Shown here one piece after another: positions 1 to 64,000 of a DNA stretch of 64,000 nucleotides. The notes below the pieces were generated by a model that was not told the origin of the DNA, searched no databases, and was given only the letters and a program-made list of their open reading frames with translations. Made by a program: the position numbers and the translations under genes. The stretch spans positions 5,158,314 to 5,222,313 of the forward strand of contig NZ_CP036271.1 in assembly GCF_007745175.1 (NCBI RefSeq), read 5' to 3'. This DNA is from Caulifigura coniformis. GTDB lineage: Bacteria > Planctomycetota > Planctomycetia > Planctomycetales > Planctomycetaceae. Each line of letters starts with the position of its first letter. The first letter of the stretch is position 1.

Positions 1-801
1 GACTCCGGCCCACTGGACCGGGTGCGGCGAGCAGACGAACGTGAATTGTTGCAGCTTGATCATCTGTTGGATGATCTCCTGCGGACCGTGGGCCCAGCCG
101 ATGCGCCAGCCGGTCATCGAATGCGACTTGCTGAAGCCATCGACGACGATCGTCTTGTCGTAGAACTTCGCGGGACTCACGAAGGGCCGGTCGTAGCAGA
201 AGCTGCGGTAGATCTCGTCGCTGATGAGGGCGATGTTCCTGTCGCGGCAGAGGTCGCAGACGGCCTTCATCTCCTCTTCGCTGGCGACCTTGCCCGTCGG
301 GTTCGACGGACTGTTGAAGAGGATGACCTTCGTTTTCGGCGTGATCGCCGCTTCGAGCTTCGCGATGTCAATCTTGAAGTCGGGATAGGTACTGATCTGC
401 ACCGTCGTGCCGCCGGCCAGCGTTGTGAGGTGCTTGTACATCACGAACCAGGGGTCGAAGGCGATCACCTCGTCGCCGGGGTTCACCAGCGTCTGCAGGG
501 CGAGCATCAGGCCGCCGCCGGTGCCGCTGGTCACGAACGCTTTGCGATCGGCGTGCCCGTACTCCTTGTCGACGGACGACTGGACCTTTTCGACGAGCGG
601 GGCGATCCCCTGGGACTGGCTGTAGGCGTTCTTGCCTGCTTCGACGGCCCTGATCATCGCCTGCTTCAGTGGGGCAGGCGTATCGAAGTGGGGCTGGCCG
701 ATGCTGAGGTTGATCGGGTCTTTCATCTTGGCCGCGAGGTCGAACACCTTCCGGATCCCGGAGGCGTCGATTTTGTGCATGCGGTCGGCGATCCAGGTCA
801 T
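1..801 (-). CDS. Class I/II PLP-dependent aminotransferase, 3' end cut off by the window
   Basis: N-terminal 267 residues of a fold-type I aminotransferase (aspartate aminotransferase-like); the C-terminal third lies beyond the left edge. Translating the complement from the ATG at 799-801 gives MTWIADRMHKIDASG. It carries the substrate and cofactor signatures in order: NLSIGQPHFDTP (about residues 31-42), AYSQSQGI (59-66), NSPSNPTGK (163-171), SDEIY (194-198), and the PLP-lysine segment GFSKSHSMTGWRIGW with the Schiff-base lysine at about residue 225. Such enzymes swap an amino group between an amino acid and a 2-oxo acid in the cytoplasm. The exact substrate cannot be read from this part. 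The gene is read away from the repeat-flanked GxxExxY gene just upstream. Confidence 0.93.
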   Translation of the reverse strand, partial: MTWIADRMHKIDASGIRKVFDLAAKMKDPINLSIGQPHFDTPAPLKQAMIRAVEAGKNAYSQSQGIAPLVEKVQSSVDKEYGHADRKAFVTSGTGGGLMLALQTLVNPGDEVIAFDPWFVMYKHLTTLAGGTTVQISTYPDFKIDIAKLEAAITPKTKVILFNSPSNPTGKVASEEEMKAVCDLCRDRNIALISDEIYRSFCYDRPFVSPAKFYDKTIVVDGFSKSHSMTGWRIGWAHGPQEIIQQMIKLQQFTFVCSPHPVQWAGV

Positions 802-843
802 TGAAGTTTCCGGGCCAGGTTGCGATGGAAGGCGGAGTTTTGA

Positions 844-877
844 CACGAAGGCACAAAGACACGAAGGGGCACGAAGG
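844..877. repeat. Repeat A next to the GxxExxY gene
   Basis: A 23-bp unit built from CACGAAGGCACAAAG followed by ACACGAAG (844-866), then a further partial CACGAAGG to 877. It ends directly against the stop codon of the GxxExxY gene at 878. Copy B at 1307-1329 matches the 23-bp unit at 21 of 23 positions in the same orientation; copy C at 1391-1423 is inverted. Confidence 0.85.
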
Positions 878-1267
878 TTAACGAACGACCCGAAAAATGC
901 CCTCCTTGATTCGTTCGACATTGAAGTTGAATAACAGGCCGACACGGTGGCCCGTCAGCTTCAAGTAGGTCAGGAGTTGGGCTTTATGGACGGGAAGCAC
1001 CTTCTCGACGTGTTTCAGTTCGACAATGACGCAGTCGGCGACGACCAGATCCAGTCGCAATCCGGCCTCCAGGCGGAGGCCTTCGTAGATAATGGGCAGA
1101 TGCAGCTGGCGTTCGAATGCAAGTCCGCGTCTGGCAAGCTCGTGGCAGAGGCATGCTTCGTAGACAGACTCCAGAAGCCCCGGGCCGAGAGTCGTGTGGA
1201 CGCGGAACGCGGCATCGATCACTGCGGTGACGACAGATTCCGTTTGCTCCGGGATTGGTTCGATCAT
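878..1267 (-). CDS. GxxExxY protein (PD-(D/E)XK nuclease-like fold)
   Basis: Protein of 129 residues of the GxxExxY family, which is widespread in environmental bacteria and of unknown role. The family signature appears as GLLESVYE (residues 30-37), followed by RLDLVV with Asp73 and VELKHV with Glu83 and Lys85, the arrangement expected of a PD-(D/E)XK nuclease-like core. The C-terminal part has the usual QLLTYLKLTGHRVGLLFNF segment. The ATG at 1267 is preferred because family members begin MIEPIPE; an earlier in-frame codon at 1306 would run into repeat B. Short related repeats lie on both sides (844-877, 1307-1329, 1391-1423), which suggests the gene moves or is maintained with these repeats. 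A nuclease activity is inferred, not shown. Confidence 0.9.
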   Translation of the reverse strand: MIEPIPEQTESVVTAVIDAAFRVHTTLGPGLLESVYEACLCHELARRGLAFERQLHLPIIYEGLRLEAGLRLDLVVADCVIVELKHVEKVLPVHKAQLLTYLKLTGHRVGLLFNFNVERIKEGIFRVVR

Positions 1268-1306
1268 TGAAATCAGCCCCGTATTCCTCGAAGTGTTCAA
1301 ATTCAA

Positions 1307-1329
1307 CTCGAAGGCACAAAGTCACGAAG
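1307..1329. repeat. Repeat B upstream of the GxxExxY gene
   Basis: 23-bp sequence beginning CTCGAAGGCACAAAGTCACG, differing from repeat A (844-866) at two positions and in the same orientation. It sits about 40 bp upstream of the GxxExxY start codon, so the gene is bracketed by direct repeats. Confidence 0.85.
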
Positions 1330-1390
1330 AAAAACCGACTCGAAGCGTGCCCTGGGGGACAATTCGCCAGCCACTTCGACCACCTCTCTA

Positions 1391-1423
1391 CTTCGTGATC
1401 CTTTATGTCTTCGTGCCTTCGTG
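1391..1423. repeat. Repeat C, inverted copy
   Basis: Read on the minus strand, this stretch begins CACGAAGGCACGAAGACATA and continues to a final CACGAAG. It matches the repeat A/B theme in the opposite orientation, with an insertion near its end. It lies between repeat B and the next plus-strand gene. Confidence 0.75.
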
Positions 1424-1504
1424 TTTCCTTTCCCGCCCGCCTTGAAGTTCACGGCTGATCCCGTCAATTTGCGGAGCTACTGTATCAAATCCAGAGGAAC
1501 CACT

Positions 1505-2422
1505 ATGTCGCTCAACATCGCCCCCGGGAAAACCAACATCGGCTGGATCGGCACCGGCGTGATGGGGCACAGCATGGTCGGCCACCTGATGAAGGCCGGC
1601 TTCAAGGCGACGGTTTACAACCGGTCGAAGGACAAGGCGGCCGAATTGCTGAAGGCGGGGGCGGCGTGGGGCGACACCCCGAAGGCCGTGGCCGAGAAGT
1701 CGGACGTCGTGTTCGCCATCGTTGGGTTTCCAAAGGACGTGCGGGAAGTGTTCCTGGGTGACCAGGGCGCGCTGGCCGGTGCAAAGGCGGGAACGGTGCT
1801 GGTCGACATGACGACCAGCGAGCCGTCGCTGGCGGTCGAGATTGCGGACACCGCGAAGAAGAAGGGAGTTCACTCGGTCGATGCGCCGGTGTCGGGCGGC
1901 GATGTCGGGGCGAAGAATGCGGCGCTGTCGATCATGATCGGCGGCGATAAGGACGTGGTTGACGCGCTGAAGCCGTGCTGGGAGGCGATGGGCAAGACGA
2001 TCGTCCACCAGGGGCCGGCCGGGGCGGGGCAGCACACCAAGATGGTGAACCAGATCCTGATCTCGACGACGATGATCGGGCTCTGTGAAGCATTGTTGTA
2101 CGGCTACAAGTCGGGCCTCGACCTCGAGACGGTGTTCAAGAGCGTGTCGACGGGTGCCGCCGGCAGCAAGTCGCTCGATAACCTTGGGCCGCGCATTCTG
2201 GCGGGGAATTTCGATCCCGGCTTTTACGTGGAGCACTTCATCAAGGATATGGGGATCGCACTCGCGGAAGCGAAGAAGATGGGGCTGTCGTTGCCGGGCC
2301 TGGCGCTGGCGGAGCAGCTGTACCTCTCGGTGCAGGCGAAGGGCTGGGGCCGGAATGGAACGCACGCCCTGATGCTGGCGCTCGCCGAGATGTCGGGTGT
2401 CGACTGGAAGGGGCGGAAGTAA
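1505..2422 (+). CDS. NAD(P)-dependent oxidoreductase, 3-hydroxyisobutyrate dehydrogenase family
   Basis: Protein of 305 residues, the usual length for beta-hydroxyacid dehydrogenases. The Rossmann dinucleotide motif is [14 protein letters not shown] (residues 11-24), the substrate-binding motif is [11 protein letters not shown] (126-136), and the catalytic lysine lies in GQHTKMVNQ at about residue 179. These enzymes oxidise or reduce short hydroxy acids such as 3-hydroxyisobutyrate, tartronate semialdehyde or succinic semialdehyde; the exact substrate is not evident. The ATG at 1505 is preceded by AGAGGAAC, a reasonable ribosome binding site, and is preferred over the upstream in-frame extension that would start in repeat C. 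A hairpin follows the stop. Confidence 0.93.
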
Positions 2423-2437
2423 GCCATTGCCATAGAC

Positions 2438-2473
2438 GATCACCCCGCCGCGGGAACGAGCGGCGGGGTGATC
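2438..2473 (+). terminator. Hairpin after the dehydrogenase gene
   Basis: Perfect 14-bp inverted repeat GATCACCCCGCCGC / GCGGCGGGGTGATC around the 8-nt loop GGGAACGA, 16 nt after the stop codon. No T-run follows, so it is either a weak intrinsic terminator or a 3'-end protecting structure. Confidence 0.6.
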
Positions 2474-2542
2474 CTGTGGTAACGGCGCCGGATACGGGCG
2501 GCGGATCACTGAACGACGGGTTGTCTTCGCGGGGCGTCTGGA

Positions 2543-4147
2543 ATGCAGTCGGGCGTCGAAATGGGAATCGCCGGCGATGCACCGCGTCCGTCCCGTCGGC
2601 GATTCTGGACGATCGTGTTCGCCATCGCGGCGGTCTGCCTGCTGCTCAAGATTCCGGTCATGTTCCGGCAGCATGCGGCCGGCGATGAAGATTTCTACGG
2701 AGTTCCGGGGCTGACGCTGCTGCAGGAAGGTCGGCTGCGCGTTCCGTTCATGCCATGCCGCGATCGCGGCAGCATGTTCTACCGGGGTGACGACCGGCTG
2801 CTGACGTTGCCGCCTCTGTATTTTTTCTTCCAGGCGGCCAGTTATGCGGTGTTTGGGGCGACGATCGGCAGCGCCCGGCTCGCTTCGGGGCTGGCGGGGG
2901 TGGGGGCGATTCTGCTGCTCGGGGCGTTGGCGCTGCGGATCACCAGAAGCGAGCGTGTGGCGCTGACGGCCGTGGCGTTCTATGCGGCTTCTCGAGTCGT
3001 TTACTTTCCGTGGCTGATGTCGCGGCCCGACACACTGACCGGTTTCTTCGGCTTCGCATCAATGCTGTTCGCCCTGCGGCTCCTTGAGACGAGGTCCCGC
3101 AAGGATGCCGCGCTGGCGGGCCTGCTGACGGGGCTGGGGCTGTATACCCATCCGTTTGCGCTGGTTTACACGGCCCAGGAGGGGCTTCTCTGTCTCTGGG
3201 CCGGGCGTGGATGGCGGGAGAAACTGGGACTGGCCTCGATCTTTTCAGCGACGGCGGTGGCGGTGGCTTCGCTGTGGCTGATTCTGATCCTGCCGGAGCC
3301 GTTGTTGTGGAAGGAGCAATTCCTCGACCTGATGGGGCTGCAGGTGGGGCCGGGATTGTCGCGGCGACTTTTCTGGCCGGGGCAGTCGCTGCCGGTGCAG
3401 GCCTTGGTTTACCTGGAGCATGTCGGGATCTGGCAGTGCCTGCTGATGATTGGCAGCCTGCTGGCGGCGACCTTTCTTGCCGTTCGCGATCGAAGCTGGC
3501 GACTGATCGTGTTCCTGTCGTTTTCCGCGATGTACTTCCATGTGGTGAGCCTCGGGACGCATCCGACGAAGGGATACTGGTGCTACACAGGCGGGTGGCT
3601 GTGGATTGCGTTCGCGATGGTGCTCGATCGGGCAGTGGCCGCGGTGTTTCAAACGGCTCACGCGCGGCAGGTTGCGTTTGCCAGCCTGGCGGGAGCGGCG
3701 GCGTTTCTGATGATTCCGGGGTGCGGACTGCGGACGCTCGTCCAGCACATCCGCCATTGGGATGACATTGCCTACGACGCCCCGCGTTTCTGCCGCATGC
3801 TGCTCAGCAAGCTGCCGCCCGATGCGACACTGGCCGTCGACCAGGCCTACGTGTTCGAGTTCTACGCGGCCGGACGCCGGAACATGATCACGGCGCTCGA
3901 GTTCCCGCTCGTGTTCTCACTGCAGCAATATCCCTATGACCTGATCGTCGCGGGGGAATACGCGCTCGACAAGAAGGTGCCGGAGATCAACAACGGCAAG
4001 CCGATCGCGACGTACGGACCGCTGGATGATCCGTTTGCTTGTTCCGCGGTGATCTTCGAGGCGCCGCCCGAGCGCCGGGCGAACGGCGTGTTTCCAGCCG
4101 ATGGCGGCAATTCCGGAAAACGTTCGAAGTCGTCCGGCCCGATTTGA
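2543..4147 (+). CDS. ArnT/PMT-like glycosyltransferase family 39 membrane protein
   Basis: Protein of 534 residues with many hydrophobic segments, the first at about residues 21-40. It is followed by the acidic first-loop motif GDEDFYG (47-53), where GT39/ArnT/PMT enzymes carry their catalytic acidic pair. Further segments around WLMSRPDTLTGFFG and GLYTHPFALVY fit the PMT_2 fold. Family enzymes transfer a sugar from a polyprenyl-phosphate sugar to protein, lipid or polysaccharide on the outer face of the cytoplasmic membrane. Donor and acceptor are unknown here. The C-terminal third is a soluble-looking domain. The gene converges with rlmN with only 14 nt between them. The ATG at 2543 is accepted; the ATG at 2561 is an alternative. 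Confidence 0.85.
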   Translation: MQSGVEMGIAGDAPRPSRRRFWTIVFAIAAVCLLLKIPVMFRQHAAGDEDFYGVPGLTLLQEGRLRVPFMPCRDRGSMFYRGDDRLLTLPPLYFFFQAASYAVFGATIGSARLASGLAGVGAILLLGALALRITRSERVALTAVAFYAASRVVYFPWLMSRPDTLTGFFGFASMLFALRLLETRSRKDAALAGLLTGLGLYTHPFALVYTAQEGLLCLWAGRGWREKLGLASIFSATAVAVASLWLILILPEPLLWKEQFLDLMGLQVGPGLSRRLFWPGQSLPVQALVYLEHVGIWQCLLMIGSLLAATFLAVRDRSWRLIVFLSFSAMYFHVVSLGTHPTKGYWCYTGGWLWIAFAMVLDRAVAAVFQTAHARQVAFASLAGAAAFLMIPGCGLRTLVQHIRHWDDIAYDAPRFCRMLLSKLPPDATLAVDQAYVFEFYAAGRRNMITALEFPLVFSLQQYPYDLIVAGEYALDKKVPEINNGKPIATYGPLDDPFACSAVIFEAPPERRANGVFPADGGNSGKRSKSSGPI

Positions 4148-4161
4148 ATCGTTCCTGCAGC

Positions 4162-5247
4162 TCAGGGGGCCGTTTGAAGAACGGGAAGCACAGAAGCGGC
4201 CTCATCCTTTTTGGCGCTGATGCGGAGTTGGCCGCAGGCGGCGTCGATGTCGGCGCCTTTTCGTTTGCGGACAGTCACCACAATCCCGCCGCGTTCAAGC
4301 GCTTCGACAAAGGCTTGTGTGCGCGGCTGACTGGGAGTCTGGCAGTCGATGCTCGCCACGGGATTCATCGGGATGACGTTGACGTGCGCGACGCGTCCCT
4401 GCATGAGCTTCACGAGTTCGCGGGCCTGGGCCGGATCGTCATTGATGCCCGCCATCAGACAGTATTCGTACGTGACGCGTCGGCCGGTTGCTTCGAAATG
4501 TTCATCGGCCGCTTTCAGGATTTCTGCGATTCCGATGTTCTTGTTGACGGGGACGATCTGTGTGCGGAGTTCGTCGTTCGGCGCATGCAGGGAGACGGCC
4601 AGGTTGTAGGCGAAGCCGACTTTCGCGAACTCGCGGATCTTTTCAGGCAGGCCGACGGTCGAAACGGTGATGCGGCGGGCACCGATGCCCATGCCCCCTT
4701 TCTGGTTCAGTGTTTCGAGGGCCGGGAGGACGTTTTTCAGATTGGCGAGCGGCTCGCCCATGCCCATCACGACGAGGTTCGTGATCCGTTCTTCAAGCGG
4801 CAGGAGGCGGTCGATGCGGAGGACCTGGTCGAGGATTTCGCCCATCGTCAGGTTGCGTTTCACGCCGTTGAGGCCGCTCGCGCAGAAGATGCAGCCCATC
4901 GCACATCCGACCTGCGAGCTGACGCAGATGGTCCGGCGGGTTTCCTCACGCATCAGGACGGTTTCGATCTGCTCGCCGTCTCGGAGCGTGATGAGGAGTT
5001 TTTCGGTGCCGTCTTTGGAGACCTGATGGCGTGCGATCTCGCCGGCGAAGAAGTCGAAATGTTCGGCCAGCTTCGCGCGGAGCGCGGCCGGGACGTCGTG
5101 CATTTCGTCAAACGAGTTGGCGCGTCGGCCGAAGATCCAGCGGCGAATCTGGTCGGCGCGGAAGGATTTCTGCCCCTGTTCGACGCACCACTGCGCGAGC
5201 TGGGCGCTGGTGTGGTCGTTGACGAGCGGACGCAGGGGGGGCAGCAC
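4162..5247 (-). CDS. rlmN: 23S rRNA (adenine-C2)-methyltransferase / tRNA A37 methyltransferase RlmN
   Basis: Radical SAM enzyme of 361 residues that methylates C2 of A2503 in 23S rRNA and of A37 in some tRNAs. The [4Fe-4S] cluster motif CAMGCIFC is at about residues 115-122 (Cys115, Cys119, Cys122) within SSQVGCAMGCIFCASG. The GMGEPLANL glycine-rich motif follows, then RRITVSTVGLPEKI. The resolving cysteine lies near the C terminus in DIDAACGQL. The N-terminal helical RNA-binding region (QKSFRADQIRRWIF) is present. Length and motif order match the family, so the gene looks intact. It is read toward the GT39 gene. Confidence 0.97.
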   Translation of the reverse strand: MLPPLRPLVNDHTSAQLAQWCVEQGQKSFRADQIRRWIFGRRANSFDEMHDVPAALRAKLAEHFDFFAGEIARHQVSKDGTEKLLITLRDGEQIETVLMREETRRTICVSSQVGCAMGCIFCASGLNGVKRNLTMGEILDQVLRIDRLLPLEERITNLVVMGMGEPLANLKNVLPALETLNQKGGMGIGARRITVSTVGLPEKIREFAKVGFAYNLAVSLHAPNDELRTQIVPVNKNIGIAEILKAADEHFEATGRRVTYEYCLMAGINDDPAQARELVKLMQGRVAHVNVIPMNPVASIDCQTPSQPRTQAFVEALERGGIVVTVRKRKGADIDAACGQLRISAKKDEAASVLPVLQTAP

Positions 5248-5456
5248 GACGGGATTTCCTTGGACAGACGACTCAGAAGCAAGCCATCAAGTATCGCGAT
5301 TTCGGGGGCGGAGTCGAGCGGGAAGGCCACGCGATCTCGGACGCACAGTCGCTCTCGAGCTGGGGTGAGGAGGCGGAGAACGGTAGAGTCGGTGCGGCTT
5401 CATCGGCCGGGCTGACTCCGCAGGTGGGCGGTTCTCCTCAATTGGCTTGCTGGATA

Positions 5457-5472
5457 GTAACATAAAAGTTAC
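5457..5472 (+). promoter_or_regulatory. Possible operator upstream of the toxin-antitoxin pair
   Basis: GTAAC-ATAAAA-GTTAC, a 5-bp inverted repeat with a 6-bp AT-rich centre, ends 6 nt before the toxin ATG. RelE/HigB-type modules are usually repressed by their antitoxin at palindromes in this position. The short arms make the call tentative. Confidence 0.35.
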
Positions 5473-5478
5473 CATTTG

Positions 5479-5805
5479 ATGATCGAAGTCAACCAATACG
5501 TTCGTGAGAACGGTAGTTGCCCGTTCGCCGCCTGGTTCGACTCGCTCGATGCACAGGTGGCCGCGAAGGTGCGAGTGGCGCTGATCCGGATGGAGCAGGG
5601 AAACCTGGGGGACTCGAAGCCGGTGGGTGAAGGAGTCTGGGAGAGGCGGCTGCATTTCGCCGGCGGATACCGCGTCTACTACGGCCGCGATGGAGCAGAG
5701 CTGGTCGTCCTGTTCGTCGGTGGAACGAAGCGCCGCCAGCAGAGTGACATTGCATTCGCCAGAGAGCTTTGGACGGAATACCGGCGACGCAAGAAAGGTG
5801 GATGA
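5479..5805 (+). CDS. RelE/ParE-family toxin (HigB-like)
   Basis: Small basic protein of 108 residues beginning MIEVNQYVRENGSCPFAAW. The pattern FAAWFDSL, then GVWERRLHFAGGYRVYYG and LFVGGTKRRQQSDI, matches the phage-derived Gp49/HigB-like branch of RelE/ParE toxins, which cleave mRNA at the ribosome. Arg and Lys residues in the central and C-terminal strands are the likely catalytic and rRNA-contacting residues. The toxin gene comes first and overlaps the antitoxin gene by 4 nt (ATGA), the order typical of higBA. An in-frame TTG at 5476 is a possible alternative start. Confidence 0.9.
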   Translation: MIEVNQYVRENGSCPFAAWFDSLDAQVAAKVRVALIRMEQGNLGDSKPVGEGVWERRLHFAGGYRVYYGRDGAELVVLFVGGTKRRQQSDIAFARELWTEYRRRKKGG

Positions 5806-6131
5806 AGGTGGCACTCACTCGCAGCTTCAAGGAAACCGTGAAGTCGCGTGCGCAGCGGGACCGGAAGTTCCGTGTCGCCATGCTTCAGGAAGCGACCGAG
5901 GCCTTTCTCCGCGGTGAGACAGACGTCGGAAAGACTCTGTTGCGCGACTACGTCAACTCCACGGTTGGATTTGAGGAACTGGGGGACGCCGTCGAAAAAT
6001 CACCCAAGAGCCTGATGCGAATGCTCAGCGCGACGGGGAACCCGCAAGCAGAAAGTCTGTTCGCGGTGATCGCCCATCTCCAGCGCGAGGAGGGAGTCCA
6101 GGTGCGAGTGCTCTTGCAGCGCGTCTCGTGA
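5802..6131 (+). CDS. Antitoxin, HTH transcriptional regulator of the HigA-like addiction module family
   Basis: Protein of 109 residues beginning MKVALTRSFKETVKSRAQRD. The sequence LLRDYVNSTVGFEELGDAV, then KSPKSLMRMLSATGNPQAESLF, is the helix-turn-helix region of the antitoxins that pair with Gp49-like toxins. It should neutralise the upstream toxin and repress the operon. The ATG at 5802 overlaps the toxin stop codon (ATGA), which fixes the start and implies translational coupling. An in-frame codon at 5769 inside the toxin gene is less likely. Confidence 0.9.
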   Translation: MKVALTRSFKETVKSRAQRDRKFRVAMLQEATEAFLRGETDVGKTLLRDYVNSTVGFEELGDAVEKSPKSLMRMLSATGNPQAESLFAVIAHLQREEGVQVRVLLQRVS

Positions 6132-6261
6132 GAATTGGAAGCGGATCGCAGGTCGATTCGGCCAGTGGCCGAGATGCCAGGCCACGCTCGTTACGGGCTG
6201 CCCGTGAAGGGGATCTCGCAATATCATCCGCGCAATACCATTTTGCCGACGGATCGACTCC

Positions 6262-7662
6262 ATGCCCCGCGATTTCACCACGGAAAGCCTTTCTCACGAC
6301 CCGGTCCATGGGTACATCCCTTTTACGGCGCGGAGCGGGTTGCCGGCCGGGGAGGTTTCCGAGCAGGAAATCATCGATCATCCGTGGGTTCAGCGGATGC
6401 GGCATATCCACCAGCTGCAGACGGCGTGGTGGGTGTTTCCGTCGGCCGAGCATATGCGGTTCCAGCATATCCTGGGGGTGATGCATCTGGGGTCGCGGGC
6501 GATCGAGGCGTGGTACGACTCGCTGGCGGCGACATGTCCGAACCTGCCGTCGCGGGCGCTGGTGGAAAGCCTGGTGCGGCTGGCGGGGCTCCTGCACGAC
6601 GTGGGGCATGGCCCGTTCGGGCACTTCTTCGACGATCACTACCTCGACCAGTTCGGGGTGACGCACGAAGACGTCGGCGCGGCGATCATCCAGAACGAAC
6701 TGGGAGACCTGCTTCGTCGCGTCCGGCGGAATCCGAACGGGAAACTGCAGCCGCTGGAGGAGATCGACCCGCAGCAGATTGCCTTCCTGATCCGGCGGCC
6801 CCGGGGGCAGCAGGATGAAGGCCATCCGACGTGGCTGAGGAAGCTGCGGTCGCTGTTCAGCGGGATCTACACCGTCGACAACATGGATTTCGTTCTTCGG
6901 GATGCCTACATGACCGGCATCAATACGAAGGCGTTCGACATTAACCGGCTGCTGCACTACAGCTTCTTCACCGAGAGCGGGCTGACCATTCATGTTCGCG
7001 GGCTGCCGACGCTGATTCACTTTGTCGAGACGCGGGCGAATCTGTTCCGGACCGTGTACTTCCACCGGACGGTCCGGGCGCTGGACCTCTCGCTGGAGGA
7101 ACTGTTCCCGCAGACGATGCCCCACCTGTTCGAGGGGAATCCGATCGACAACCTGAACCGCTACCGGCTGTTCACGGAATCGTCGTTCCTGGTGGACGTG
7201 CAGCGGTGGGGCGATTCGTCCGACCCGACGCTCCGGGAACTGGGGCAGAAATGGCGGGCGATCCTGTCGCGGGAAGTGAGCTGGAAGATGGCCGTCGAGC
7301 GGACGGTGAACTTCCACACGGCCGGGGCGGAGCGGATGTCGATTTTCTCGGCTCCGGACCTGGTGTTACAGCGGGTGCGGGAACGTCTGCCAAAAGCGGT
7401 CTGCAATATGCCGTTGCGGATCGACGTGGCGCGTCATTACCACCGGCCGAGCGGGCGTTTGCCGGCGGGTGGCCAGAACTATTTGTTTGATCCGGCCGCG
7501 GGCGTTCCCCAGGAGTTGAGTGACGACGAGCTTTTCAAAGCCTTGCCGTTGAGCTTTCTCGTGTTCCGGATTTACTCGCAGGACCACCAGCACGATGCCC
7601 TGCTGCATGGTGCATTGGCGTCGGTGCTGGGGGCGGCTACCGATGCGCGCACGAACATGTGA
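6262..7662 (+). CDS. HD-domain phosphohydrolase (dNTPase / SAMHD1-like)
   Basis: Protein of 466 residues of the HD superfamily group that includes bacterial dNTP triphosphohydrolases and SAMHD1. It opens with HDPVHGYIPF (residues 12-21). The metal-binding histidine is in RFQHILGVMHLG (His69), and the HD doublet is in LLHDVGHGPFGHFF (His112, Asp113). The fourth ligand Asp is likely in the later VDNMDFVLRDA segment. Family members hydrolyse (d)NTPs, with roles in nucleotide pool control and sometimes phage defence. The substrate here is unknown, and the gene stands alone with no obvious defence partner. Confidence 0.88.
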   Translation: MPRDFTTESLSHDPVHGYIPFTARSGLPAGEVSEQEIIDHPWVQRMRHIHQLQTAWWVFPSAEHMRFQHILGVMHLGSRAIEAWYDSLAATCPNLPSRALVESLVRLAGLLHDVGHGPFGHFFDDHYLDQFGVTHEDVGAAIIQNELGDLLRRVRRNPNGKLQPLEEIDPQQIAFLIRRPRGQQDEGHPTWLRKLRSLFSGIYTVDNMDFVLRDAYMTGINTKAFDINRLLHYSFFTESGLTIHVRGLPTLIHFVETRANLFRTVYFHRTVRALDLSLEELFPQTMPHLFEGNPIDNLNRYRLFTESSFLVDVQRWGDSSDPTLRELGQKWRAILSREVSWKMAVERTVNFHTAGAERMSIFSAPDLVLQRVRERLPKAVCNMPLRIDVARHYHRPSGRLPAGGQNYLFDPAAGVPQELSDDELFKALPLSFLVFRIYSQDHQHDALLHGALASVLGAATDARTNM

Positions 7663-8174
7663 GAGTGTCGCAAGTTAGCGGCGCTTTGACGTCATTCTGA
7701 CGGGATTCCGGCAGCTCCTGCCGGGGGCGTCGGGGATGGGGGGCCGGGGGCCGGAAACGTGTCTGGAGGCCGGCGGGTGGGGGATTTGCCATTTGGACGG
7801 GCGAATTGCGCGCAAAGTCAGCGCATTTTGAGTCGCCCCTTTGCACGGATTGCAACGCGCGGACGGTGGGTTGTGCACATTGGACCGCTGGGAGAGAAAG
7901 TTTGGGCTCCCTGAACCGTCCCCCTCTGTTTCGCTTGACCGGCGTCCGATATCCTTTCACGCTGTTCCCGGCGAGCCGGGGGCAGTCACGCTCGCGCCGA
8001 GCGGTCCTGCCATCGAGGGTTGGCGCAGGTGTTGCTCAACGGACTGTCAACCGCCATTACGATGTCGGCCCCGCCAGCATGGATCTTCTTCATTGATGTG
8101 GCATCGCGTTGCCCGCTGAACAACGCTCCCGCCCGGTCCGGCGCTCGGACCGAATTCCTCCCCGAAAGACTTCA
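7663..8174. other. 512-bp intergenic region upstream of cphA
   Basis: No convincing gene. A short hairpin CCGGCAG-CTC-CTGCCGG lies at 7708-7724, 46 nt after the HD-gene stop, and could be a weak terminator. The rest is GC-rich and probably holds the cphA promoter. A TTGACC at 7935-7940 has no matching -10 box at normal spacing. Confidence 0.4.
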
Positions 8175-10820
8175 ATGACGATTCGCAAGGTACTCGCCCT
8201 GCGAGGGCCCAATCTCTGGGCCAACTATCCAGTGCTCGAGTGTCTGGTCGACCTGGAATACTTTGAACTTCTTCCGTCCTGCGACCTCGACGGTTTCGCG
8301 GACCGGATCAAGGCGTGGCTGCCATCGATGATCGAGCACCGCTGCGGGCTCGGCTACCGCGGCGGATTCTTTGAACGCCTGGAAACCGGGACGTGGCTCG
8401 GCCATGTGCTCGAGCATGTGACTCTTGAACTGCAGTCCCTGGCCGGCTCTGTCGTCGGTTTCGGAAGGGCACGCGAGACGTCGGAACCGGGCGTCTATAA
8501 GGTGGTGATCGAATACAACGATGAAGAGGTTGGCCGGGCGGCGGTGTACGAAGCCCACGACCTCATCATGGCGGCCGTCCATCGGCAGGACTTCGACGTC
8601 GAAGCGGCTGTCGAGCGGTTGCGCCGGATTCGGGATCGCGTGGCTCTGGGGCCGAGCACGAAATCGATCGTCGACGCGGCGGCCAAACGCGGCATTCCGA
8701 TTCGCCGGCTCAATACCGACAGCTTCGTGCAGTTCGGATTCGGGAGCAAACAGCGCCGGATCATGGCGGCCGAGACCGATCGGACCAGCGCGATTGCTCA
8801 GGAAGTCGCCCAGGACAAGAACCTGACCAACCAGTTGCTGCGCGAAGCGGGAATTCCGGTTCCGCCCGGCGCGCCCGTCACTTCGGCCGACGAGGCCTGG
8901 GAAGTCGCCCAGGACATCGACGCCCCGGTCGTGGTGAAGCCCCAGGACGGAAACCAGGGGAAGGGTGTGGCCCTGAACCTGAAGACGGAAGAACAGGTTC
9001 GCGCCGCCTTTGAAGCGGCGGCCGCGATCAGCCGGCGGATCATCGTTGAGCGGTACAGCCCCGGGCAGGATTATCGGGTGCTGGTGGTCGGCGACCGGAT
9101 GGTGGCGGCGGCCCGCCGCGAGCCGGCCCAGGTCGTCGGCGACGGAGTGCATTCGATTGAGCAGCTGGTCGAGATCGTGAACCGCGATCCGCGCCGGGCC
9201 GATCATCACGCCGACATCCTGAGCAAGATCTGCCTGGACGCCGTCAGTCTCGGAGTTCTGCGCGAGCAGGGACTCTCTCCGGCGTCGATTCCGGCCACTG
9301 GCCGGCGGGTGCTGATCCGCCGGAATGCCAACCTGAGCACCGGCGGCACGGCGGTCGACGTCACCGAACTCGTGCACCCGGAAACGGCGGCCCGCGCCGT
9401 TGAGGCGGCGCAGGTCGTCGGACTCGAGATCGCCGGCGTCGATATCGTCTGTCCCGACATCTCGCGTTCGCTGGAAGAACAGAACGGCGTGATCGTCGAG
9501 ATCAATGCGGCCCCTGGGCTGCGGATGCACCTTTCCCCGTCGTCGGGCCAGGCCCGGCCGGTCGGGGATGCGATCATCGACATGATGTTCCCGGGTGAGG
9601 AGAACGGCCGGATTCCGGTCGTGGCCATCACGGGTGTGAACGGCAAGACGACCACGACGCGGTTTATCGCTCACATTTTCCGCGGGACGGGAAAGACGGT
9701 CGGCCTGACCTCGACCGACGGCATTTTCGTCGGAGACCGACGGATCGACACGGGCGACTGCAGCGGACCGAAGAGCGCGCGGGCGATCCTTTCGAATCCG
9801 AAGGTCGACTACGCCGTGCTGGAAACGGCGCGGGGCGGCATCCTGCGGGAAGGCCTGGGCTTCGACCAGTGCCAGGTCGCTGTCGTGACCAACATTGGCG
9901 AAGGGGATCACCTCGGCCTGTCGGACATCCACACCCTGGATCAGCTGGCGAAGGTCAAGCGGTGCATCGTCGACGTCGTGGCGAAAGACGGATTCGCCGT
10001 CCTCAACGCGGCTGATCCTTACGTGGTTGGCATGGCGTCGAAGTGCCCTGGCAACGTGCTGTACTTCGATATGAACGGGGACAACCCGATCATCGCGGAG
10101 CACCGGGCCAAGGGAGGCCGCGCCGTCTTTGTCCGCGACCGGCATGTCATCCTGGCGACCGGAGCCCACGAGATTCCGATCGTGAGCATCGACCGCGTTC
10201 CGCTGACGAACGCCGGCCGGATCGAATTCCATGTCGAGAACACGCTGGCCGCCATCGCGGCGGCGTGGTCGGTGGGCATCCCTGCGGAGTTGATCCGCCT
10301 GCGGGCGGAGTCGTTCCAGGCGGACCTCGACCTGAATCCTGGTCGGTTCAACATCCTGGACATCAATGGCACGACGTGCGTCATCGACTACGGCCACAAT
10401 GCATCGGCCGTCGAGGCGCTGGCCAAGTCCCTGGCTCACTTCCCGCAGCAGAAGCGGCTGGTGGTCTATTCGACCGCCGGAGACCGCCGCGATTGCGATC
10501 TTGTCCGGCAGGGCGAACTGCTCGGCCAGCACTTTGACCGCGTGATCCTGTACGAAGGGGACTACTGCCGCGGTCGCGAGCCGGGCGACATCATCCGCTT
10601 CCTCATGGAAGGGCTGAAGAACGCCCCGCGGACGGTGGAGATCATCCCGGTGCAGGGGGCGATTCCGGCCACCGAACTGGCGATCAAGATGGTGCGGTCA
10701 GACGAACTGCTGGTGATCCAGGCGGACGTGGTCGACGACACGGTGCAGTTCCTGCGTCAGAATTTTCCAAACATGACGGCCAGCGTCCCCAAACCGTCGA
10801 CCCCGGTTCCACGGGCGTGA
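8175..10820 (+). CDS. cphA: Cyanophycin synthetase
   Basis: Protein of 881 residues, the normal length for CphA, which builds the storage polymer cyanophycin (poly-aspartate backbone with arginine side chains) using ATP. The N-terminal region begins MTIRKVLALRGPNLWANYP and includes HVLEHVTLELQ. An ATP-grasp domain follows (VVVKPQDGNQGKGVALNL and VEINAAPGLRMHLSPS, with RYSPGQDYRVLV between). The C-terminal half is Mur-ligase-like, with the P-loop AITGVNGKTTTTRF at about residues 484-497 and INGTTCVIDYGHNA further on. The ATG at 8175 is favoured because other CphA proteins begin at this point. No cyanophycinase or isoaspartyl dipeptidase gene is nearby. A 13-bp hairpin follows the stop codon. 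Confidence 0.96.
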   Translation: MTIRKVLALRGPNLWANYPVLECLVDLEYFELLPSCDLDGFADRIKAWLPSMIEHRCGLGYRGGFFERLETGTWLGHVLEHVTLELQSLAGSVVGFGRARETSEPGVYKVVIEYNDEEVGRAAVYEAHDLIMAAVHRQDFDVEAAVERLRRIRDRVALGPSTKSIVDAAAKRGIPIRRLNTDSFVQFGFGSKQRRIMAAETDRTSAIAQEVAQDKNLTNQLLREAGIPVPPGAPVTSADEAWEVAQDIDAPVVVKPQDGNQGKGVALNLKTEEQVRAAFEAAAAISRRIIVERYSPGQDYRVLVVGDRMVAAARREPAQVVGDGVHSIEQLVEIVNRDPRRADHHADILSKICLDAVSLGVLREQGLSPASIPATGRRVLIRRNANLSTGGTAVDVTELVHPETAARAVEAAQVVGLEIAGVDIVCPDISRSLEEQNGVIVEINAAPGLRMHLSPSSGQARPVGDAIIDMMFPGEENGRIPVVAITGVNGKTTTTRFIAHIFRGTGKTVGLTSTDGIFVGDRRIDTGDCSGPKSARAILSNPKVDYAVLETARGGILREGLGFDQCQVAVVTNIGEGDHLGLSDIHTLDQLAKVKRCIVDVVAKDGFAVLNAADPYVVGMASKCPGNVLYFDMNGDNPIIAEHRAKGGRAVFVRDRHVILATGAHEIPIVSIDRVPLTNAGRIEFHVENTLAAIAAAWSVGIPAELIRLRAESFQADLDLNPGRFNILDINGTTCVIDYGHNASAVEALAKSLAHFPQQKRLVVYSTAGDRRDCDLVRQGELLGQHFDRVILYEGDYCRGREPGDIIRFLMEGLKNAPRTVEIIPVQGAIPATELAIKMVRSDELLVIQADVVDDTVQFLRQNFPNMTASVPKPSTPVPRA

Positions 10821-10826
10821 GATTTC

Positions 10827-10858
10827 GCACCCCGGCTGCTCACAGGCAGCCGGGGTGC
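10827..10858. repeat. REP-like palindrome, left of the transposase (may also terminate cphA)
   Basis: Perfect 13-bp inverted repeat GCACCCCGGCTGC / GCAGCCGGGGTGC with the 6-nt loop TCACAG, 6 nt after the cphA stop and followed by TTT. Fourteen bases (GCACCCCGGCTGCT) recur at 11526-11539 on the other side of the transposase gene, which points to a REP element of that transposase rather than only a terminator. Confidence 0.75.
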
Positions 10859-10879
10859 TTTGCGGTTGGGCTGACTTCT

Positions 10880-11512
10880 TTGGGCGAGCTTCTCATACCG
10901 AGAAGAAGGACGATCATTGCGCCGGGCGAGTACTACCACCTCTACAACCGTGGCGTGAATCGCGAACCGGTCTTCTTCGGACGCGATAACTACTTGTTCT
11001 TCCTGAAACGACTGCGGCGGTTCCTGTTCGATGAACAACAGGTGGCCGACCCGAGTGTCTGCGGCTCCGTGACTCGACCTGTCGAGGTTGTTGCCTATTG
11101 CCTGATGCCCAACCACTATCACCTGCTGGTTCATCTGAATGGCGACGATCTATCGGATCGAATGCAGTCGCTGTCGCAGGCCTACACCAACGCGATCAAC
11201 CGAGCTCGGGGTCGCGTCGGGCCGTTGTTTCAGGGGCGATTTGAATCGCGTCACGTCGAACGAGACGAGTATTTCCTTCACCTTTCCCGCTACATCCACC
11301 TGAATCCCGTTGTGGCGGGGCTGGTGAGCCGTGCGGAAGACTGGGAATTCTCGAGCTACCGCGACTACTCGAACTGGCGCGCCGGCGATCTACCGTCGCG
11401 GGAAGCGGTTCTTCGATCGTTCGAGTCGGGCGACGCATACTGTCGGTTTGTGAACGGGGGGACGCCTGTTCTTCCCGGTGTGTGTACTCGACTGGCAATT
11501 GATGACGATTGA
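10880..11512 (+). CDS. REP-associated tyrosine transposase (RAYT, IS200/Y1-like)
   Basis: Single-domain Y1 transposase of about 210 residues. It has the opening IIAPGEYYHLYNRG, the HUH metal-binding motif MPNHYHLLVHL, a candidate nucleophilic tyrosine in LSQAYTNAINR, and the RAYT-typical GPLFQGRFES and RYIHLNPV segments. RAYTs are domesticated IS200/IS605 relatives thought to multiply short REP palindromes. Two nearly identical palindromes lie just outside the gene (10827-10858 and 11525-11558). The start is uncertain. A GTG at 10817 overlaps the cphA stop, but translation from there would run through the left palindrome, so the TTG at 10880 is given here. The gene looks intact. Confidence 0.88.
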   Translation: MGELLIPRRRTIIAPGEYYHLYNRGVNREPVFFGRDNYLFFLKRLRRFLFDEQQVADPSVCGSVTRPVEVVAYCLMPNHYHLLVHLNGDDLSDRMQSLSQAYTNAINRARGRVGPLFQGRFESRHVERDEYFLHLSRYIHLNPVVAGLVSRAEDWEFSSYRDYSNWRAGDLPSREAVLRSFESGDAYCRFVNGGTPVLPGVCTRLAIDDD

Positions 11513-11524
11513 GAGTGCAGCTCG

Positions 11525-11558
11525 AGCACCCCGGCTGCTTTGGAGCGGCCGGGGTGCT
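11525..11558. repeat. REP-like palindrome, right of the transposase
   Basis: Inverted repeat AGCACCCCGGC / GCCGGGGTGCT (11 bp, 11525-11535 and 11548-11558) with an inner GCT/AGC stem and loop TTGG, 12 nt after the transposase stop. It shares the 14-base core with the palindrome at 10827-10858. Confidence 0.75.
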
Positions 11559-11733
11559 GCTGGCGGCCTCTCTCTCCCAATCGCTAAGGCCGGCAGAGTT
11601 TGACAGAGGGTCTTTCCGTCTCGGGGCGAAGCGGCGAAAGCGGCCGCAGTCGGGCGGGGCCGAAGTTCGATGTTCTCCCTGTCCTCACGCGCGGGCATCG
11701 CCTTTTCGTGCGCGTTGGCCAGAGGGGAGCGGG

Positions 11734-12585
11734 ATGGGCGTCATCCTTGGTTGTATCGTCGTGATCGGGTGCGTTCTCGGTGGCTTCATGATGGCCGGCG
11801 GGCACGTCATGGCGTTATTCCACCCCTCGGAAGTGGTGACGATCGGCGGGGCGGCGCTGGGCGCGCTGATCATCAATACGCCTCCCAAGGTTGTGATGGA
11901 CCTCATCAAGGGGACCCTCGGGCTGCTGAAGGGGAACGCCTACGGCAAGCAGACGTACATCGAGCTGTTCAAGCTGATGTACGAGATGTTCAAGATCGGC
12001 CGGCGCGATGGCCTTCTGGCATGGGACGCACACCTCAACGATCCCCATGCAAGCGCCGTGTTTTCCAAGTATCCCCGGATCGTCAACAACCACCATGTGA
12101 GCGACTTCCTCACGGGGTCGCTGCTGGCGGTGACCGACGGAAGCGCCACTCCTGAACAGCTGATCGCCCAGATGGATCAGGAAATCAAGGTGATGGAGGA
12201 TGAACACCACGCGGCGATCGCGGCCCTCTCCAAGACGGCCGACGCACTGCCGGGGTTCGGAATCGTGGCGGCCGTGCTCGGCATCGTGGTCACGATGGAA
12301 GCGGTGAGCGGTCCGGTCGAAGAGATCGGCCACAAGGTCGGTGCGGCCCTCGTCGGAACGTTCCTCGGGATTCTCGCGTCCTATGGGTTCCTGGCGCCGC
12401 TGGCGGGGCGGATGGAGTTCGCCGGCCACGATGAATCAGCGTTCCTGCGGACGATTACCAATGCGATCCTCGCGTTCCACGCGGGCGGATCGCCGAAAGG
12501 AATCATCGGGCAGCTGCGCCGGACGGTGGCGACCGACTGCCGGCCGACGCGAGAAGAGATGGAAGAGATCTTCAGCGAAGCGTAG
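11734..12585 (+). CDS. motA: Flagellar motor stator protein MotA
   Basis: Membrane protein of 283 residues, the normal MotA length (about 285). Hydrophobic segments lie at the N terminus (ILGCIVVIGCVLGGFMM), at VVTIGGAALGALIINTP, and in a C-terminal pair (FGIVAAVLGIVVTME and VGAALVGTFLGILASYGFLAPLA). The last pair holds the ion-path region and the P/V/L-rich motif of the family. With MotB it forms the proton- or sodium-driven stator that turns the flagellar rotor. The ATG at 11734 follows GAGGGGAGCGG, a strong ribosome binding site, and sets the N terminus just before the first membrane segment. It is followed after 60 bp by a MotB-like gene. Confidence 0.95.
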   Translation: MGVILGCIVVIGCVLGGFMMAGGHVMALFHPSEVVTIGGAALGALIINTPPKVVMDLIKGTLGLLKGNAYGKQTYIELFKLMYEMFKIGRRDGLLAWDAHLNDPHASAVFSKYPRIVNNHHVSDFLTGSLLAVTDGSATPEQLIAQMDQEIKVMEDEHHAAIAALSKTADALPGFGIVAAVLGIVVTMEAVSGPVEEIGHKVGAALVGTFLGILASYGFLAPLAGRMEFAGHDESAFLRTITNAILAFHAGGSPKGIIGQLRRTVATDCRPTREEMEEIFSEA

Positions 12586-12645
12586 TTCGCCAGCCGGCGG
12601 CCAAGCCGTCGATCACCCACCCTGAAGACATCGAAGGACTGAGTT

Positions 12646-13224
12646 ATGGCGGGCAAGGGAGGCGGCGCATGGAAGGTCGCCTATGCCGACTTCGTGACGG
12701 CCATGATGGCCTTCTTCCTCGTGATGTGGCTCGTCACGCAGGATAAGAAGGTGAAGGAAGCCGTCGCCCGCTATTTCACGGATCCGGTTGGCTTCTACCA
12801 GATCGGCTCGACCAAGAATCCGTCCGTCTCGGGCGCGATGTTCGATTCGGAAGTGCACGGGCAGGTGCCGGGCAAGAAATACCAGATCTCCGGTTCCGGC
12901 CGCGGGGCGCATGTGGACCGCGGTCAGGGGGAAGTGGAAACGACGGCAGTCACCGACTGGATCCATTCGAATCCGGACCAGGCGGCCTACTGGGCGCAGC
13001 AGGCGCAGCGACAACGGGAGGCGGCGAGCCAGTCGCAAATGGTGAAAGACAAGGTGATCACCGTGGAGGAAGCGACGCGGATCCAGTTGGCAAAGCAGAT
13101 CGAACGTGAAATGCTGGACCAACTTCCGGTCGAGATCGATCCCCTGTACCGGGAACTGGTCAAGACGTCGATGGAGTACGTCGATTGGCGCTCGGTTGCG
13201 GACCACTGCCTGAGCCGCAAGTAG
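12646..13224 (+). CDS. motB: MotB-like stator protein lacking the OmpA-type domain
   Basis: Protein of 192 residues. Its N terminus KVAYADFVTAMMAFFLVMWL (residues 10-29) is a textbook MotB membrane segment with the ion-carrying aspartate (Asp15). It is followed by a MotB-type linker (RYFTDPVGFY) and an Ala/Gln-rich, probably helical stretch. Ordinary MotB proteins are about 260-310 residues long and end in an OmpA-like peptidoglycan-binding domain. None is visible here, and the next 300 bp encode a minus-strand ferredoxin, so a simple frameshift is unlikely. It is the partner of the adjacent motA. How this stator would be anchored to the wall is not evident. Confidence 0.85.
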   Translation: MAGKGGGAWKVAYADFVTAMMAFFLVMWLVTQDKKVKEAVARYFTDPVGFYQIGSTKNPSVSGAMFDSEVHGQVPGKKYQISGSGRGAHVDRGQGEVETTAVTDWIHSNPDQAAYWAQQAQRQREAASQSQMVKDKVITVEEATRIQLAKQIEREMLDQLPVEIDPLYRELVKTSMEYVDWRSVADHCLSRK

Positions 13225-13228
13225 ACCT

Positions 13229-13543
13229 TCAGCCGGATGCCGGCGGCGACTGCTCGGCAGGAAGCGGGATGGCGCCCGGGGCCGGGCGGCCTTTACCGGC
13301 TCGAATGTATGCGGCGCGTTCGGCCTCATACTGGGCGCGCGTCATCCCTTCCTCCAGTTCACTGCCGCGCTGGGCCGTCTCGAAGTAGCGCTTCAGGGTG
13401 GCGATGCACCATCCACAGCCGGTGCCGGCGCCCCCGCACTCGCTCAGGCCGCTGGCTCGTCGCGGCTGATGGACGCGGAGGAAATTCAGCACCTTCCGCT
13501 TCGACACGTGGAAGCAGTAGCAGACGGGATCATCGAGTTCCAT
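13229..13543 (-). CDS. BFD-like [2Fe-2S]-binding protein
   Basis: Protein of 104 residues with a bacterioferritin-associated-ferredoxin-like domain. The cluster ligands are visible as CYC (Cys8, Cys10) and, 32 residues on, CGWC (Cys43, Cys46), the CxC-x32-CxxC spacing of this family. The remaining C-terminal half is charged and then Pro-rich and carries no known domain. BFD proteins pass electrons to bacterioferritin to release iron, or act as modules of larger redox enzymes. No bacterioferritin gene is close by. It lies 64 bp downstream of bshB1 on the same strand and may be co-transcribed with it. Its 3' end is 4 bp from the motB-like stop codon. Confidence 0.85.
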   Translation of the reverse strand: MELDDPVCYCFHVSKRKVLNFLRVHQPRRASGLSECGGAGTGCGWCIATLKRYFETAQRGSELEEGMTRAQYEAERAAYIRAGKGRPAPGAIPLPAEQSPPASG

Positions 13544-13607
13544 TCCCGCATTCTACCGGAACGACTTCGACGCGTCCCGGGCGGGGGGGACCAGGCCGGG
13601 ACGGTCG

Positions 13608-14318
13608 TTACAGCAGCGAGTCGAACGCGGAGATGCCAATGTCTTCCCGGCTGGCGAAGGGCTCGCCGAAGGCCTTGTGAATCGACCAGCCCCAGTAGCG
13701 GGCACGGTCACGGATGTCGTCCAGCGGGGAAGGGAAGACGGGTTCGCGGCCTTCGGTGAACTGCGATCTGTAACAGGCGATCGCTTCCATCTTGGCGTCG
13801 ATCGCGCTCGAAATGTCGAGCACGAAGGACGGCTTGGGATGAATCCGCAGGTGGATGCTCCAGTAGTGATAGAGGCGCGGCGGCCACCACGGTTCGCCGG
13901 CGAGATCGGTCCGCGAGAGCTTCGACCAGAAGCGGGCGGCGTCGACGAGCTGGCTGGCGGCGACGTGGTCCGGGTGGACGTCTTCAGGATAGTGCCCAAG
14001 GATGACCTTCGGCCGCGTGAGGCGGAACACTTCCGCGATCTTCGCGCGGGACTCGAGATCGTTCTGCAGCTTTCGGTTCGGCAGATTCAGGTTCTGCCGC
14101 CACGTGACGCCCAGGGCGCGGCTGGCGGCCTCGGTTTCCGCCAGTCGTTTTTCGAGCGTCCCGAACGGCGTCGGCTCGCCGGTGGTGAGATCGAGAATCC
14201 CCACACTGAGTCCAGCCCGCAGCGACGTGGCGATCGTGCCGCCCACGCTGATTTCGGCGTCATCGGGGTGGGCGGCGACGACGAGGATGTCGAGCTGGGA
14301 CGGGGCGACTTCGGGCAT
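13608..14318 (-). CDS. bshB1: Bacillithiol biosynthesis deacetylase BshB1 (PIG-L family)
   Basis: Protein of 236 residues of the PIG-L zinc deacetylase family. The zinc and catalytic motif AHPDDAE is at residues 16-22 and the second zinc motif HPDHVA at 115-120, with SVGGTIA and [13 protein letters not shown] as in the BshB1 branch. BshB1 removes the acetyl group from GlcNAc-malate to give GlcN-malate, the second step to bacillithiol. The C terminus ([15 protein letters not shown]) also fits BshB1 rather than mycothiol enzymes. bshA and bshC are not in the window. The gene is divergent from the MFS transporter. Confidence 0.92.
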
Positions 14319-14476
14319 GAGCTGTCAAACACTGCAGGTGGGCGACCGGAGCGATGGAGTCGGGAACCGGCCGCCCGTTTGGCTGATGTCTACGATGCCG
14401 GTATTCTAGCGAGCCCGCCTGCCGCGTCCCGTGGCGGCGTCCCGCCCGTCCGCCCTCCCTGACGAAGCATCCATTC

Positions 14477-15952
14477 ATGAGCGATGAACTGTCGAAGTCT
14501 TCCGAGCGTGGCCTGACGACGACGCAATGGCTGATCTGCACGATGGCCGCGATCGGTTTTGCGTTCGACATCTACGAATTGCTCATGCTGCCGCTGATCG
14601 TGAAGGACGCAATTTCGGCGTTGCGCCCCGGCGAGGCGGGCGACCCGGCCTGGGCCCCTGGCGGCGTGAATTACGTCCACTGGGCCCGGATGCTGTTCTT
14701 CGTTCCAGCCATCGCGGGTGGGATCTTTGGACTGCTTGGCGGCTATCTGACAGACCTCCTGGGCCGTCGGCGGGTCCTGACGGGAAGCATCCTGCTCTAC
14801 GCGTTTTCAGCGACAGCGGCCGGTTTTGCGACGTCGCTGCCGATGCTTCTGTTCTTTCGCTGTCTGGTGTTTATCGGGGTGTGCGTCGAGTTCGTCGCCG
14901 CAGTCGCGTGGCTGGCGGAACTGTTCCACGACCCCGAGCGGCGCGAGAAAGTGCTCGGATACACGCAGGCGTTTTCGTCATTCGGCGGCATCCTGGTGGC
15001 CGTGGTTGCCGCACTCCTCAGCAAGTATGCCGGGCTGCTTCCGGCGATCTATGCCAAGCATGAGGCGTGGCGCTACACGCTGATCAGCGGCCTGATCCCG
15101 GCGATTCCACTGATCCTGATTCGTCCGTTCCTCCCGGAATCACCTGACTGGGAACGCAAAAAGGCCGAAGGCACTCTCAAGCGGCCGAGCATCGCCGAGC
15201 TGTTCAGCCCGGAACTGATGAAGACGACGATCGTCACGACGATCCTCTTCTCGACGACGTTCGGCCTGGCGTTCGGGGCGATCCAGCAGACGCCGCAGAT
15301 TCTTTCGGGACACGTCGACGTGACGAAGGGCGCGGACGCGACGGTGGCAGCGGCGAAAGAGGCGGCGGCAGGAACCGAGAATCCGCTGACGGAACAGCAG
15401 CTGAAAGTGAGGCGGGCCAACGCGATCACCGCGACGACGGCGAACGTGCAGTCGTGGCAGGAAATCGGCGGTCTGTTCGGCCGATTCGCCCTGGCGTTCC
15501 TGGTGATCAAGGTGGTGAGCCGTCGGACGCTGTTTCGTCTGTTCCAGATCCCGTCGCTGATCCTGATTCCCGCGTTTTACTGGTGGCTGTCCACCAATCT
15601 CGGAACCGAGGGCTCGCTGCTGGGAATCAAGATCGCGATGTTCCTGTGCGGGTTCGTTGTGATTGGCCAGATGAGTTTCTGGGGCAACTACATTCCGCAC
15701 GCATTCCCGCTCCACCTGAGGGGAACCGGCGAGAGCTTCGCCGCGAACATCGGCGGGCGGCTGATCGGCACGGCGGCGGCGTTCATCACCCTGACCCTTG
15801 CGGCTTCGGACAAACCGAACCCCGGCAAGCTCGCATTGATGGCGGCGTGTGTGGGTGGAGCGTATGCCCTCGTAGGATTCCTGCTGACGCAGCTGCTGCC
15901 CGAACATGACTCGGGACGTGGTGTCCACTCGGCAGAAGGGAACAAGGCCTGA
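14477..15952 (+). CDS. Major facilitator superfamily transporter
   Basis: Membrane protein of 491 residues with about 12 hydrophobic segments. The loop 2-3 signature [17 protein letters not shown], typical of MFS sugar and organic-acid carriers, follows an N-terminal [12 protein letters not shown] segment with the acidic pair common in aromatic- and organic-acid transporters. The central loop (about residues 275-320) is unusually Ala/Thr/Glu-rich and soluble. The transport substrate cannot be assigned. The stop codon overlaps the argC start by one base (TGATG), so the two genes are probably translated together. Confidence 0.88.
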
Positions 15953-16962
15953 TGACACGCGTTGCGATTCTGGGAGGGACGGGTTACACGGCGCTCGAGC
16001 TGATCCGCATCCTGTTGCGCCATCCGGACGTGCAGATCACGGCGGTCACGAGCCGTTCTGAAACGGGTCACATCGGCGTTGTGCATCCGTCGCTGCTCGG
16101 GCGGCTGGACCTGAAGCTGGAAAATCTTTCTCCCGCGCAGCTTCGGGATCGGGCGGACGTGGTGTTCGGCTGTCTGCCGCACGTGGCGAGCATGGAAGTC
16201 GTGCCGCAGCTGCTGGATGTCGGTCTCAAGGTGATCGACCTGAGCGCCGACTACCGGCTGAATGACGCGGCCGTGTACGAACAGTGGTACGGGCATGCCC
16301 ACACCGATACAGGCCGGTTGCAGTCGACGGTGTACGGCCTGCCCGAACTGTTTGCGGACCGGATTCCGGGTCAGCAGCTGATCGCGAATCCCGGGTGCTA
16401 CACGAGCACTTCGATTCTGGCGCTGGCACCGCTGCTGGCGGGCCGGCTGATCGAGCCGATCGGGATTATCATCGATGCGAAAAGCGGCGTTTCAGGCGCG
16501 GGACGAACGCCGAAGCTCAACACGCTGTTCGCCGAGGCCAACGAGAACTTCACGGCCTATTCCGTCGGAAACCACCGGCATACGCCGGAGATCGAGCAGG
16601 TGCTAACAACGGCCTCCGGGCAAAAGGTGGAAGTGATTTTCACGCCGCACCTGGTCCCGATGGACCGGGGCATCTTCGCGACAATCTACGCCACCCCGAC
16701 GAAGGTCGTGGACCAGAAGTCGCTCCTCGAGCAGATCCGTTCGTTCTATGCCGGGAAGCCGTTCGTTCGCGTGACCGACCAGATCCCCACGACGAAGGCG
16801 GTGTCAGGAACGAATTATTGCGACATCACGGCCCGCGTCGTGCGTGGCAAGGTTGTCGTCATGGCGGTGCTGGACAACCTCATCAAGGGAGCGTCCGGGG
16901 TCGCCGTACAGAACTTCAACCTCGTGTGTGGCTATCCGGAAGAGACGGCGCTGATCTGCTGA
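15952..16962 (+). CDS. argC: N-acetyl-gamma-glutamyl-phosphate reductase
   Basis: Protein of 336 residues for the third step of arginine synthesis: NADPH reduction of N-acetylglutamyl phosphate to the semialdehyde. The nucleotide-binding motif [11 protein letters not shown] is at residues 7-17, the active-site cysteine is in ANPGCYTS (Cys149), and the late motifs [11 protein letters not shown] and [12 protein letters not shown] are intact. Length and order match type 1 ArgC. It overlaps the MFS stop by one base. No other arg gene is adjacent. Confidence 0.96.
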
Positions 16963-16974
16963 GACGACTCGGGC

Positions 16975-17766
16975 TCAGGGGCTGGCCGGCCGGGGGAGAA
17001 TCTCGTCGTTCTTCGTCCACTTTGAGGGGAGAACGACGCCTGTCACAGTGGAGGGGGCGGTCGAGCCGTCAGGACCGTTCTGTTCCCAGGGAGCGGGGCC
17101 TTCAATGCGGATGAGGTTTCCGTCGGGGTCGCGTCCGACGAGCTGGCCTTCAAGATCCGAGGCGGGAGACGGCGGCGGAGGGTTTTCCGAGGCGATTCCG
17201 CCACTGGCGCGATCAGCTGAACCAGTCTCCGTTGCCGCATACGTCGCAACTCCGCCGATCGCCACCCCCGATGCGGCGGCCGTGATGGCCGATGATCCGA
17301 AGAGGGCGGGCGCCAGGGCGACGGCCTGGCCGCGAACGACGCTGTCCTGGAAGGTGACGCCATCGACGACGGCGTTGGGGGGAGCGGCTTCTGACGGCCA
17401 GCAGCGGATCTGTCCTGAGGCGGCTCCGCAGGACAGGCGATAGGTTCCGGCGGGAACACGGTCGATCTGGAAGGTGCCGTCGTGAAGCGTCGTCGAACGT
17501 GCGATCACGCGGTCCGATTGTCTGAGCGTGACAATGGCGCCGTCGATCGGGGCGCCTTCGCTGTCGATGAAACGTCCACGCAAGTTGCGGTCGTCATCCA
17601 GCGCGATGTCGAGCATTTGCGTCGACTTTTTCTCCGGCGCAGCCGAAGCCCGCGAGCGGCCCGGAAGCACTCCGCGGATCGGTGCGGCATCGACGCTCGT
17701 ACAAAACCAGCTGGCGGCCAATGCCGCTGCGGTCGCAGTGCGCTTGATGCGGGAACGCTTCGCCAT
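16975..17766 (-). CDS. Exported carboxypeptidase-regulatory-like protein with C-terminal PASP
   Basis: Protein of 263 residues. The N terminus MAKRSRIKRTATAAALAASW looks like a signal peptide ending near CTSVDAAPI. The carboxypeptidase-regulatory-like (beta-sandwich) domain follows: LRGRFIDSEGAPIDGAIVTL and HDGTFQIDRVPAGTYRLSCG. Next is a stretch RCWPSEAAPPNAVVDGV then FQDSVVRGQA, an Ala/Gly-rich hydrophobic segment (TAAASGVAIGGVATYAA), and a Pro-rich tail ending RPASP. The protein at 22013-22561 has the same layout, including VVRGQ and a terminal PASP. Function unknown; a role at the cell surface is inferred from the domain layout. The ATG at 17766 is preferred because it places the signal peptide at the N terminus. 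Confidence 0.82.
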   Translation of the reverse strand: MAKRSRIKRTATAAALAASWFCTSVDAAPIRGVLPGRSRASAAPEKKSTQMLDIALDDDRNLRGRFIDSEGAPIDGAIVTLRQSDRVIARSTTLHDGTFQIDRVPAGTYRLSCGAASGQIRCWPSEAAPPNAVVDGVTFQDSVVRGQAVALAPALFGSSAITAAASGVAIGGVATYAATETGSADRASGGIASENPPPPSPASDLEGQLVGRDPDGNLIRIEGPAPWEQNGPDGSTAPSTVTGVVLPSKWTKNDEILPRPASP

Positions 17767-17882
17767 CCCGGCGTGCCTTCGATTCTGGAAACGGCCGGCA
17801 GGCTCCGCCGGCGTTCGAGGCGCGCCGTCAAAGTCGACCGGCCTTGCCTCAACCACCTTATCGGCACGATCGGGCCCAAGGG

Positions 17883-19964
17883 TCAAGGAGCGTCACGAAT
17901 CTCACGGCGTCTCTGGGCCTTTTCTGCCGCTCGATCAAGGCCTTTCTCCAGCAGATTCTGCAGGAGCCCGCCGGCAGCGCCGGCGCCGATGCGTGTTCCC
18001 CAATCGGCCACGGCTCGCCCGTCCACCTGGGGCCGTTCGAGCGTTCCGCGAATGGGAATCTGGACGAGCTCGTTCCGCAGCGATTTCTGGACGGGACCGC
18101 CCTGGAGCCAGGCGTCCGGCAGCGGGAATTCCACCTGCATGTCGAGGGTGTGATCGATGCCGACCGATCCCCGCGTCGTCACCACGACGTCGCCCGCCTG
18201 GAACGTCAGGCGATTGTGATAGACGCGGCCTCCCTGCATGCGGAAAGCGATGTCCTGCGGAGGCAGGGCAATCCGCAGATCGTCGTCGGCCCAGGCGGGG
18301 TCCTTACGGGTGATGAGCCTCGCGAGGGTCGCGGCCGAGTCGACGGCCTGTCGGGCCATCGGACCGGGGGTGACGTTGGCCGAGTGGACCCGGACAATCC
18401 CGGCGATCTCCGCGGCGTCGGGCTTCGCGAACGGCATCTGGCCCGACTCGATGATCAGCGTGATCTTGCCGTCGACCGCCGTCGCGTCCGCGAGTATGGG
18501 GGAGACGAACCTCAACCACTCCCGACACATTTCTGGAGTGAGGTTCACATCCACCAGCATCGGCCCCGCCGGCGCGACGAGTTGCCGATTCTCCACGAGG
18601 TGAATCTCGGGAAGGGTCATGAGCTGGCCATCGCCGACCCGCACATCGCGCGGCCAGAGCGCCAGGCCGCTCGGCTGAAACGCGGCTGTGACCGCGCCGG
18701 GGGTCGCGCGGATGCCATAAATCATCGCTTCTGACCAGGTGATGTCCCCGGCCAGTGTGGCGGGCGGGGGAGGGGGCTCCCCGGAACTTCTGGCCTGGAA
18801 CCTGTCCGGCCAGAGCGCGCCGGTCACTGCGACATTGCGAACGCGCAGCCCTTTGACCGCGATATGGCTGCGGACCTGGGGATTCAGCAGGTCGAGAATT
18901 CCCGTGAGATCCTGATCGGCCGTCGCCCGGATTTCGACGATCCCCGCATCCCGGGGCTGCTCGATGTGGCCGCTTCCCGACACGGTGATCGCTCCGGCCG
19001 TGGCCGAGAGGTTGTCGAACGTGAGACGATCGGCTTGTGCGTCCCATTGACCGCCGATTCCGATGCCACCGGTGGGGACCGGAGAGGAGACCTGATCGGA
19101 TGTGCGACGATAGACGGCGTCGCGCGGCTTGAATGTCGCCTTTGCGGAAACGGCCCCCGCTCCCTCGGCCGGAGTCGAGGCGAGTTCGACGAGGAGTTCT
19201 CCCCCGCCGGCCACATGGGCGATCGTGGAATTGGCCTGCAGCCAGGGCTCGAAAAGAGTGAGCGGCAGGTAGCTGACGGCGGCGTGGAAGTCGGCCGGAG
19301 GCAAAGTCGATCTCGAATCGGATGCCGCCCATTGTCCACGGAGGTCGATCGTCTCCCTCTGGACTCCATCGGTCAGCTCCCCTCTGGCCTCCAGAGAACG
19401 GGACTGTGCGGAGTTGAGATAGCGGGCGGCGACTTCGGAGATCGTGGCCAGCGGCTTGCTCTCCGTATCGCGGACTTCGATCAGGCCACGTTCAATCGCA
19501 ATGTCGAAGTTGAGCGGCCGGGTGTTTTTCTGCCGCGCGAGGAAGGCACGGATCACCGGGTTGATGCTGCAGCCGGCGGGGTCGACGTACAGGTAAGCGC
19601 GCGGGTTCTCGAGAACCCATCCGCCCGGAGAGCCGGGCGAAGTCGCCATCTCCCAGAGTGACTTCTGCGAGGTGACGTGCTCGCATTCCAGGAGGACGCG
19701 CCCGTGGTCGTCGAGAAAGCGAAGACCGGCGAGATGAACGGGGGACATCCAACCCAGCGAAGGCTTTCCGATATTCGAGCCCGGTGGAAGCCAGGGGAGA
19801 GCCGTGGCCGTAACCTGCTGGGCGACGCCATTAATGCTGAGCAGCCACGGCGCGGCATACACGGCGGCGACCAGAAGGATCAGGATCAGCGGCCAGACTC
19901 TGCGCCGCTTGCGCCGGGGAGGCGGGGCTGTCTCAACATTGTTCTCCACTTCAGCAGTCGTCAC
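17883..19964 (-). CDS. AsmA/TamB-like large envelope protein
   Basis: Protein of 693 residues with a basic N-terminal tail (PPPRRKRRRVW), one membrane segment at about residues 24-43 (PLILILLVAAVYAAPWLLSI), and a long beta-rich remainder. That remainder holds repeated phrases of the AsmA/TamB kind (GLIEVRDTESKP, DNLSATAGAITVSGSGHI, LAGDITWSEAMIYG). Such proteins sit in the inner membrane with a large periplasmic part and are linked to lipid or protein transport to the outer membrane. The C-terminal 80 residues carry GGLLQNLLEKGLDRAAEK, a motif often seen at the end of AsmA-type proteins. The assignment is from pattern only. The gene is divergent from the zinc-ribbon membrane protein and is followed by the carboxypeptidase-regulatory-like gene on the same strand. 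Confidence 0.65.
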   Translation of the reverse strand: MTTAEVENNVETAPPPRRKRRRVWPLILILLVAAVYAAPWLLSINGVAQQVTATALPWLPPGSNIGKPSLGWMSPVHLAGLRFLDDHGRVLLECEHVTSQKSLWEMATSPGSPGGWVLENPRAYLYVDPAGCSINPVIRAFLARQKNTRPLNFDIAIERGLIEVRDTESKPLATISEVAARYLNSAQSRSLEARGELTDGVQRETIDLRGQWAASDSRSTLPPADFHAAVSYLPLTLFEPWLQANSTIAHVAGGGELLVELASTPAEGAGAVSAKATFKPRDAVYRRTSDQVSSPVPTGGIGIGGQWDAQADRLTFDNLSATAGAITVSGSGHIEQPRDAGIVEIRATADQDLTGILDLLNPQVRSHIAVKGLRVRNVAVTGALWPDRFQARSSGEPPPPPATLAGDITWSEAMIYGIRATPGAVTAAFQPSGLALWPRDVRVGDGQLMTLPEIHLVENRQLVAPAGPMLVDVNLTPEMCREWLRFVSPILADATAVDGKITLIIESGQMPFAKPDAAEIAGIVRVHSANVTPGPMARQAVDSAATLARLITRKDPAWADDDLRIALPPQDIAFRMQGGRVYHNRLTFQAGDVVVTTRGSVGIDHTLDMQVEFPLPDAWLQGGPVQKSLRNELVQIPIRGTLERPQVDGRAVADWGTRIGAGAAGGLLQNLLEKGLDRAAEKAQRRREIRDAP

Positions 19965-20165
19965 GGTCGTTCGCTCCGTCCATCGGTCGATGATCGCCGG
20001 AACATTTTACGGGCGAAGCATGTAGAGGGAGTAGCCCGCTTCCTGGACATCGCCCGAATGCAGGGGGAGCGGAAGGGCCACGACCTCGCTGAGAAATCGC
20101 CTGCCCGTCTGAAAACATCATGTGTTACAACTCCCCGGGATCTCCCCGGGCCATGGATTTGCTTG

Positions 20166-21605
20166 ATGAAAGACGAACTGCACAGTCCTGAATCGTCGTC
20201 GGGCGGCGCCCCCGTACCTGCAGGAAGCACGATTGAAATCCTCGAACAGAGCGACGAGCGACTCGTGCTCTTCATTCCGTCGGGCCCGAAACGGGGCTGG
20301 GAGCTTGGCTGCTTTGGACTGATCTGGCTGACGATCATCTCGATCATCACCTCGGTTGTGTTGATTGACGTGCGTCAGAGAGGGCCGGGAGCGTTCGAGC
20401 TTCTGTTCCTTGTTCCGTTCTGGCTGGTTGGCCTGGCCATGCTTTATTTCTCGCTGCGCATGCGGCACACGCGGACGCTGATCCTCATCGAGCCGACGCG
20501 GGCCGTGCTGCAGCAGACATTCTTCGGCCGAACGAACACTCGCGAGACGACCCTGGCCATCGGCGAGCCGGCGACACTCGTGGAGTCGTACCGACAGAAC
20601 GATGTGCCGATCGATGCCGTCTGCCTCAAGGGCGACCCGCGTCCGCTGAAGTTCGCGACGCCGCTGGAGCACAAGGAGAAGGCGTGGATCGTCGATCGGA
20701 TCAACGCGTTTCTGGGGGTGTCGCCGGCTCTCGATCCGGATGATCCGTCCTTTGGGCCGACGCTCACCCGGGTGCTTCCCGAGAACTGTTCCTCGTGTGG
20801 AGGCTCGCTGTCGGGGGCCACCGAAGAGGTTCAGCAGGCCACGTGTCCGTTCTGCGGAACGGTCAACAAGGCCGAGATGAAGCTGGTCCTGTCAGGTCCG
20901 AGTGACGTGCAGCCGGCCGTTGGCGAGTTTCCCGCTGATCGGGTGACCGTCACCGAGCAGACTCCGGACCTCCTGGAGTTTGGGATGCGCGTTTTCGAGA
21001 GCCGGAGTATGCGGCGAGGCGCGGCCCTCGCGTTTGTCCTGTTCGCGCTCTTCTGGAACTCGATTGTCGGCACCATTCTGTGGGCAACTCTGTTTGGCGC
21101 GCGATTCAACGCCAGCATGCTGTTCATGCTCGTGTTTATCCTCCCGTTTGTCGGCGTGGGGGTGGCCATCGTGGGGGTGGCGTTGTTCATTCTTGCGGGG
21201 CGGTTGAGTGTACGCCTCGACAGGGACGCCTTGCGGGCTTCCTGGGGAGTGGGACCGCTCGCGTATACGAAGTCGCTTGCGACAGAAACGATCACCCACG
21301 TCACTGTCGAGAACTCGCCGCTGGCGGCAAAGAATCGCGGGGCGAGATCGAGAGCCAATCAGGACACGCCGACGGCGCTGGTGTGGGCGGGAGAACGCTG
21401 GATCCCGATCACGATGCTGCAGGGAGCGAATGACTGCCGACACGTGGCGCAACTGGTGCGGAGTCAATTGGCCGATATGGGCTTCACCGTCGAGAGTCAG
21501 CGGACTGCGACCATCGTCGTTCGCCCCGACGAATTCAATGACAACGACGAGAGCCTGGATGACGACGATCTCGCGGAATCGAGCGACGAGTCGGCAGCGA
21601 AGTGA
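20166..21605 (+). CDS. Membrane protein with internal zinc ribbon, function unknown
   Basis: Protein of 479 residues. Two hydrophobic segments near the N terminus (CFGLIWLTIISIITSVVLI and LLFLVPFWLVGLAMLYF) precede a beta-rich soluble part. A four-cysteine zinc ribbon follows (CSSCGG and, 12 residues later, CPFCG), then two more membrane segments (AALAFVLFALFWNSIVGTIL and MLFMLVFILPFVGVGVAIVG), and a second soluble part. The C terminus is strongly acidic (NDNDESLDDDDLAESSDES). The repeat of a membrane pair followed by a soluble strand-rich domain suggests internal duplication. I do not recognise the family. The ATG at 20166 is the first start that keeps the N-terminal region soluble. A tandem CTCCCCGGGAT/CTCCCCGGGCC sits about 20 nt upstream. 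Confidence 0.8.
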   Translation: MKDELHSPESSSGGAPVPAGSTIEILEQSDERLVLFIPSGPKRGWELGCFGLIWLTIISIITSVVLIDVRQRGPGAFELLFLVPFWLVGLAMLYFSLRMRHTRTLILIEPTRAVLQQTFFGRTNTRETTLAIGEPATLVESYRQNDVPIDAVCLKGDPRPLKFATPLEHKEKAWIVDRINAFLGVSPALDPDDPSFGPTLTRVLPENCSSCGGSLSGATEEVQQATCPFCGTVNKAEMKLVLSGPSDVQPAVGEFPADRVTVTEQTPDLLEFGMRVFESRSMRRGAALAFVLFALFWNSIVGTILWATLFGARFNASMLFMLVFILPFVGVGVAIVGVALFILAGRLSVRLDRDALRASWGVGPLAYTKSLATETITHVTVENSPLAAKNRGARSRANQDTPTALVWAGERWIPITMLQGANDCRHVAQLVRSQLADMGFTVESQRTATIVVRPDEFNDNDESLDDDDLAESSDESAAK

Positions 21606-21681
21606 GGCCGGACGTGATCCCCGGCCCTATGATGGGGTGAATCCGATGTGACACGGTCCTGATTCGAATTTCCGCAGCAAC

Positions 21682-21879
21682 ATGTCCGGCCTCGACTGGC
21701 AAACCGCCGTCACCCTCCTTTGCGTGGTGCTTGCCGCCGCGTGGTGGATTCGCCGCGCGGTGAGGTGGGCTTCCGGAGACGCATCATGCGGTTCAGGCTG
21801 CGGGAAATGCGGAACGCCGCGGTCTGCGCGTGAACCGGAGCTGGTGCAACTGCATCCCGGTTCCGACGAGAACCGCTGA
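21682..21879 (+). CDS. Small FeoB-associated Cys-rich membrane protein-like
   Basis: Protein of 65 residues: one N-terminal membrane segment (TAVTLLCVVLAAAWWIRRAV), a cysteine cluster CGSGCGKCG, and a short polar tail. This matches the small FeoB-associated Cys-rich membrane proteins, often found near ferrous-iron transporters. No feoB is in the window, so the link to iron transport is by similarity only. Membrane topology is inferred from hydrophobicity. It ends just before a strong bidirectional hairpin. Confidence 0.7.
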   Translation: MSGLDWQTAVTLLCVVLAAAWWIRRAVRWASGDASCGSGCGKCGTPRSAREPELVQLHPGSDENR

Positions 21880-21924
21880 GCGGCGTTCCCAGAGAACCCA
21901 GCTGAAAAGCGACGCACGCAAACG

Positions 21925-21962
21925 AACAACGCTCGCGAACCTTGGGATTCGCGAGCGTTGTT
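21925..21962. terminator. Bidirectional terminator hairpin between convergent genes
   Basis: Perfect 15-bp inverted repeat AACAACGCTCGCGAA / TTCGCGAGCGTTGTT with the 8-nt loop CCTTGGGA. It lies between the small Cys-rich protein (plus, ends 21879) and the carboxypeptidase-regulatory-like gene (minus, ends 22013), where a shared terminator is expected. Confidence 0.8.
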
Positions 21963-22012
21963 GATTTCAGTGCCTGCCATCGAGCCGGAGGTCCAGCGCG
22001 TGGGTTCCGCGA

Positions 22013-22561
22013 TTAGGGGCTGGCCGGCGGGGGGCCGCCGCCGTTGTCGTCGTTGTCGTTGGCGACCACGAGGGCGCCGATGCCGATCCCCAGCGCGGCG
22101 AAGGCGACAGTGCCGATGATGATCTCATCGGTCTCCAGATAGTCGAACTCGTCCTGGCCGCGAACGACGTTGCCCTGAACGAAGGTCGTCTGCGGCATGG
22201 CGGACGGAGGAGCGACGTCCTGCGGCCAGGCGCGGACGTACTGGACCTGACGGACGGCCGAGACCTGGTAAAGGCCGGACTTCATGCCGGGCGCCTTGAA
22301 TTCGCCCGACCCGGTCGAGACGACATGCGTAACCGGCTTGCCGTTCTGCGAGATGGTGACGGTCACGCCGTCAACCGCCTTGCCTTCCGCCGTGACGACG
22401 CGGCCGGTCAGTTCGCCGGCGGAGGTCAGCTTCACATCCTTCACCTTGGCGGCCGGCTTCGTGACCGGGGCTTCGGCGGCGAACATCATCGCCTGAGGAG
22501 CAGCAAGATTGAGGCCGGCGACGATCGCAGCCCCGCGGGCCCAATCCAGTTTCAAACGCAT
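22013..22561 (-). CDS. Exported carboxypeptidase-regulatory-like protein with C-terminal PASP (second copy)
   Basis: Protein of 182 residues with signal peptide (MRLKLDWARGAAIVAGLNLA up to about AAEAP), a carboxypeptidase-regulatory-like domain (GELTGRVVTAEGKAVDGVTV and GSGEFKAPGMKSGLYQVSAV), then YVRAWPQDVAPPSAM and FVQGNVVRGQ. After that come one hydrophobic segment (IIIGTVAFAALGIGIGALVV), an Asn/Asp run (ANDNDDNGGG) and the tail PPPASP. It resembles the longer protein at 16975-17766 in every element, including the RAWP/RCWP, VVRGQ and PASP phrases. Both are probably exported and held by the C-terminal membrane segment with a short tail. Function unknown. Confidence 0.82.
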   Translation of the reverse strand: MRLKLDWARGAAIVAGLNLAAPQAMMFAAEAPVTKPAAKVKDVKLTSAGELTGRVVTAEGKAVDGVTVTISQNGKPVTHVVSTGSGEFKAPGMKSGLYQVSAVRQVQYVRAWPQDVAPPSAMPQTTFVQGNVVRGQDEFDYLETDEIIIGTVAFAALGIGIGALVVANDNDDNGGGPPPASP

Positions 22562-22752
22562 CTCTCTCTCCCGAGTGGTTGCGGAGCCAACGTCCGTGTC
22601 TCAGATTTCGTCGTCGCAGCGCTTCACAATGCACTACTGCTGCCGAACTTCTCTTCGGGAATCGAGATTAAGAGGGCCAGGCGTCACAACCGTTAAAGTC
22701 TGCCAGCGGTCGTAGGAGACGTCCCTGACTCACGGAACCGGCGGGTTCTGCG

Positions 22753-23271
22753 TCATGTGTTGAGGCCGCCGAATTGGCGGACGGCTTCATAGACGACGGT
22801 GTTGGCAGTGCTGGCAAGGTTGAGGCTTCTGACGGCCTCGTGCATCGGCAGCTTCAGGCACCGCGACTGGTGCTCCCTTCGGAGGCTCTCCGGCAGCCCG
22901 CGGGTTTCGCTTCCGAAAACGAGCACGTCGCCCGGGCTGAAGGACGCGTCCCAGACGTGGCGCTCGGCGAATTTCGTCAGCAGCCAGAATGTCCGGCCCG
23001 CGAGGCGGCTTTCGATTTCCGACCAGGAGTCGACGGCCTCCCATTCGAGGTGCTGCCAGTAGTCCATGCCCGCCCGCTTGAGGTAACGGTCGTCGAGTTG
23101 AAAACCGAGTGGCCGGACCAGCCATAGCTTCGCCCCCACCGCCACGCAGCTTCGGCCGATGTTGCCCGTATTCTGCGGAATGTCGGGCTGATACAGGACG
23201 ACGTGCAGCAGCGGTTCCCGGTGCTGGGGTGCGTTTGCAGGGCCGCTTCCGGACGATTCACTTGCGCTCAC
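22753..23271 (-). CDS. trmL: tRNA (cytidine/uridine-34-2'-O)-methyltransferase TrmL
   Basis: SPOUT methyltransferase of 172 residues that methylates the 2'-OH of the wobble nucleotide in certain leucine tRNAs. The family motifs are [31 protein letters not shown] and the knot-forming [15 protein letters not shown]. The GTG at 23271 overlaps the stop of the upstream gene by 4 nt (GTGA) and gives the usual protein length. An in-frame ATG at 23430 would add 53 residues read through the neighbouring gene and is unlikely. The gene is coupled to the helical-repeat protein upstream. Confidence 0.93.
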
Positions 23272-24461
23272 GACTTCGGATCCGCCGGCAGGCTGCTGAC
23301 GAGGGCCGTCGCGTAAGTCACCAGGTCGCCATTTCGACGGGCCGCATCGCGGAGCGCATCGGGCCGACCTGCCTGTATGCAGAGTTCGCCGAACGAGATG
23401 CGGACATCCTCGCTGAGATTCGTCAGCCACCGTGAGGCGACGTCCACGGCCTCATCGAGACGGCCGACACGCGAGAGGAGGTCGACGAGGACATACGCGA
23501 GCAGCGGCTTGTCGCCTTCATCAGGCTCGTTCGCCAGCTGGTCGCGGAAGTACTGGAGCGACTTTTCCCGGTCCTTGTCGAGGAGGGCCCGGAAAAATGC
23601 AGCGTGCGCGGGGTAATAGTCGGCGAAGGGGGGCTCCCCGGCATACTGCAGGGGCTCAGCGAGACGTTGCCCGTATTCGCACAGCTGCAGGGCGAGATCC
23701 AGCTCGGGCGCCGGCGGTTCCATGCTGCGTGCGAAGCGGATCACCGCGTGCAGATGGGAGACGTCGACATGGTAGTTGCCACTTTCCAGGAGCCAGTCGC
23801 GGCCGGTGATCAGGGAGCGGAGCGGTTCTCCCGGGGGAAGACCCGGAATGCGGCGTTCCACGTCGCGGCGGACCGATTCGGTGACGTCGTCATACAGGCT
23901 GCGGACCATGACCCGCGCGCATGCCTGCCGCTGGTCGGGGGGAAGTTGCTGCAGCGTCTGGTCCAGCGTCGTGATCGTGCTGCAGGTGCCATGGGCCTTC
24001 AGCATCAGTTGCAATCCCTTCGCCGGGTTGACTCCCTGGATCAATGCGACGTGGATCAGTTCCTCAAGCCGGTCGCTCGATTCGGCGGCCGGCGACAATG
24101 CATCGAGCGCCCTGGCGACCGGCTCGGGCTCGCGAAGGACCTGGTAATAGGTCCAGGCCTGTCCGATTTCTCCGGCGTCCAGGAAGCGGCGGCCCGCGTC
24201 ACGGGCGGCCTCGATGTAGGCCGCTTCCACCTCTTTACGAAGAGGCTCGGGCACATCGCTCAGCGACGAAGGCCGGTTGAGCGGCAGACCTAATTCGAAC
24301 TTCTTCCGGACGAGCCTTGCATCGAAAAGCCGGTGGAAATCCTGCTTCTCGATCAGGACGTCGGCCAGGCGATCCAGCGTCGCCAAGGCCTCTTCGCGGC
24401 TGGCCGGCGCCTTGAGAGCTTCGAAGTCGGTGTCAGTGGGAGGGAGTGATGCAGTGCTCAC
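23268..24461 (-). CDS. Alpha-helical repeat protein of unknown function
   Basis: Soluble protein of 397 residues, almost entirely predicted helices with TPR-like spacing: [40 protein letters not shown], and [20 protein letters not shown]. No signal peptide or membrane segment. I do not recognise a named family. It shares a 4-nt overlap with trmL and is divergent from fliK across 353 bp. Nothing in the sequence ties it to the flagellum. Confidence 0.78.
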
Positions 24462-24814
24462 AGGATTTCCGCAGGGGGTGGGAGTGGGCCTCTATCGTCC
24501 GGTGATCGGCGGCAAGTGGCAACCAACTTGGGGCAGGTTCCGGGGATGTCGCGATGGGACGGAGCGGAACGTTTCTTCCCGGTCATTCCTCCCCGATCCG
24601 ATCGTTTCGTTCCGGCAGGTTTTGCGACTCGATCGGGATCCAGTCGGTGGCGCTCGGGGATTCTGATGGGCGCAAGTTCCAGCGACTCTTGAGGATCGCG
24701 TGAGAGGGCCGCCGCCGGAATGGGCGCGAAAGCAGGACCGGGCACGGCCCGTGCAATGCGACCGTTACCTGACCGGGCGTCGACACGCTCGCTTTGCGCC
24801 GAGATTCCAGCCGC
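24462..24814. other. 353-bp divergent promoter region before fliK
   Basis: No gene seen. TGGCA-ACCAAC-TTGGG at 24517-24531 resembles a sigma-54 promoter in spacing but has GG in place of the expected GC of the -12 box, so it is only a weak candidate for fliK transcription. Confidence 0.35.
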
Positions 24815-26518
24815 ATGAACACGTCGCTTCTCTCGTTCCTTTCCGCCGCTCCACCTCCGGAACCGACTTCGCAGCCACGCCCTGCGAAGAGCGAACAGGT
24901 TGCGCCCGGGGAACTGGACGAGTTGGAGTCGAGCCAGCCCGATTCCGCGGGCGACTCGGACAAGATGGATGCGTTCGCCGAAATGCTCGCGGCGATGATG
25001 TCGGTCTCGACGCCGCTCGCTGAATCCCCGGGAGAGACCACCGGGTCCACAGTGGTCGACTCTGCGACGGCCTTGTCGACTGATGTGCCGCGCGACGGCG
25101 CCGGCTCTCCGCTGTTCACGTCCAGCTTCACGACGACGACCGCCGCAGATTCGAACTCGGCCGTGATGACCGTCACGACGACTGAAGTCGCCCCGACAGC
25201 GGACACGACGGCGATGTCGACGAGCGAGACCACCTCCGACCTGGCCGGCGTCCCGAGCGACGCTACCGCAGCCGCGGAACTGGCCGGGCTTGGTGTCGAA
25301 ACACTTGAGACAGCCCCTGTCGCTGAAGAATCGCCCGTCGTCGTGGACGTACTGACGACGGAGGACGAGCGGCTCACGCTCGAGGCGCCGGAGGCGGTCG
25401 CGGACGAGCCCGCCCGTCCCGAAGTTCCCGTTGTCGCAGTCCGAGAGTCGGCGGCTGCACAGACCACAACCGACGATCGACCGGTTTCAACGGAGCTGGC
25501 CGTCGAAACGGAAGGCCTGGACGAGCCGGCTCCCTCCGAAGGGCCCACGTTGGAGAAGCCCGAGGGACAGCATTCGCATCCCATTCTGAAAGAGGCGATC
25601 CCTGAGTCGCCGGTGGCCGATGTCGATGTGACGCCGGCCGAACCGGTGATGCCTGAAGCGCCTGTGGCGGAGAGTGAAGTCCACCCGGTCGCGGGAGAGC
25701 CGCCCGTCGTCCAGGCATCGGACCTCGAATCTGCCAATCCGCTTGAAGAAACGCAGCAGGTTGAGAGTGCATCAGGCAGCGACCGGGCGACGGCCGCGCC
25801 AAAGTCAGAACGTGCGACGACCGCCGCGCCGAATCGACCTGTGACGGCGAGCCCTGAAGTGGGGGGCGCCTCGGAACCAGTACTGCCGGACGTCCTCGCT
25901 CCCGTGGAACAGACCTCAGGGGTGGCGCTTCAGAACGATGCGGCGCGAGGTCACAAGGTCCATCAGGATTCGCGAGACGACGAGTTCGCCGCGATGGCGG
26001 CGATGGATGGGGAAGCCGTCCCCGCCACGGCTGGACCGATGGTGGAAGGAGCCGTGGGTCGGCCCGCATCGATCGCCACCATCAGCTCGGGCGACGCGGC
26101 CGCTTCGGCTGCACCGGTCAATGTCACCCAGCAGGTGATGCAGGCGCTGGCTGCGTACGAAGCGGACCTGCCGCAGAACGGAGCGAGGTCGTTCGAAATG
26201 CTGCTCGATCCCCCGGAACTCGGACGCCTGCTGGTGCAGATGTCGCGCACGTCCAAGGGGGTCGATGTCCGGATCTCAGCAGAGAACGAATCGGTCCGCT
26301 CGATGCTCGAAACCAGCGGGGCGGAACTGCAGCAAAGCCTTCAGCTCTCCGGTTTCGACCTGGGCCAGTTCAGCGGGTCGAACTCAGGGGGAGCGTTCGC
26401 CGGTGGTGAAGAATGGGTCTCCGCCCCCACGCTGCAATCGTTTGCCACCGGCGCAGGTGTCGTCCGCACCACTCCGAAGTCTGTCACCGCGAATTCCGCC
26501 ATCAACGTCGTCGTCTGA
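24815..26518 (+). CDS. fliK: Flagellar hook-length control protein FliK
   Basis: Protein of 567 residues. About the first 400 are low-complexity, rich in Ala, Thr, Glu, Pro and Val, as in the ruler part of FliK. The C-terminal domain has the FliK signature: RSFEMLLDPPELGRLLVQMS, then VDVRISAENESVRSMLE and ELQQSLQLSGFDLGQFS. FliK measures hook length and switches export specificity with FlhB, and is itself secreted. The ATG at 24815 is chosen over a TTG at 24794. It heads the fliK-flgD-flgE gene set. Confidence 0.9.
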   Translation: MNTSLLSFLSAAPPPEPTSQPRPAKSEQVAPGELDELESSQPDSAGDSDKMDAFAEMLAAMMSVSTPLAESPGETTGSTVVDSATALSTDVPRDGAGSPLFTSSFTTTTAADSNSAVMTVTTTEVAPTADTTAMSTSETTSDLAGVPSDATAAAELAGLGVETLETAPVAEESPVVVDVLTTEDERLTLEAPEAVADEPARPEVPVVAVRESAAAQTTTDDRPVSTELAVETEGLDEPAPSEGPTLEKPEGQHSHPILKEAIPESPVADVDVTPAEPVMPEAPVAESEVHPVAGEPPVVQASDLESANPLEETQQVESASGSDRATAAPKSERATTAAPNRPVTASPEVGGASEPVLPDVLAPVEQTSGVALQNDAARGHKVHQDSRDDEFAAMAAMDGEAVPATAGPMVEGAVGRPASIATISSGDAAASAAPVNVTQQVMQALAAYEADLPQNGARSFEMLLDPPELGRLLVQMSRTSKGVDVRISAENESVRSMLETSGAELQQSLQLSGFDLGQFSGSNSGGAFAGGEEWVSAPTLQSFATGAGVVRTTPKSVTANSAINVVV

Positions 26519-26557
26519 CGCCGCTTCACCAGAAACACACTTCCAACTGAGGGCCAG

Positions 26558-26917
26558 ATGGCAGCCATTACTTCAGAGCTGGGACAGGCGCAGTTCATGC
26601 AACTGCTGATTGCTCAGCTCAAGAACCAGGATCCGATGGATCCGGTGAGCCAGGAAGACTCGATCGCCCAGCTCGCGCAGTTCTCGACGCTGGAAGGGAT
26701 CGAAAAACTCAACGCGAACTTCTCGTCCTTCATGAAGCTGCAACAGCTTTCGGAAGGAGCGAGCCTCGTGGGGAAGAATGTGGAGTGGCTGGACGAGGAC
26801 GGCGTTCGCCAGCAGGGCGTCGTCGACTCGATTTCGGTCAAGGAGGGGGACCTGCAGTTGAAGATCGATGGCAAGGACATCCCGATCGACAACGTGACGT
26901 CGATTCTCAACGGTTGA
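26558..26917 (+). CDS. flgD: Flagellar hook-cap scaffold FlgD, short form
   Basis: Protein of 119 residues with the conserved FlgD N-terminal region FMQLLIAQLKNQDPMDPV and FSTLEGIEKLNANF. A short Tudor-like strand region follows (GKNVEWLDEDGVRQQGVVDS). It lacks the Ig/FN3-like insert found in the 230-residue enterobacterial protein and is closer in size to Firmicute FlgD. FlgD caps the growing hook so that FlgE subunits can be added. It lies between fliK and flgE, the classic order. Confidence 0.93.
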   Translation: MAAITSELGQAQFMQLLIAQLKNQDPMDPVSQEDSIAQLAQFSTLEGIEKLNANFSSFMKLQQLSEGASLVGKNVEWLDEDGVRQQGVVDSISVKEGDLQLKIDGKDIPIDNVTSILNG

Positions 26918-26984
26918 TTCAAGAAGCCGGGAACGGCCGCTGGTCGGCGGGCCGACACTGAAATACTGGATTCGATTCAGGGAG

Positions 26985-28655
26985 ATGGCTGTGGGAAACG
27001 CATTGTTGACGGGTGTGTCGGGTCTGAACTCGCACCAGAAGATGCTGGAGGTCATCGGTAACAACCTCGCCAACCTGAACAGCACGGCCTACAAAGCGCA
27101 GCGGGTGCTGTTTTCTGACCTGCTGTACCAGACGGTATCGGCCGCATCGTCAGGTTCGAACGGACTGATCGGCGGCATCAACCCGTCGCAGGTCGGTAGC
27201 GGAAGCCAGGTGGGGCAGATCACCGCAAACTTCACGCAGGGCAACCTCGAGCCGACCGGGCAGAACCTCGACTTCGCCATCGACGGAGACGGGTTCTTCG
27301 TGGTGAGCGGCGGCGGCGCCCCGAAGTACACCCGTGCCGGTTCGTTCTCGGTCGATGCCGATGGTCTCCTGATCGACCCGTCGACGGGCTATCGCGTGCA
27401 GCGGTTCGGAGACGCGGGCGAGCCGAACGGCCTGGATCCATCGTTCCAGATCGCAGGGGACATGAACATTCACGTTCCCTTTGGCGCCAGCATTCCCGGC
27501 AAGACGACGTCCCTGGTGAACCTGGTGGGCAACCTGTCATCCGATTCGGTGGGACCGGCAGCGGAAGTGCTCTCGACCAATGCCCCCTGGCTTTCAGGCG
27601 GTTTGCCGGCGACGAACGCGACGCTGCTCAACTCCCTGGAATCCATGGTCACCCCTTACGCAGCCGGCGACTCGCTGCAGTTCACCGGCACGAATAAGGA
27701 CGGCACGCCAGTCAACACGACCTTCAATGTCGGTCCGACCACCACGGTCGGAGACATGCTGAATGCCATCACTGCCGCATTCCCGGATGGAACCGCCACG
27801 ATCGACGTGGATGGCAACATCCAGCTGACGTCGAACACGACTGGCGAAGCGCTGTTCAGCGTTCAGATTCGTGACGTGACGGGCAACACCGGAGCGGTGC
27901 GGTTCGACACGCATCCATTCGTCGTCGCCGAGAACGGCCGGGAAGGGACGAAAGTGCTGGGCGGATTTGAGGTTTATGACATCCGCGGCAAAGCTCACTC
28001 GGTCACGACGACGCTGCAGAAACAGGCCGACGGCAGCTGGAACCTGTCGGCGACGATTCCGTCGGGAGACGGCACAATCCTCGACGGACAGATTGACAAC
28101 ATTCGCTTCAACGACGACGGCTCGTTCCTCGAGGCGGGCGGCGTTGGCCTGGCCGACTTGAACCTGTCGTTCACCTGGCGCGACCTTGCCCAGCCCCAGG
28201 TCATCACACTCAGCTTCGGTTCGCAGAACTCATACGACGGCATGACGCAGCTGTCGGCCGCGTCGACGACCTCGGCGTTCCAGGACGGCTATGCATCGGG
28301 AACGCTGACGGAAGTCCGCATGAGCTCCAATGGCCTGATCGAAGGCGTTGCGACCAACGGCCGCAGCATTCCTCTTGCCCAGCTGGCGATTGCGACTTTC
28401 CGCAATCCGAGCGGTCTGACTCGCTCGGGGAGCAACTACTACGACACCTCGCTGGCGTCGGGTGACGCCGAGATCGGCACGGCCCTGTCGGGCGACCGCG
28501 GAACCGTGAAGTCGAATTACCTCGAGCGTTCGAACGTCGATATCGCTCTCGAGTTCACGCAGCTGATCACGGCCCAGCGCGGCTTCTCTGCCAACGCCCG
28601 AACGATCACGGTGACAGATGAGGTTCTTCAGGAACTCACAGGTCTGATTCGGTAA
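26985..28655 (+). CDS. flgE: Flagellar hook protein FlgE
   Basis: Protein of 556 residues. The N-terminal rod/hook signature GVSGLNSHQKMLEVIGNNLA (about residues 8-27) and NLDFAIDGDGFFVVSGGG mark the FlgE/F/G family. The C-terminal helix EFTQLITAQRGFSANARTIT closes the D0 region. The long central part forms the exposed hook domains. FlgE polymerises into the flexible hook. Its last 20 bp overlap the 3' end of the convergent lipoprotein gene at 28636. Confidence 0.95.
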   Translation: MAVGNALLTGVSGLNSHQKMLEVIGNNLANLNSTAYKAQRVLFSDLLYQTVSAASSGSNGLIGGINPSQVGSGSQVGQITANFTQGNLEPTGQNLDFAIDGDGFFVVSGGGAPKYTRAGSFSVDADGLLIDPSTGYRVQRFGDAGEPNGLDPSFQIAGDMNIHVPFGASIPGKTTSLVNLVGNLSSDSVGPAAEVLSTNAPWLSGGLPATNATLLNSLESMVTPYAAGDSLQFTGTNKDGTPVNTTFNVGPTTTVGDMLNAITAAFPDGTATIDVDGNIQLTSNTTGEALFSVQIRDVTGNTGAVRFDTHPFVVAENGREGTKVLGGFEVYDIRGKAHSVTTTLQKQADGSWNLSATIPSGDGTILDGQIDNIRFNDDGSFLEAGGVGLADLNLSFTWRDLAQPQVITLSFGSQNSYDGMTQLSAASTTSAFQDGYASGTLTEVRMSSNGLIEGVATNGRSIPLAQLAIATFRNPSGLTRSGSNYYDTSLASGDAEIGTALSGDRGTVKSNYLERSNVDIALEFTQLITAQRGFSANARTITVTDEVLQELTGLIR

Positions 28656-29487
28656 TCGGAGGCGCCGCCGACGGCGGTGCGATTTCCTCCGGAGTCAGTC
28701 CTGGCTCCGGAGGGGGCGTGATCTCAGGCAGCGCGGGAGGCGCCGGCGGGACGAGCCCTTCGAAATGATGTGGCTCGGCCGCGGGACGTTGAGGCTCCAC
28801 CGCAGGAAGATAGGCGTGCGGCGGCCGGCCTCCGGCCGATTGAATGGAGGCGACGCACTGGAACGCGGCCTGACGGACCAGTTCGCTGGCGCTTTGTGCT
28901 TCGAACTGCGCCGTCCAGGCGTAGTCCACGTTCGGCCGCGGAGGCCCTTTCTTCCACAGCCAGTGAAACGGCGATCGTTGAGGCGTGATCGGAGGGTTTC
29001 CAACCCAGGTCCCCTGCAGGGCGACGAGCTCCACGCCATCGCTCGCTCGGCGCACGCGCATGGAAAGGCCGACGCGGAGTGGCGAGTAGGGATCGTATTC
29101 CAGGATGTCACAGAAGACGACCACTGCGGAAGGAGGCGCGCCTTCAATCGGCACGTGGCAGGCCTGGCAGAGATCGTTCCATTCGACGGCGGGCGGACAG
29201 TCGAGCCCCGCATCGACCAGCAGGGTCACCTCGGCGGGCGTCGCTGCCCTCAACTCGCCGGCGATGATTTCCGAGAGGTTGTGAAGGATCCCGCGGTTCT
29301 TCGCATCGATCGCATTGACGACCAGGTACACCGCTCCGGCGGACTGCAACGAACACCCGAGCCCCGGCGCAACCTGCAGGGCGACGGGACTTGCCGGACG
29401 CGGCGGAGCGAGAGGCACGGCCGGACCGCAGCCTGGCAAGGCCGCCACAAGCCCGGCCGCCATGACTCGGCGGCGAAATCGATTCAT
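28636..29487 (-). CDS. Putative lipoprotein at the end of the flagellar operon (unknown)
   Basis: Protein of 283 residues with a lipoprotein signal (MNRFRRRVMAAGLVAALPGC, lipid-carrying Cys20). The mature part contains VYLVVNAIDAKNRGILHNLS, then a CQAC motif (WNDLCQACHVP), a strand-rich core (VVFCDILEYDPYSPLRVG) and a Pro/Glu-rich tail. I do not recognise a domain. It is the last gene of the minus-strand flagellar run (fliL through sigma factor) and overlaps the preceding lipoprotein gene by 4 nt (ATGA). By position it could be an outer-membrane flagellar accessory like the Vibrio FlgO/FlgP lipoproteins, but that is only a hypothesis. Confidence 0.8.
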   Translation of the reverse strand: MNRFRRRVMAAGLVAALPGCGPAVPLAPPRPASPVALQVAPGLGCSLQSAGAVYLVVNAIDAKNRGILHNLSEIIAGELRAATPAEVTLLVDAGLDCPPAVEWNDLCQACHVPIEGAPPSAVVVFCDILEYDPYSPLRVGLSMRVRRASDGVELVALQGTWVGNPPITPQRSPFHWLWKKGPPRPNVDYAWTAQFEAQSASELVRQAAFQCVASIQSAGGRPPHAYLPAVEPQRPAAEPHHFEGLVPPAPPALPEITPPPEPGLTPEEIAPPSAAPPITESDL

Positions 29488-30197
29488 CGCAGCTTCCTCT
29501 CTGTTGTTTCACCCGGTTGCCGCGAGAGGATTTCCTGCAGCGGTATGTCGCCCGGCGTGTCGTGGGGAGCTGGTGTTTGATGGGGAGGTGAGGCGGGAGG
29601 CGGCGGGTCGGCCTGCCGGACCGGTTCCTGGCCCGACGTCCTGAGCATGCGGTCAATCCCTTCCGATACCGCGTCCAGCGCTTTCCATTGTTCCCGCTGT
29701 TGCTGCTGCGTCGCAGTCCGCAGGTCATCAATCAGCGATGACTGCAACGCGAGATGGGCTTCGATCGCCGCCGAGCGGTTAGCGGCGGCCAGCGAGCTGT
29801 TCGTCAGCGATTCGAGCGCCTTCTGCGACTGTTCCTGCTGCGTCTTCAGAGCGGCGAGTTCCGCCTTCAATTGAGTGACTTCGTCGTTTGCCGGCGGCGA
29901 CTCCGGCACGGGGACCTGCAGCGGTGGCGGCGGGAGAGTTGCCGGCGGGGCATGTGCGATCGCGACCGGCGCGGGAATGGGCTCGACTGGAGGCTGCGAG
30001 AAGGCAGGAGGCAGCGGGTTGGCCGAGGCGACCTCCTGGAGTTTGTTCGGCGCGGTCATGCGGCTGGTCAGTCCGCAACCGGAAAAGGCCATCACGCTCG
30101 CGAGCGACGCTCCAAGCAGACGGCGCCCGCCCGCCCGCGGGCGGGGCGTCATTGGTGATCGGCGGGAGGAGGGTCGGGAAGTGGTCATGGTCGCCAC
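29484..30197 (-). CDS. Putative coiled-coil lipoprotein in the flagellar operon (unknown)
   Basis: Protein of 237 residues: basic N terminus, hydrophobic stretch and lipobox ASVMAFSGC (Cys41), a Pro-rich linker, then a likely coiled coil (DEVTQLKAELAALKTQQEQS and onward to about residue 180), and a Pro-rich tail. A second start at ATG 30188 would shorten the N terminus by three residues. It overlaps the next lipoprotein gene by 4 nt and follows the 77-residue gene after 41 nt. A structural role in the envelope is likely from the layout; any flagellar role is inferred from position. Confidence 0.78.
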   Translation of the reverse strand: MATMTTSRPSSRRSPMTPRPRAGGRRLLGASLASVMAFSGCGLTSRMTAPNKLQEVASANPLPPAFSQPPVEPIPAPVAIAHAPPATLPPPPLQVPVPESPPANDEVTQLKAELAALKTQQEQSQKALESLTNSSLAAANRSAAIEAHLALQSSLIDDLRTATQQQQREQWKALDAVSEGIDRMLRTSGQEPVRQADPPPPASPPHQTPAPHDTPGDIPLQEILSRQPGETTERKLR

Positions 30198-30238
30198 CTT
30201 TCGCCGGTTGCCCGGCGATCGTTCACGAAGTCAGGTGT

Positions 30239-30472
30239 TCATGTCTTGGGGCGGTTTGCGTCGTTGTAATCGCACTCGATGACGGTCTGCTGGCCGCATC
30301 CGCAGGTGATGACGATCTCGCTGATCGCGCCGTTCCGCTGGCGGGTTTCGATCCGCGGAGACGCCGCGCAGGCGCGGTCGACCGTGTTCGCGACCGACGC
30401 ACGGTCATTGCTGATCCGCACCGCAGCGGCCGACAGGATTCGTGAGGCGGCAGGTTTGACGAGTGATTGCAT
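30239..30472 (-). CDS. Small protein downstream of the flagellar sigma factor (unknown)
   Basis: Protein of 77 residues starting MQSLVKPAASRILSAAAVRI, with a charged middle and the C-terminal motif EIVITCGCGQQTVIECDYND, whose CGC pair and later Cys might bind a metal. The ATG at 30472 is favoured; the longer frame from 30544 runs into the sigma-factor gene. The size and position directly behind the fliA-type gene would suit a regulator such as an anti-sigma factor, but no FlgM signature is visible. I do not assign a function. Confidence 0.65.
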   Translation of the reverse strand: MQSLVKPAASRILSAAAVRISNDRASVANTVDRACAASPRIETRQRNGAISEIVITCGCGQQTVIECDYNDANRPKT

Positions 30473-30521
30473 GGAGTTTCTCAACTGACTTTGGCGCTGA
30501 TCGCGCCGGCCCGAAACGCCT

Positions 30522-31235
30522 CTAGGCGAGGCGCCTGACTTCACGACGACGCATCGAATCCCGCAACCGCTGCTCCGCTCGGGAGAGAATCCGGCTCACC
30601 CGCGATTCGGAGAGATTCAACACTTCTCCAATCTCCTTCAGCCGCATGTCGTCCAGGTGGTACATCGAGACCACCAGCCTGTCCGTGCGGGGGAGCTGCT
30701 CAATGGCATCTGCCAGAAGGCGCGACTGGTCCGCCTTCTCGATGCCTTCAGCCGGGTCGACCCGGTGATAGACGCCGCCGGACGACATTTCCTCGCGCCA
30801 GCTCTCGGGCCGTGTGAGGCGAATCGCTTCCATGCACTCATCGATCTCGTCGATCGACAGGCCGGTGCGCTGGGCGAGGATTTCGGAATCAGGAAGCGAC
30901 GTCGTCCCGCCCGCGGCGCGGCGGATCACCGACCAGCGCTGCAGCATCTGCTGGGGAAGCGGACAGTTGCGGCGCAGTTCATCCAGGATCGCTCCGCGAA
31001 TGCGCGGGAATGAATAGGTCTTGAACGCCACTCCGCGAGCGGCGTCGAACTGGCCTGCTGCTTCCACAAGGCCCAGCACTCCCGCGGCCTCGAGGTTTTC
31101 ACAGTCGATCCCCTTGGGAAGCCCGGACACGATTCGGCCGAGCACGTGCCGCACGAACTCCAGGTGATCAACGATCAACTGGTCGCGGCTGTTGCGACTG
31201 GCGACGTGGCGGTAGGCTCGAGCGATGGCTTCCAT
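30522..31235 (-). CDS. fliA: RNA polymerase sigma factor of the FliA/WhiG (sigma-28) family
   Basis: Sigma-70-family protein of 237 residues, the normal length for sigma-28. Region 2 includes VDHLEFVRHVLGRIVSGLP and AAGVLGLVEAAGQFDAARGV, then FKTYSFPRIRGAILDELRR. Region 3 follows, and region 4 ends with VSMYHLDDMRLKEIGEVLNL and SESRVSRILSRAEQRLRDSM. Sigma-28 directs late flagellar genes (filament, motor, chemotaxis). It is placed downstream of flhA in the same orientation, as in other flagellar operons, but flhF and flhG are missing between them. Confidence 0.93.
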   Translation of the reverse strand: MEAIARAYRHVASRNSRDQLIVDHLEFVRHVLGRIVSGLPKGIDCENLEAAGVLGLVEAAGQFDAARGVAFKTYSFPRIRGAILDELRRNCPLPQQMLQRWSVIRRAAGGTTSLPDSEILAQRTGLSIDEIDECMEAIRLTRPESWREEMSSGGVYHRVDPAEGIEKADQSRLLADAIEQLPRTDRLVVSMYHLDDMRLKEIGEVLNLSESRVSRILSRAEQRLRDSMRRREVRRLA

Positions 31236-31306
31236 GCCGGGGAAATAACTGAGAGATCGGTGGTTCGAGGTCGGGGGTTACACAGCGCGTCGTGGAAGGG
31301 GGCGGT

Positions 31307-31525
31307 TTATTCGTCGTCCTCGTCTTCGATGGGGGTGGCCGATTGACACAGGATGCAGAACAGTCGAACGATGACGGCGACCGTGACGGCCGCGACGGTG
31401 GCCCGGTACACAATCACGTCGGGGTCGACGGACTGGGCGACTCCGGCAATCGTCGTTGCGCATCCTCCCAGAAGGCCGCTTGCGCGTGCCCACGGCTGTC
31501 CGGGTTGTGCTGTGGACGTGGTCAT
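31307..31525 (-). CDS. Small membrane protein with acidic C terminus (unknown)
   Basis: Protein of 72 residues with one predicted membrane segment (VIVYRATVAAVTVAVIVRLF) and a short tail containing two cysteines (FCILCQSATP) and ending EDEDDE. It occupies the place between flhA and the sigma factor where flhF/flhG normally lie. No known domain. Weak evidence of coding comes from its neat fit between the two genes and the intact frame. Confidence 0.5.
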   Translation of the reverse strand: MTTSTAQPGQPWARASGLLGGCATTIAGVAQSVDPDVIVYRATVAAVTVAVIVRLFCILCQSATPIEDEDDE

Positions 31526-31627
31526 CTGGCCGACGCGACGTCGTGGTCGGTTACTCCGTGTCTAGGGCAAGGCCGTCGATCCGGCGACAGCTTTCTGGAT
31601 GGTGTTACTTGAGTCTCTCCTGGTGTC

Positions 31628-33745
31628 CTATGCGGCTGCGGCGGCCGTTCGCTGGCCCGCGCGGGATTCGTCGACGGCTGGCTCGTCGAAGACGGCCGCA
31701 AATCGCGCCATCCCGACCGGGTTGAGCATGATGTCGGCGGGAACTTCCGTGTAACTCAGTGTGCCCAGGTCAGGCAGGGCACGGGTGAGCAGCTTGCGAA
31801 GCGGCCTGCGGAGCCGGCGATCCATGATGAGGGCCACTTCGATTCTCTGACGCGCCGCGGACCGCCAATGCTCGCCAATCTCCTCGAGCAGCTTCTCGAG
31901 TCGCTTGCCGTCCAGAGCGAGCTGGCCCTCGTGCAGCGATTCGCGAAGCCTCGCTTCGAGTCTGGGTTCCAGAACGATGACCTGCAGTCGCGCCGTGTCG
32001 TCGCAGAAGCGCCCGCAGATGATGCGGCCGATGTCCTCGCGGACCTTGTCGAGCAGATCGTCCGGGGCCTTGGTCGTGGTTCCGTGGTTGGCGATCGACT
32101 CCAGAATGAGCACCAGGTCCGAGAGCGGAACTCGCTCCGCCGCGAGCTGGACCAGAACCTGGTGCAGCGTTCCCATTCGAACAACGTCGGGTTTCAGCTC
32201 CTCGACGATGGTCGGGGCCTGCTCTTTCACCTTGTCGAGCATCTTGCGGACGTCTTCACGGCTGAGCAACTCGGAGCCGTGGCGTTTCAGGATTTCGCCG
32301 AGGTGCGTAATGAGCACGCTCGCAGGGTCGACGACGGTGTAACCGGAGAACTCCGCCTGGCGCTGGATGGCTGGTTCGATCCACTTGGCCGGCATCCCGA
32401 ATGCCGGGTCGGTCGTTTCCTCACCAGGGATTGCGACGGTGGCCGCTTCGGGCGCGATCGCCAGCATGAGGTCGACCCGTAGCGTTTTGCGGGCGGCCTC
32501 CCGTCCGGCGATCACCACGCGATATTCCTCGGGGCCAAGCTCGAGGTTGTCGCGGATGCGGATCGGCGGAATCCAGATGCCGTTCGATTTCGCGAAGTCG
32601 CGGCGGAGGGATGTAATGCGGTCGGCAATTCCGCGGGCCCGTTTGGGATTCACCAGCGGAATCAGGCGCGCCCCCACTTCGACGACTGCACGATCCTGAA
32701 CGAGGAACTCTTCGAGCTGACGCTTCTCGTCGAACTCGGGCGTCGGTGGCAGGGCGGGCTCGGCGCTCGCCGCCGGCTTCACCGGGGCGGGACGGCGCAG
32801 GCGACGAATGTGCCAGATCACGCCGACGGTCAACAGGACGAATGGAATCTTGGGAAGGCCCGGGACCATGCCGAGCAGCAGGAACATGCCCGCGGCCATC
32901 CACAGCGGACGGTCGTTGGAAAACAGCTGCTTGCCGATTTCCTGCCCGAGGTTGGCCTCGGAGCTGTTCTTGGTGACGAGGATACCGGCGGTCGTGGCCA
33001 CGATCAGGGCGGGGATCTGCGAGATGAGACCGTCGCCGATCGAGAGGACCGAGTAGGTGTGGATCGATTCCCCGACCGACATCCCGCGGCTGACGCCGAG
33101 GATCGCCCCGCCGAAGAGATTGATCGCCGTGATAATCAGGCCGGCGATAGCGTCGCCGCGGACGAACTTGCTGGCCCCGTCCATGGAGCCGTAGAACTCC
33201 ATCTCACGGCCGAGAAGCTCGCGTCGCTTTCGGGCTTCCGCTTCGTTGATGGCGCCGGCGTTCATCTCGGCGTCGATCGCCATCTGCTTGCCGGGCAACG
33301 CATCGAGTGTGAATCGCGCGGAGACTTCCGAAACTCGCTCTGAGCCTTTCGTGATCACGATGAACTGGATCACGATCAGGATCAGGAAGATCACCAGTCC
33401 GACGACGAGATTTCCGCCGACGACCATGCCGCCGAAGGTCTCGACGATCTTTCCGGCGTCGCCATCGAGCAGGACGAGCCGTGTCGTGGCGACGTTGAGC
33501 GACAGGCGGTACAGCGTCAGCAGCAGCAGAAGCGACGGGAAGACCGACAGGTCGAGCGGCTGCTTCGCGCTCATCGTGATGAGCAGCAGCAGCAGCGTCA
33601 GCCCCAGGTTGAAAGCCAGCAGCATGTCGAGCAGGGCCGTCGGAAGCGGCACGAGCATGACGACCAGGATGCACAGCATCCCCCCGGCCAGCAGGAGTTC
33701 ACTCTGCAGGAAGCGGCTGGCGGTGGGTGAGGTCGGGGTAGACAC
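31628..33745 (-). CDS. flhA: Flagellar export apparatus protein FlhA
   Basis: Protein of 705 residues, normal length. The N-terminal half has about eight membrane segments (LLAGGMLCILVVMLVPLPTA; LLLLLTLYRLSLNVATTRLV) and the FHIPEP-type region around SARFTLDALPGKQMAIDAEM, with the conserved loop GDAIAGLIITAINLFGGAIL. The cytoplasmic C-terminal domain (from about residue 340) docks export chaperones; phrases such as YTVVDPASVLITHLGEILKR are conserved. FlhA forms the ring of the type III export gate. It follows fliP after 47 bp; fliQ, fliR and flhB are not between them. Confidence 0.97.
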   Translation of the reverse strand: MSTPTSPTASRFLQSELLLAGGMLCILVVMLVPLPTALLDMLLAFNLGLTLLLLLITMSAKQPLDLSVFPSLLLLLTLYRLSLNVATTRLVLLDGDAGKIVETFGGMVVGGNLVVGLVIFLILIVIQFIVITKGSERVSEVSARFTLDALPGKQMAIDAEMNAGAINEAEARKRRELLGREMEFYGSMDGASKFVRGDAIAGLIITAINLFGGAILGVSRGMSVGESIHTYSVLSIGDGLISQIPALIVATTAGILVTKNSSEANLGQEIGKQLFSNDRPLWMAAGMFLLLGMVPGLPKIPFVLLTVGVIWHIRRLRRPAPVKPAASAEPALPPTPEFDEKRQLEEFLVQDRAVVEVGARLIPLVNPKRARGIADRITSLRRDFAKSNGIWIPPIRIRDNLELGPEEYRVVIAGREAARKTLRVDLMLAIAPEAATVAIPGEETTDPAFGMPAKWIEPAIQRQAEFSGYTVVDPASVLITHLGEILKRHGSELLSREDVRKMLDKVKEQAPTIVEELKPDVVRMGTLHQVLVQLAAERVPLSDLVLILESIANHGTTTKAPDDLLDKVREDIGRIICGRFCDDTARLQVIVLEPRLEARLRESLHEGQLALDGKRLEKLLEEIGEHWRSAARQRIEVALIMDRRLRRPLRKLLTRALPDLGTLSYTEVPADIMLNPVGMARFAAVFDEPAVDESRAGQRTAAAAA

Positions 33746-33792
33746 GCGGCGAATCAGGAAAATCGATGGGAATCAGGAACGGGTGTTCGCGA

Positions 33793-34470
33793 CTACTGAA
33801 AACTCGAACTGAGCGACTTCAGCAGCAGCGGCCAGCCATCGACGAGAACGAAGAGCAGCAGCTTGAGGGGCGTCGAGATAATCACCGGGGGCATCATCAT
33901 CATGCCGAGCGACATAAGGATGACGCTGACCACGAGGTCGATCAGCAGGAAGGGAACGTAGATGCAGAAGCCCATGATGAAGGCGGTTTTGAGCTCGCTC
34001 GTCACGAACGCCGGAATCATCACGCGGGCGGGGATGTCGTCCGGTCCTTCGACGGGATCGAGACGGGCCATCTCCATGAACAGCTTGAGGTCACTGGCGC
34101 GCGTCTGCCGGATCATGAATTTCCGGAGTTGCGTCCAGGCTTCCACGCATGCCTTCTCCGCGGAGAGCTCCTTGTTCATGTAAGGGCCGATGGCATGCTT
34201 CTCGACTTGCTCAAACGTCGGCCCCATGACGAACAGCGTCAGGAACAGCGACAGCCCGAGCAGAACCGGCGTCGGCGGGATTTCCTGTGTCGACAGGGCC
34301 CTGCGGATGAACGAGAGGACGATGACGATCCGGGTGAACGCGGTCAGAGTTACCAGCGCCGACGTCAGGAACGCCATTCCGCCGAGGAACAGCGCAATCT
34401 GCATCGGGGCCGAAAGTCCGCCAGTTCCGCCGGCTTCGGTGAGCTGCTGGCTCAGTCCGAGCGGATTCAT
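33793..34470 (-). CDS. fliP: Flagellar export gate protein FliP
   Basis: Protein of 225 residues with the family blocks ALVTLTAFTRIVIVLSFIRR, PVLLGLSLFLTLFVMGPTF, PAFVTSELKTAFIMGFCIYV and PFLLIDLVVSVILMSLGMMM. FliP is the main subunit of the export pore with FliQ and FliR. It lacks the cleaved signal peptide found in enterobacterial FliP, giving a shorter protein. It overlaps fliO by 4 nt. Confidence 0.96.
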   Translation of the reverse strand: MNPLGLSQQLTEAGGTGGLSAPMQIALFLGGMAFLTSALVTLTAFTRIVIVLSFIRRALSTQEIPPTPVLLGLSLFLTLFVMGPTFEQVEKHAIGPYMNKELSAEKACVEAWTQLRKFMIRQTRASDLKLFMEMARLDPVEGPDDIPARVMIPAFVTSELKTAFIMGFCIYVPFLLIDLVVSVILMSLGMMMMPPVIISTPLKLLLFVLVDGWPLLLKSLSSSFQ

Positions 34471-35402
34471 GACGCCGCCCCTTTCGACCGTTCTTCGTGG
34501 CGCAGGGCGCTGAAGAGGTCGGCGACGCGTTCAAAGCCGCCCGCGGGAGCTGTCTCTTCGCCCTGTGCGCTGTCGGCCGCTTCGAGCGACTCGCTGAAAT
34601 CCGCGGGCAGCGGCATCAGACACATGGTCTTGCCATGCTCAACGCCAACGAGCACCCGGTGCGCTTCGGCCTGGACCAGGTAGACGCCGCAACGCGGTCC
34701 GATGCGGAGCGTGTCGACAAGCTTGAGGGATTTCGAGGGGAGAACGCCGCGTCCGCCGCGGGTCAGCCAGAGTTTCAGCATCCAGAGCGAAACGACGGCG
34801 CCGAGACCGATCGTCGCGGTGATCCACACCATGCCGTGCAGCATGCCTTCGAGGTCTTCCGCGGAGGCGGACGTGGCCGTTGCTTCCGCCGGAGCCGTGC
34901 TCGGCTCTTCCTCGGAGACGGGACGTGGAACGAACGTGACCGGAAGTTCCTCGTCAGTCGGCTCAGGAGGGCTCAGGACCGGGTGTGCCTGGGCCGCCCG
35001 CATCGGCGAGACGAGGCTCGCGGCAGCGGTGTCGACGACCGGGGCGGGAATCGCTGGAAGCTCAACGGCCTGAACCGGCACGAGACGCTCTTCCGGGACG
35101 ACGTCGCGCAGCGAACGCCGGGTCTCCGGGGACGACTGCCAGGGCTTGTTGGCGGGGCGACGGTCCTCCAGGGGTTCCCAGCCGGGAGGAAGCGCCGTGA
35201 ACGGATTGGCCTGCCCGGCCGGCTCGACCGCGGCCTCCGGTTGAGGAGTGGGCCGGGAGGGCGACTGGAAGATGTCGGACGGAGCGACCTGTGGCAGTCC
35301 AATGTCGTCGTCCGCGCTCAGGACGCCGGCGATGTGGAGGGTGGCGACCGACGCCGCGACCCACAGCACGCGTACTGGAAGATGCGTTGTGGGAATCTTC
35401 AT
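34467..35402 (-). CDS. fliO: Flagellar biosynthesis protein FliO with long N-terminal extension
   Basis: Protein of 311 residues. A signal-like N terminus (MKIPTTHLPVRVLWVAASVA) is followed by about 190 Pro/Ala/Glu-rich residues, a membrane segment (MVWITATIGLGAVVSLWMLK) and the FliO domain (KSLKLVDTLRIGPRCGVYLV, then HRVLVGVEHGKTMCLMPLP). FliO helps assemble the FliP ring. Typical FliO proteins are 100-220 residues, so the extracytoplasmic extension is long. The ATG at 35402 is preferred over the upstream codon at 35495. It lies between fliN and fliP, the standard place. Confidence 0.85.
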   Translation of the reverse strand: MKIPTTHLPVRVLWVAASVATLHIAGVLSADDDIGLPQVAPSDIFQSPSRPTPQPEAAVEPAGQANPFTALPPGWEPLEDRRPANKPWQSSPETRRSLRDVVPEERLVPVQAVELPAIPAPVVDTAAASLVSPMRAAQAHPVLSPPEPTDEELPVTFVPRPVSEEEPSTAPAEATATSASAEDLEGMLHGMVWITATIGLGAVVSLWMLKLWLTRGGRGVLPSKSLKLVDTLRIGPRCGVYLVQAEAHRVLVGVEHGKTMCLMPLPADFSESLEAADSAQGEETAPAGGFERVADLFSALRHEERSKGAAS

Positions 35403-35498
35403 GGCGATCCGTCGCTCTTGAAACCGCGGCGGCGTCCTGCCGTCACGGAGGGTTCGTTGGTTGAATGAGGGCCCGGAGGTGGGATTCCCCCGCAAGTC

Positions 35499-35891
35499 TC
35501 AGTTCTTGGTCGCGTCGCCCGAGGGGCCGGCCGCGTTCACTTCCGTGATTCGAATTCCGTAGCAGTCGTTGACGACGACGATTTCTCCCCGCGCGAGGAG
35601 CACTCCGTCGGCCACGAGGTCGACTGGTTCACCGACAGCGCGATTCAGCTCTACGACCGCGCCTTCGTTCAGTTTGAGCATTTCACTCAAGGGGATGCTT
35701 GTTCGGCCCAGTTCGACCGTGACCGTTACCTTGACGTCGTAGAACCGCGAGAGGGGACGTGTGGCGCCACCGGATCCCCGCGACGACATTGCCGGGAATT
35801 CTGCCGGTTGAATCTCTACGAGCGCATCCGCGCCGGCTCCCGCTTCGCCGGGCATCGCCAGTCGTTCTGTGCTCTCTTGACCCGCCGCCAT
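35499..35891 (-). CDS. fliN: Flagellar motor switch protein FliN
   Basis: Protein of 130 residues with the C-terminal SpoA domain: VTVTVELGRTSIPLSEMLKL, EGAVVELNRAVGEPVDLVAD, and GVLLARGEIVVVNDCYGIRI. The first 45 residues are a variable linker. FliN builds the lower C-ring with FliM and binds the export apparatus. It follows fliM after 6 bp. Confidence 0.96.
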   Translation of the reverse strand: MAAGQESTERLAMPGEAGAGADALVEIQPAEFPAMSSRGSGGATRPLSRFYDVKVTVTVELGRTSIPLSEMLKLNEGAVVELNRAVGEPVDLVADGVLLARGEIVVVNDCYGIRITEVNAAGPSGDATKN

Positions 35892-35897
35892 GGGAAT

Positions 35898-36764
35898 TCA
35901 GTCCTCCATCACTTCATCAATGGCAAAACAGACGCGCCCGCCGACCCGGCCCGGCCGTCCCTGGAATTTCGGTCGGCCTGCCACGCGGGCCGTGAGCAGG
36001 TCGTTGGTTGTCTGGTCGAGGACGAGCACGTCCCCCAGTTTCAGCGACTCGGCCTCGTTGACCGACAGCTGGACACGTCCCAGTTCGACGCTGAAGGGCA
36101 TCGGGACCAGCGGAGCCAGGTCGGCCATCCGGGCGCTGGGAGTTGCCTTGGGGGCCGGAGCCGGCAGTGCCTCGCCGCAGAGATGCTCGAGCTGTTCATG
36201 GGTCGCGATCAGGAGGATCGAATCCTCACCCGCGGCTGTCGTAACCTGAAACTGGGCCGCAGCGAGGAGAATCGCGGGGTCGAACAGTCGGGCCCGGGAC
36301 GTGCGCAGGACAGGGCGGACAAACGCGGTCACCATGGCCTCTCGCGACGGCCAGGCATCGGACAGGCCGACGGCGAACCGCTCGAACAGCATCTTCGCGA
36401 GCGAAAGCTCGATCGATGTGAGAGACCGGTCCGCCGGCCACTCGGTGCTCTGGACCCCGAGGAGCCCCTGGACGAGAGAAAGCAGCAGTCCGGTGCGAAA
36501 TGACATCGCCGCGGGAATCCTGGCCTTGCCGATGTGCAGGAGCGCGGAGACATCAGGATCGGGCAGGTTCGACAGTGCGGTGCGGGCGTCCTGGGTGAAG
36601 ACGGTCTGGTAGCTGACTTTCGCCGTCACGCCGAACTCGGAGAACGTCTCGTTCATCCGAACGGCGGCGTCTTTCAACCAGCGATCCGCGACGCGACGCG
36701 CATCGGCCGAAATGCCGCGCGCGTGGCGAGGGTCGAAGGGCTGGACTGCGGCCTGCGTGGTCAT
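35898..36764 (-). CDS. fliM: Flagellar motor switch protein FliM
   Basis: Protein of 288 residues. The FliM middle domain is recognisable (GKARIPAAMSFRTGLLLSLV and LTSIELSLAKMLFERFAVGL), and the C-terminal SpoA domain is at PMPFSVELGRVQLSVNEAES then LKLGDVLVLDQTTNDLLTAR. FliM links FliG to FliN in the C-ring and normally binds CheY-P through an N-terminal peptide. The usual LSQxEIDALL peptide is not obvious here, and the protein is shorter than the 330-residue average. It overlaps fliL by 4 nt. Confidence 0.9.
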   Translation of the reverse strand: MTTQAAVQPFDPRHARGISADARRVADRWLKDAAVRMNETFSEFGVTAKVSYQTVFTQDARTALSNLPDPDVSALLHIGKARIPAAMSFRTGLLLSLVQGLLGVQSTEWPADRSLTSIELSLAKMLFERFAVGLSDAWPSREAMVTAFVRPVLRTSRARLFDPAILLAAAQFQVTTAAGEDSILLIATHEQLEHLCGEALPAPAPKATPSARMADLAPLVPMPFSVELGRVQLSVNEAESLKLGDVLVLDQTTNDLLTARVAGRPKFQGRPGRVGGRVCFAIDEVMED

Positions 36765-37276
36765 TGGATCATGAAGTCCTCAAAGAGGACGTCGTAGATG
36801 CGGTCGTATCCATCGGTGAACAGCATCGAGTTGAACCGCTCGAGGATCTCTCGCTTCAGCATGTTCTTGCCGGCGCCGCCGCGAACGTCGTCCATGTCCT
36901 TGTCGCCAAGGTGGATCAGCAGCCAGCTTTTCAGCGGCACCTTCTTCTCAGCGATCAGGTCGGTGACGATCTTTTCCTGCGTCGCGTCGACCTGGAACGC
37001 CATCTTGATCGCGAGGTAGTGCGGCTGAACCTCGTTCAGATTCACGCGGATGTCGTCGAACGGGATGACGACCAGCTTCTCCGCCTGCTTGGCGACGGGA
37101 GCCTCCGTCTTGTGCTCCTCCGCCTTCTCCGCATGCGACTTGCTGGTGAGCAGCATGGGGACGAAGAAGCCGGCGGCTCCGGAGACGAGCGAGACAATCG
37201 CCCATACGACAAGCCCCGGCCCCTTCTTCGGGGGGGCTTGCTCGTCATGACCAGGGTTCGTCGGTTTTGCGGACAC
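36761..37276 (-). CDS. fliL: Flagellar basal body-associated protein FliL
   Basis: Protein of 171 residues with one N-terminal membrane segment (GLVVWAIVSLVSGAAGFFVP) and the periplasmic FliL domain (VVIPFDDIRVNLNEVQPHYL, AIKMAFQVDA, and a C-terminal DRIYDVLFEDFMIQ). FliL surrounds the stator and stabilises it. It is the first gene of the long minus-strand operon and lies divergent from flgF. Confidence 0.93.
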   Translation of the reverse strand: MSAKPTNPGHDEQAPPKKGPGLVVWAIVSLVSGAAGFFVPMLLTSKSHAEKAEEHKTEAPVAKQAEKLVVIPFDDIRVNLNEVQPHYLAIKMAFQVDATQEKIVTDLIAEKKVPLKSWLLIHLGDKDMDDVRGGAGKNMLKREILERFNSMLFTDGYDRIYDVLFEDFMIQ

Positions 37277-37761
37277 GGTCCGTCTCTCTTAATGAAAGCG
37301 AGTCGGGGGGGATAAGGCGCATCGGAAAAATCGACCGGAGACGGCCCGCCACTGTAAGAGTTTGCCGGTTGCGCAAGGTGATGGAGCAAATCCTTTGCGC
37401 GCGATGCTTCTGCAGGTTTCGCCAGCCTCCCATCTTGCCAGCGAGGTCGGCTGGGCTCGCCGGCACCACCCGAACGGCCCCGCCCCGGCGCGGCACCCCA
37501 GTCGCATGAAGCTGCCCGCGCGGGGATGTCAAGGTTTTCCATCTTTGCGGGTCGTTCCGGTTCGAACGATTGGTCCCGGCAGGTCGATTCTGCCGATGTG
37601 TTCGAGGACGGACGACTCCGGGGGCGTCGGCGACGACGCGTTCCGTGGGGCGATGAGGCCGTCACTGAACAAGAGGCTCGGGGTTACGCCTCAGGTCGAA
37701 CGCGAGCTCGTTTCGCCGCGCAGCAGCCTGAAGGCTCGACTCCAACGGGGAGGGGGTTGCA
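37277..37761. other. 485-bp divergent region between fliL and flgF
   Basis: No convincing gene. It must hold promoters for both flagellar operons. A sigma-28-like pattern TTAATGAA-(11 nt)-GGGGATAA lies at 37289-37315 on the plus strand: the -10 part matches the GCCGATAA consensus at 6 of 8 positions, the -35 part poorly. The flgF ribosome site is GGGGAGGGGG (37746-37755). Confidence 0.4.
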
Positions 37762-38481
37762 ATGCTTCGCGGACTGTATGCCGCCGCCACCGGCATGGAG
37801 GCGGCCGCCAATGCCCATGAAGTGACGTCCCGGAACCTGGCGCATGCCTCGGTTCCCGGATTTCGCAAGATGCTCACGACGTTCGAGGCGATGCAGAATC
37901 CGCACGGCGACACGCCGGAGGAGCATCTCGCCGGGACGAGCGTGAAAGCACCCGCCACCGATTTCACCGCCGGACCACTCAACCGCACCGGCGCGCCGCT
38001 GGATCTCGCGATCAATGGCGACGGGTTCTTCGTGGTCAATGGACCGGATGGACCGCTGTACACGCGATCCGGAACCTTCGAGGTGGACGGACAGGGGCAG
38101 GTGACCACTCCCGACGGTCTGCCGGTCAAAACGGCGTCGGGAACACTGACGATTCCCCCCAACAGTCCCATTTCGGAACTCGTGGTTGCGGCCGATGGAA
38201 CGGTCCGCATCGGAAAAGAGGAGCTCGGGCAGCTCGACATCCGCCGGTTTGACGACCCACAAGCGCTGCAGTCGGTCGGTGCGACGCTGTATGCCGCGCC
38301 TCCCGAACTCGTTGCCCAGCAGTCGACCGCGCGTGTGGTGCAGGGCGTCCGGGAAATGTCGAACGTCAGCCCCGTCAGCGAACTGGTCAACCTGATCGCC
38401 GCGCAGCGTCACTACGAAATGTCGCAGAAGGCGGCGACCTCGATGGATCGTGCCGCCCAGAAACGCATCGACCTGAACTGA
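37762..38481 (+). CDS. flgF: Flagellar basal-body rod protein FlgF
   Basis: Rod protein of 239 residues. N-terminal motif LYAAATGMEAAANAHEVTSR then NLAHASVPGFRK, central PLDLAINGDGFFVVNGPDG, and C-terminal helix VSELVNLIAAQRHYEMSQKA. The size, and its place directly upstream of flgG, favour FlgF (proximal rod) over a second FlgG. Proteins of this family are exported through the flagellar type III system without a cleaved signal. Confidence 0.88.
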   Translation: MLRGLYAAATGMEAAANAHEVTSRNLAHASVPGFRKMLTTFEAMQNPHGDTPEEHLAGTSVKAPATDFTAGPLNRTGAPLDLAINGDGFFVVNGPDGPLYTRSGTFEVDGQGQVTTPDGLPVKTASGTLTIPPNSPISELVVAADGTVRIGKEELGQLDIRRFDDPQALQSVGATLYAAPPELVAQQSTARVVQGVREMSNVSPVSELVNLIAAQRHYEMSQKAATSMDRAAQKRIDLN

Positions 38482-38512
38482 TTTTGGAACCAGGCCAGGG
38501 AGGGCCCCGAAG

Positions 38513-39310
38513 ATGATTCGCGCGTTATATACCAGCGCCACGGGCATGAAGGCGCAGGAAATGTTGATCGACGTGACGGCCAACAACCTGGCCAACGTCA
38601 ACACGACCGCCTTCAAACGGAGCCAGGTCAACTTTGCCGATCTCATCTACTCCACGCAGAAGCCTGCGGGAACGGAGATCGCTGCTGGCGTGCAGACGCC
38701 GACTGGAATGCAGGTCGGCACTGGCGTTCGTCCCGTTTCGACGAACAAGCTGTTCCTGAACGGCACGCTCCAGCAGACCGGAAATGCGCTCGACGTGGCG
38801 ATCGAAGGGGAAGGCTTCTTCCGCGTCGATCTGCCCAGCGGCGAGGCCCGGTACACCCGTGACGGCTCGTTCCGCATGGACAGCGCGGGCCAGCTTGTCA
38901 CGGCCGACGGTTACATCCTCGCTGGCGGCGTCCGGGTTCCTCCGGGTGTGACCATCGACAAGATCAACATCGGAACCGACGGCACGGTCACGGCCGTCCA
39001 GGGAGGCGCCACCAATGCCACTCTCAACCTCGGCCAGATGCAGATCGTGCGGTTCGTGAATCCCTCGGGGCTCAGCAGCGAAGGGAGCAACCTGTACGCG
39101 GAATCCGCCGCGTCCGGTCCGGAGACGCAGGGCGTCCCGGGTGTCGACGGCATGGGCACGCTCCGCCAGCACGCGCTGGAAGGCTCGAATGTGGAAGTCG
39201 TGACGGAACTGATCGGGCTGATCTCGGCCCAGCGCGCCTACGAAATCAATTCACGAGCCATCCGCGCCGGTGACGAGATGCTGTCGACGACCACGGAGAT
39301 GATCCGATGA
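38513..39310 (+). CDS. flgG: Flagellar distal rod protein FlgG
   Basis: Protein of 265 residues, the normal FlgG length. It shows LYTSATGMKAQEMLIDVTAN, then NLANVNTTAFKRSQVNFADL, the FlgG-specific insertion GVQTPTGMQVGTGVRPVSTN, and the C-terminal EGSNVEVVTELIGLISAQRA. FlgG forms the distal rod through the P and L rings. It overlaps flgA by 4 nt. Confidence 0.96.
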   Translation: MIRALYTSATGMKAQEMLIDVTANNLANVNTTAFKRSQVNFADLIYSTQKPAGTEIAAGVQTPTGMQVGTGVRPVSTNKLFLNGTLQQTGNALDVAIEGEGFFRVDLPSGEARYTRDGSFRMDSAGQLVTADGYILAGGVRVPPGVTIDKINIGTDGTVTAVQGGATNATLNLGQMQIVRFVNPSGLSSEGSNLYAESAASGPETQGVPGVDGMGTLRQHALEGSNVEVVTELIGLISAQRAYEINSRAIRAGDEMLSTTTEMIR

Positions 39311-40323
39311 TCGGCGCCGCCCATGTGGCCCGCATGACGGTGTTGGCCGTGATTCTGCTGGCCTTCGCGGGACAGCAGGTCCGCGCGCAGACCGCGATTG
39401 TCCACCTGCGCAGTTCGGCGAAAGTCGATCGCGACGTCATGATGCTGGGAGACATCGCGGACATCACCGCCTCTTCGGCCGCATTGGAGCGACGACTCAA
39501 GGGCCTCGACCTGCTCGACCGGCAAAGCTCCGGCGCAAGCGAGATCGTTTCCTCGCGGCATGTGCAGGCCCGCGTGCTGCTGGAAGGGATCGACCACAAG
39601 ACGGTCACCCTGGTCGGCGCGGACGAATGCCAGGTCTCTTTCGCGGCCGGCGGCGATGTCGTGCAGGTCGCGGCGACCAGGGGGCGAGCGGGCGACGACC
39701 TCATGACGCAGGCGGTCCAGGCGCTCGCCAAAGCGTGGATGGCTTCGCCCGACGACGTGGAAGTGCAGTTTCTGTCGACGCCGTCTGAGCAGCTCAAGCC
39801 GGTTCCGGGGGCGATTCCCGAGCTGGAGCTGCCAACGCGCGTCGAACCCGGCCGGGTTCAGGCGAGAATTCGCTGGGTCGGCCAGAATCGGATTGAGCGG
39901 ATCGATTCGGTCACCTTCGAAGCCCGCCTGCGCCAGACGGTCGTTCTCGCGACGCACCGGATCGAGCGCGGAGCGCCCATCCGTCTGCAGGACATCGTCG
40001 AAGACCGCCGGCTGATGGCGAATCGCGTGGAACAGGTCCGGGCGGAACAGGTGGTCGGTTACGTCGCGCGGCGCGGGCTAAGCCAGGGTGACATGGTCAC
40101 GGCAAAGGATCTCGCCGTTCAGAAAACCGCTCCGGCGATCCAGGCCCGGAATGGCGTGAAGGTGACGGCCCGGAAGGGGAAGCTGTCGGTGACTCTGCAG
40201 ATGGCTGAAGCGCTCGAGGCGGGAAACGTGGGGGACGTCATCCGGCTTCGCAATCTTCAATCGGGGCAGATCATCACGGGAAGGGTCGTCTCGAACCAGG
40301 AAGTCGAGATTCCTCTCGATTGA
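39307..40323 (+). CDS. flgA: P-ring assembly chaperone FlgA
   Basis: Protein of 338 residues with a signal peptide (MIGAAHVARMTVLAVILLAF, ending near GQQVRAQ). The C-terminal SAF-type FlgA domain shows ATHRIERGAPIRLQDIVEDR, VGYVARRGLSQGDMVTAKDL and GDVIRLRNLQSGQIITGRVV. FlgA helps FlgI form the P ring in the periplasm. It is about 100 residues longer than enterobacterial FlgA because of an extended N-terminal domain. It overlaps flgG by 4 nt. Confidence 0.9.
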   Translation: MIGAAHVARMTVLAVILLAFAGQQVRAQTAIVHLRSSAKVDRDVMMLGDIADITASSAALERRLKGLDLLDRQSSGASEIVSSRHVQARVLLEGIDHKTVTLVGADECQVSFAAGGDVVQVAATRGRAGDDLMTQAVQALAKAWMASPDDVEVQFLSTPSEQLKPVPGAIPELELPTRVEPGRVQARIRWVGQNRIERIDSVTFEARLRQTVVLATHRIERGAPIRLQDIVEDRRLMANRVEQVRAEQVVGYVARRGLSQGDMVTAKDLAVQKTAPAIQARNGVKVTARKGKLSVTLQMAEALEAGNVGDVIRLRNLQSGQIITGRVVSNQEVEIPLD

Positions 40324-40360
40324 ACGTGACGATGCGTGAAAGCCAGGGGAGGGGGAACCG

Positions 40361-40984
40361 ATGAAACGATATGTGATTCCGGTCGCAATCGCGGGGGCGA
40401 TTGTCGCGACGCCGGCGCCGTCCGATGCCGACTCGCTGTGGCAGAAGCGGTCGCGGCAGCGGGCATTCATGTTCTATGACCAGCCGATCTACGATGTGGG
40501 CGACCACGTCACGATCCTGATCAACCAGAACACGATCGTCGACAACAGCGAAGAGAAGAAGCTCGCCAAGCAGGCCAAGGTGTCGGAGAGCTTCGATTTC
40601 GACAGCGAGAGCAGCGGCGGGCTCGGCGAGCAGGGGGCGACCGCGTCGCTCGACCTCTCGAATGATGCCAAGCGCTCGTTCGACGGCGAGGCCGAATCGA
40701 CGATCGACAACCGCTTCACCGATCGCGTCACGGTCACCGTGCGCGAGGTGCTGCCAAACGGGAACCTGCGGGTCTCGGGCGACAGAAAGATCAAGGTGGA
40801 TGGAAACGACCGCCACTTGCTGTTTTCCGGGGTGATCCGCCAGCTTGACATCGCGCCCAACGGCACGATCGGCTCCGACTTCATCGCGAACCTGAACGTC
40901 CAGTATGTCGGCCTGGGCGAGCACCAGGCGTTTACCAGGCAGGGCTGGCTGGGGCGGACGTTCAACCGCATCTGGCCGTTCTGA
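40361..40984 (+). CDS. flgH: Flagellar L-ring protein FlgH without a lipobox cysteine
   Basis: Protein of 207 residues with the FlgH core YDVGDHVTILINQNTIVDNS, VTVTVREVLPNGNLRVSGDR and QYVGLGEHQAFTRQGWLGRT. FlgH builds the outer-membrane L ring. Family members are normally lipoproteins with a cysteine after the signal peptide. Here the N terminus MKRYVIPVAIAGAIVATPAP runs on through SDADSLW, and the whole protein contains no cysteine, so it cannot be lipidated in the standard way. It lies in the usual order flgA-flgH-flgI. Confidence 0.93.
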   Translation: MKRYVIPVAIAGAIVATPAPSDADSLWQKRSRQRAFMFYDQPIYDVGDHVTILINQNTIVDNSEEKKLAKQAKVSESFDFDSESSGGLGEQGATASLDLSNDAKRSFDGEAESTIDNRFTDRVTVTVREVLPNGNLRVSGDRKIKVDGNDRHLLFSGVIRQLDIAPNGTIGSDFIANLNVQYVGLGEHQAFTRQGWLGRTFNRIWPF

Positions 40985-41033
40985 CGAGCTGCAGCATCTC
41001 ATTGTCCATCCTGTTCCCCGTCTGAAGTCTCCC

Positions 41034-42149
41034 ATGTCCCGCCTCATCGCCGTGCTGCTGCTGATCGCCTGCGCCGCATCGAGCGCGTCCGCGGCCGACA
41101 TCCGCGTCAAGGACCTCTCCGATTTCGAAGGAGTCCAGGACAACGCACTGACCGGGTTCGGCCTCGTCGTGGGATTGAACAATACGGGCGGCAAGAGTCC
41201 GATCACGCGGCGGCTGGCGATGAACTTCGTGCAGCAGTACGGGATCCGAATTCCGCCTGACATCCGGGCCCAGATCCGCACCGATACGCGGGAGAAGACG
41301 AACAACATCTCAGTCGTCGTCGTCAGTGCCCGCCTGCCTGCGTTTACACGCACGGGGCAGAAGATCGACGTGAACGTGTCGACCTTCGACGACGCCGCCA
41401 GCCTCACCGGCGGCTTCCTCATTCCGACGCCTCTCATGGGTGTGGACGGCGAGGTCTATGCCGTCGCCGACGGCAATGTTTCGGTCGACTCGTTTGTCGC
41501 CGGGGGACAGGCCGCTACGGTTCAGAAGAACCATCCCACCGCTGGCCGCATTATCAGCGGAGCGATTGTGGAACGCGAAGTCTGCACCACGCTGACGAAG
41601 AACGGCCGCGTGCGGATCCTGCTGCGCGAGCCCGACTTCGAAACGGCGACGCGGATGGTCGATGTGATCAATCGCTTTTCGCCGCAGACTTCCCGGGCCA
41701 TCGATCCGGCGACCATCGAACTGAATGTCGCAGGTAAGCAGCCGGACGACATCATGTCGTTCCTCGCGCAGATCGAATCATTGAAAGTCCGGCCCGATGT
41801 CCGCGCGAAGGTCGTCATCAACGAACGCACCGGGACGATCGTCATTGGTGAGAACGTGCGCCTGTCGCACGTGCTGATCACGCACGCGAACCTGGCGATC
41901 TTCACCAAGGAATCTCCGGAGGTTTCGCAGCCGCAGCCGTTCTCCGACGGCGAGACCGTGGTGGTCCCGCGGACGGAGGTCAACGCGGTGGAGGAAGACC
42001 GTCCGATCCATGAGATCGAAGAAACAACGACCGTCAGCCACCTGGCCGAAGCGCTCAACGCCCTGGGAGTCGCCCCGCGCGATCTCGGGGTCATCTTCCA
42101 GCAGCTCCGCGACTCCGGGGCGCTGCACGCCGAACTCGAGTTCAAATAA
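41034..42149 (+). CDS. flgI: Flagellar P-ring protein FlgI
   Basis: Protein of 371 residues, normal length, with a signal peptide (MSRLIAVLLLIACAASSASA). Conserved blocks are VKDLSDFEGVQDNALTGFGL, VVGLNNTGGK, TPLMGVDGEVYAVADGNVSV and AKVVINERTGTIVIGENVRL. FlgI forms the peptidoglycan-level P ring. The ATG at 41034 is chosen because it begins the signal peptide; the longer frame from 40905 overlaps flgH. Confidence 0.96.
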   Translation: MSRLIAVLLLIACAASSASAADIRVKDLSDFEGVQDNALTGFGLVVGLNNTGGKSPITRRLAMNFVQQYGIRIPPDIRAQIRTDTREKTNNISVVVVSARLPAFTRTGQKIDVNVSTFDDAASLTGGFLIPTPLMGVDGEVYAVADGNVSVDSFVAGGQAATVQKNHPTAGRIISGAIVEREVCTTLTKNGRVRILLREPDFETATRMVDVINRFSPQTSRAIDPATIELNVAGKQPDDIMSFLAQIESLKVRPDVRAKVVINERTGTIVIGENVRLSHVLITHANLAIFTKESPEVSQPQPFSDGETVVVPRTEVNAVEEDRPIHEIEETTTVSHLAEALNALGVAPRDLGVIFQQLRDSGALHAELEFK

Positions 42150-42169
42150 GCATTTTCGCAGGGACAAGG

Positions 42170-42472
42170 ATGTCCGCCATGAATGCCATCACTTCACTTC
42201 CGTCATCCGCCGAGTCCGGCCTGCTGGGTCTGGACGTCGGGAACGCATCGTCGGGGAAGATCGAAGACGCGGCCAAACAGGTCGAAGGGCTCTTCGTATC
42301 GATGCTCCTCAAGACGATGCGCGAGACGATGGCGAGCGAGATGTTCGGCGGAGATGGGGCGGATGTCTGGGGAGGGATGTTCGACCAGTCGATGGGAGAG
42401 CACATCGTGTCGGCGGGCGGACTCGGACTCGTCGAGCAGCTGCAACCCGGCCGGCTCTCCGTCTCAGCGTGA
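42170..42472 (+). CDS. flgJ: FlgJ-type rod assembly protein, N-terminal domain only
   Basis: Protein of 100 residues matching the rod-binding N-terminal domain of FlgJ: AAKQVEGLFVSMLLKTMRET then MFDQSMGEHIVSAGGLGLVE. The muramidase domain of enterobacterial FlgJ is absent, as in many other phyla where a separate wall hydrolase is used. It caps the growing rod. It follows flgI after 20 bp. Confidence 0.9.
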   Translation: MSAMNAITSLPSSAESGLLGLDVGNASSGKIEDAAKQVEGLFVSMLLKTMRETMASEMFGGDGADVWGGMFDQSMGEHIVSAGGLGLVEQLQPGRLSVSA

Positions 42473-42510
42473 GCGGGCCACGCACTTTCCAGTCTCCGGA
42501 GGAACCGGCC

Positions 42511-42888
42511 ATGTCGACGTCACCCGCCGCCAACATCGAAGCGCTGAACGCCATCCTGGTGGAGACGGGGCTGTTGATGCTCCAGATTTCGCAGGGATCG
42601 GTGAAGTCGGCGGCGGCGGTTGAGCGCGTCTGCGCACTGGTCGCGGCTGATGTGCAGAAGCGCGTCGCGGAGATCGCCGCCCAGCGGCCGACTGCGAACG
42701 CGCTGCGTGGAGTCGAATCGCAGCGGGCAATGCTGGGCGCTTTCGAACTGAACCTGCGTCGCGCGGCGCATGAAATGAACGCCACGCTGGCCCGGTTCCT
42801 CCCCACGCCGACTTCGGGAACTTATTCACCCGAACGAGGACGGCTGGCCTCCGCGGGGGCGTGGATGAATGTGAGGTCGGCGCCGTGA
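42511..42888 (+). CDS. Small helical protein between flgJ and flgK, possible FlgN-like chaperone
   Basis: Protein of 125 residues beginning MSTSPAANIEALNAILVETG, predicted to be mainly helical (GSVKSAAAVERVCALVAADV; SQRAMLGAFELNLRRAAHEM) with a loose C-terminal tail. Its stop overlaps the flgK GTG start (GTGA). In many genomes the FlgK/FlgL chaperone FlgN is encoded exactly here, and the size and helical make-up fit, but sequence identity with FlgN is not evident to me. The ATG at 42511 follows GGAGGAACC, a good ribosome site. Confidence 0.65.
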   Translation: MSTSPAANIEALNAILVETGLLMLQISQGSVKSAAAVERVCALVAADVQKRVAEIAAQRPTANALRGVESQRAMLGAFELNLRRAAHEMNATLARFLPTPTSGTYSPERGRLASAGAWMNVRSAP

Positions 42889-44855
42889 ACCTGTTCGACA
42901 TTCCGGTCTCCGCCCTGCGCGCGTCGCAGGCCGGCATGACCGCCATCTCCGGAAACCTCGCCAACGCTGCCACGCCCGGCTACCACCGGCAGGTCGCGCA
43001 CCTCAGCGAGACCGTTGGAGCCGAAGTTGCCAATATCCGCATCGGCGCGGGCGTTGAAGTCAACAACGTCCAGCGGATGCGCTCCGTGTGGGTCGAGCGG
43101 TCGCTCCTCAGGAACAACTCCGCCAACGGCTCGGCCGAAGTCCGCAACGACGTCGCCCACCAGCTCGACACGCTGTTTCAGGTGACGGACGGCAGCCTGA
43201 CCAGCCGCGTCGAAGACTTCTTCAACTCCTGGCAGGACCTCTCGTCCCAGCCCGGTGAGACGACCGTTCGTTACGACCTGCTGGCGACCGCCGCGTCTCT
43301 CACCTCCGAAGTGAACGCCCTGCATTCCCGGATGGCGGAGCTCTCGCTCGACCTCGACACCCAGATCAGGGACACTGTCAAGACGATCAACCAGATCACC
43401 TCCAACATCGCGATTCTGAACAAGGACATCGCGGTGTCTGAAGCCTCGGGAAAGGAAGCGAACGACCTGCGCGACAAGCGCGACCTGCTCGTTTCCCAGC
43501 TGGCCGAATACATCGACGTCTCCTCGCATGAGACCACGGGGCAGCCGCACGTCTTCTCGGCCGCCAACGGCGCCATGCTGATCACCACGAACGCGCCGAA
43601 GCTCGATGTCGTTCAGACGAACGGCAAGTACCAGCTGACGATCGACGGCTGGACATCGCCGCTGCCGGCCGGCTCCGGCAAGCTGCAGGGGTTGCTGGAA
43701 TCGAAGAACGTCATCGTCGGCGGGATGCAGAAGCGGCTGGAGACGTTCGCCTACGACCTCGTCCGCACGGCCGACCAGCTTCACGCCCAGGGGCTCGGCC
43801 TGGGGGGACCGTTCACCAGCCTCAACGGTGAACGGGGCGTCTCGGACGCCACGATTCCGCTGGCTAAGTCGGCCCTCGACTTTCCAGTGACCAATGGCGT
43901 ACTGACCGTCACGGTGACCGATCAGGCGACGGGCGGCAGGACCGCGTACGCGGTGAACATCGAGCCGGCGATCGACAGTTTGAACGACGTCGCTGCAAAG
44001 CTGAATGCGATTCCGAATCTGCGCGCGACGGTCTCCGCCCAGACCGGGCGTCTGACGATCATTTCAAACGACGGATACGGCTTCGACTTCACCAACCAGC
44101 CTCCGACTCAACCGGACACGACTGCCTGGACGGGCAGCTCGGGCATCAAGATCGACGGCGCCTACACCGGCTCCGCGAACGCGAACTGGACGATCAAGAC
44201 GTCGGGCCCCGGGACGATCGGCGTCACTCCGGGACTGCGCGCGCAGGTCGTCGATTCCAGCGGAAACCTCGTCGGCGACTGGAATGTCGGCCTCGGCTAC
44301 TCCGCGGGCGATGCGCTGACCACGTCGAAGGGAGTGACCGTCAGTTTCGGTTCCGGGACCGTCGCCGGCACGGATACGGCCACGCTGCGCGTCACCGCGG
44401 ACTCCGACGAAACCGGGATCCTTTCGACTCTCGGGCTGAACTCGCTCTTCACGGGCACCTCCGCGGCCAACTTCTCCGTCCGGCAGGACCTGATGGACAA
44501 TCCCGCGCTGCTCGCAGCCGGGCAAAGCACCAGGTCGGGCGACAACAGCAACGCGACCGCATTTGCCGCCCTGGCCAATGCGCTGATCGCCGATCGCGGG
44601 TCGCTGACGTTCCTGGAATCACTGGCCCAGATGACGGCGGATGCCGGCAGCTTCGTGCAGACCGTGACCCGGGAGATGGACCAGCTCGGCGCGATCAAGT
44701 CGGACCTGACGGCGCAGCAACAGGCGGTCTCCGGCGTCGATCCGAATGAAGAACTGGTGAAACTGCTGGAGTTCCAGCGGATGTTTCAGGCGGCCTCCAA
44801 GTACATCACGACGGTGAACTCGGCGTTGGACTCCCTGTTCGGAATCTTCCGCTAG
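42885..44855 (+). CDS. flgK: Flagellar hook-associated protein FlgK (HAP1)
   Basis: Protein of 656 residues, somewhat longer than the 550-residue average. The N-terminal D0 region is FDIPVSALRASQAGMTAISG then NLANAATPGYHRQV, followed by SRVEDFFNSWQDLSSQPGET. The C-terminal helix is DPNEELVKLLEFQRMFQAAS then YITTVNSALDSLFGI. FlgK is the first hook-filament junction protein. The GTG at 42885 gives the usual N terminus and overlaps the preceding stop by 4 nt; in-frame codons upstream at 42861 are less likely. Confidence 0.95.
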   Translation: MNLFDIPVSALRASQAGMTAISGNLANAATPGYHRQVAHLSETVGAEVANIRIGAGVEVNNVQRMRSVWVERSLLRNNSANGSAEVRNDVAHQLDTLFQVTDGSLTSRVEDFFNSWQDLSSQPGETTVRYDLLATAASLTSEVNALHSRMAELSLDLDTQIRDTVKTINQITSNIAILNKDIAVSEASGKEANDLRDKRDLLVSQLAEYIDVSSHETTGQPHVFSAANGAMLITTNAPKLDVVQTNGKYQLTIDGWTSPLPAGSGKLQGLLESKNVIVGGMQKRLETFAYDLVRTADQLHAQGLGLGGPFTSLNGERGVSDATIPLAKSALDFPVTNGVLTVTVTDQATGGRTAYAVNIEPAIDSLNDVAAKLNAIPNLRATVSAQTGRLTIISNDGYGFDFTNQPPTQPDTTAWTGSSGIKIDGAYTGSANANWTIKTSGPGTIGVTPGLRAQVVDSSGNLVGDWNVGLGYSAGDALTTSKGVTVSFGSGTVAGTDTATLRVTADSDETGILSTLGLNSLFTGTSAANFSVRQDLMDNPALLAAGQSTRSGDNSNATAFAALANALIADRGSLTFLESLAQMTADAGSFVQTVTREMDQLGAIKSDLTAQQQAVSGVDPNEELVKLLEFQRMFQAASKYITTVNSALDSLFGIFR

Positions 44856-44920
44856 AGCATCTTCAAAGTTGGTATTCCGGGTTCCGCAGGCGATGAACCG
44901 TCAGTACGGCAAGGCTTGTT

Positions 44921-46354
44921 ATGGCAATTCGCGTCACCCCTCAGATCACCGTCGCCGAACTGCTGAAGCAGTCGACGATTCATTCCGCCAACATCGCAAA
45001 GCTGCAGCAGCAGATCGCCAGTGGGCAGCGGATCTCGAGACCCTCGGATGATCCGCTCGGGACGAAGACGATCCTGTCCCGTACGGCCCTCGTCGGCCAG
45101 TTCGAGACTCAGCAGCGATCCCTCAACCAGGCGGCCGACCGCCTCAACCAGGCGAACACCGAGCTTCTCTCCGCCAGCGATCTGCTGGTCCGCGCACGCG
45201 ACATCGCGTCGCAGGCCCGGTCGGCGCTCGATGAGAGCGAACTTCGCAACTACGCCAGCGAGATCGACACGATTCTCACCCAGGTGCGATCGACCGGAAA
45301 CGCCCAGTTCGACGGCCAGTATCTGTTCAGCGGCGACACGGCCAACAGTGCGCCTTACGACGAGTCGGGGACCGATTTCAGCTACAACGGAAGCCTGTCC
45401 AGCCTGCGGGTCAGCTTCTTCGGGAAGGGAAGCCTCGAAGTCGTCTATTCGGGGCAGAAGGTGTTTGGCTCGTCCAACCGTCAGCCCACTGACATTTCAG
45501 GAACGACCGGCGCCAGGCCGGGCGCGGGAACCGACACCTCGACGCAGAATACGCAGCTCATCGTCCGACACACGGCGACGACGTTTGCTCTCGGATCGGG
45601 CGTTTCGGCAGGAACCTCATCGGCCACCGGCGACAACATCATCGGCCCTTCCGGTTCTCACACGCTCACCATCGTCGATACCAGCGGCACCGGCGCCTAT
45701 GGAACGGTCTCGCTGAACGGCGCCCCTCCTGTCGCGTTCGACAGCTCACAGACCGACCTGGCCGTGACCGGCCCCAACGGTGAGATTGTCCATCTGAACA
45801 CGACCGCCATCACGGCTGGATTCAACGGCACGGTCGACCTGGGAGGGGAGGGGACTCTCTCCATGGATGGCGGGTCGACAGAAGTTCCGATCGATTTCTC
45901 GACCGCGCAGGCGCTGACGACTGCGGATGGACGAACGACGTTCATCGACTCGACGGGCATCTCGCGGGCCGGCGTCGATCAGGTCGAGTATGCGGGCGTC
46001 AGCAATGTCTTCCAGGCACTGGCCGACCTCCGCGATGAAATCCTCAACCTCCGCGACCTCCCTGCTTCGGAATGGCAGGATGCCCTGACGCGCCGTGTCG
46101 ACGAAGTTACCCGCCACCAGTCCCACATTCTGGAAGTCGTGGGATCCCAGGCGCAGACGCTGAAGACGATCAACGACATCGGCAACCGGCTGGGAGAACT
46201 GACGCTTGACGCCAAGGAGCGGCTTTCGGAAGTCGCCAAGACTGACATTCCCGCGGCGGCGGTTGCGCTTCAGGAAGCGAACAACCTGCTCGAATACAGC
46301 TACGCCGTGACGGCGAAGGTGTTCAACACGTCGCTGCTCGATTACATGGCGTGA
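44921..46354 (+). CDS. flgL: Flagellar hook-associated protein FlgL (HAP3)
   Basis: Protein of 477 residues with flagellin-type N terminus (STIHSANIAKLQQQIASGQR, ISRPSDDPLGTK) and C terminus (ANNLLEYSYAVTAKVFNTSL). The middle contains GNAQFDGQYLFSGD, typical of FlgL, and a long variable region. FlgL is the second junction protein. It ends the plus-strand flagellar run; its last 32 bp overlap the 3' end of the convergent purine nucleoside phosphorylase gene. No flagellin gene follows in the window. Confidence 0.94.
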   Translation: MAIRVTPQITVAELLKQSTIHSANIAKLQQQIASGQRISRPSDDPLGTKTILSRTALVGQFETQQRSLNQAADRLNQANTELLSASDLLVRARDIASQARSALDESELRNYASEIDTILTQVRSTGNAQFDGQYLFSGDTANSAPYDESGTDFSYNGSLSSLRVSFFGKGSLEVVYSGQKVFGSSNRQPTDISGTTGARPGAGTDTSTQNTQLIVRHTATTFALGSGVSAGTSSATGDNIIGPSGSHTLTIVDTSGTGAYGTVSLNGAPPVAFDSSQTDLAVTGPNGEIVHLNTTAITAGFNGTVDLGGEGTLSMDGGSTEVPIDFSTAQALTTADGRTTFIDSTGISRAGVDQVEYAGVSNVFQALADLRDEILNLRDLPASEWQDALTRRVDEVTRHQSHILEVVGSQAQTLKTINDIGNRLGELTLDAKERLSEVAKTDIPAAAVALQEANNLLEYSYAVTAKVFNTSLLDYMA

Positions 46355-47150
46355 GGCATTCTCTCAGCAGTCTCGCCACCCGCGGCGCCGCGCCGGCCGC
46401 CGCATGGGCGACAGCTTCTCCGGACGTCTGGTCCACCATGTCCGGGTTGCAGAGATTGGTAATCGTCGAAATCCCCAGGACCTTGATTCCCAGCCGGGCT
46501 GCCGCGAGGACCTCGGGGACCGTCGACATGCCAATCGCATCGGCTCCGAGCTGGCGATACATGCGCATCTCGGCCCGGGTCTCGTAGGTCGGGCCGCTTA
46601 CCGCGGCGTAGACCCCCCGGGTTGCGGGAATCTGGTGAATGCGACTGGCTGTGATCGCCTTCTCGGCCAGCTCCCGGTCGTAGGGGGCCGACATGTCCGG
46701 AAACATCGGGCCGCAACTGGCATCGTGCGGCCCGATCAGCGGGTTGGCGAACATCATGTTGAGATGATCCGACAGGATCAGGAGATCGCCCACTTCCAGC
46801 CCCGGGCGAAGTCCGCCCGCTGCGTTGGTCACGACAAGCGTCTGCATGCCGATTGCCGCGAGCACGCGGACCGGGAAGGCGAGTCGCGCCGGCGCAATCC
46901 CCTCATACAAGTGGCACCGTCCCTGGAGCGCGGCGACCACGATTCCGTTCAGGCGGCCGATGGTGATCCGTCCATGGTGTCCGATGGCAGTCGGTGTCTG
47001 GAAATGCGGGATGTCGCCATAGGGAATGATCAGCCGCTCTTCGAGCGAGTCGGCGACTTCGCACAGCCCCGTGCCGAGAATCAGTCCGATCTCGATCGTC
47101 GGCGCACCGAGTTGGCGGAGTGCGGCGGCGGCTTCAGCGACTTGAGACAC
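46323..47150 (-). CDS. Purine nucleoside phosphorylase, trimeric type
   Basis: Enzyme of about 275 residues that splits purine nucleosides with phosphate. Family motifs are IGLILGTGLCEVADSLEER, TAIGHHGRITIGRLNG, LQGRCHLYEG, VTNAAGGLRPGLEVGDLLIL, VYAAVSGPTYETRAEMRMYR and DAIGMSTVPE. The last two mark the purine-binding site. The start is unsure: no ATG is in frame at the right place. The GTG at 47150 gives a normal length; a GTG at 47225 or a TTG at 47267 would add an unusual N-terminal tail. It overlaps flgL tail to tail by 32 bp. Confidence 0.92.
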   Translation of the reverse strand: MSQVAEAAAALRQLGAPTIEIGLILGTGLCEVADSLEERLIIPYGDIPHFQTPTAIGHHGRITIGRLNGIVVAALQGRCHLYEGIAPARLAFPVRVLAAIGMQTLVVTNAAGGLRPGLEVGDLLILSDHLNMMFANPLIGPHDASCGPMFPDMSAPYDRELAEKAITASRIHQIPATRGVYAAVSGPTYETRAEMRMYRQLGADAIGMSTVPEVLAAARLGIKVLGISTITNLCNPDMVDQTSGEAVAHAAAGAAPRVARLLRECLTPCNRAATC

Positions 47151-47244
47151 GGCTGTGGGCAAGGTGGTCGGATCTTGACGTGAGGTCCCCGGCCACTCCG
47201 CTGCGCCCTCATCAGCGCCGGCCACCCGAGATTCAGGCCATTGT

Positions 47245-48261
47245 CTAGATGAGCGAGCTTTTCGCAATCAGCCGATGCACGAAGGTGAGTTTGTCGATCA
47301 CGTTGCCGGTGAAAACCTCCGGGACCAGGTCCTGAATCCCCATCTCGCGGTTGAGTTCATTCACGAGAATCCCGACCTGCTGGTACGAGGCGAGCATCTT
47401 TGCGCAGTCGATGTTCCGCAACTGCTCGCCCGGCAGGCTGCTGGCGGTATCGAGGATGGCCACCATATCGAGGTACGCTCCGAAGGTTTCGGCAAAGTCC
47501 TCCCAGGGGTGCATCGTCGCGTATGCGGAGATGAAGCGCCCCTGCCAGTCCGGTGGCGGTCCGTACATGTAGTACCGGACCTTCGCGTCTTCGTAAGAAG
47601 GGCTTCGCTCGTCCGCGAACAGGTCGCGAAACGCTGGTTCGCAGCGGCCGCGAACCAGCATGTCCCAGTAGTAATGTCCCAGTTCATGCCGGAAGTGGCC
47701 GACCAGCGTGCGATGCGGCTCGCCAAACGCAACGCGGTTGCGCTCCCGCTCCACGTCGTCCGCTTCGTTGAGGTTGATCGTGATCACACCCCCGGCATGC
47801 CCGGTATAGACCGGTACATCTTCATCGGCCTTGAACTCGAAGATCAGTTTCGGGTGGATGGTGTTGCCCGGGCGCCCGATCGGCAGGCCGAGCGCGTGGA
47901 CGGTATACAGCACGCGTCGCTTGGCAACTTCGATCAGCCGCCACTTCTCACGGTTCCCCGGAACAGAGAGGTTCGGAATGACCCGTGTCAGCCGGCATTC
48001 GGCGCACAGGGCCCATTCGTTCATGTCCCCGCCGTTCACGGGAATCAATCCGTTGCAGACATTCTCAACGTTGAAGTTGTAGCACTTCTGGACGCGGGAC
48101 CCGCAGTCTGCGTGACCGCAGCGAAACAGGCCGTCCCCCAGCGGAATCAGGGACGTCACGAAGTAGCACTCGGGACACAGCCCGGTTTCGAGGCCGCACC
48201 GAACGCACAGCGTGTTCTCGAAAAACAGCCGGTTTCCGCAATGACAGTGAGACGTCTTCAT
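47245..48261 (-). CDS. Zinc-ribbon protein with putative zinc metallopeptidase domain
   Basis: Protein of 338 residues. The N-terminal third is cysteine-rich, with several CxxC pairs (CHCGNRLFFENTLCVRCG, CPEC, CGHADC, CAEC) forming zinc ribbons. The catalytic part contains HFRHELGHYYWD, a HExxH zincin motif, and a downstream HPWEDFAETFGAYLDM that could provide the third ligand and the Met-turn equivalent. This matches the family of 'putative zinc-binding metallopeptidase' proteins of unknown substrate. No signal peptide, so it is probably cytoplasmic. The ATG at 48261 is preferred to a TTG at 48282. Confidence 0.85.
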   Translation of the reverse strand: MKTSHCHCGNRLFFENTLCVRCGLETGLCPECYFVTSLIPLGDGLFRCGHADCGSRVQKCYNFNVENVCNGLIPVNGGDMNEWALCAECRLTRVIPNLSVPGNREKWRLIEVAKRRVLYTVHALGLPIGRPGNTIHPKLIFEFKADEDVPVYTGHAGGVITINLNEADDVERERNRVAFGEPHRTLVGHFRHELGHYYWDMLVRGRCEPAFRDLFADERSPSYEDAKVRYYMYGPPPDWQGRFISAYATMHPWEDFAETFGAYLDMVAILDTASSLPGEQLRNIDCAKMLASYQQVGILVNELNREMGIQDLVPEVFTGNVIDKLTFVHRLIAKSSLI

Positions 48262-48405
48262 CGGACGCGGTACGAAATCCAATTCATGGCCGCCGGTTGT
48301 TTTCGAAGGCGCCGGGCAATCCCGACCTGTGGATTCTACGCGAGCCGACAGCCGCGGGGACCGTTCGTGGGAAGGATATTTCCGAAGCGGATGTCCGCCA
48401 GTGGT

Positions 48406-50865
48406 TTACGTCTCGCTGGATGCGTCAGGAGCCCGGGGAATGCCGGGTGTCGGACGCCCCCCGCCCGCAGCGCGATGGACCAGACTGACGAGTGACCCAA
48501 CCGCGACTTCGACCACCAGTGAAGCGGGCATTGCCCATAGAAAGCTCGGACCGGCAGTCCCTGTCAGCTCTTTCCAGAAGTTGATCGACACCACTGTGAC
48601 GACCCCTGCGGCGGCGCCGACCAGTGTTCCGAATGCGGTCGCCCAGGGAACGAACATCGCCAGGAAGAACAGGCCAAAGAGCGGCGCCGTCAGGAGGTTG
48701 ACGACCTTGAAGGCGAGTTCGAGCAGGTTCCCCTGAACCAGCCCGACGAGCAGGCTGAGTGATACCACGATGATCCCGATTGCGACTGACACAAACTTGG
48801 CCACGCGAACGTGGTTGGTCTCGGTATCGCGTTTGCGCCGAAAACGATCGATCAGGTCGATCGTCACCACCGAGCAGGAGGAATTCAGCCCGGACGACAG
48901 GCTCGACATCGCCGCTGCCAGAAGTCCCGCCACGACGAGCCCGGTGAGCCCCTGCGGCAGCCCGACGACAATGAACCGCGGAAACAGCTGGTCGGCATTC
49001 GCGGAGATCGACTGGCCGTCTGCGAGGTACTCCCGGTGCGTCTTGAACCACGCGAGCAGGGCGAAGCCAAGGATGCACAGAAAGGTCTCGACGAGGCCGC
49101 TGGAGAGAATCGAGATGTTGTACATCCGCCGCGCGGACTTGAGGTCGCGTGTCGCAAGGTACCGCTGGATCGCCATCTGGTCCGATCCCGCCGTGCAGAT
49201 GAACCACGTAAACGTGGCGATGAAGGCGCCCAGGAGCGTAATCCGCGCGCTCGGGTCGTATCCCAGGATTGGTTGCTGCCAGTGGGACGCCCACTCTTTC
49301 GGCCACCACTCGCCGACGCCTCCCATGTCGACCGTAATCACCACCATCGAGACGACGGCCCCGCCGATCAGAATGAATGCCTGCACCACATCCGCCGCGA
49401 CAACGGCTGTCAATCCCCCCTCGGCCGTGTAGATGATTGTCACAAGACCCATCACGATCGCGATCCACGGCGTCCACGAAGGATCGAGACCCGTGATCGG
49501 GATGATGACCTTCGTCGTCGTCGTGTAGATGATGACGGCCATCCACAGCAGCCGGAGAGTCAGGAAGAACAGCGACCCGACCAGACGGACGCTCACCCCC
49601 AGCCTGGACTCCAGGATTTCATAGGCGCTCGTCACGCGGAGCGTCATGAAAAATGGAATCAGGAACCGGCCGACGACCAGCGCGATGAGCGGATAGGAGA
49701 GAAGCCCGCAGAGCACCATCGGTCCATGCTGGATCACTTCGCCCGGCCAGGTCAGATACGAGATCGTGCTGACAATCGTCGCGAACAGTGACACTCCGAC
49801 CGTCCAGCTCTTCATCTGGCGACCGCCGAGCATGTAATCCTCGGTCGTCTTCGATTTTCCCGAGTAGTGCCAGCCGAGCACCAGCATCCCGAGCAGATAC
49901 AGCGCGACGACTCCCCAGTCCGCGAGTTCCATGCGGTGCGGGATCCGTCGATCGATGCGCAGCCGGGCGTTGGCCGCCGCCATGCGAACTCGCGGATCGT
50001 CGTCATCCGCCAGGGTGATGAGTGCCGCCTGATCCGCGGGACGCCCGACGTCGCCCAGCCATGTCGCCGCTTGGCGCCGGCGTTCGACATCCGTCGATTG
50101 AACAAGCTTCAGCAGCTCTGCCCGGAATGGCTCCGACACGTTGACGGCTTTCGCTGCGGCCCCCACGAGCATGACGCGGGATGGCGAATCCGCTGGCTCG
50201 GCCTGGGCTGCGTCCGCGATCGCCGCCTGCTCGGTCGACGTTCTCGGCCCAGGCAGGCTCGAAAGAGCGAACGAAGCTCGCAACCTTGCCACCGGATCAG
50301 GATCTTTCAGTGTGGCTGCCAGCGTTTGTCTTGACGCGTCGTCTCCTGAGTTCGCAAGAAGCCAGTGCGCAAACGCGGCCTCGGCTGGATTCCGCCTCGC
50401 ATACTCCACCACCTGCGCACGGTCTTCGTCCGGAACAGCGAACTGCAGCTTGGCGAGCGTCTCAACGGCGTGCAGCCGATCAGGTCCATCCGGGTCCAGA
50501 AATGCGGCCCGCACCCGTTCCACCATCGCCCGTCTGGCGGCGCGGCCCGGTTCGGCCTGCGCCAGAATCCGCCAGACACCAATCCGCTCTTCCGCCGGCG
50601 AGTTGTCGGCGAGCGGTCGATACGTCTCGAGAGTTTCCTCGGGGTAGCCCTGCGCAATCAACGCTTCGGCCGCATGAATTCGCGGCCATCCGGACTGAGA
50701 CTCCAGGGCCGACCGCAACTCCCCGATCAGGGCCGTCCGTTCCTCACGCGGAATGCGCCCGCCGGACGTGGTCGTCGATCCGCATCCCGCGAACAGGCAT
50801 GCCATCAAGAGAGCGAGCCAGCGGCAGGTGGCGGCCTGTGAAATCGGGAGGTGCAGCTGCCCCAT
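48406..50865 (-). CDS. Sodium:solute symporter fused to an N-terminal lipoprotein-type HEAT-repeat domain
   Basis: Protein of 819 residues. The N terminus is a lipoprotein-like signal (LALLMACLFAGC, Cys28). About residues 40-310 are HEAT-like helical repeats (RLHAVETLAKLQF; PVARLRASFALSSL; RRRQAATWLGDVG; PRVRMAAANARLRI). From about residue 320 there is a full sodium:solute symporter domain of about 13 membrane segments, with the family phrases TTEDYMLGGRQMKSWTVGVS, FATIVSTISYLTWPGEV and LLAAAMSSLSSGLNSSCSVV. Ordinary SSS proteins are about 500 residues without such an N-terminal part. The substrate could be a sugar or sialic acid, given the sialidase-like neighbours, but this is a guess. Confidence 0.88.
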   Translation of the reverse strand: MGQLHLPISQAATCRWLALLMACLFAGCGSTTTSGGRIPREERTALIGELRSALESQSGWPRIHAAEALIAQGYPEETLETYRPLADNSPAEERIGVWRILAQAEPGRAARRAMVERVRAAFLDPDGPDRLHAVETLAKLQFAVPDEDRAQVVEYARRNPAEAAFAHWLLANSGDDASRQTLAATLKDPDPVARLRASFALSSLPGPRTSTEQAAIADAAQAEPADSPSRVMLVGAAAKAVNVSEPFRAELLKLVQSTDVERRRQAATWLGDVGRPADQAALITLADDDDPRVRMAAANARLRIDRRIPHRMELADWGVVALYLLGMLVLGWHYSGKSKTTEDYMLGGRQMKSWTVGVSLFATIVSTISYLTWPGEVIQHGPMVLCGLLSYPLIALVVGRFLIPFFMTLRVTSAYEILESRLGVSVRLVGSLFFLTLRLLWMAVIIYTTTTKVIIPITGLDPSWTPWIAIVMGLVTIIYTAEGGLTAVVAADVVQAFILIGGAVVSMVVITVDMGGVGEWWPKEWASHWQQPILGYDPSARITLLGAFIATFTWFICTAGSDQMAIQRYLATRDLKSARRMYNISILSSGLVETFLCILGFALLAWFKTHREYLADGQSISANADQLFPRFIVVGLPQGLTGLVVAGLLAAAMSSLSSGLNSSCSVVTIDLIDRFRRKRDTETNHVRVAKFVSVAIGIIVVSLSLLVGLVQGNLLELAFKVVNLLTAPLFGLFFLAMFVPWATAFGTLVGAAAGVVTVVSINFWKELTGTAGPSFLWAMPASLVVEVAVGSLVSLVHRAAGGGRPTPGIPRAPDASSET

Positions 50866-50892
50866 GAGTCTCTCGGAGTGAGTCGGTCTCGT

Positions 50893-51615
50893 TCAGGCGT
50901 TCGTCATCCTGAAGGCGTTGACGTAACGTTCTTTGAGGTCGGCATCGGTCGCGGTGTGCTTCCCCCGGTACACCAGGATCAGGCTCAGTCTCGAATCGGG
51001 AGAGCGATTCGAACTGCTGAAGTGGATCGTCTGTGCGTGATGGATCAGCGCATCGCCCGCGTCGATCGTTCCGAGGAATCGGGGAAACTCGTCCCTGGGC
51101 GTTTCCACCAGCCCGATCGAATTCCCTTTCACTCCCGAAGGCCGGTGCGGCCGCAGCCCACCGTGCGACCCCAGCAGGTATTCGACGGCGCCATTCTCGG
51201 GCGTGGCGGGATCGATCGCGATCCACACCGTCAGCACATCGGCCGGAGACTGGCAGAAGTAGGCGTTGTCCTGGTGGGGTGGAACCGCGGAACCAACCAG
51301 CGCCGGCTTGTTGAAAGTTTCAACGCCGACCAGGACCGGTTCACCGTTGACCAAAGGACCCACGAGGTCGAGAAATCGCGACTGCCCTGCGAATTCGAGA
51401 AAGAACGGGTCGTGCTGCTCCATGCGCCAGAGATTGCGGACGGTCTTGCCGTCCGGCTCGAGGGTGAAGTCGCCTGCCGGCAGATCCTTCAGGCGGTCCC
51501 CCTGGTAGCCTTCAATGCGGCGTCGAACGTCCTGCAGTTCGAGACTCGAGAGCAGTCCCGGAACCACGATAACGCCATTCCGGCGATAGTCGTCGATCAG
51601 TGTTCGGTCCGGCAT
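50893..51615 (-). CDS. Phytanoyl-CoA dioxygenase (PhyH) family protein
   Basis: Fe(II)/2-oxoglutarate-dependent oxygenase-like protein of 240 residues. It has the metal motif HQDNAYF (the HxD pair in VPPHQDNAYFCQSPADVLTV) and the distal histidine in DALIHHAQTIHFSS; the 2-oxoglutarate-binding arginine is probably in SPDSRLSLILVY. Members hydroxylate a range of small molecules. The substrate is unknown. The ATG at 51615 follows AGAGAGGCAAC, a strong ribosome site, so the longer frame to 51720 is rejected. It lies 27 bp downstream of nothing on its own strand and is divergent from the exported beta-propeller gene at 51827; the symporter gene follows after 27 bp on the same strand. Confidence 0.85.
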   Translation of the reverse strand: MPDRTLIDDYRRNGVIVVPGLLSSLELQDVRRRIEGYQGDRLKDLPAGDFTLEPDGKTVRNLWRMEQHDPFFLEFAGQSRFLDLVGPLVNGEPVLVGVETFNKPALVGSAVPPHQDNAYFCQSPADVLTVWIAIDPATPENGAVEYLLGSHGGLRPHRPSGVKGNSIGLVETPRDEFPRFLGTIDAGDALIHHAQTIHFSSSNRSPDSRLSLILVYRGKHTATDADLKERYVNAFRMTNA

Positions 51616-51826
51616 GTTGCCTCTCTGCATGGGACAGGAACTCGAATCGTCGGGGAATTCGGGAGCAAGAAGTCTCCTGTGTAACGGCCCTGCGGGCTCG
51701 CTGAAAGGATTTGCCGACATTCATTTTCGGAAGTGGCCCCCGGGACGCGGGCAACAAACTGATTTTCTGCAAGAATGCCACCGCGTCGCTTTGGTTCATG
51801 GCAATGGACAATCGGGAGATCCGCTG

Positions 51827-53275
51827 ATGGTGCGTCGTGTCGCGTTCCGTGGTCGGAAGATGCGGGGGTTTCTGCTGGGCTTGCTGCTGCTCACCTCGCC
51901 ACTCGTCGCCGCCCCGCCGCATCGCGAACTCTTCGTCGATCGGCATCTCATCGAATCCCTGGAAGGCGGCGAGCTCACTCTGGCCGAACCCCGCGATGAA
52001 GGACCAGCGCTGAAGTTCGACCGCCCCTGGGAAGGCCTCTTCAGCGGGTACGCGACAGTCATTCGCGACGGAGAACTGCTCCGCCTGTATTACCGCGGTC
52101 ATGCCGATACGAGTGCCGATGGAAGCCCCACAGAGGCGATCTGCTACGCCGAATCGAAGGACGGCCGCAACTGGACGAAGCCCAACCTCGGGCAGTTCAC
52201 GGTCCACGGCACACGCGACAATAACGTCGTGCTCGCTGACGCTGCTCCCGTGACTCACAATTTCTGCCCGTTTCTCGATCGCAATCCCGCCGCGAAGCCT
52301 GAGGAACGCTTCAAGGGAGTTGGCGGCGTCGCGCCGGGCGGGCTCATTGCCTATGTTTCCGCCGATGGCCTCGTCTGGAAGAAACTTCAGGACAAGCCCG
52401 TCTTTCAGGACAAGGGCTGGGTTTTCGATTCCCAGAACGTTCCCTTCTGGTCCGAAACCGAGAACTGCTACGTCCTTTACTACCGGCGGGCCGCGGAGAA
52501 AAAGCGGGCCATCGCCCGAACGACATCGACCGATTTCGTGAACTGGTCGGCCCCTGTGCAGATGCGCTACAGCGACACGGGAACCGGCGTTCCCAGTCAC
52601 CAGCTCTACACCAACCAGACCCATCCCTACTTCCGGGCGCCGCACATCTATGTGTCGACAGCGGCCAGGTTCATGCACAAGCGGCAGGTCATCACCCCCG
52701 AACAGGCCGCCGCGATCAACGTCCATCCGAAGTATTTCCAGGACACCTCCGACGCCATCCTGATGACGTCCCGCGGCGGCGACCTCTACGACCGCTCCCT
52801 GATGGGCGCTCTCATTCGTCCCGGCATCGGCGCCAGGAACTGGGTCTCGCGGACGAACTATCCCGCGCTCAACATCGTGCAGACAGGCGACACCGAGATG
52901 TCGCTCTACGTCAATCAGGACTATGGCCAGCCGACCGCCCACCTGCACCGGTATTCCTTCCGGCTCGACGGACTCGCCTCCGTGCGGGCTCCGCTTTCCG
53001 GCGCAACGCTCGTCACGAAGCCGATCACGCTCACCGGCGAACCGCTGTCCCTCAACTTCCGCACGTCCGCCGCCGGCGGAATTCGCGTGGAAGTGCAGGA
53101 CGACACGGGCAAGCCGCTGCCCGGCTTTGAGATGGAAAAATGCGTGGAGGTCATCGGGAACGAAATCGCCCGCCCGGTGGCCTGGAAGAATGCCGACTGG
53201 AAGACCCTGGCCGGCAGGACCGTGAGACTGCGAATGCAGCTCTCGGATGCCGACCTGTATGCGATGGAATTCTGA
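51827..53275 (+). CDS. Exported glycosidase-like beta-propeller protein
   Basis: Protein of 482 residues. A signal peptide (KMRGFLLGLLLLTSPLVAAP) is followed by HRELFVDRHLIESLEGGELT, an opening shared by a group of planctomycete secreted proteins with GH32/GH43-like five-bladed propellers. Further propeller strands are GYATVIRDGELLRLYYRGHA, CYAESKDGRNWTKPNLG and VPFWSETENCYVLYYRRAAE. A carbohydrate target is inferred; catalytic residues are not identified with confidence. The ATG at 51827 has GGAGA nearby; the ATG at 51860 (MRGFLL) is a possible alternative. It is followed after 41 bp by a sialidase-like gene on the same strand. Confidence 0.78.
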   Translation: MVRRVAFRGRKMRGFLLGLLLLTSPLVAAPPHRELFVDRHLIESLEGGELTLAEPRDEGPALKFDRPWEGLFSGYATVIRDGELLRLYYRGHADTSADGSPTEAICYAESKDGRNWTKPNLGQFTVHGTRDNNVVLADAAPVTHNFCPFLDRNPAAKPEERFKGVGGVAPGGLIAYVSADGLVWKKLQDKPVFQDKGWVFDSQNVPFWSETENCYVLYYRRAAEKKRAIARTTSTDFVNWSAPVQMRYSDTGTGVPSHQLYTNQTHPYFRAPHIYVSTAARFMHKRQVITPEQAAAINVHPKYFQDTSDAILMTSRGGDLYDRSLMGALIRPGIGARNWVSRTNYPALNIVQTGDTEMSLYVNQDYGQPTAHLHRYSFRLDGLASVRAPLSGATLVTKPITLTGEPLSLNFRTSAAGGIRVEVQDDTGKPLPGFEMEKCVEVIGNEIARPVAWKNADWKTLAGRTVRLRMQLSDADLYAMEF

Positions 53276-53316
53276 TCGCACTGCGACCACTGAACTGCGA
53301 CTTCAAGGAACCTGGA

Positions 53317-54330
53317 ATGCGACGATCCCGACAACTCCTCCCCCTCCTCGCCACGACTCTTCTTTCCCTGCTGCCGGCCGTGGCGTCCGCTGCCGAACCG
53401 GCCCAGGCCGAGATCGTGAGCGTTCAGAAAATCTGGGACCAGGGGAAACACAACGCGTTCACCGACCTCATCTGGAAGGACGGTGAATGGTTCTGTGTGT
53501 TCCGTGAAGGAGACGGACACGTCTCTCCGAACGGGGCGCTCCGCGTGCTCTCGTCGAAGGACGGGAAGTCCTGGGCATCCGCCGCCTTGATCACTGCCAC
53601 CGACTCTGATCTCCGCGACGCCAAGATCTGCATCGCGCCCGGAAACCGGCTGATGCTCTGTGGAGCCGGTGCTCTTCACAAGCCAGTCGACGGCCTGAAG
53701 CACCAGTCGTATGTCTGGTACTCGGAGGACGGCCGCAAGTGGGGCGATGCCATTCCCGTCGGCGACCTCGGTTACTGGCTGTGGCGTGTCACCTGGCAGG
53801 GGGACGTCGCCTATTCCGTCGGCTACGGCACTGGCTCGAATCGAACGACGCGTCTCTATCGCAGCCTGGACGGTCGCAAGTTCGAGACGCTGGTCCCCGA
53901 ACTCGTCGGCGAAGGCTATCCCAACGAGTCGTCCCTCCTGTTCCAGAAGGACGGCACGGGCCTCTGTCTTCTCCGTCGTGACGACAAGGAAGCTCCGAAC
54001 GCCATGCTGGGGACAGCGACGGCCCCCTACGACAAGTGGAGCTTCAAGACGCTCGACACCCGCATCGGCGGACCGCAGTTGATCGACCTGCCCGATGGCC
54101 GTGTCGTCGTTTCCGGCCGCGATTATGTCGGGAAAGCGAAGACGAGTGTCTGGTTCCTTAATCCGAAGACGGGCAAGCTCGACATGACCGCCACGCTCCC
54201 CTCGGGCGGCGACACGAGCTACCCGGGGCTCGTTTTCCGCGACGGCCTTCTCTGGGTGAGCTACTACTCGTCGCATGAAGGGAAGACGAGTATCTATCTC
54301 GCGAAGCTGAAGCTCCCTGAAAAGTCTTAG
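53317..54330 (+). CDS. Exported sialidase-like (BNR-type) beta-propeller protein
   Basis: Protein of 337 residues. The signal peptide is MRRSRQLLPLLATTLLSLLP then AVASAAEPAQ. Repeated sialidase-type strands follow: FREGDGHVSPNGALRVLSSK with SKDGKSW, YVWYSEDGRKWGD and LYRSLDGRKFE (Asp-box-like SxDGxxW/F motifs). True sialidases carry an arginine triad and FRIP motif; the FREG segment is suggestive but the triad is not verified. The 41-bp gap to the preceding propeller gene suggests one operon for extracellular glycan handling. Confidence 0.82.
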   Translation: MRRSRQLLPLLATTLLSLLPAVASAAEPAQAEIVSVQKIWDQGKHNAFTDLIWKDGEWFCVFREGDGHVSPNGALRVLSSKDGKSWASAALITATDSDLRDAKICIAPGNRLMLCGAGALHKPVDGLKHQSYVWYSEDGRKWGDAIPVGDLGYWLWRVTWQGDVAYSVGYGTGSNRTTRLYRSLDGRKFETLVPELVGEGYPNESSLLFQKDGTGLCLLRRDDKEAPNAMLGTATAPYDKWSFKTLDTRIGGPQLIDLPDGRVVVSGRDYVGKAKTSVWFLNPKTGKLDMTATLPSGGDTSYPGLVFRDGLLWVSYYSSHEGKTSIYLAKLKLPEKS

Positions 54331-54480
54331 AACGTCGTTGGAATGTGCCACTCCGGGAGGCGACACCGCCTCCCGATGGTGTGCGTTCACCGACGACATC
54401 CATGTGCTTCCGGCTCACAAGGCCCGAAGCACACCTTCTTTTCTGACGGTCTCTCGAACGCAGTTTCCGAAAGTCCCTCG

Positions 54481-55314
54481 ATGAAGCCGAGTCGCGTGCT
54501 CCAGAAGCTCCGCCGTGGGGAACGATCCCTCGGCGTCTGCCTGCATCTCACCGATCCGGCCGTCTACGAGATGGCAGGGCTCCTTGGCTTTGACGCCATC
54601 TGGATGGACCTCGAGCATCATGGGTACAGCGTCGAGACGGCGGGCAACCTGATGCGGGCGGCGCGTGTCGGCGGGACCGATATCGTCGCCCGGCCGGGCA
54701 AGGGAGAATTCATGCGGCTCTCCCGGCTGCTGGAGCTCGGGGCCAGCGGCATCATGTATCCGCGGTGCGATTCGCCCGAAGAAGCGGCCGAAGTCGTCCG
54801 CTGGGCGAAATTCGCTCCCCTCGGCCAACGGGGCTTCGATGGCAGCGGGCCCGATGCCCGCTACACGCTCACGCCGATGACGTCGTACCTGAAGCAGGCG
54901 AACGACGAGACCTTCGTCCTCATTCAGGTCGAGCATCCTTCGGCCGTCGAGAAGGCTGAGGAGATCCTGTCGGTTCCGGGGGTCGACATGCTGATGCTCG
55001 GCCCGGCCGATTTCAGCGTGCTGACTGGCATCCCCGGGGAATTCGGCCACGCCAGCATCCAGGCAGCGTTCGAACGTATTGCGAACGCTGCGAAGAAGAC
55101 CGGCAAACACTGGGCCGCGACCTGTGGCTCTGTCGAGCAGGCCGCGCGCCTGACCGAAATGGGGGCGAGCCTCGTCTTCCACGGCTGCGACCTTGTATTT
55201 GTCCGTCAGGGGCTCGAGCAGGTCCGCCAGCGGTTTTCGGAAGCCCTCGGGATGACGTTTAACCCGCTCCCCGATGCAGCGAGCCGGGGGAGTTATCTGG
55301 AGTCCCGCAGCTGA
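54481..55314 (+). CDS. HpcH/HpaI family aldolase (class II pyruvate aldolase)
   Basis: Protein of 277 residues of the HpcH/HpaI aldolase/citrate lyase family, which cleaves or forms 2-oxo-3-deoxy acids using a divalent metal. Motifs: DAIWMDLEHHGYS with the catalytic His, VARPGKGEFMRLSRLLELGA, GASGIMYPRCDSPEEAAEVV, VLIQVEHPSAVEKAEEILSV and GVDMLMLGPADFSVLTGIPG. These fit an intact enzyme, most like 4-hydroxy-2-oxoheptanedioate or 2-keto-3-deoxy sugar-acid aldolases. The stop overlaps the next gene by one base. Substrate uncertain. Confidence 0.9.
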   Translation: MKPSRVLQKLRRGERSLGVCLHLTDPAVYEMAGLLGFDAIWMDLEHHGYSVETAGNLMRAARVGGTDIVARPGKGEFMRLSRLLELGASGIMYPRCDSPEEAAEVVRWAKFAPLGQRGFDGSGPDARYTLTPMTSYLKQANDETFVLIQVEHPSAVEKAEEILSVPGVDMLMLGPADFSVLTGIPGEFGHASIQAAFERIANAAKKTGKHWAATCGSVEQAARLTEMGASLVFHGCDLVFVRQGLEQVRQRFSEALGMTFNPLPDAASRGSYLESRS

Positions 55315-56327
55315 TGGAACGCTCCCGGTTTCGTGTGGTGGTCGTCGGTGCGGGTTCGATCGGTGAGCGGCACATCCGCTGTTTCCAGCGGACCGACCAC
55401 TCGGACGTCGCGTTTGTCGAGCCACGCGCCGAGCTGCGCGCGGAGATTGCCGCGAGATATCCAGGCGCGACGCCGTTAGAGACCGTCGAACAGGCTCTCG
55501 GCGATCCGTCTGACGTCGCGGTGATCGCGACTCCCGCTCCCCTGCATGTCGCGCAGGCCCTCTCCTTCGTGCGCCGCGGAGCGCATGTGCTCGTCGAAAA
55601 GCCTCTCGCCGTCACGCCCGAGGGCGTCGACCAACTGACGGCCGCGGCACTGAAAGCGAACCGGGTGGTCGGTGTGGCCTATGTGTATCGGGCGCATCCC
55701 GTCCTGGCGGACATGCGGGCGGCGATCGCCAGCGGCCGGTTCGGCCGTCCGGTGGAACTGGTGGCCGTCTGCGGTCAGCATTTCCCGCTCTATCGCCCGG
55801 CGTTCCGCGAGACCTATTACGCGACGCACGCGAGTGGCGGCGGGGCGATTCAGGACGCACTGACTCATATCGTGAACGCGGGACAATGGCTGGTCGGTCC
55901 GGTGCAGCGACTGGCCGCCGATGCGGCCCGCTGCGTGCTGGATGGGGTCGAAGTCGAAGACACGGTGCATGTGCTGGCCCGGCACGGCGCCCTCTTGGCG
56001 AACTATTCGCTGAACCAGCATCAGGCCCCCAATGAAACCGCGATCTCCGTCGTATGTGAGCGCGGAACGGCCCGGTTCGAAATGCACGCCTGTCGCTGGC
56101 GGGAAATGACAACGCCGGGAGGCGAATGGATCGACCACTCCCGACCGCAGCTCGAGCGGGACGAACTGTTCATCCGGCAGGCGGGCTCCTTTCTGGATGC
56201 CGTCGAATCCGGCGGCCCCCCCGCCTGCACCCTCGCCGACGGCCTCCACACCCTGCACGTCAACCGCGCCATCCTGGCCAGCGTCACCTCCGGCCAATGG
56301 GAGCAGATTCCGGACGTCGAACCATAG
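55314..56327 (+). CDS. Gfo/Idh/MocA family oxidoreductase
   Basis: Protein of 337 residues with an N-terminal Rossmann fold (FRVVVVGAGSIGERHIRCFQ), the EKP motif in HVLVEKPLAVTPEGV, and the C-terminal beta-sheet domain (GGAIQDALTHIVNAGQWLVG with the catalytic His). These NAD(P) enzymes oxidise or reduce sugars, inositols and related compounds. TGATG coupling with the upstream aldolase suggests both serve one catabolic pathway, plausibly of a sugar acid released by the exported propeller proteins. Confidence 0.92.
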   Translation: MERSRFRVVVVGAGSIGERHIRCFQRTDHSDVAFVEPRAELRAEIAARYPGATPLETVEQALGDPSDVAVIATPAPLHVAQALSFVRRGAHVLVEKPLAVTPEGVDQLTAAALKANRVVGVAYVYRAHPVLADMRAAIASGRFGRPVELVAVCGQHFPLYRPAFRETYYATHASGGGAIQDALTHIVNAGQWLVGPVQRLAADAARCVLDGVEVEDTVHVLARHGALLANYSLNQHQAPNETAISVVCERGTARFEMHACRWREMTTPGGEWIDHSRPQLERDELFIRQAGSFLDAVESGGPPACTLADGLHTLHVNRAILASVTSGQWEQIPDVEP

Positions 56328-56776
56328 GACCGTCTCCGCTGGCCGCGTCTGACATTCCATCCTTCTCTCCGCAACCGAATCTCCCTCTCGAAAATTTCGC
56401 CAGCGGGGAGAAGGTCAGTGCCCGAAGGGCGGATGAGGGGCCAAAGCCGCACGCCTCTCTTCCTGATCTCCTGATCCACCAATTCGCGCAACTCCCTCGC
56501 GCAACGTCACCGCGACTTCGCGCGCAACCTCGCACCTCATGTTGGAGGGAAACAATGAACAGCACCACTGCCGATTCGACCCGGTCGCCGCGAACGTCCG
56601 ATCCGGGCGTCTCGGCCGCTCGTCCTGCGAATCTCCAGGGAAAGAGAGCCTCTGGGACTGCGCCCATGGATCAGCGCCCTCCTCGCTCTCTCGCTTCGGG
56701 AGCAGCGTGCCCTTGAGCGCTCGACCGCAGGAAGGAATGATAAACGTCGCCTCAAACCGGGTTGGAAAGTGTGCTG
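56328..56776. other. 449-bp region between the oxidoreductase and FGE-like genes
   Basis: Mostly non-coding. It contains an irregular stretch at about 56370-56430 (TCTCCCTCTCGAAAATTTCG, then CAGCGGGGAGAAGGTCAG), which looks like a worn inverted repeat, and three GCGCAAC copies between 56485 and 56530. One small frame with a strong ribosome site lies at 56555-56716. Confidence 0.4.
56555..56716 (+). CDS. Possible 53-residue peptide with a strong ribosome binding site
   Basis: Frame beginning MNSTTADSTRSPRTSDPGVS, with GGAGGG 6 nt before the ATG. The peptide is Ser/Thr/Pro/Arg-rich and has no recognisable domain, so it may be chance; only the ribosome site argues for translation. Confidence 0.25.
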   Translation: MNSTTADSTRSPRTSDPGVSAARPANLQGKRASGTAPMDQRPPRSLASGAACP

Positions 56777-58009
56777 ATGCCGACTGCCGTAACGCATCGA
56801 CTCCTGCTGGGCCTGCTGCTGCTTGTCGGTTGCAGCAAGGAAAATCCGTCGGCCCCCCCGGCCACCTTCAGCCCCCCTCCGCCAACTCCAGTCCTCCCGC
56901 CGGCCCCTGCGAACGCCAGCCCCCGGGCTCCTGCAGCCGCAACGAACGCGGCAGCCACCGCGAAGCCCGCCTCTCAGGAAAAGAAAACACTGCCGCCGGG
57001 CGCGATGCTCGTCGGCGGCCAGGAACCCAACGTCCGGATTCTGCCCCGCGAGGAACGGCCTGAACTGCTGGCCATGGTTGTGAATCCCAGTCCGGGGACC
57101 GATTCGTCGCTGGTCACGGTGATCGCCAATCGGCAGGAAACACCCCCGGCGCAGGCGTCTCTCCCGAAAGGATTCGCAGCCGTCGCCGACTCCCTCGTCG
57201 ATGCGTCAGGATTTCCCCTGCGGATCCGCTGCGAGGTGGATGGGGCCGTGATGGCGCTTGTCCCGGGTGGGCTGGCGGTGCAGGGGGCGGACGGCACGCC
57301 GACGGCCGCCCCGCGGCATCCGATCGATATCGATGCCTTCTATATGGACATCCACGAGGTCACAGTCGAGAAGTTCCAGAAGTTCCGGGAAGCGACCCGG
57401 GGGGACAAGTCATCGCCGCCTGCCCCTCCCAATGCGTCGTCACCCCTTCAGCCCGCGGTGGGTGTGAACTGGCGCGACGCGATGCAGTACGCGAAATGGA
57501 CTGGAAAGGAACTCCCATCCGAATCGGAATGGGAGAAGGCCGCACGCGGCAAGGGCGGCTTTGACTTCCCCTGGGGGGAAGGACGCCCTGTCTGGGAACG
57601 CCGGCGCGAACCGGGCCAGATCGACGATGTCGGGTCGTTCCGGACCGACGAAAGCATTCACGGGGTATTCGATCTGGCCGGCAACGCACGCGAGTGGTGT
57701 CAGGATTTCTTCGCCGAAGATGCGTACAGCCAATCACCGCCGGCCGGTAGTCCGGCCGCGCGGAACTGGAAAGGGCCGCGGAGCGACAAAGCCGGACGTC
57801 GGGTCGTCAAAGGGAGCTCAACGGGCTGGGAACTCTGGGCCCGGAATGGGGCGTCCATGAGTGAACGCTCGCCGCAGATCGGTTTTCGATGCGTCCTTCG
57901 TCTGACAGCAGAGCCCGCTGCCGCGAAATCGGCGTCCACGGCAACACCCTCGGCCACTTCTTCCGCGCCGATGGAGCCTGCTTCAGCCCCTCAGAAATCC
58001 GGCTTCTGA
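56777..58009 (+). CDS. FGE-sulfatase-domain lipoprotein, probably not a functional formylglycine enzyme
   Basis: Protein of 410 residues. A lipoprotein signal (MPTAVTHRLLLGLLLLVGC, Cys19) and Pro/Ala-rich linker precede a formylglycine-generating-enzyme-like domain: FYMDIHEVTVEKFQKF, AVGVNWRDAMQYAKWTGKEL, PSESEWEKAARGKGGFDFPW, FDLAGNAREWCQDFF, RRVVKGSSTGWELWARNG and IGFRCVLRLT. Active FGEs carry two catalytic cysteines before the final GFR motif; here that stretch (KGSSTGWELW to ERSPQIGFRC) has none, so the domain is probably a binding module. Its 3' end overlaps the kinase gene by 19 bp. Confidence 0.85.
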   Translation: MPTAVTHRLLLGLLLLVGCSKENPSAPPATFSPPPPTPVLPPAPANASPRAPAAATNAAATAKPASQEKKTLPPGAMLVGGQEPNVRILPREERPELLAMVVNPSPGTDSSLVTVIANRQETPPAQASLPKGFAAVADSLVDASGFPLRIRCEVDGAVMALVPGGLAVQGADGTPTAAPRHPIDIDAFYMDIHEVTVEKFQKFREATRGDKSSPPAPPNASSPLQPAVGVNWRDAMQYAKWTGKELPSESEWEKAARGKGGFDFPWGEGRPVWERRREPGQIDDVGSFRTDESIHGVFDLAGNAREWCQDFFAEDAYSQSPPAGSPAARNWKGPRSDKAGRRVVKGSSTGWELWARNGASMSERSPQIGFRCVLRLTAEPAAAKSASTATPSATSSAPMEPASAPQKSGF

Positions 58010-60747
58010 GCGGGCGGCTCCGAGGTCTCCCCCAGGAGTTTCAGGCATTCCTGAAGTGTCTCCCACTGCAGTTCGCAGTCGGGATTCCGGTCGAATTGGC
58101 TCTTGAGCGGGGCCAGTGTGTCCAGTCCTCGCTGCCACGCCGCCTTCGCCCCGGGAACATCCATCCGAAGGAGCTGGATCTCTCCCTCCAGCTGACAGAT
58201 CACGGCCAGGTCATGCCGGGGCCCAGCACGTTCTGGTTCCGAAGCAATCGCGCCCGCCAGTGCTGACGCCCCCGAGGCCAGCAGCGTCTCCGTCGTCGTC
58301 AGGTGCATTTCGGCATTCGCGGCGTCGCCAGAGTTCTTTTCAATTTCCTCCGTCGCCAGACGAATCCGGAGCCGCGCCTCGCCGATGGTCTGGGTCGCGA
58401 ACCGCTCCCGATAGATGACCACCTGCGGATTCTCGCTGACGAGTTTCTGAAGCACATCCCGCGACGCCGCATACGCCACGAACGCGCCCGCATGATCGTT
58501 CTGCAGGGCCAGCAGATCACCGTGAAGAACCGACGCGACCGCCAGCTGAAACCGGTCGGAAAGGTTCTCCGGGTGTTCTACGACCAGCTTCCCGAACCAC
58601 TTGATCGCAGTCTGCAGTTTCCCGGTCGCGTCGCCGAGCTGTTCCCGCTGGCGGGCCAGTGCTCCCTGGTTGTAGGCCCCTCGTGCGAAGTCGCGAGCGA
58701 CCGCTTCATCGATCGATTGGTCCAGCAGCGACTCGCGGATGCTCTGAGCCCTCGCGTAGTCGGCCGCTGCCCCATCGAGATGTGAACGCCGCGCTTTCAG
58801 AAGTCCGCTGTTCATGATCGCGTTGGCCAGTTTTCGCTGGTATTCGCGATCACCGGGTGAACTGGTAGCCAGCTTTTCACGAAGCGTGCGCGATTCCTCG
58901 AAGGCCGCCTGCGCGTCATCAAACTTTTCCAGCCGCTGATGGCCGCGACCGAGGGCGTTCAGTGAATCGCTGAGCCTCTCCGCGACCGCCACATCATCGG
59001 GCGTTTTCTGAAGCAGCGACCTCTGGATGTCGGCGGCGGCCTGGTAATGCGGAAGAGCTTCGCTGACGGATTTTACCTCTTCGGTGATCGTGCCGACTCG
59101 GAAATGACTGTCAGCCATCTCCGAAGTCAGTCGCGGGTCGCGCCGGTTTCGCTCGAGAAGACGGCGGTAATAGTCCAGGGCCTTGACCAGCAGCGTCTGC
59201 TTGAGGGGTTGCAGGCCGGGCTGATTCTGCAGATCGATCTCGCTGACTTCGGTATACAGTCCGTCGACGGCCGACTTCGCCATCGCCAGGTTCTGCTCCG
59301 CCTCCGCCAGAGCGGCTTTTGTATTTCGATAGCCGATCGTCGTCGCGGCCAGGGCTGCCCCCGCCAGCACAATCGCCGCTGCCGTAAGTCCTGCCTCCAC
59401 TGGATTCCGGCGACGCCAGCGATCCAGTCGCTCAATTCGGCCAATGGGCCGGGCGAGGATCGGTTCGCCGCGCAGATAGCGTTCCAGGTCGTCGAGAAAC
59501 TCGCGGGCCGACTGGTATCGACGGACCGGCTCCTTCTGCAGGCACTTGAGAGAAATCGTTTCAAGATCCGCGTCGACCAGAGAGTTCAGCCGCTTCGGGG
59601 GAACAGCTTCGTCGTAAAGCACCTGACGCATCGTCCCCAGCGTATTGGCCGCCTGAAACGGAGGACGCCCTGACAGCAGGTGGTACAACGTGGCGCCCAG
59701 CGAATAAACGTCGCCACGAGCGTCGACGTTCGACGCATCACTGATCTGTTCCGGCGGCATGTAGGACGGAGTGCCGATCGTCTCGCCGGTCTTCGTCAGC
59801 TGATCGTCGGTGTCGAGCAGTTTGGCCAATCCGAAGTCGGCAACCATTGGCTGGTCTGTCCGGGCATCGATCATCACGTTGTGCGGCTTGAGATCACGAT
59901 GCAGGATCCCGCACCGATGGGCTTCGGCCACCCCACGGGCGACGCCGGCCATCCAGGTGGCCGCCTGGCGGTTCTCAAGCGGGCCCTGCTTGACGAGTTC
60001 GTTCAGGCTCCTGCCGTCCACGAACCGCATCGCGAAGTACATCAGCTCGCCCACCATGCCCACGTCGTACACGGGGATGATGTTCTCATGTTCGAGCCTG
60101 GCGGCTGCATGGATTTCGTTCCGGAATCGCGTCTCCGCTTTCCTGCGGAAGACTTCGCCGGCCGAGGTCACCGACGAACGTATGACCTTGAGAGCGACAA
60201 CCCGATCAGCCCCGGGCTGAACGGCCCGGTAGACGATCCCCATCCCTCCTTCCCCGATCCGATCGAGCAGCTTGTAGTCTCCAAGGGCGCCGAGATTCTC
60301 CGCTGTCGAAGCCTGCTCGCGGGGCGAATGCGAATTCGCAGCGGCCGTCACAAACTCTTCGGCAACCCCCGGAGTGACGTAGTCCGGGAATCGGGCCACG
60401 TAGGAATCCGCGGCCGGAGGATCGCCGAATCGCGTCCTCGCAACGAACTCAACCTGTGCCAGACGCACGATTGCTGCGGGCGTTCGCAATGCGGGAAACC
60501 GGGCCAGATAGTCTTCGAGCCATTGGGGATGGGCCGAAGGTTCGCTCAGCGATCGCCGCCACGACTGTTCGATTTCCACCTGGATCAGTCGCTCCAGCGT
60601 GGCAAGATAGCCCTCGTCTCCTTCCCGGGGCAGGAACTCGGTCAATGGGGGAGGGGGTGACCCGTCGCGCCACGCAGATGCAAATCGATCCTCGGGAGTC
60701 TCTCCGTCGCCGATGATCGTCTGGTCAGAGGGGACGGTGTCTCTCAC
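57991..60747 (-). CDS. Membrane-anchored Ser/Thr protein kinase with C-terminal helical repeats
   Basis: Protein of 918 residues. The kinase domain has all main motifs: GEGGMG (165-170), ATP-binding Lys187 in VALKVI, catalytic HRDLKPHN (283-290), DFG (304-306) and GTPSYMPPEQ. A membrane segment follows (about 455-475, AGLTAAAIVLAGAALAATTI), then a long TPR-like region (LLVKALDYYRRLLERNRRD; AAADIQRSLLQKTPDDVAVA; AQAAFEESRTLREKLA). The first 150 residues resemble the variable N-terminal part of planctomycete kinases. The stop overlaps the FGE-like gene (convergent, 19 bp), and the start is coupled by 4 nt to the ATP-grasp gene upstream. Targets unknown. Confidence 0.95.
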   Translation of the reverse strand: MRDTVPSDQTIIGDGETPEDRFASAWRDGSPPPPLTEFLPREGDEGYLATLERLIQVEIEQSWRRSLSEPSAHPQWLEDYLARFPALRTPAAIVRLAQVEFVARTRFGDPPAADSYVARFPDYVTPGVAEEFVTAAANSHSPREQASTAENLGALGDYKLLDRIGEGGMGIVYRAVQPGADRVVALKVIRSSVTSAGEVFRRKAETRFRNEIHAAARLEHENIIPVYDVGMVGELMYFAMRFVDGRSLNELVKQGPLENRQAATWMAGVARGVAEAHRCGILHRDLKPHNVMIDARTDQPMVADFGLAKLLDTDDQLTKTGETIGTPSYMPPEQISDASNVDARGDVYSLGATLYHLLSGRPPFQAANTLGTMRQVLYDEAVPPKRLNSLVDADLETISLKCLQKEPVRRYQSAREFLDDLERYLRGEPILARPIGRIERLDRWRRRNPVEAGLTAAAIVLAGAALAATTIGYRNTKAALAEAEQNLAMAKSAVDGLYTEVSEIDLQNQPGLQPLKQTLLVKALDYYRRLLERNRRDPRLTSEMADSHFRVGTITEEVKSVSEALPHYQAAADIQRSLLQKTPDDVAVAERLSDSLNALGRGHQRLEKFDDAQAAFEESRTLREKLATSSPGDREYQRKLANAIMNSGLLKARRSHLDGAAADYARAQSIRESLLDQSIDEAVARDFARGAYNQGALARQREQLGDATGKLQTAIKWFGKLVVEHPENLSDRFQLAVASVLHGDLLALQNDHAGAFVAYAASRDVLQKLVSENPQVVIYRERFATQTIGEARLRIRLATEEIEKNSGDAANAEMHLTTTETLLASGASALAGAIASEPERAGPRHDLAVICQLEGEIQLLRMDVPGAKAAWQRGLDTLAPLKSQFDRNPDCELQWETLQECLKLLGETSEPPAQKPDF

Positions 60748-61658
60748 GTCGCACGATGACCTTCACACAAAGGAGTTTGACGGACGCACTGGCTGATGAG
60801 CGTTTCGAGCACACGCTGCGCCACGTCCATGTTCGACACCTTCTGAAACGCACGCCAGCCAGGCACCGCGTTGACCTCGATCACAAACAGCCTCCCGCAT
60901 CGATCATAAAGCAGATCGACCCCGGCAAAACTGGCCCCCGTCGCCGCAGCGGCACGCAGGGCGTAGTCCCGTTCGGTTTCGGTGAGCTGGTGCGGCTCGG
61001 CCACCGCGTCGCGGGACACGTTGGTGCGGAAGTCGCCGGCCGAACGACGTTTCATCCCTCCCAGAATCTGGCCGTCAAGAATCAGCACCCGGACGTCGAA
61101 GCCCTCGTGCTCGACGAACCGCTGCAGATACAGCAGGCCGCCAGTTCGTTCGATCGCCCGGAACACACGGACTCCGAGATCAGGATCGCTGACTCGTACG
61201 ATTCCGCGTCCCTCCGAACCGAAGAGCGGCTTGACCACGACATCCCCTCCCAGGCGAGGCAGGGCGTCCAGGGCCGCAGCGGCCGATTCGCAGACGAACG
61301 TCTCCGGTACAGGCAGGCCCGCCTGCTGCAACACGGCGGTGGTCAGGTACTTGTCAACGGCACACTCGATTGCCTTCGGCGGATTGAGCACGGTCGTTCC
61401 CGCGGCCTCGAGCCGGGCCAGCAGGTTCATGCGGAAAACGACCTGCTCCAGCGATCCAGGCGGCATCGTGCGGACAATCACGGCGTCGAGTCGCCGCCCC
61501 GCTCCGCCGCTGTGGAGGACTGCGTGTCCGTCGGCCGAAATCGACGCTGCCAGCTGCGTGAAATCCCAGGTCGCCGCATCCACACTCCGCGCCCGGGCCG
61601 CGCGCCGGAGTTCGGCAACGTACCAGCTGTCGGGATTTCCGAGGATGGCGATGTTCAT
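60744..61658 (-). CDS. RimK-like ATP-grasp ligase
   Basis: Protein of 304 residues starting MNIAILGNPDSWYVAELRRA. The ATP-grasp features are VIVRTMPPGSLEQVVFRMNL, VVVKPLFGSEGRGIVRV, LYLQRFVEHEGFDVRVLIL, GASFAGVDLLYDRCGRLFVI and the metal-binding end motif EVNAVPGWRAFQKV. RimK-family enzymes add glutamate or similar amino acids to proteins or cofactors; one branch acts on methanopterin-type C1 cofactors, which occur in many Planctomycetota. Substrate here unknown. Its stop overlaps the kinase start (ATGA), so the kinase and ligase are probably made from one message. The ATG at 61658 is favoured over the frame extending to 61952. Confidence 0.9.
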   Translation of the reverse strand: MNIAILGNPDSWYVAELRRAARARSVDAATWDFTQLAASISADGHAVLHSGGAGRRLDAVIVRTMPPGSLEQVVFRMNLLARLEAAGTTVLNPPKAIECAVDKYLTTAVLQQAGLPVPETFVCESAAAALDALPRLGGDVVVKPLFGSEGRGIVRVSDPDLGVRVFRAIERTGGLLYLQRFVEHEGFDVRVLILDGQILGGMKRRSAGDFRTNVSRDAVAEPHQLTETERDYALRAAAATGASFAGVDLLYDRCGRLFVIEVNAVPGWRAFQKVSNMDVAQRVLETLISQCVRQTPLCEGHRAT

Positions 61659-61797
61659 AAACGGCCGTCTCTCGAAATCCCATCCGCCGCCGAAATTGCA
61701 TCCCGAGGTCGCCGCCGCATTCACAAACCCGCATTCTCGCGCGCGGTCGACGAGCCTATCATGCTTGCGATCATTGTGGCACGAAGGAATGGATGCA

Positions 61798-62787
61798 ATG
61801 CGAGGGTATTCGAAGGAGCGGCGGCAGGTTCTCGTCGCGCTGGTCGTCGCCGTGCAGGGATGGCTCGGCGCATCCTTGTTCGCCCAGGCCCCTCCCACGT
61901 TCGATGGCAAGCGGGCATTTGCCGATCTGGAAGCCATCTGCCGGATCGGCAAGCGGATCTCCGGAACGGAGGGAATGGCGCGACAGCAGCAGATGCTGTT
62001 CGATCATTTCACCGGACTCGGGGCCGTCTGCTCCTTCCAGGAATTCGACATCCCGCACCCCGAGACCGGAGAAGCGACCCGGCTCAAGAACCTGATCGTC
62101 ACCTGGCATCCCGAAACCAGGGAGCGGGTTCTCCTGTGCTGCCACTACGACACGCGTCCCTATCCCGATCGAGAACTGCTCCCCCGACACCGCCAGGGAA
62201 TATTCCTGGGCGCCAACGATGGCGGGAGCGGCGTGGCGTTCCTGATGGAACTGGGACGGCACATGAAAGAAGTGAAGCCGCGGTTTGGCGTGGATTTTGT
62301 GTTCTTCGACGCCGAGGAACTGATCTACGACAGTAATCGCGACAAGTACTTCCATGGATCCACCTACTTCGCGACGCAGTACGTGCAGAAGCCGCCGGCC
62401 CACAAGTATGTGGCGGGCGTCCTGTTCGACATGATCGCGGACAAGGACCTCAAGATTTACTACGAGGTCAATTCGATGCGGTATGCGCGGGAAGTGACCG
62501 AAAGCGTGTGGGCGGCTGCAGCCCGGGTTTCGTCACGCGTGTTCGTCGCCCGCAGGCGGCACGAAGTGAGCGATGACCACATCCCGCTGAACGAGATCGC
62601 CAAGATCCCGACCACCGACCTGATCGACTTCGACTATCCCCATTGGCACACGCGAAACGATCTGCCGTCCAACTGCTCCGGCGAATCGCTGGCCGCCGTC
62701 GGGAAGGTGATCATCGAGTGGCTGATCCACATGCCCGATTTTACGGGCAGCCGCACGGGGTTCATTGAATCGATTCCCTATCGCTGA
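61798..62787 (+). CDS. M28-family protein, glutaminyl-peptide cyclotransferase-like
   Basis: Protein of 329 residues with a signal peptide (VLVALVVAVQGWLGASLFAQ). Zinc-site motifs are HYDTRP (His116, Asp118), NDGGSGVAFLMEL (Asp141), FDAEEL (Glu173/174), SDDHIPLNEI and HWHTRND. SDDHIP and the W-H-T end pattern favour the glutaminyl-cyclase branch over aminopeptidases. Such enzymes cyclise N-terminal glutamine on exported proteins. The ATG at 61798 has AAGGA at a suitable distance; the in-frame ATG at 61789 is an alternative. The gene stands alone, divergent from the ATP-grasp gene. Confidence 0.9.
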   Translation: MRGYSKERRQVLVALVVAVQGWLGASLFAQAPPTFDGKRAFADLEAICRIGKRISGTEGMARQQQMLFDHFTGLGAVCSFQEFDIPHPETGEATRLKNLIVTWHPETRERVLLCCHYDTRPYPDRELLPRHRQGIFLGANDGGSGVAFLMELGRHMKEVKPRFGVDFVFFDAEELIYDSNRDKYFHGSTYFATQYVQKPPAHKYVAGVLFDMIADKDLKIYYEVNSMRYAREVTESVWAAAARVSSRVFVARRRHEVSDDHIPLNEIAKIPTTDLIDFDYPHWHTRNDLPSNCSGESLAAVGKVIIEWLIHMPDFTGSRTGFIESIPYR

Positions 62788-62902
62788 GGGGCGATCGGAC
62801 GGCAGGACGTGTTGGCGGCTGCAATTTATTGCCGAAGCTGGACGTTTCCGTGCTGGAACTGACTAGAATTGCGAATTCGACGTCTCGTTCCAGCCCCTCC
62901 CA

Positions 62903-64000
62903 ATGCCTCCTCAGAATCCCGTTCTCATTCTCGGCGCCGGCGTCAACGGCGCCTGCACGGCCCGCGAACTCATCCTCAACGGAGTCCCCGTCTGGATCGT
63001 CGACAAGTTCGACATTGCCTACGGGGCAACGGCGAAGTCCTCCCGCCTGATCCACGGCGGTTTGAGATATCTCGAATACGGCGATACGGCCCTCGTACAT
63101 GAGTCGCTCGACGAACGCGCGCGGCTCCTCAAGCTCGCGCCCCAGTTCGTCAAAGCCGTGAAGCTGTACATCCCGATCCGCCAGCGGTTCGGCGGCCTTC
63201 TGTCAGCCGGTCTGAAATTCACCCGACTGACGCGCACAGGCCTCGGCGCCGCGGCCGCCAAAGCCCTCGGCGGCGAACGCGGGCTCGAAACTGTGCGCAT
63301 GGGCCTTCGCATGTACGACTTCCTGTCGCGCGGCGGCGGCCTGCCGTCTCATTCGGTCGTCCGCGTCGGTGAAGCAGGGCCGAAGGTCGACTCCAACAAG
63401 TATCGTTGGCTGGCCGCCTATTACGACGCCCAGATGCTGTGGCCCGAACGTTTCACGCTCGCGGTGCTTGAGGATGCCAGGCGGGAAGCGGAACAGAAGG
63501 GGCTGGAGTTCAAAGTTCTGACGCACCATCACGCCAGGCTCGTCGACGGGACCGTCGAGATCCGCCCGACGGACGCCTCGAATGACTCCCCCGCAGGCCT
63601 GACCATCAAACCCTCCACAATCGTGAACGCGACGGGCGCCTGGGGCGATCACACGCTTCGCGATCTTCCGGCGCCCACGAAACGCTTGTTCGGCGGCACC
63701 AAGGGCAGCCATATCTTTACGCACCAGCCGGCGCTCGTGCGGGCGCTGAATAGCGAAGCCGTTTACGCGGAGGCCGACGACGGACGGCTGGTGTTCATCC
63801 TGCCGTTCGAAGATTCCGTGCTCATCGGCACCACTGATGAACGGTTCGACTCCACGCCCGATCAGGCCGTTTCGAGCGAGGAAGAAGTCGCCTACCTCGT
63901 CGAGATGGTCAACGAGGTCTTTCCGGATGTGAAGCTGATGGTGGCCGACGTCGACGCGCATTACAGCGGCGTCCGGCCGTTGCCTTATCAGGCGGAAGGA
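62903..64000 (+). CDS. glpD: Glycerol-3-phosphate dehydrogenase/oxidase, cut by the right edge
   Basis: The first 366 residues of an FAD-dependent glycerol-3-phosphate dehydrogenase. The FAD-binding motif LILGAGVNGACTARE is at about residues 8-22; the later blocks SSRLIHGGLRYLEYGD, YYDAQMLWPERFTLAVLEDA, NATGAWGDHT and LIGTTDE are typical of GlpD. The enzyme oxidises glycerol-3-phosphate to dihydroxyacetone phosphate at the membrane. The C-terminal domain lies beyond the window. The ATG at 62903 is the only start that begins just before the FAD motif. Confidence 0.95.
   Translation, partial: MPPQNPVLILGAGVNGACTARELILNGVPVWIVDKFDIAYGATAKSSRLIHGGLRYLEYGDTALVHESLDERARLLKLAPQFVKAVKLYIPIRQRFGGLLSAGLKFTRLTRTGLGAAAAKALGGERGLETVRMGLRMYDFLSRGGGLPSHSVVRVGEAGPKVDSNKYRWLAAYYDAQMLWPERFTLAVLEDARREAEQKGLEFKVLTHHHARLVDGTVEIRPTDASNDSPAGLTIKPSTIVNATGAWGDHTLRDLPAPTKRLFGGTKGSHIFTHQPALVRALNSEAVYAEADDGRLVFILPFEDSVLIGTTDERFDSTPDQAVSSEEEVAYLVEMVNEVFPDVKLMVADVDAHYSGVRPLPYQAEG

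Follow-up and report, generated by a model that had tools for sequence, protein, structure and literature searches.

Organization of the motAB locus

The window analyzed here, a 64,000-nucleotide stretch of the Caulifigura coniformis genome (one contig of 6,761,146 bases, 99.91% complete), carries a motA gene, a short motB gene directly behind it, and a flagellar gene cluster that spans 24.8 to 46.4 kb and lies about 12 kb from the pair (Table 1). The motA product matches the MotA_N (E = 1.7e-28) and MotA_ExbB (E = 6.2e-11) families. The motB reading frame runs from ATG to TAG and encodes a complete protein, in which Pfam MotB_plug (PF13677) covers residues 4 to 47 (E = 1.2e-15; 57.3 bits against a cut-off of 24), Asp15 sits within KVAYADFVTAMM, and hydrophobicity identifies a single hydrophobic segment. 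The membrane segment with its Asp15 is intact and the gene follows motA, as the original prediction stated.

Anchoring of MotB to the cell wall through its OmpA domain is treated as basic to stator torque. The original prediction held that this MotB has no peptidoglycan-binding domain, and indeed a Pfam profile search of the 192 residues finds no OmpA-like domain up to E = 1; among NCBIfam models, PRK09041 MotB comes nearest, pairing residues 3 to 174 with its positions 21 to 187 of 287 at 75.4 bits, far below its cut-off of 277. The accompanying claim that the protein stops some 70 to 120 residues short did not hold: it is not cut short, and residues from about 93 to 190 constitute a conserved domain related to DUF7249, so that OmpA appears to have been replaced rather than just lost. 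A whole-genome search for MotB_plug found one place above the family cut-off and a second only at E = 0.485, so that no additional, full-length MotB passes that cut-off.

Table 1. Features of the window around motAB and in the flagellar cluster
Feature	Position	Strand	Remarks
motA, E. coli-type (TIGR03818 MotA1)	11734-12585	+	283 aa; 313.6 bits, cut-off 303.8
short motB	12646-13224	+	192 aa; no other MotB_plug protein of the genome passes the cut-off
membrane helix with Asp15 and plug region	12646-12789	+	residues 1-48
linker	12790-12921	+	residues 49-92; pLDDT mostly below 50; conserved Gly54, Gly72, Pro75, Gly85
C-terminal helical domain, DUF7249-homologous, in the place of OmpA	12922-13221	+	residues 93-192
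BFD-like [2Fe-2S] protein	13229-13543	-	Fer2_BFD, E = 1.9e-7; at the site where the rest of motB would be; outside the stator
fliK	24794-26518	+	
flgD	26558-26917	+	
flgE	26985-28655	+	
sigma-70-type factor	30522-31235	-	
flhA	31628-33745	-	
fliP	33793-34470	-	
fliO	34467-35495	-	
fliM/N-type	35898-36764	-	
fliL	36761-37276	-	
flgG-type rod gene	38513-39310	+	
flgA	39307-40323	+	
flgH	40361-40984	+	
flgI	40905-42149	+	ORF
flgK	42861-44855	+	
flgL-like, Flagellin_N protein	44921-46354	+	

Behind motB the original prediction had placed a minus-strand ferredoxin, reasoning that the C-terminal domain could not merely be out of frame. A minus-strand gene does lie there; its product is better named a BFD-like protein. 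When the window was compared with a locus of the same genus (L069), only MotA, MotB, and reading frames overlapping them paired at E ≤ 1e-10, and the BFD-like protein did not. Directly upstream of motA is a transposase-like reading frame (10817-11512), probably of the REP type, and it may be the reason that motAB and the flagellar cluster are separated in the window.

Distribution of the short form among planctomycetes

Relatives were checked for the same short form. It was read at lengths of 183 to 225 residues in 43 planctomycete genomes, of which 14 belong to the window's family and 29 to two other families. These other families (f101 and f104) were linked to Gemmataceae and Gemmatales through MotA sequences identical to those of loci carrying Gemmataceae or Gemmatales names (L070 to L074). 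All 43 proteins were read, and the last ten read all end in a stop codon. Within the window's family (170 genomes), the 192-residue MotB found matches in 26 at E ≤ 1e-5, in 14 of them end to end; the other matches cover the membrane part only or, in G444, the tail alone. An alignment of 19 short MotBs searched against 397 genomes of the class matched 79 at E ≤ 1e-10, of which 40 matched over the whole model, all at E = 1e-62 or better (11 in the window's family, 2 in f104, and 27 in f101). Eleven genomes belong to both the 14 and the 40, giving 43. Nearly all the remaining class matches extend over the first 50 to 97 positions or so, where the open frames are mostly of 240 to 330 residues, as expected for full-length MotB; a few others are tail only, and fragmentary matches in G766, G710, G696, and G709, the last from another family, were excluded from the 43.

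Within this set, the short form is constant in arrangement and in key residues. A motA gene lies no more than 300 nucleotides upstream of the short motB in 42 of the 43 genomes, the exception being G720, with no motA in the 1.5 kb upstream. The 48 short-motB loci compared represent the 43 genomes, five of them twice; in all 33 distinct sequences, Asp15, Thr99, Trp116, and Ala185 are invariant. The short form is the sole MotB_plug protein (E ≤ 0.01) in 18 of 19 short-MotB genomes; in the nineteenth, G490 (86% complete), two further, adjacent MotB_plug places occur beside it at G490:C169:2722-3472. The dN/dS ratio of the MotB tail was 0.05 to 0.10 in three close pairs, indicating purifying selection, with dS saturated in more distant pairs.

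In a MotA tree of 74 rows (37 with short MotB), the window's MotA groups with planctomycete MotAs, and the window's family, Gemmataceae, and Gemmatales of both MotB kinds form one group, with other planctomycetes outside. The tree left out 17 of 57 full-length loci that had no MotA and 3 with a partial one, and also the short locus L045, in which MotA is cut. On this tree the short form calls for at least two changes, one of them forced by well-supported branches; a single clade was not rejected (p-AU = 0.54, by a quick method).

A C-terminal domain related to DUF7249

The identity of the tail emerged from within the genome. MotB residues 93 to 190 match an unlinked 122-residue reading frame, L061, at 27% identity (E = 3.6e-6, or 6.9e-13 with an alignment), and L061 is a standalone DUF7249 protein (Pfam E = 5.7e-9, 37.3 against a cut-off of 27; phrog_871, E = 2.2e-10). 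Scanning viral contigs with L061 yielded at least 538 relatives, of which 80 were kept. When the MotB tails were compared with viral DUF7249 by hhalign, the match scored 98.7% (E = 3.3e-16, 88 columns), and three tail clades taken singly scored 98.1, 98.6, and 95.6%. Among the controls, the highest value from 30 column shuffles was 0.44%, two reversed profiles reached 0.87 and 1.07%, and the N-terminal part of the protein gave 0.34%.

Profile searches in both directions were specific. An HMM built from 41 viral DUF7249 members and L061 was run at E ≤ 1e-3 against 17,053 ORF segments. Its matches were the 80 viral DUF7249 proteins, L059, L061, and 65 segments of short MotB, which comprise 34 distinct tails at values from E = 1.9e-11 to 2.7e-5; the 53 remaining segments bearing the MotB motif all went unmatched. 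Since the loci searched had been chosen with these families, the result measures specificity and not frequency. The converse HMM, of the tail, matched the 65 short-MotB segments, 56 of the 80 viral proteins, and the cellular L059 and L061, and nothing else at E ≤ 1e-3.

The tail and DUF7249 have nevertheless diverged. Both are domains of about 95 residues that share their helix order and W, DL, V.W, and A positions; unlike DUF7249 (PF23907; phrog_871), the MotB tail is fused to a membrane helix, and the Pfam profile itself reports no match to it up to E = 10. The motif YNGWTNYETW is invariant in 41 viral members, and neither NGW nor ETW occurs in any of the 33 distinct short MotBs. We read the tail as a probable descendant of DUF7249 that lost the original motif.

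The prediction of structure called for by the original note on this gene returned an all-helical domain for the last 100 or so residues. In an AlphaFold2 model made from seven sequences, helices span residues 96-108, 110-128, 131-134 (short), 140-158, 166-176, and 181-190, with no strands; pLDDT was 80 to 87 in blocks of ten over residues 101 to 190 and under 50 in most of the linker. Predicted viral DUF7249 (41 sequences, mean pLDDT 92.7) has helices at 12-23, 25-41, 50-69, 77-87, and 91-100, the same order as in the tail, the two being compared by order only and not by superposed coordinates. Foldseek searches of the PDB with the MotB and DUF7249 models found no solved structure at E ≤ 0.001, so that the fold gives no clue to function. 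A VIA-align comparison shows nothing (best Z = 3.7), and against viral models Foldseek gave none at E ≤ 0.001, the top two rows being uncharacterized phage proteins (probability 0.93 and 1.00; E = 0.076 and 0.14) that were not counted. Weak matches of the tail to NRBF2 (E = 0.027) and to a tail fibre (E = 0.0065) were taken as chance.

DUF7249 is a common phage family of unknown function, for which the short MotB provides a cellular setting. L061 itself (G000:C1:982181-982474) has genes for a TrwC relaxase and a VWA protein nearby, in what looks like a mobile element.

Flagellar genes accompanying the short MotB

C. coniformis Pan44 is described as a stalked strain of the Planctomycetaceae in which flagella were not observed (PMC7717036). 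Genes of the FlhA (FHIPEP), FliG_C, and FlgI families were present in all 25 genomes searched, 19 with short and 6 with full-length MotB. FHIPEP alone cannot tell flagella from type III secretion. A second FHIPEP gene, of FlhA/SctV type, occurs in the window's genome at G000:C1:699410-701341 besides flhA of the window, and the same-genus genome G087 also has a second.

Linkage to flagellar genes is closer in some other genomes than in the window. In Gemmataceae bacterium CJuql4 (L072), motA and motB are followed by a gene for a tetratricopeptide repeat (TPR) protein, fliK, flgD, and flgE; a further locus, L073, keeps homologues of these genes in the same order, and in G400 motB lies 6.8 kb from fliG. 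In the window, synteny is broken upstream of fliK, and the TPR gene is not beside motB.

The flagellar proteins of the two sets of genomes also differ in score. The best FliG_C matches were 84.9 to 116.8 bits in the 19 short-MotB genomes versus 128.0 to 153.3 in the six full-length genomes, and the best FlgI matches were 346.6 to 414.9 bits in 18 short-MotB genomes versus 183.2 to 242.4 in the six; in the nineteenth, G437, FlgI is split over contigs (196 and 108 bits). Two FliG_C proteins, one of each score class, occur in G392, whose MotB is full-length. The rotor and ring proteins that accompany the short MotB thus form a set of their own, a contrast that is not independent among these related genomes and may reflect ancestry only.

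Comparison with known ion-driven motors

Like the E. coli-type MotAB stator, the pair in the window has an adjoining A subunit of the MotA1 type, a MotB membrane helix with its Asp, a plug, and flagellar rotor and ring genes; it is unlike that stator in its short MotB, where a DUF7249-derived helical domain stands instead of the OmpA-like domain. Membership in the TGI5 group (PMC12505986) is suggested by the MotA1 match, not by a count of helices. We treat the short MotB as a putative flagellar stator B subunit of the working type, predicted to exert torque on the rotor. A 2025 survey of 379 homologues counts the OmpA domain as a trait that sets flagellar stators apart from all others (PMC12505986), and the OmpA-less short MotB is a real exception to the flagellar B subunits surveyed there. 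In the open-licence literature searched, we found no published account of this form of MotB.

Other ion-driven motors built of A and B subunits, such as GldLM, TolQR, and AglRQS, have B subunits with other periplasmic domains (PMC9389320), and AglQ/S are credited with a TolR-like wall-binding domain in the same source. They differ from the pair described here, which has an A subunit of flagellar MotA type and genes that lie among flagellar genes or in genomes that have them. In polar motors, stators are held by periplasmic scaffolds that include TPR proteins, exemplified by the MotX/MotY T-ring of Vibrio and by PflA/PflB of Campylobacter jejuni; unlike the short-MotB stator, those stators are described as peptidoglycan-anchored too (PMC7990780). 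The ZorAB proteins of the anti-phage motor Zorya were considered and rejected: ZorB matched only at E = 0.022 over residues 11 to 31, NCBIfam ZorB1 scored 13.1 bits against a cut-off of 400, and MotA gave no match.

How the stator might be anchored

The original prediction left the choice between anchoring by another protein and a different kind of stator, which was the right question; the idea that a free-standing OmpA protein anchors these stators in general is not supported. Free-standing OmpA-domain proteins were looked for in the C. coniformis genome, where OmpA (PF00691) occurs once at E ≤ 0.1 (G000:C1:5694066-5694383), in a 279-residue protein (L003:1432-2271) unlinked to motAB. This predicted lipoprotein (lipobox judged by eye) has a coiled-coil-like stretch and an OmpA domain resembling those of MotD and MotB. 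That it anchors the stator in trans is quite unlikely in our judgment. It is the genome's only OmpA protein, MotD is the NCBIfam model that it fits best (E = 1.9e-24, below that model's cut-off), and an OmpA-domain protein lies 8 to 9 kb from motB in G554 and G662; relatives of the 279-residue protein at 44 to 51% identity, however, are present where MotB is full-length (G274, G315, G369, G392, and G448). All 14 Planctomycetaceae genomes with short MotB have one to three OmpA matches, and 23 of the 29 Gemmatales-type genomes have one at E ≤ 0.001 (20 over the cut-off), yet the remaining six (G544, G560, G611, G686, G694, and G728) have no match at that threshold. Moreover, 9 of the 12 Gemmataceae OmpA proteins read, including those of G554 and G662, belong to one family (L292 to L295 and L297 to L301) that no test tied to flagella, presumably one that joins an MCE/MlaD-like part to an OmpA-like end.

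Wall binding by the DUF7249-derived domain itself, to peptidoglycan or to another periplasmic polymer, would conserve anchoring and change only the fold. The domain occupies the position of OmpA and is under purifying selection, and planctomycetes have peptidoglycan (PMC7717036). Nothing found ties DUF7249 to the wall, however, and the viral members begin near the NGWTNYETW stretch, apparently with no room for an export signal; we consider this reading unlikely. It is improbable that the stator is unanchored or serves something other than a flagellum, for example as a membrane-moving motor of the kind discussed for AglRQS gliding. The different periplasmic domains of other 5:2 motors (PMC9389320) and the lack of observed flagella in Pan44 (PMC7717036) would agree with such a role; set against it are a MotA of the flagellar MotA1 type, the short form as the only MotB_plug protein in nearly all of the genomes searched, each of which has FlhA-, FliG-, and FlgI-family genes, and the proximity of motB to fliK-flgD-flgE in L072 and to fliG in G400. 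The same observation on Pan44 (PMC7717036) could point to a decaying relic. This we find scarcely credible, along with a sequencing error: truncation, frameshift, and misassembly are ruled out by the same form in 43 genomes and by the other protein encoded behind the stop, and the universal Asp15 and low dN/dS in close pairs speak against decay.

Very probably, then, a DUF7249-derived domain has replaced OmpA in the B subunit of a flagellar stator, a conclusion from sequence comparison that draws on the same membrane helix, Asp, and plug, the adjoining motA, the homology to DUF7249, the wide conservation, and the short form being the sole B subunit in 18 of 19 genomes with flagellar genes. Given such a replacement, we favor anchoring through a protein partner, for which we see an even chance, because a TPR gene lies behind motB in many genomes and the stators of polar motors are held by periplasmic scaffolds. 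We lean slightly toward the whole of this explanation, in which a flagellar stator B subunit with a DUF7249-derived domain in place of OmpA is anchored by a protein partner.

With the usual topology of MotB, the helical domain would lie in the periplasm, where the domains may pair within the MotB dimer. The MotA5B2 unit would then be held beside the rotor by the tail binding a basal-body protein or a periplasmic scaffold, and not by OmpA-style binding of peptidoglycan. Candidate partners are the P-ring protein FlgI, which is of a distinct type in short-MotB genomes, FliL, and the TPR protein with its hydrophobic N-terminus. More tentatively, a domain from a phage and mobile-element family may have been domesticated as a periplasmic stator anchor, making contact with a dedicated scaffold (TPR protein, P-ring, or both) and having no wall-binding domain of its own. 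If so, this would be, to our knowledge, the first known case of a flagellar motor that runs although its B subunit does not bind the wall. Planctomycete motors whose MotB has no wall-binding domain suggest that the stator is held in place in some other way, and a conserved natural lineage of this kind makes the stator's need to touch the wall directly testable and lets one ask what the motor's periplasmic scaffold can do alone.

In 17 of 27 Gemmataceae-type genomes, including L072 (6554-7288, plus strand), motB is followed by the gene for the TPR protein, which is coiled-coil-like; this gene was not seen beside motB in the other 10 of these loci or in two other Gemmatales, where the flanks are short. 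No homologue was found in about 164 kb of the C. coniformis genome (the window and positions 5222314 to 5322000), a reading frame of L302 at E = 0.055 not being counted. In the same-genus genome G087, a distant homologue (L308:17222-18241, minus strand; E = 7.3e-14) lies upstream of genes for a sigma-54 regulator and fliK. By hydrophobicity only, the 11 motB-linked TPR proteins tested and the G087 homologue all have a hydrophobic N-terminal stretch, and one of the TPR proteins shows a weak likeness to GltC, at E = 2.6e-5 and well short of the cut-off.
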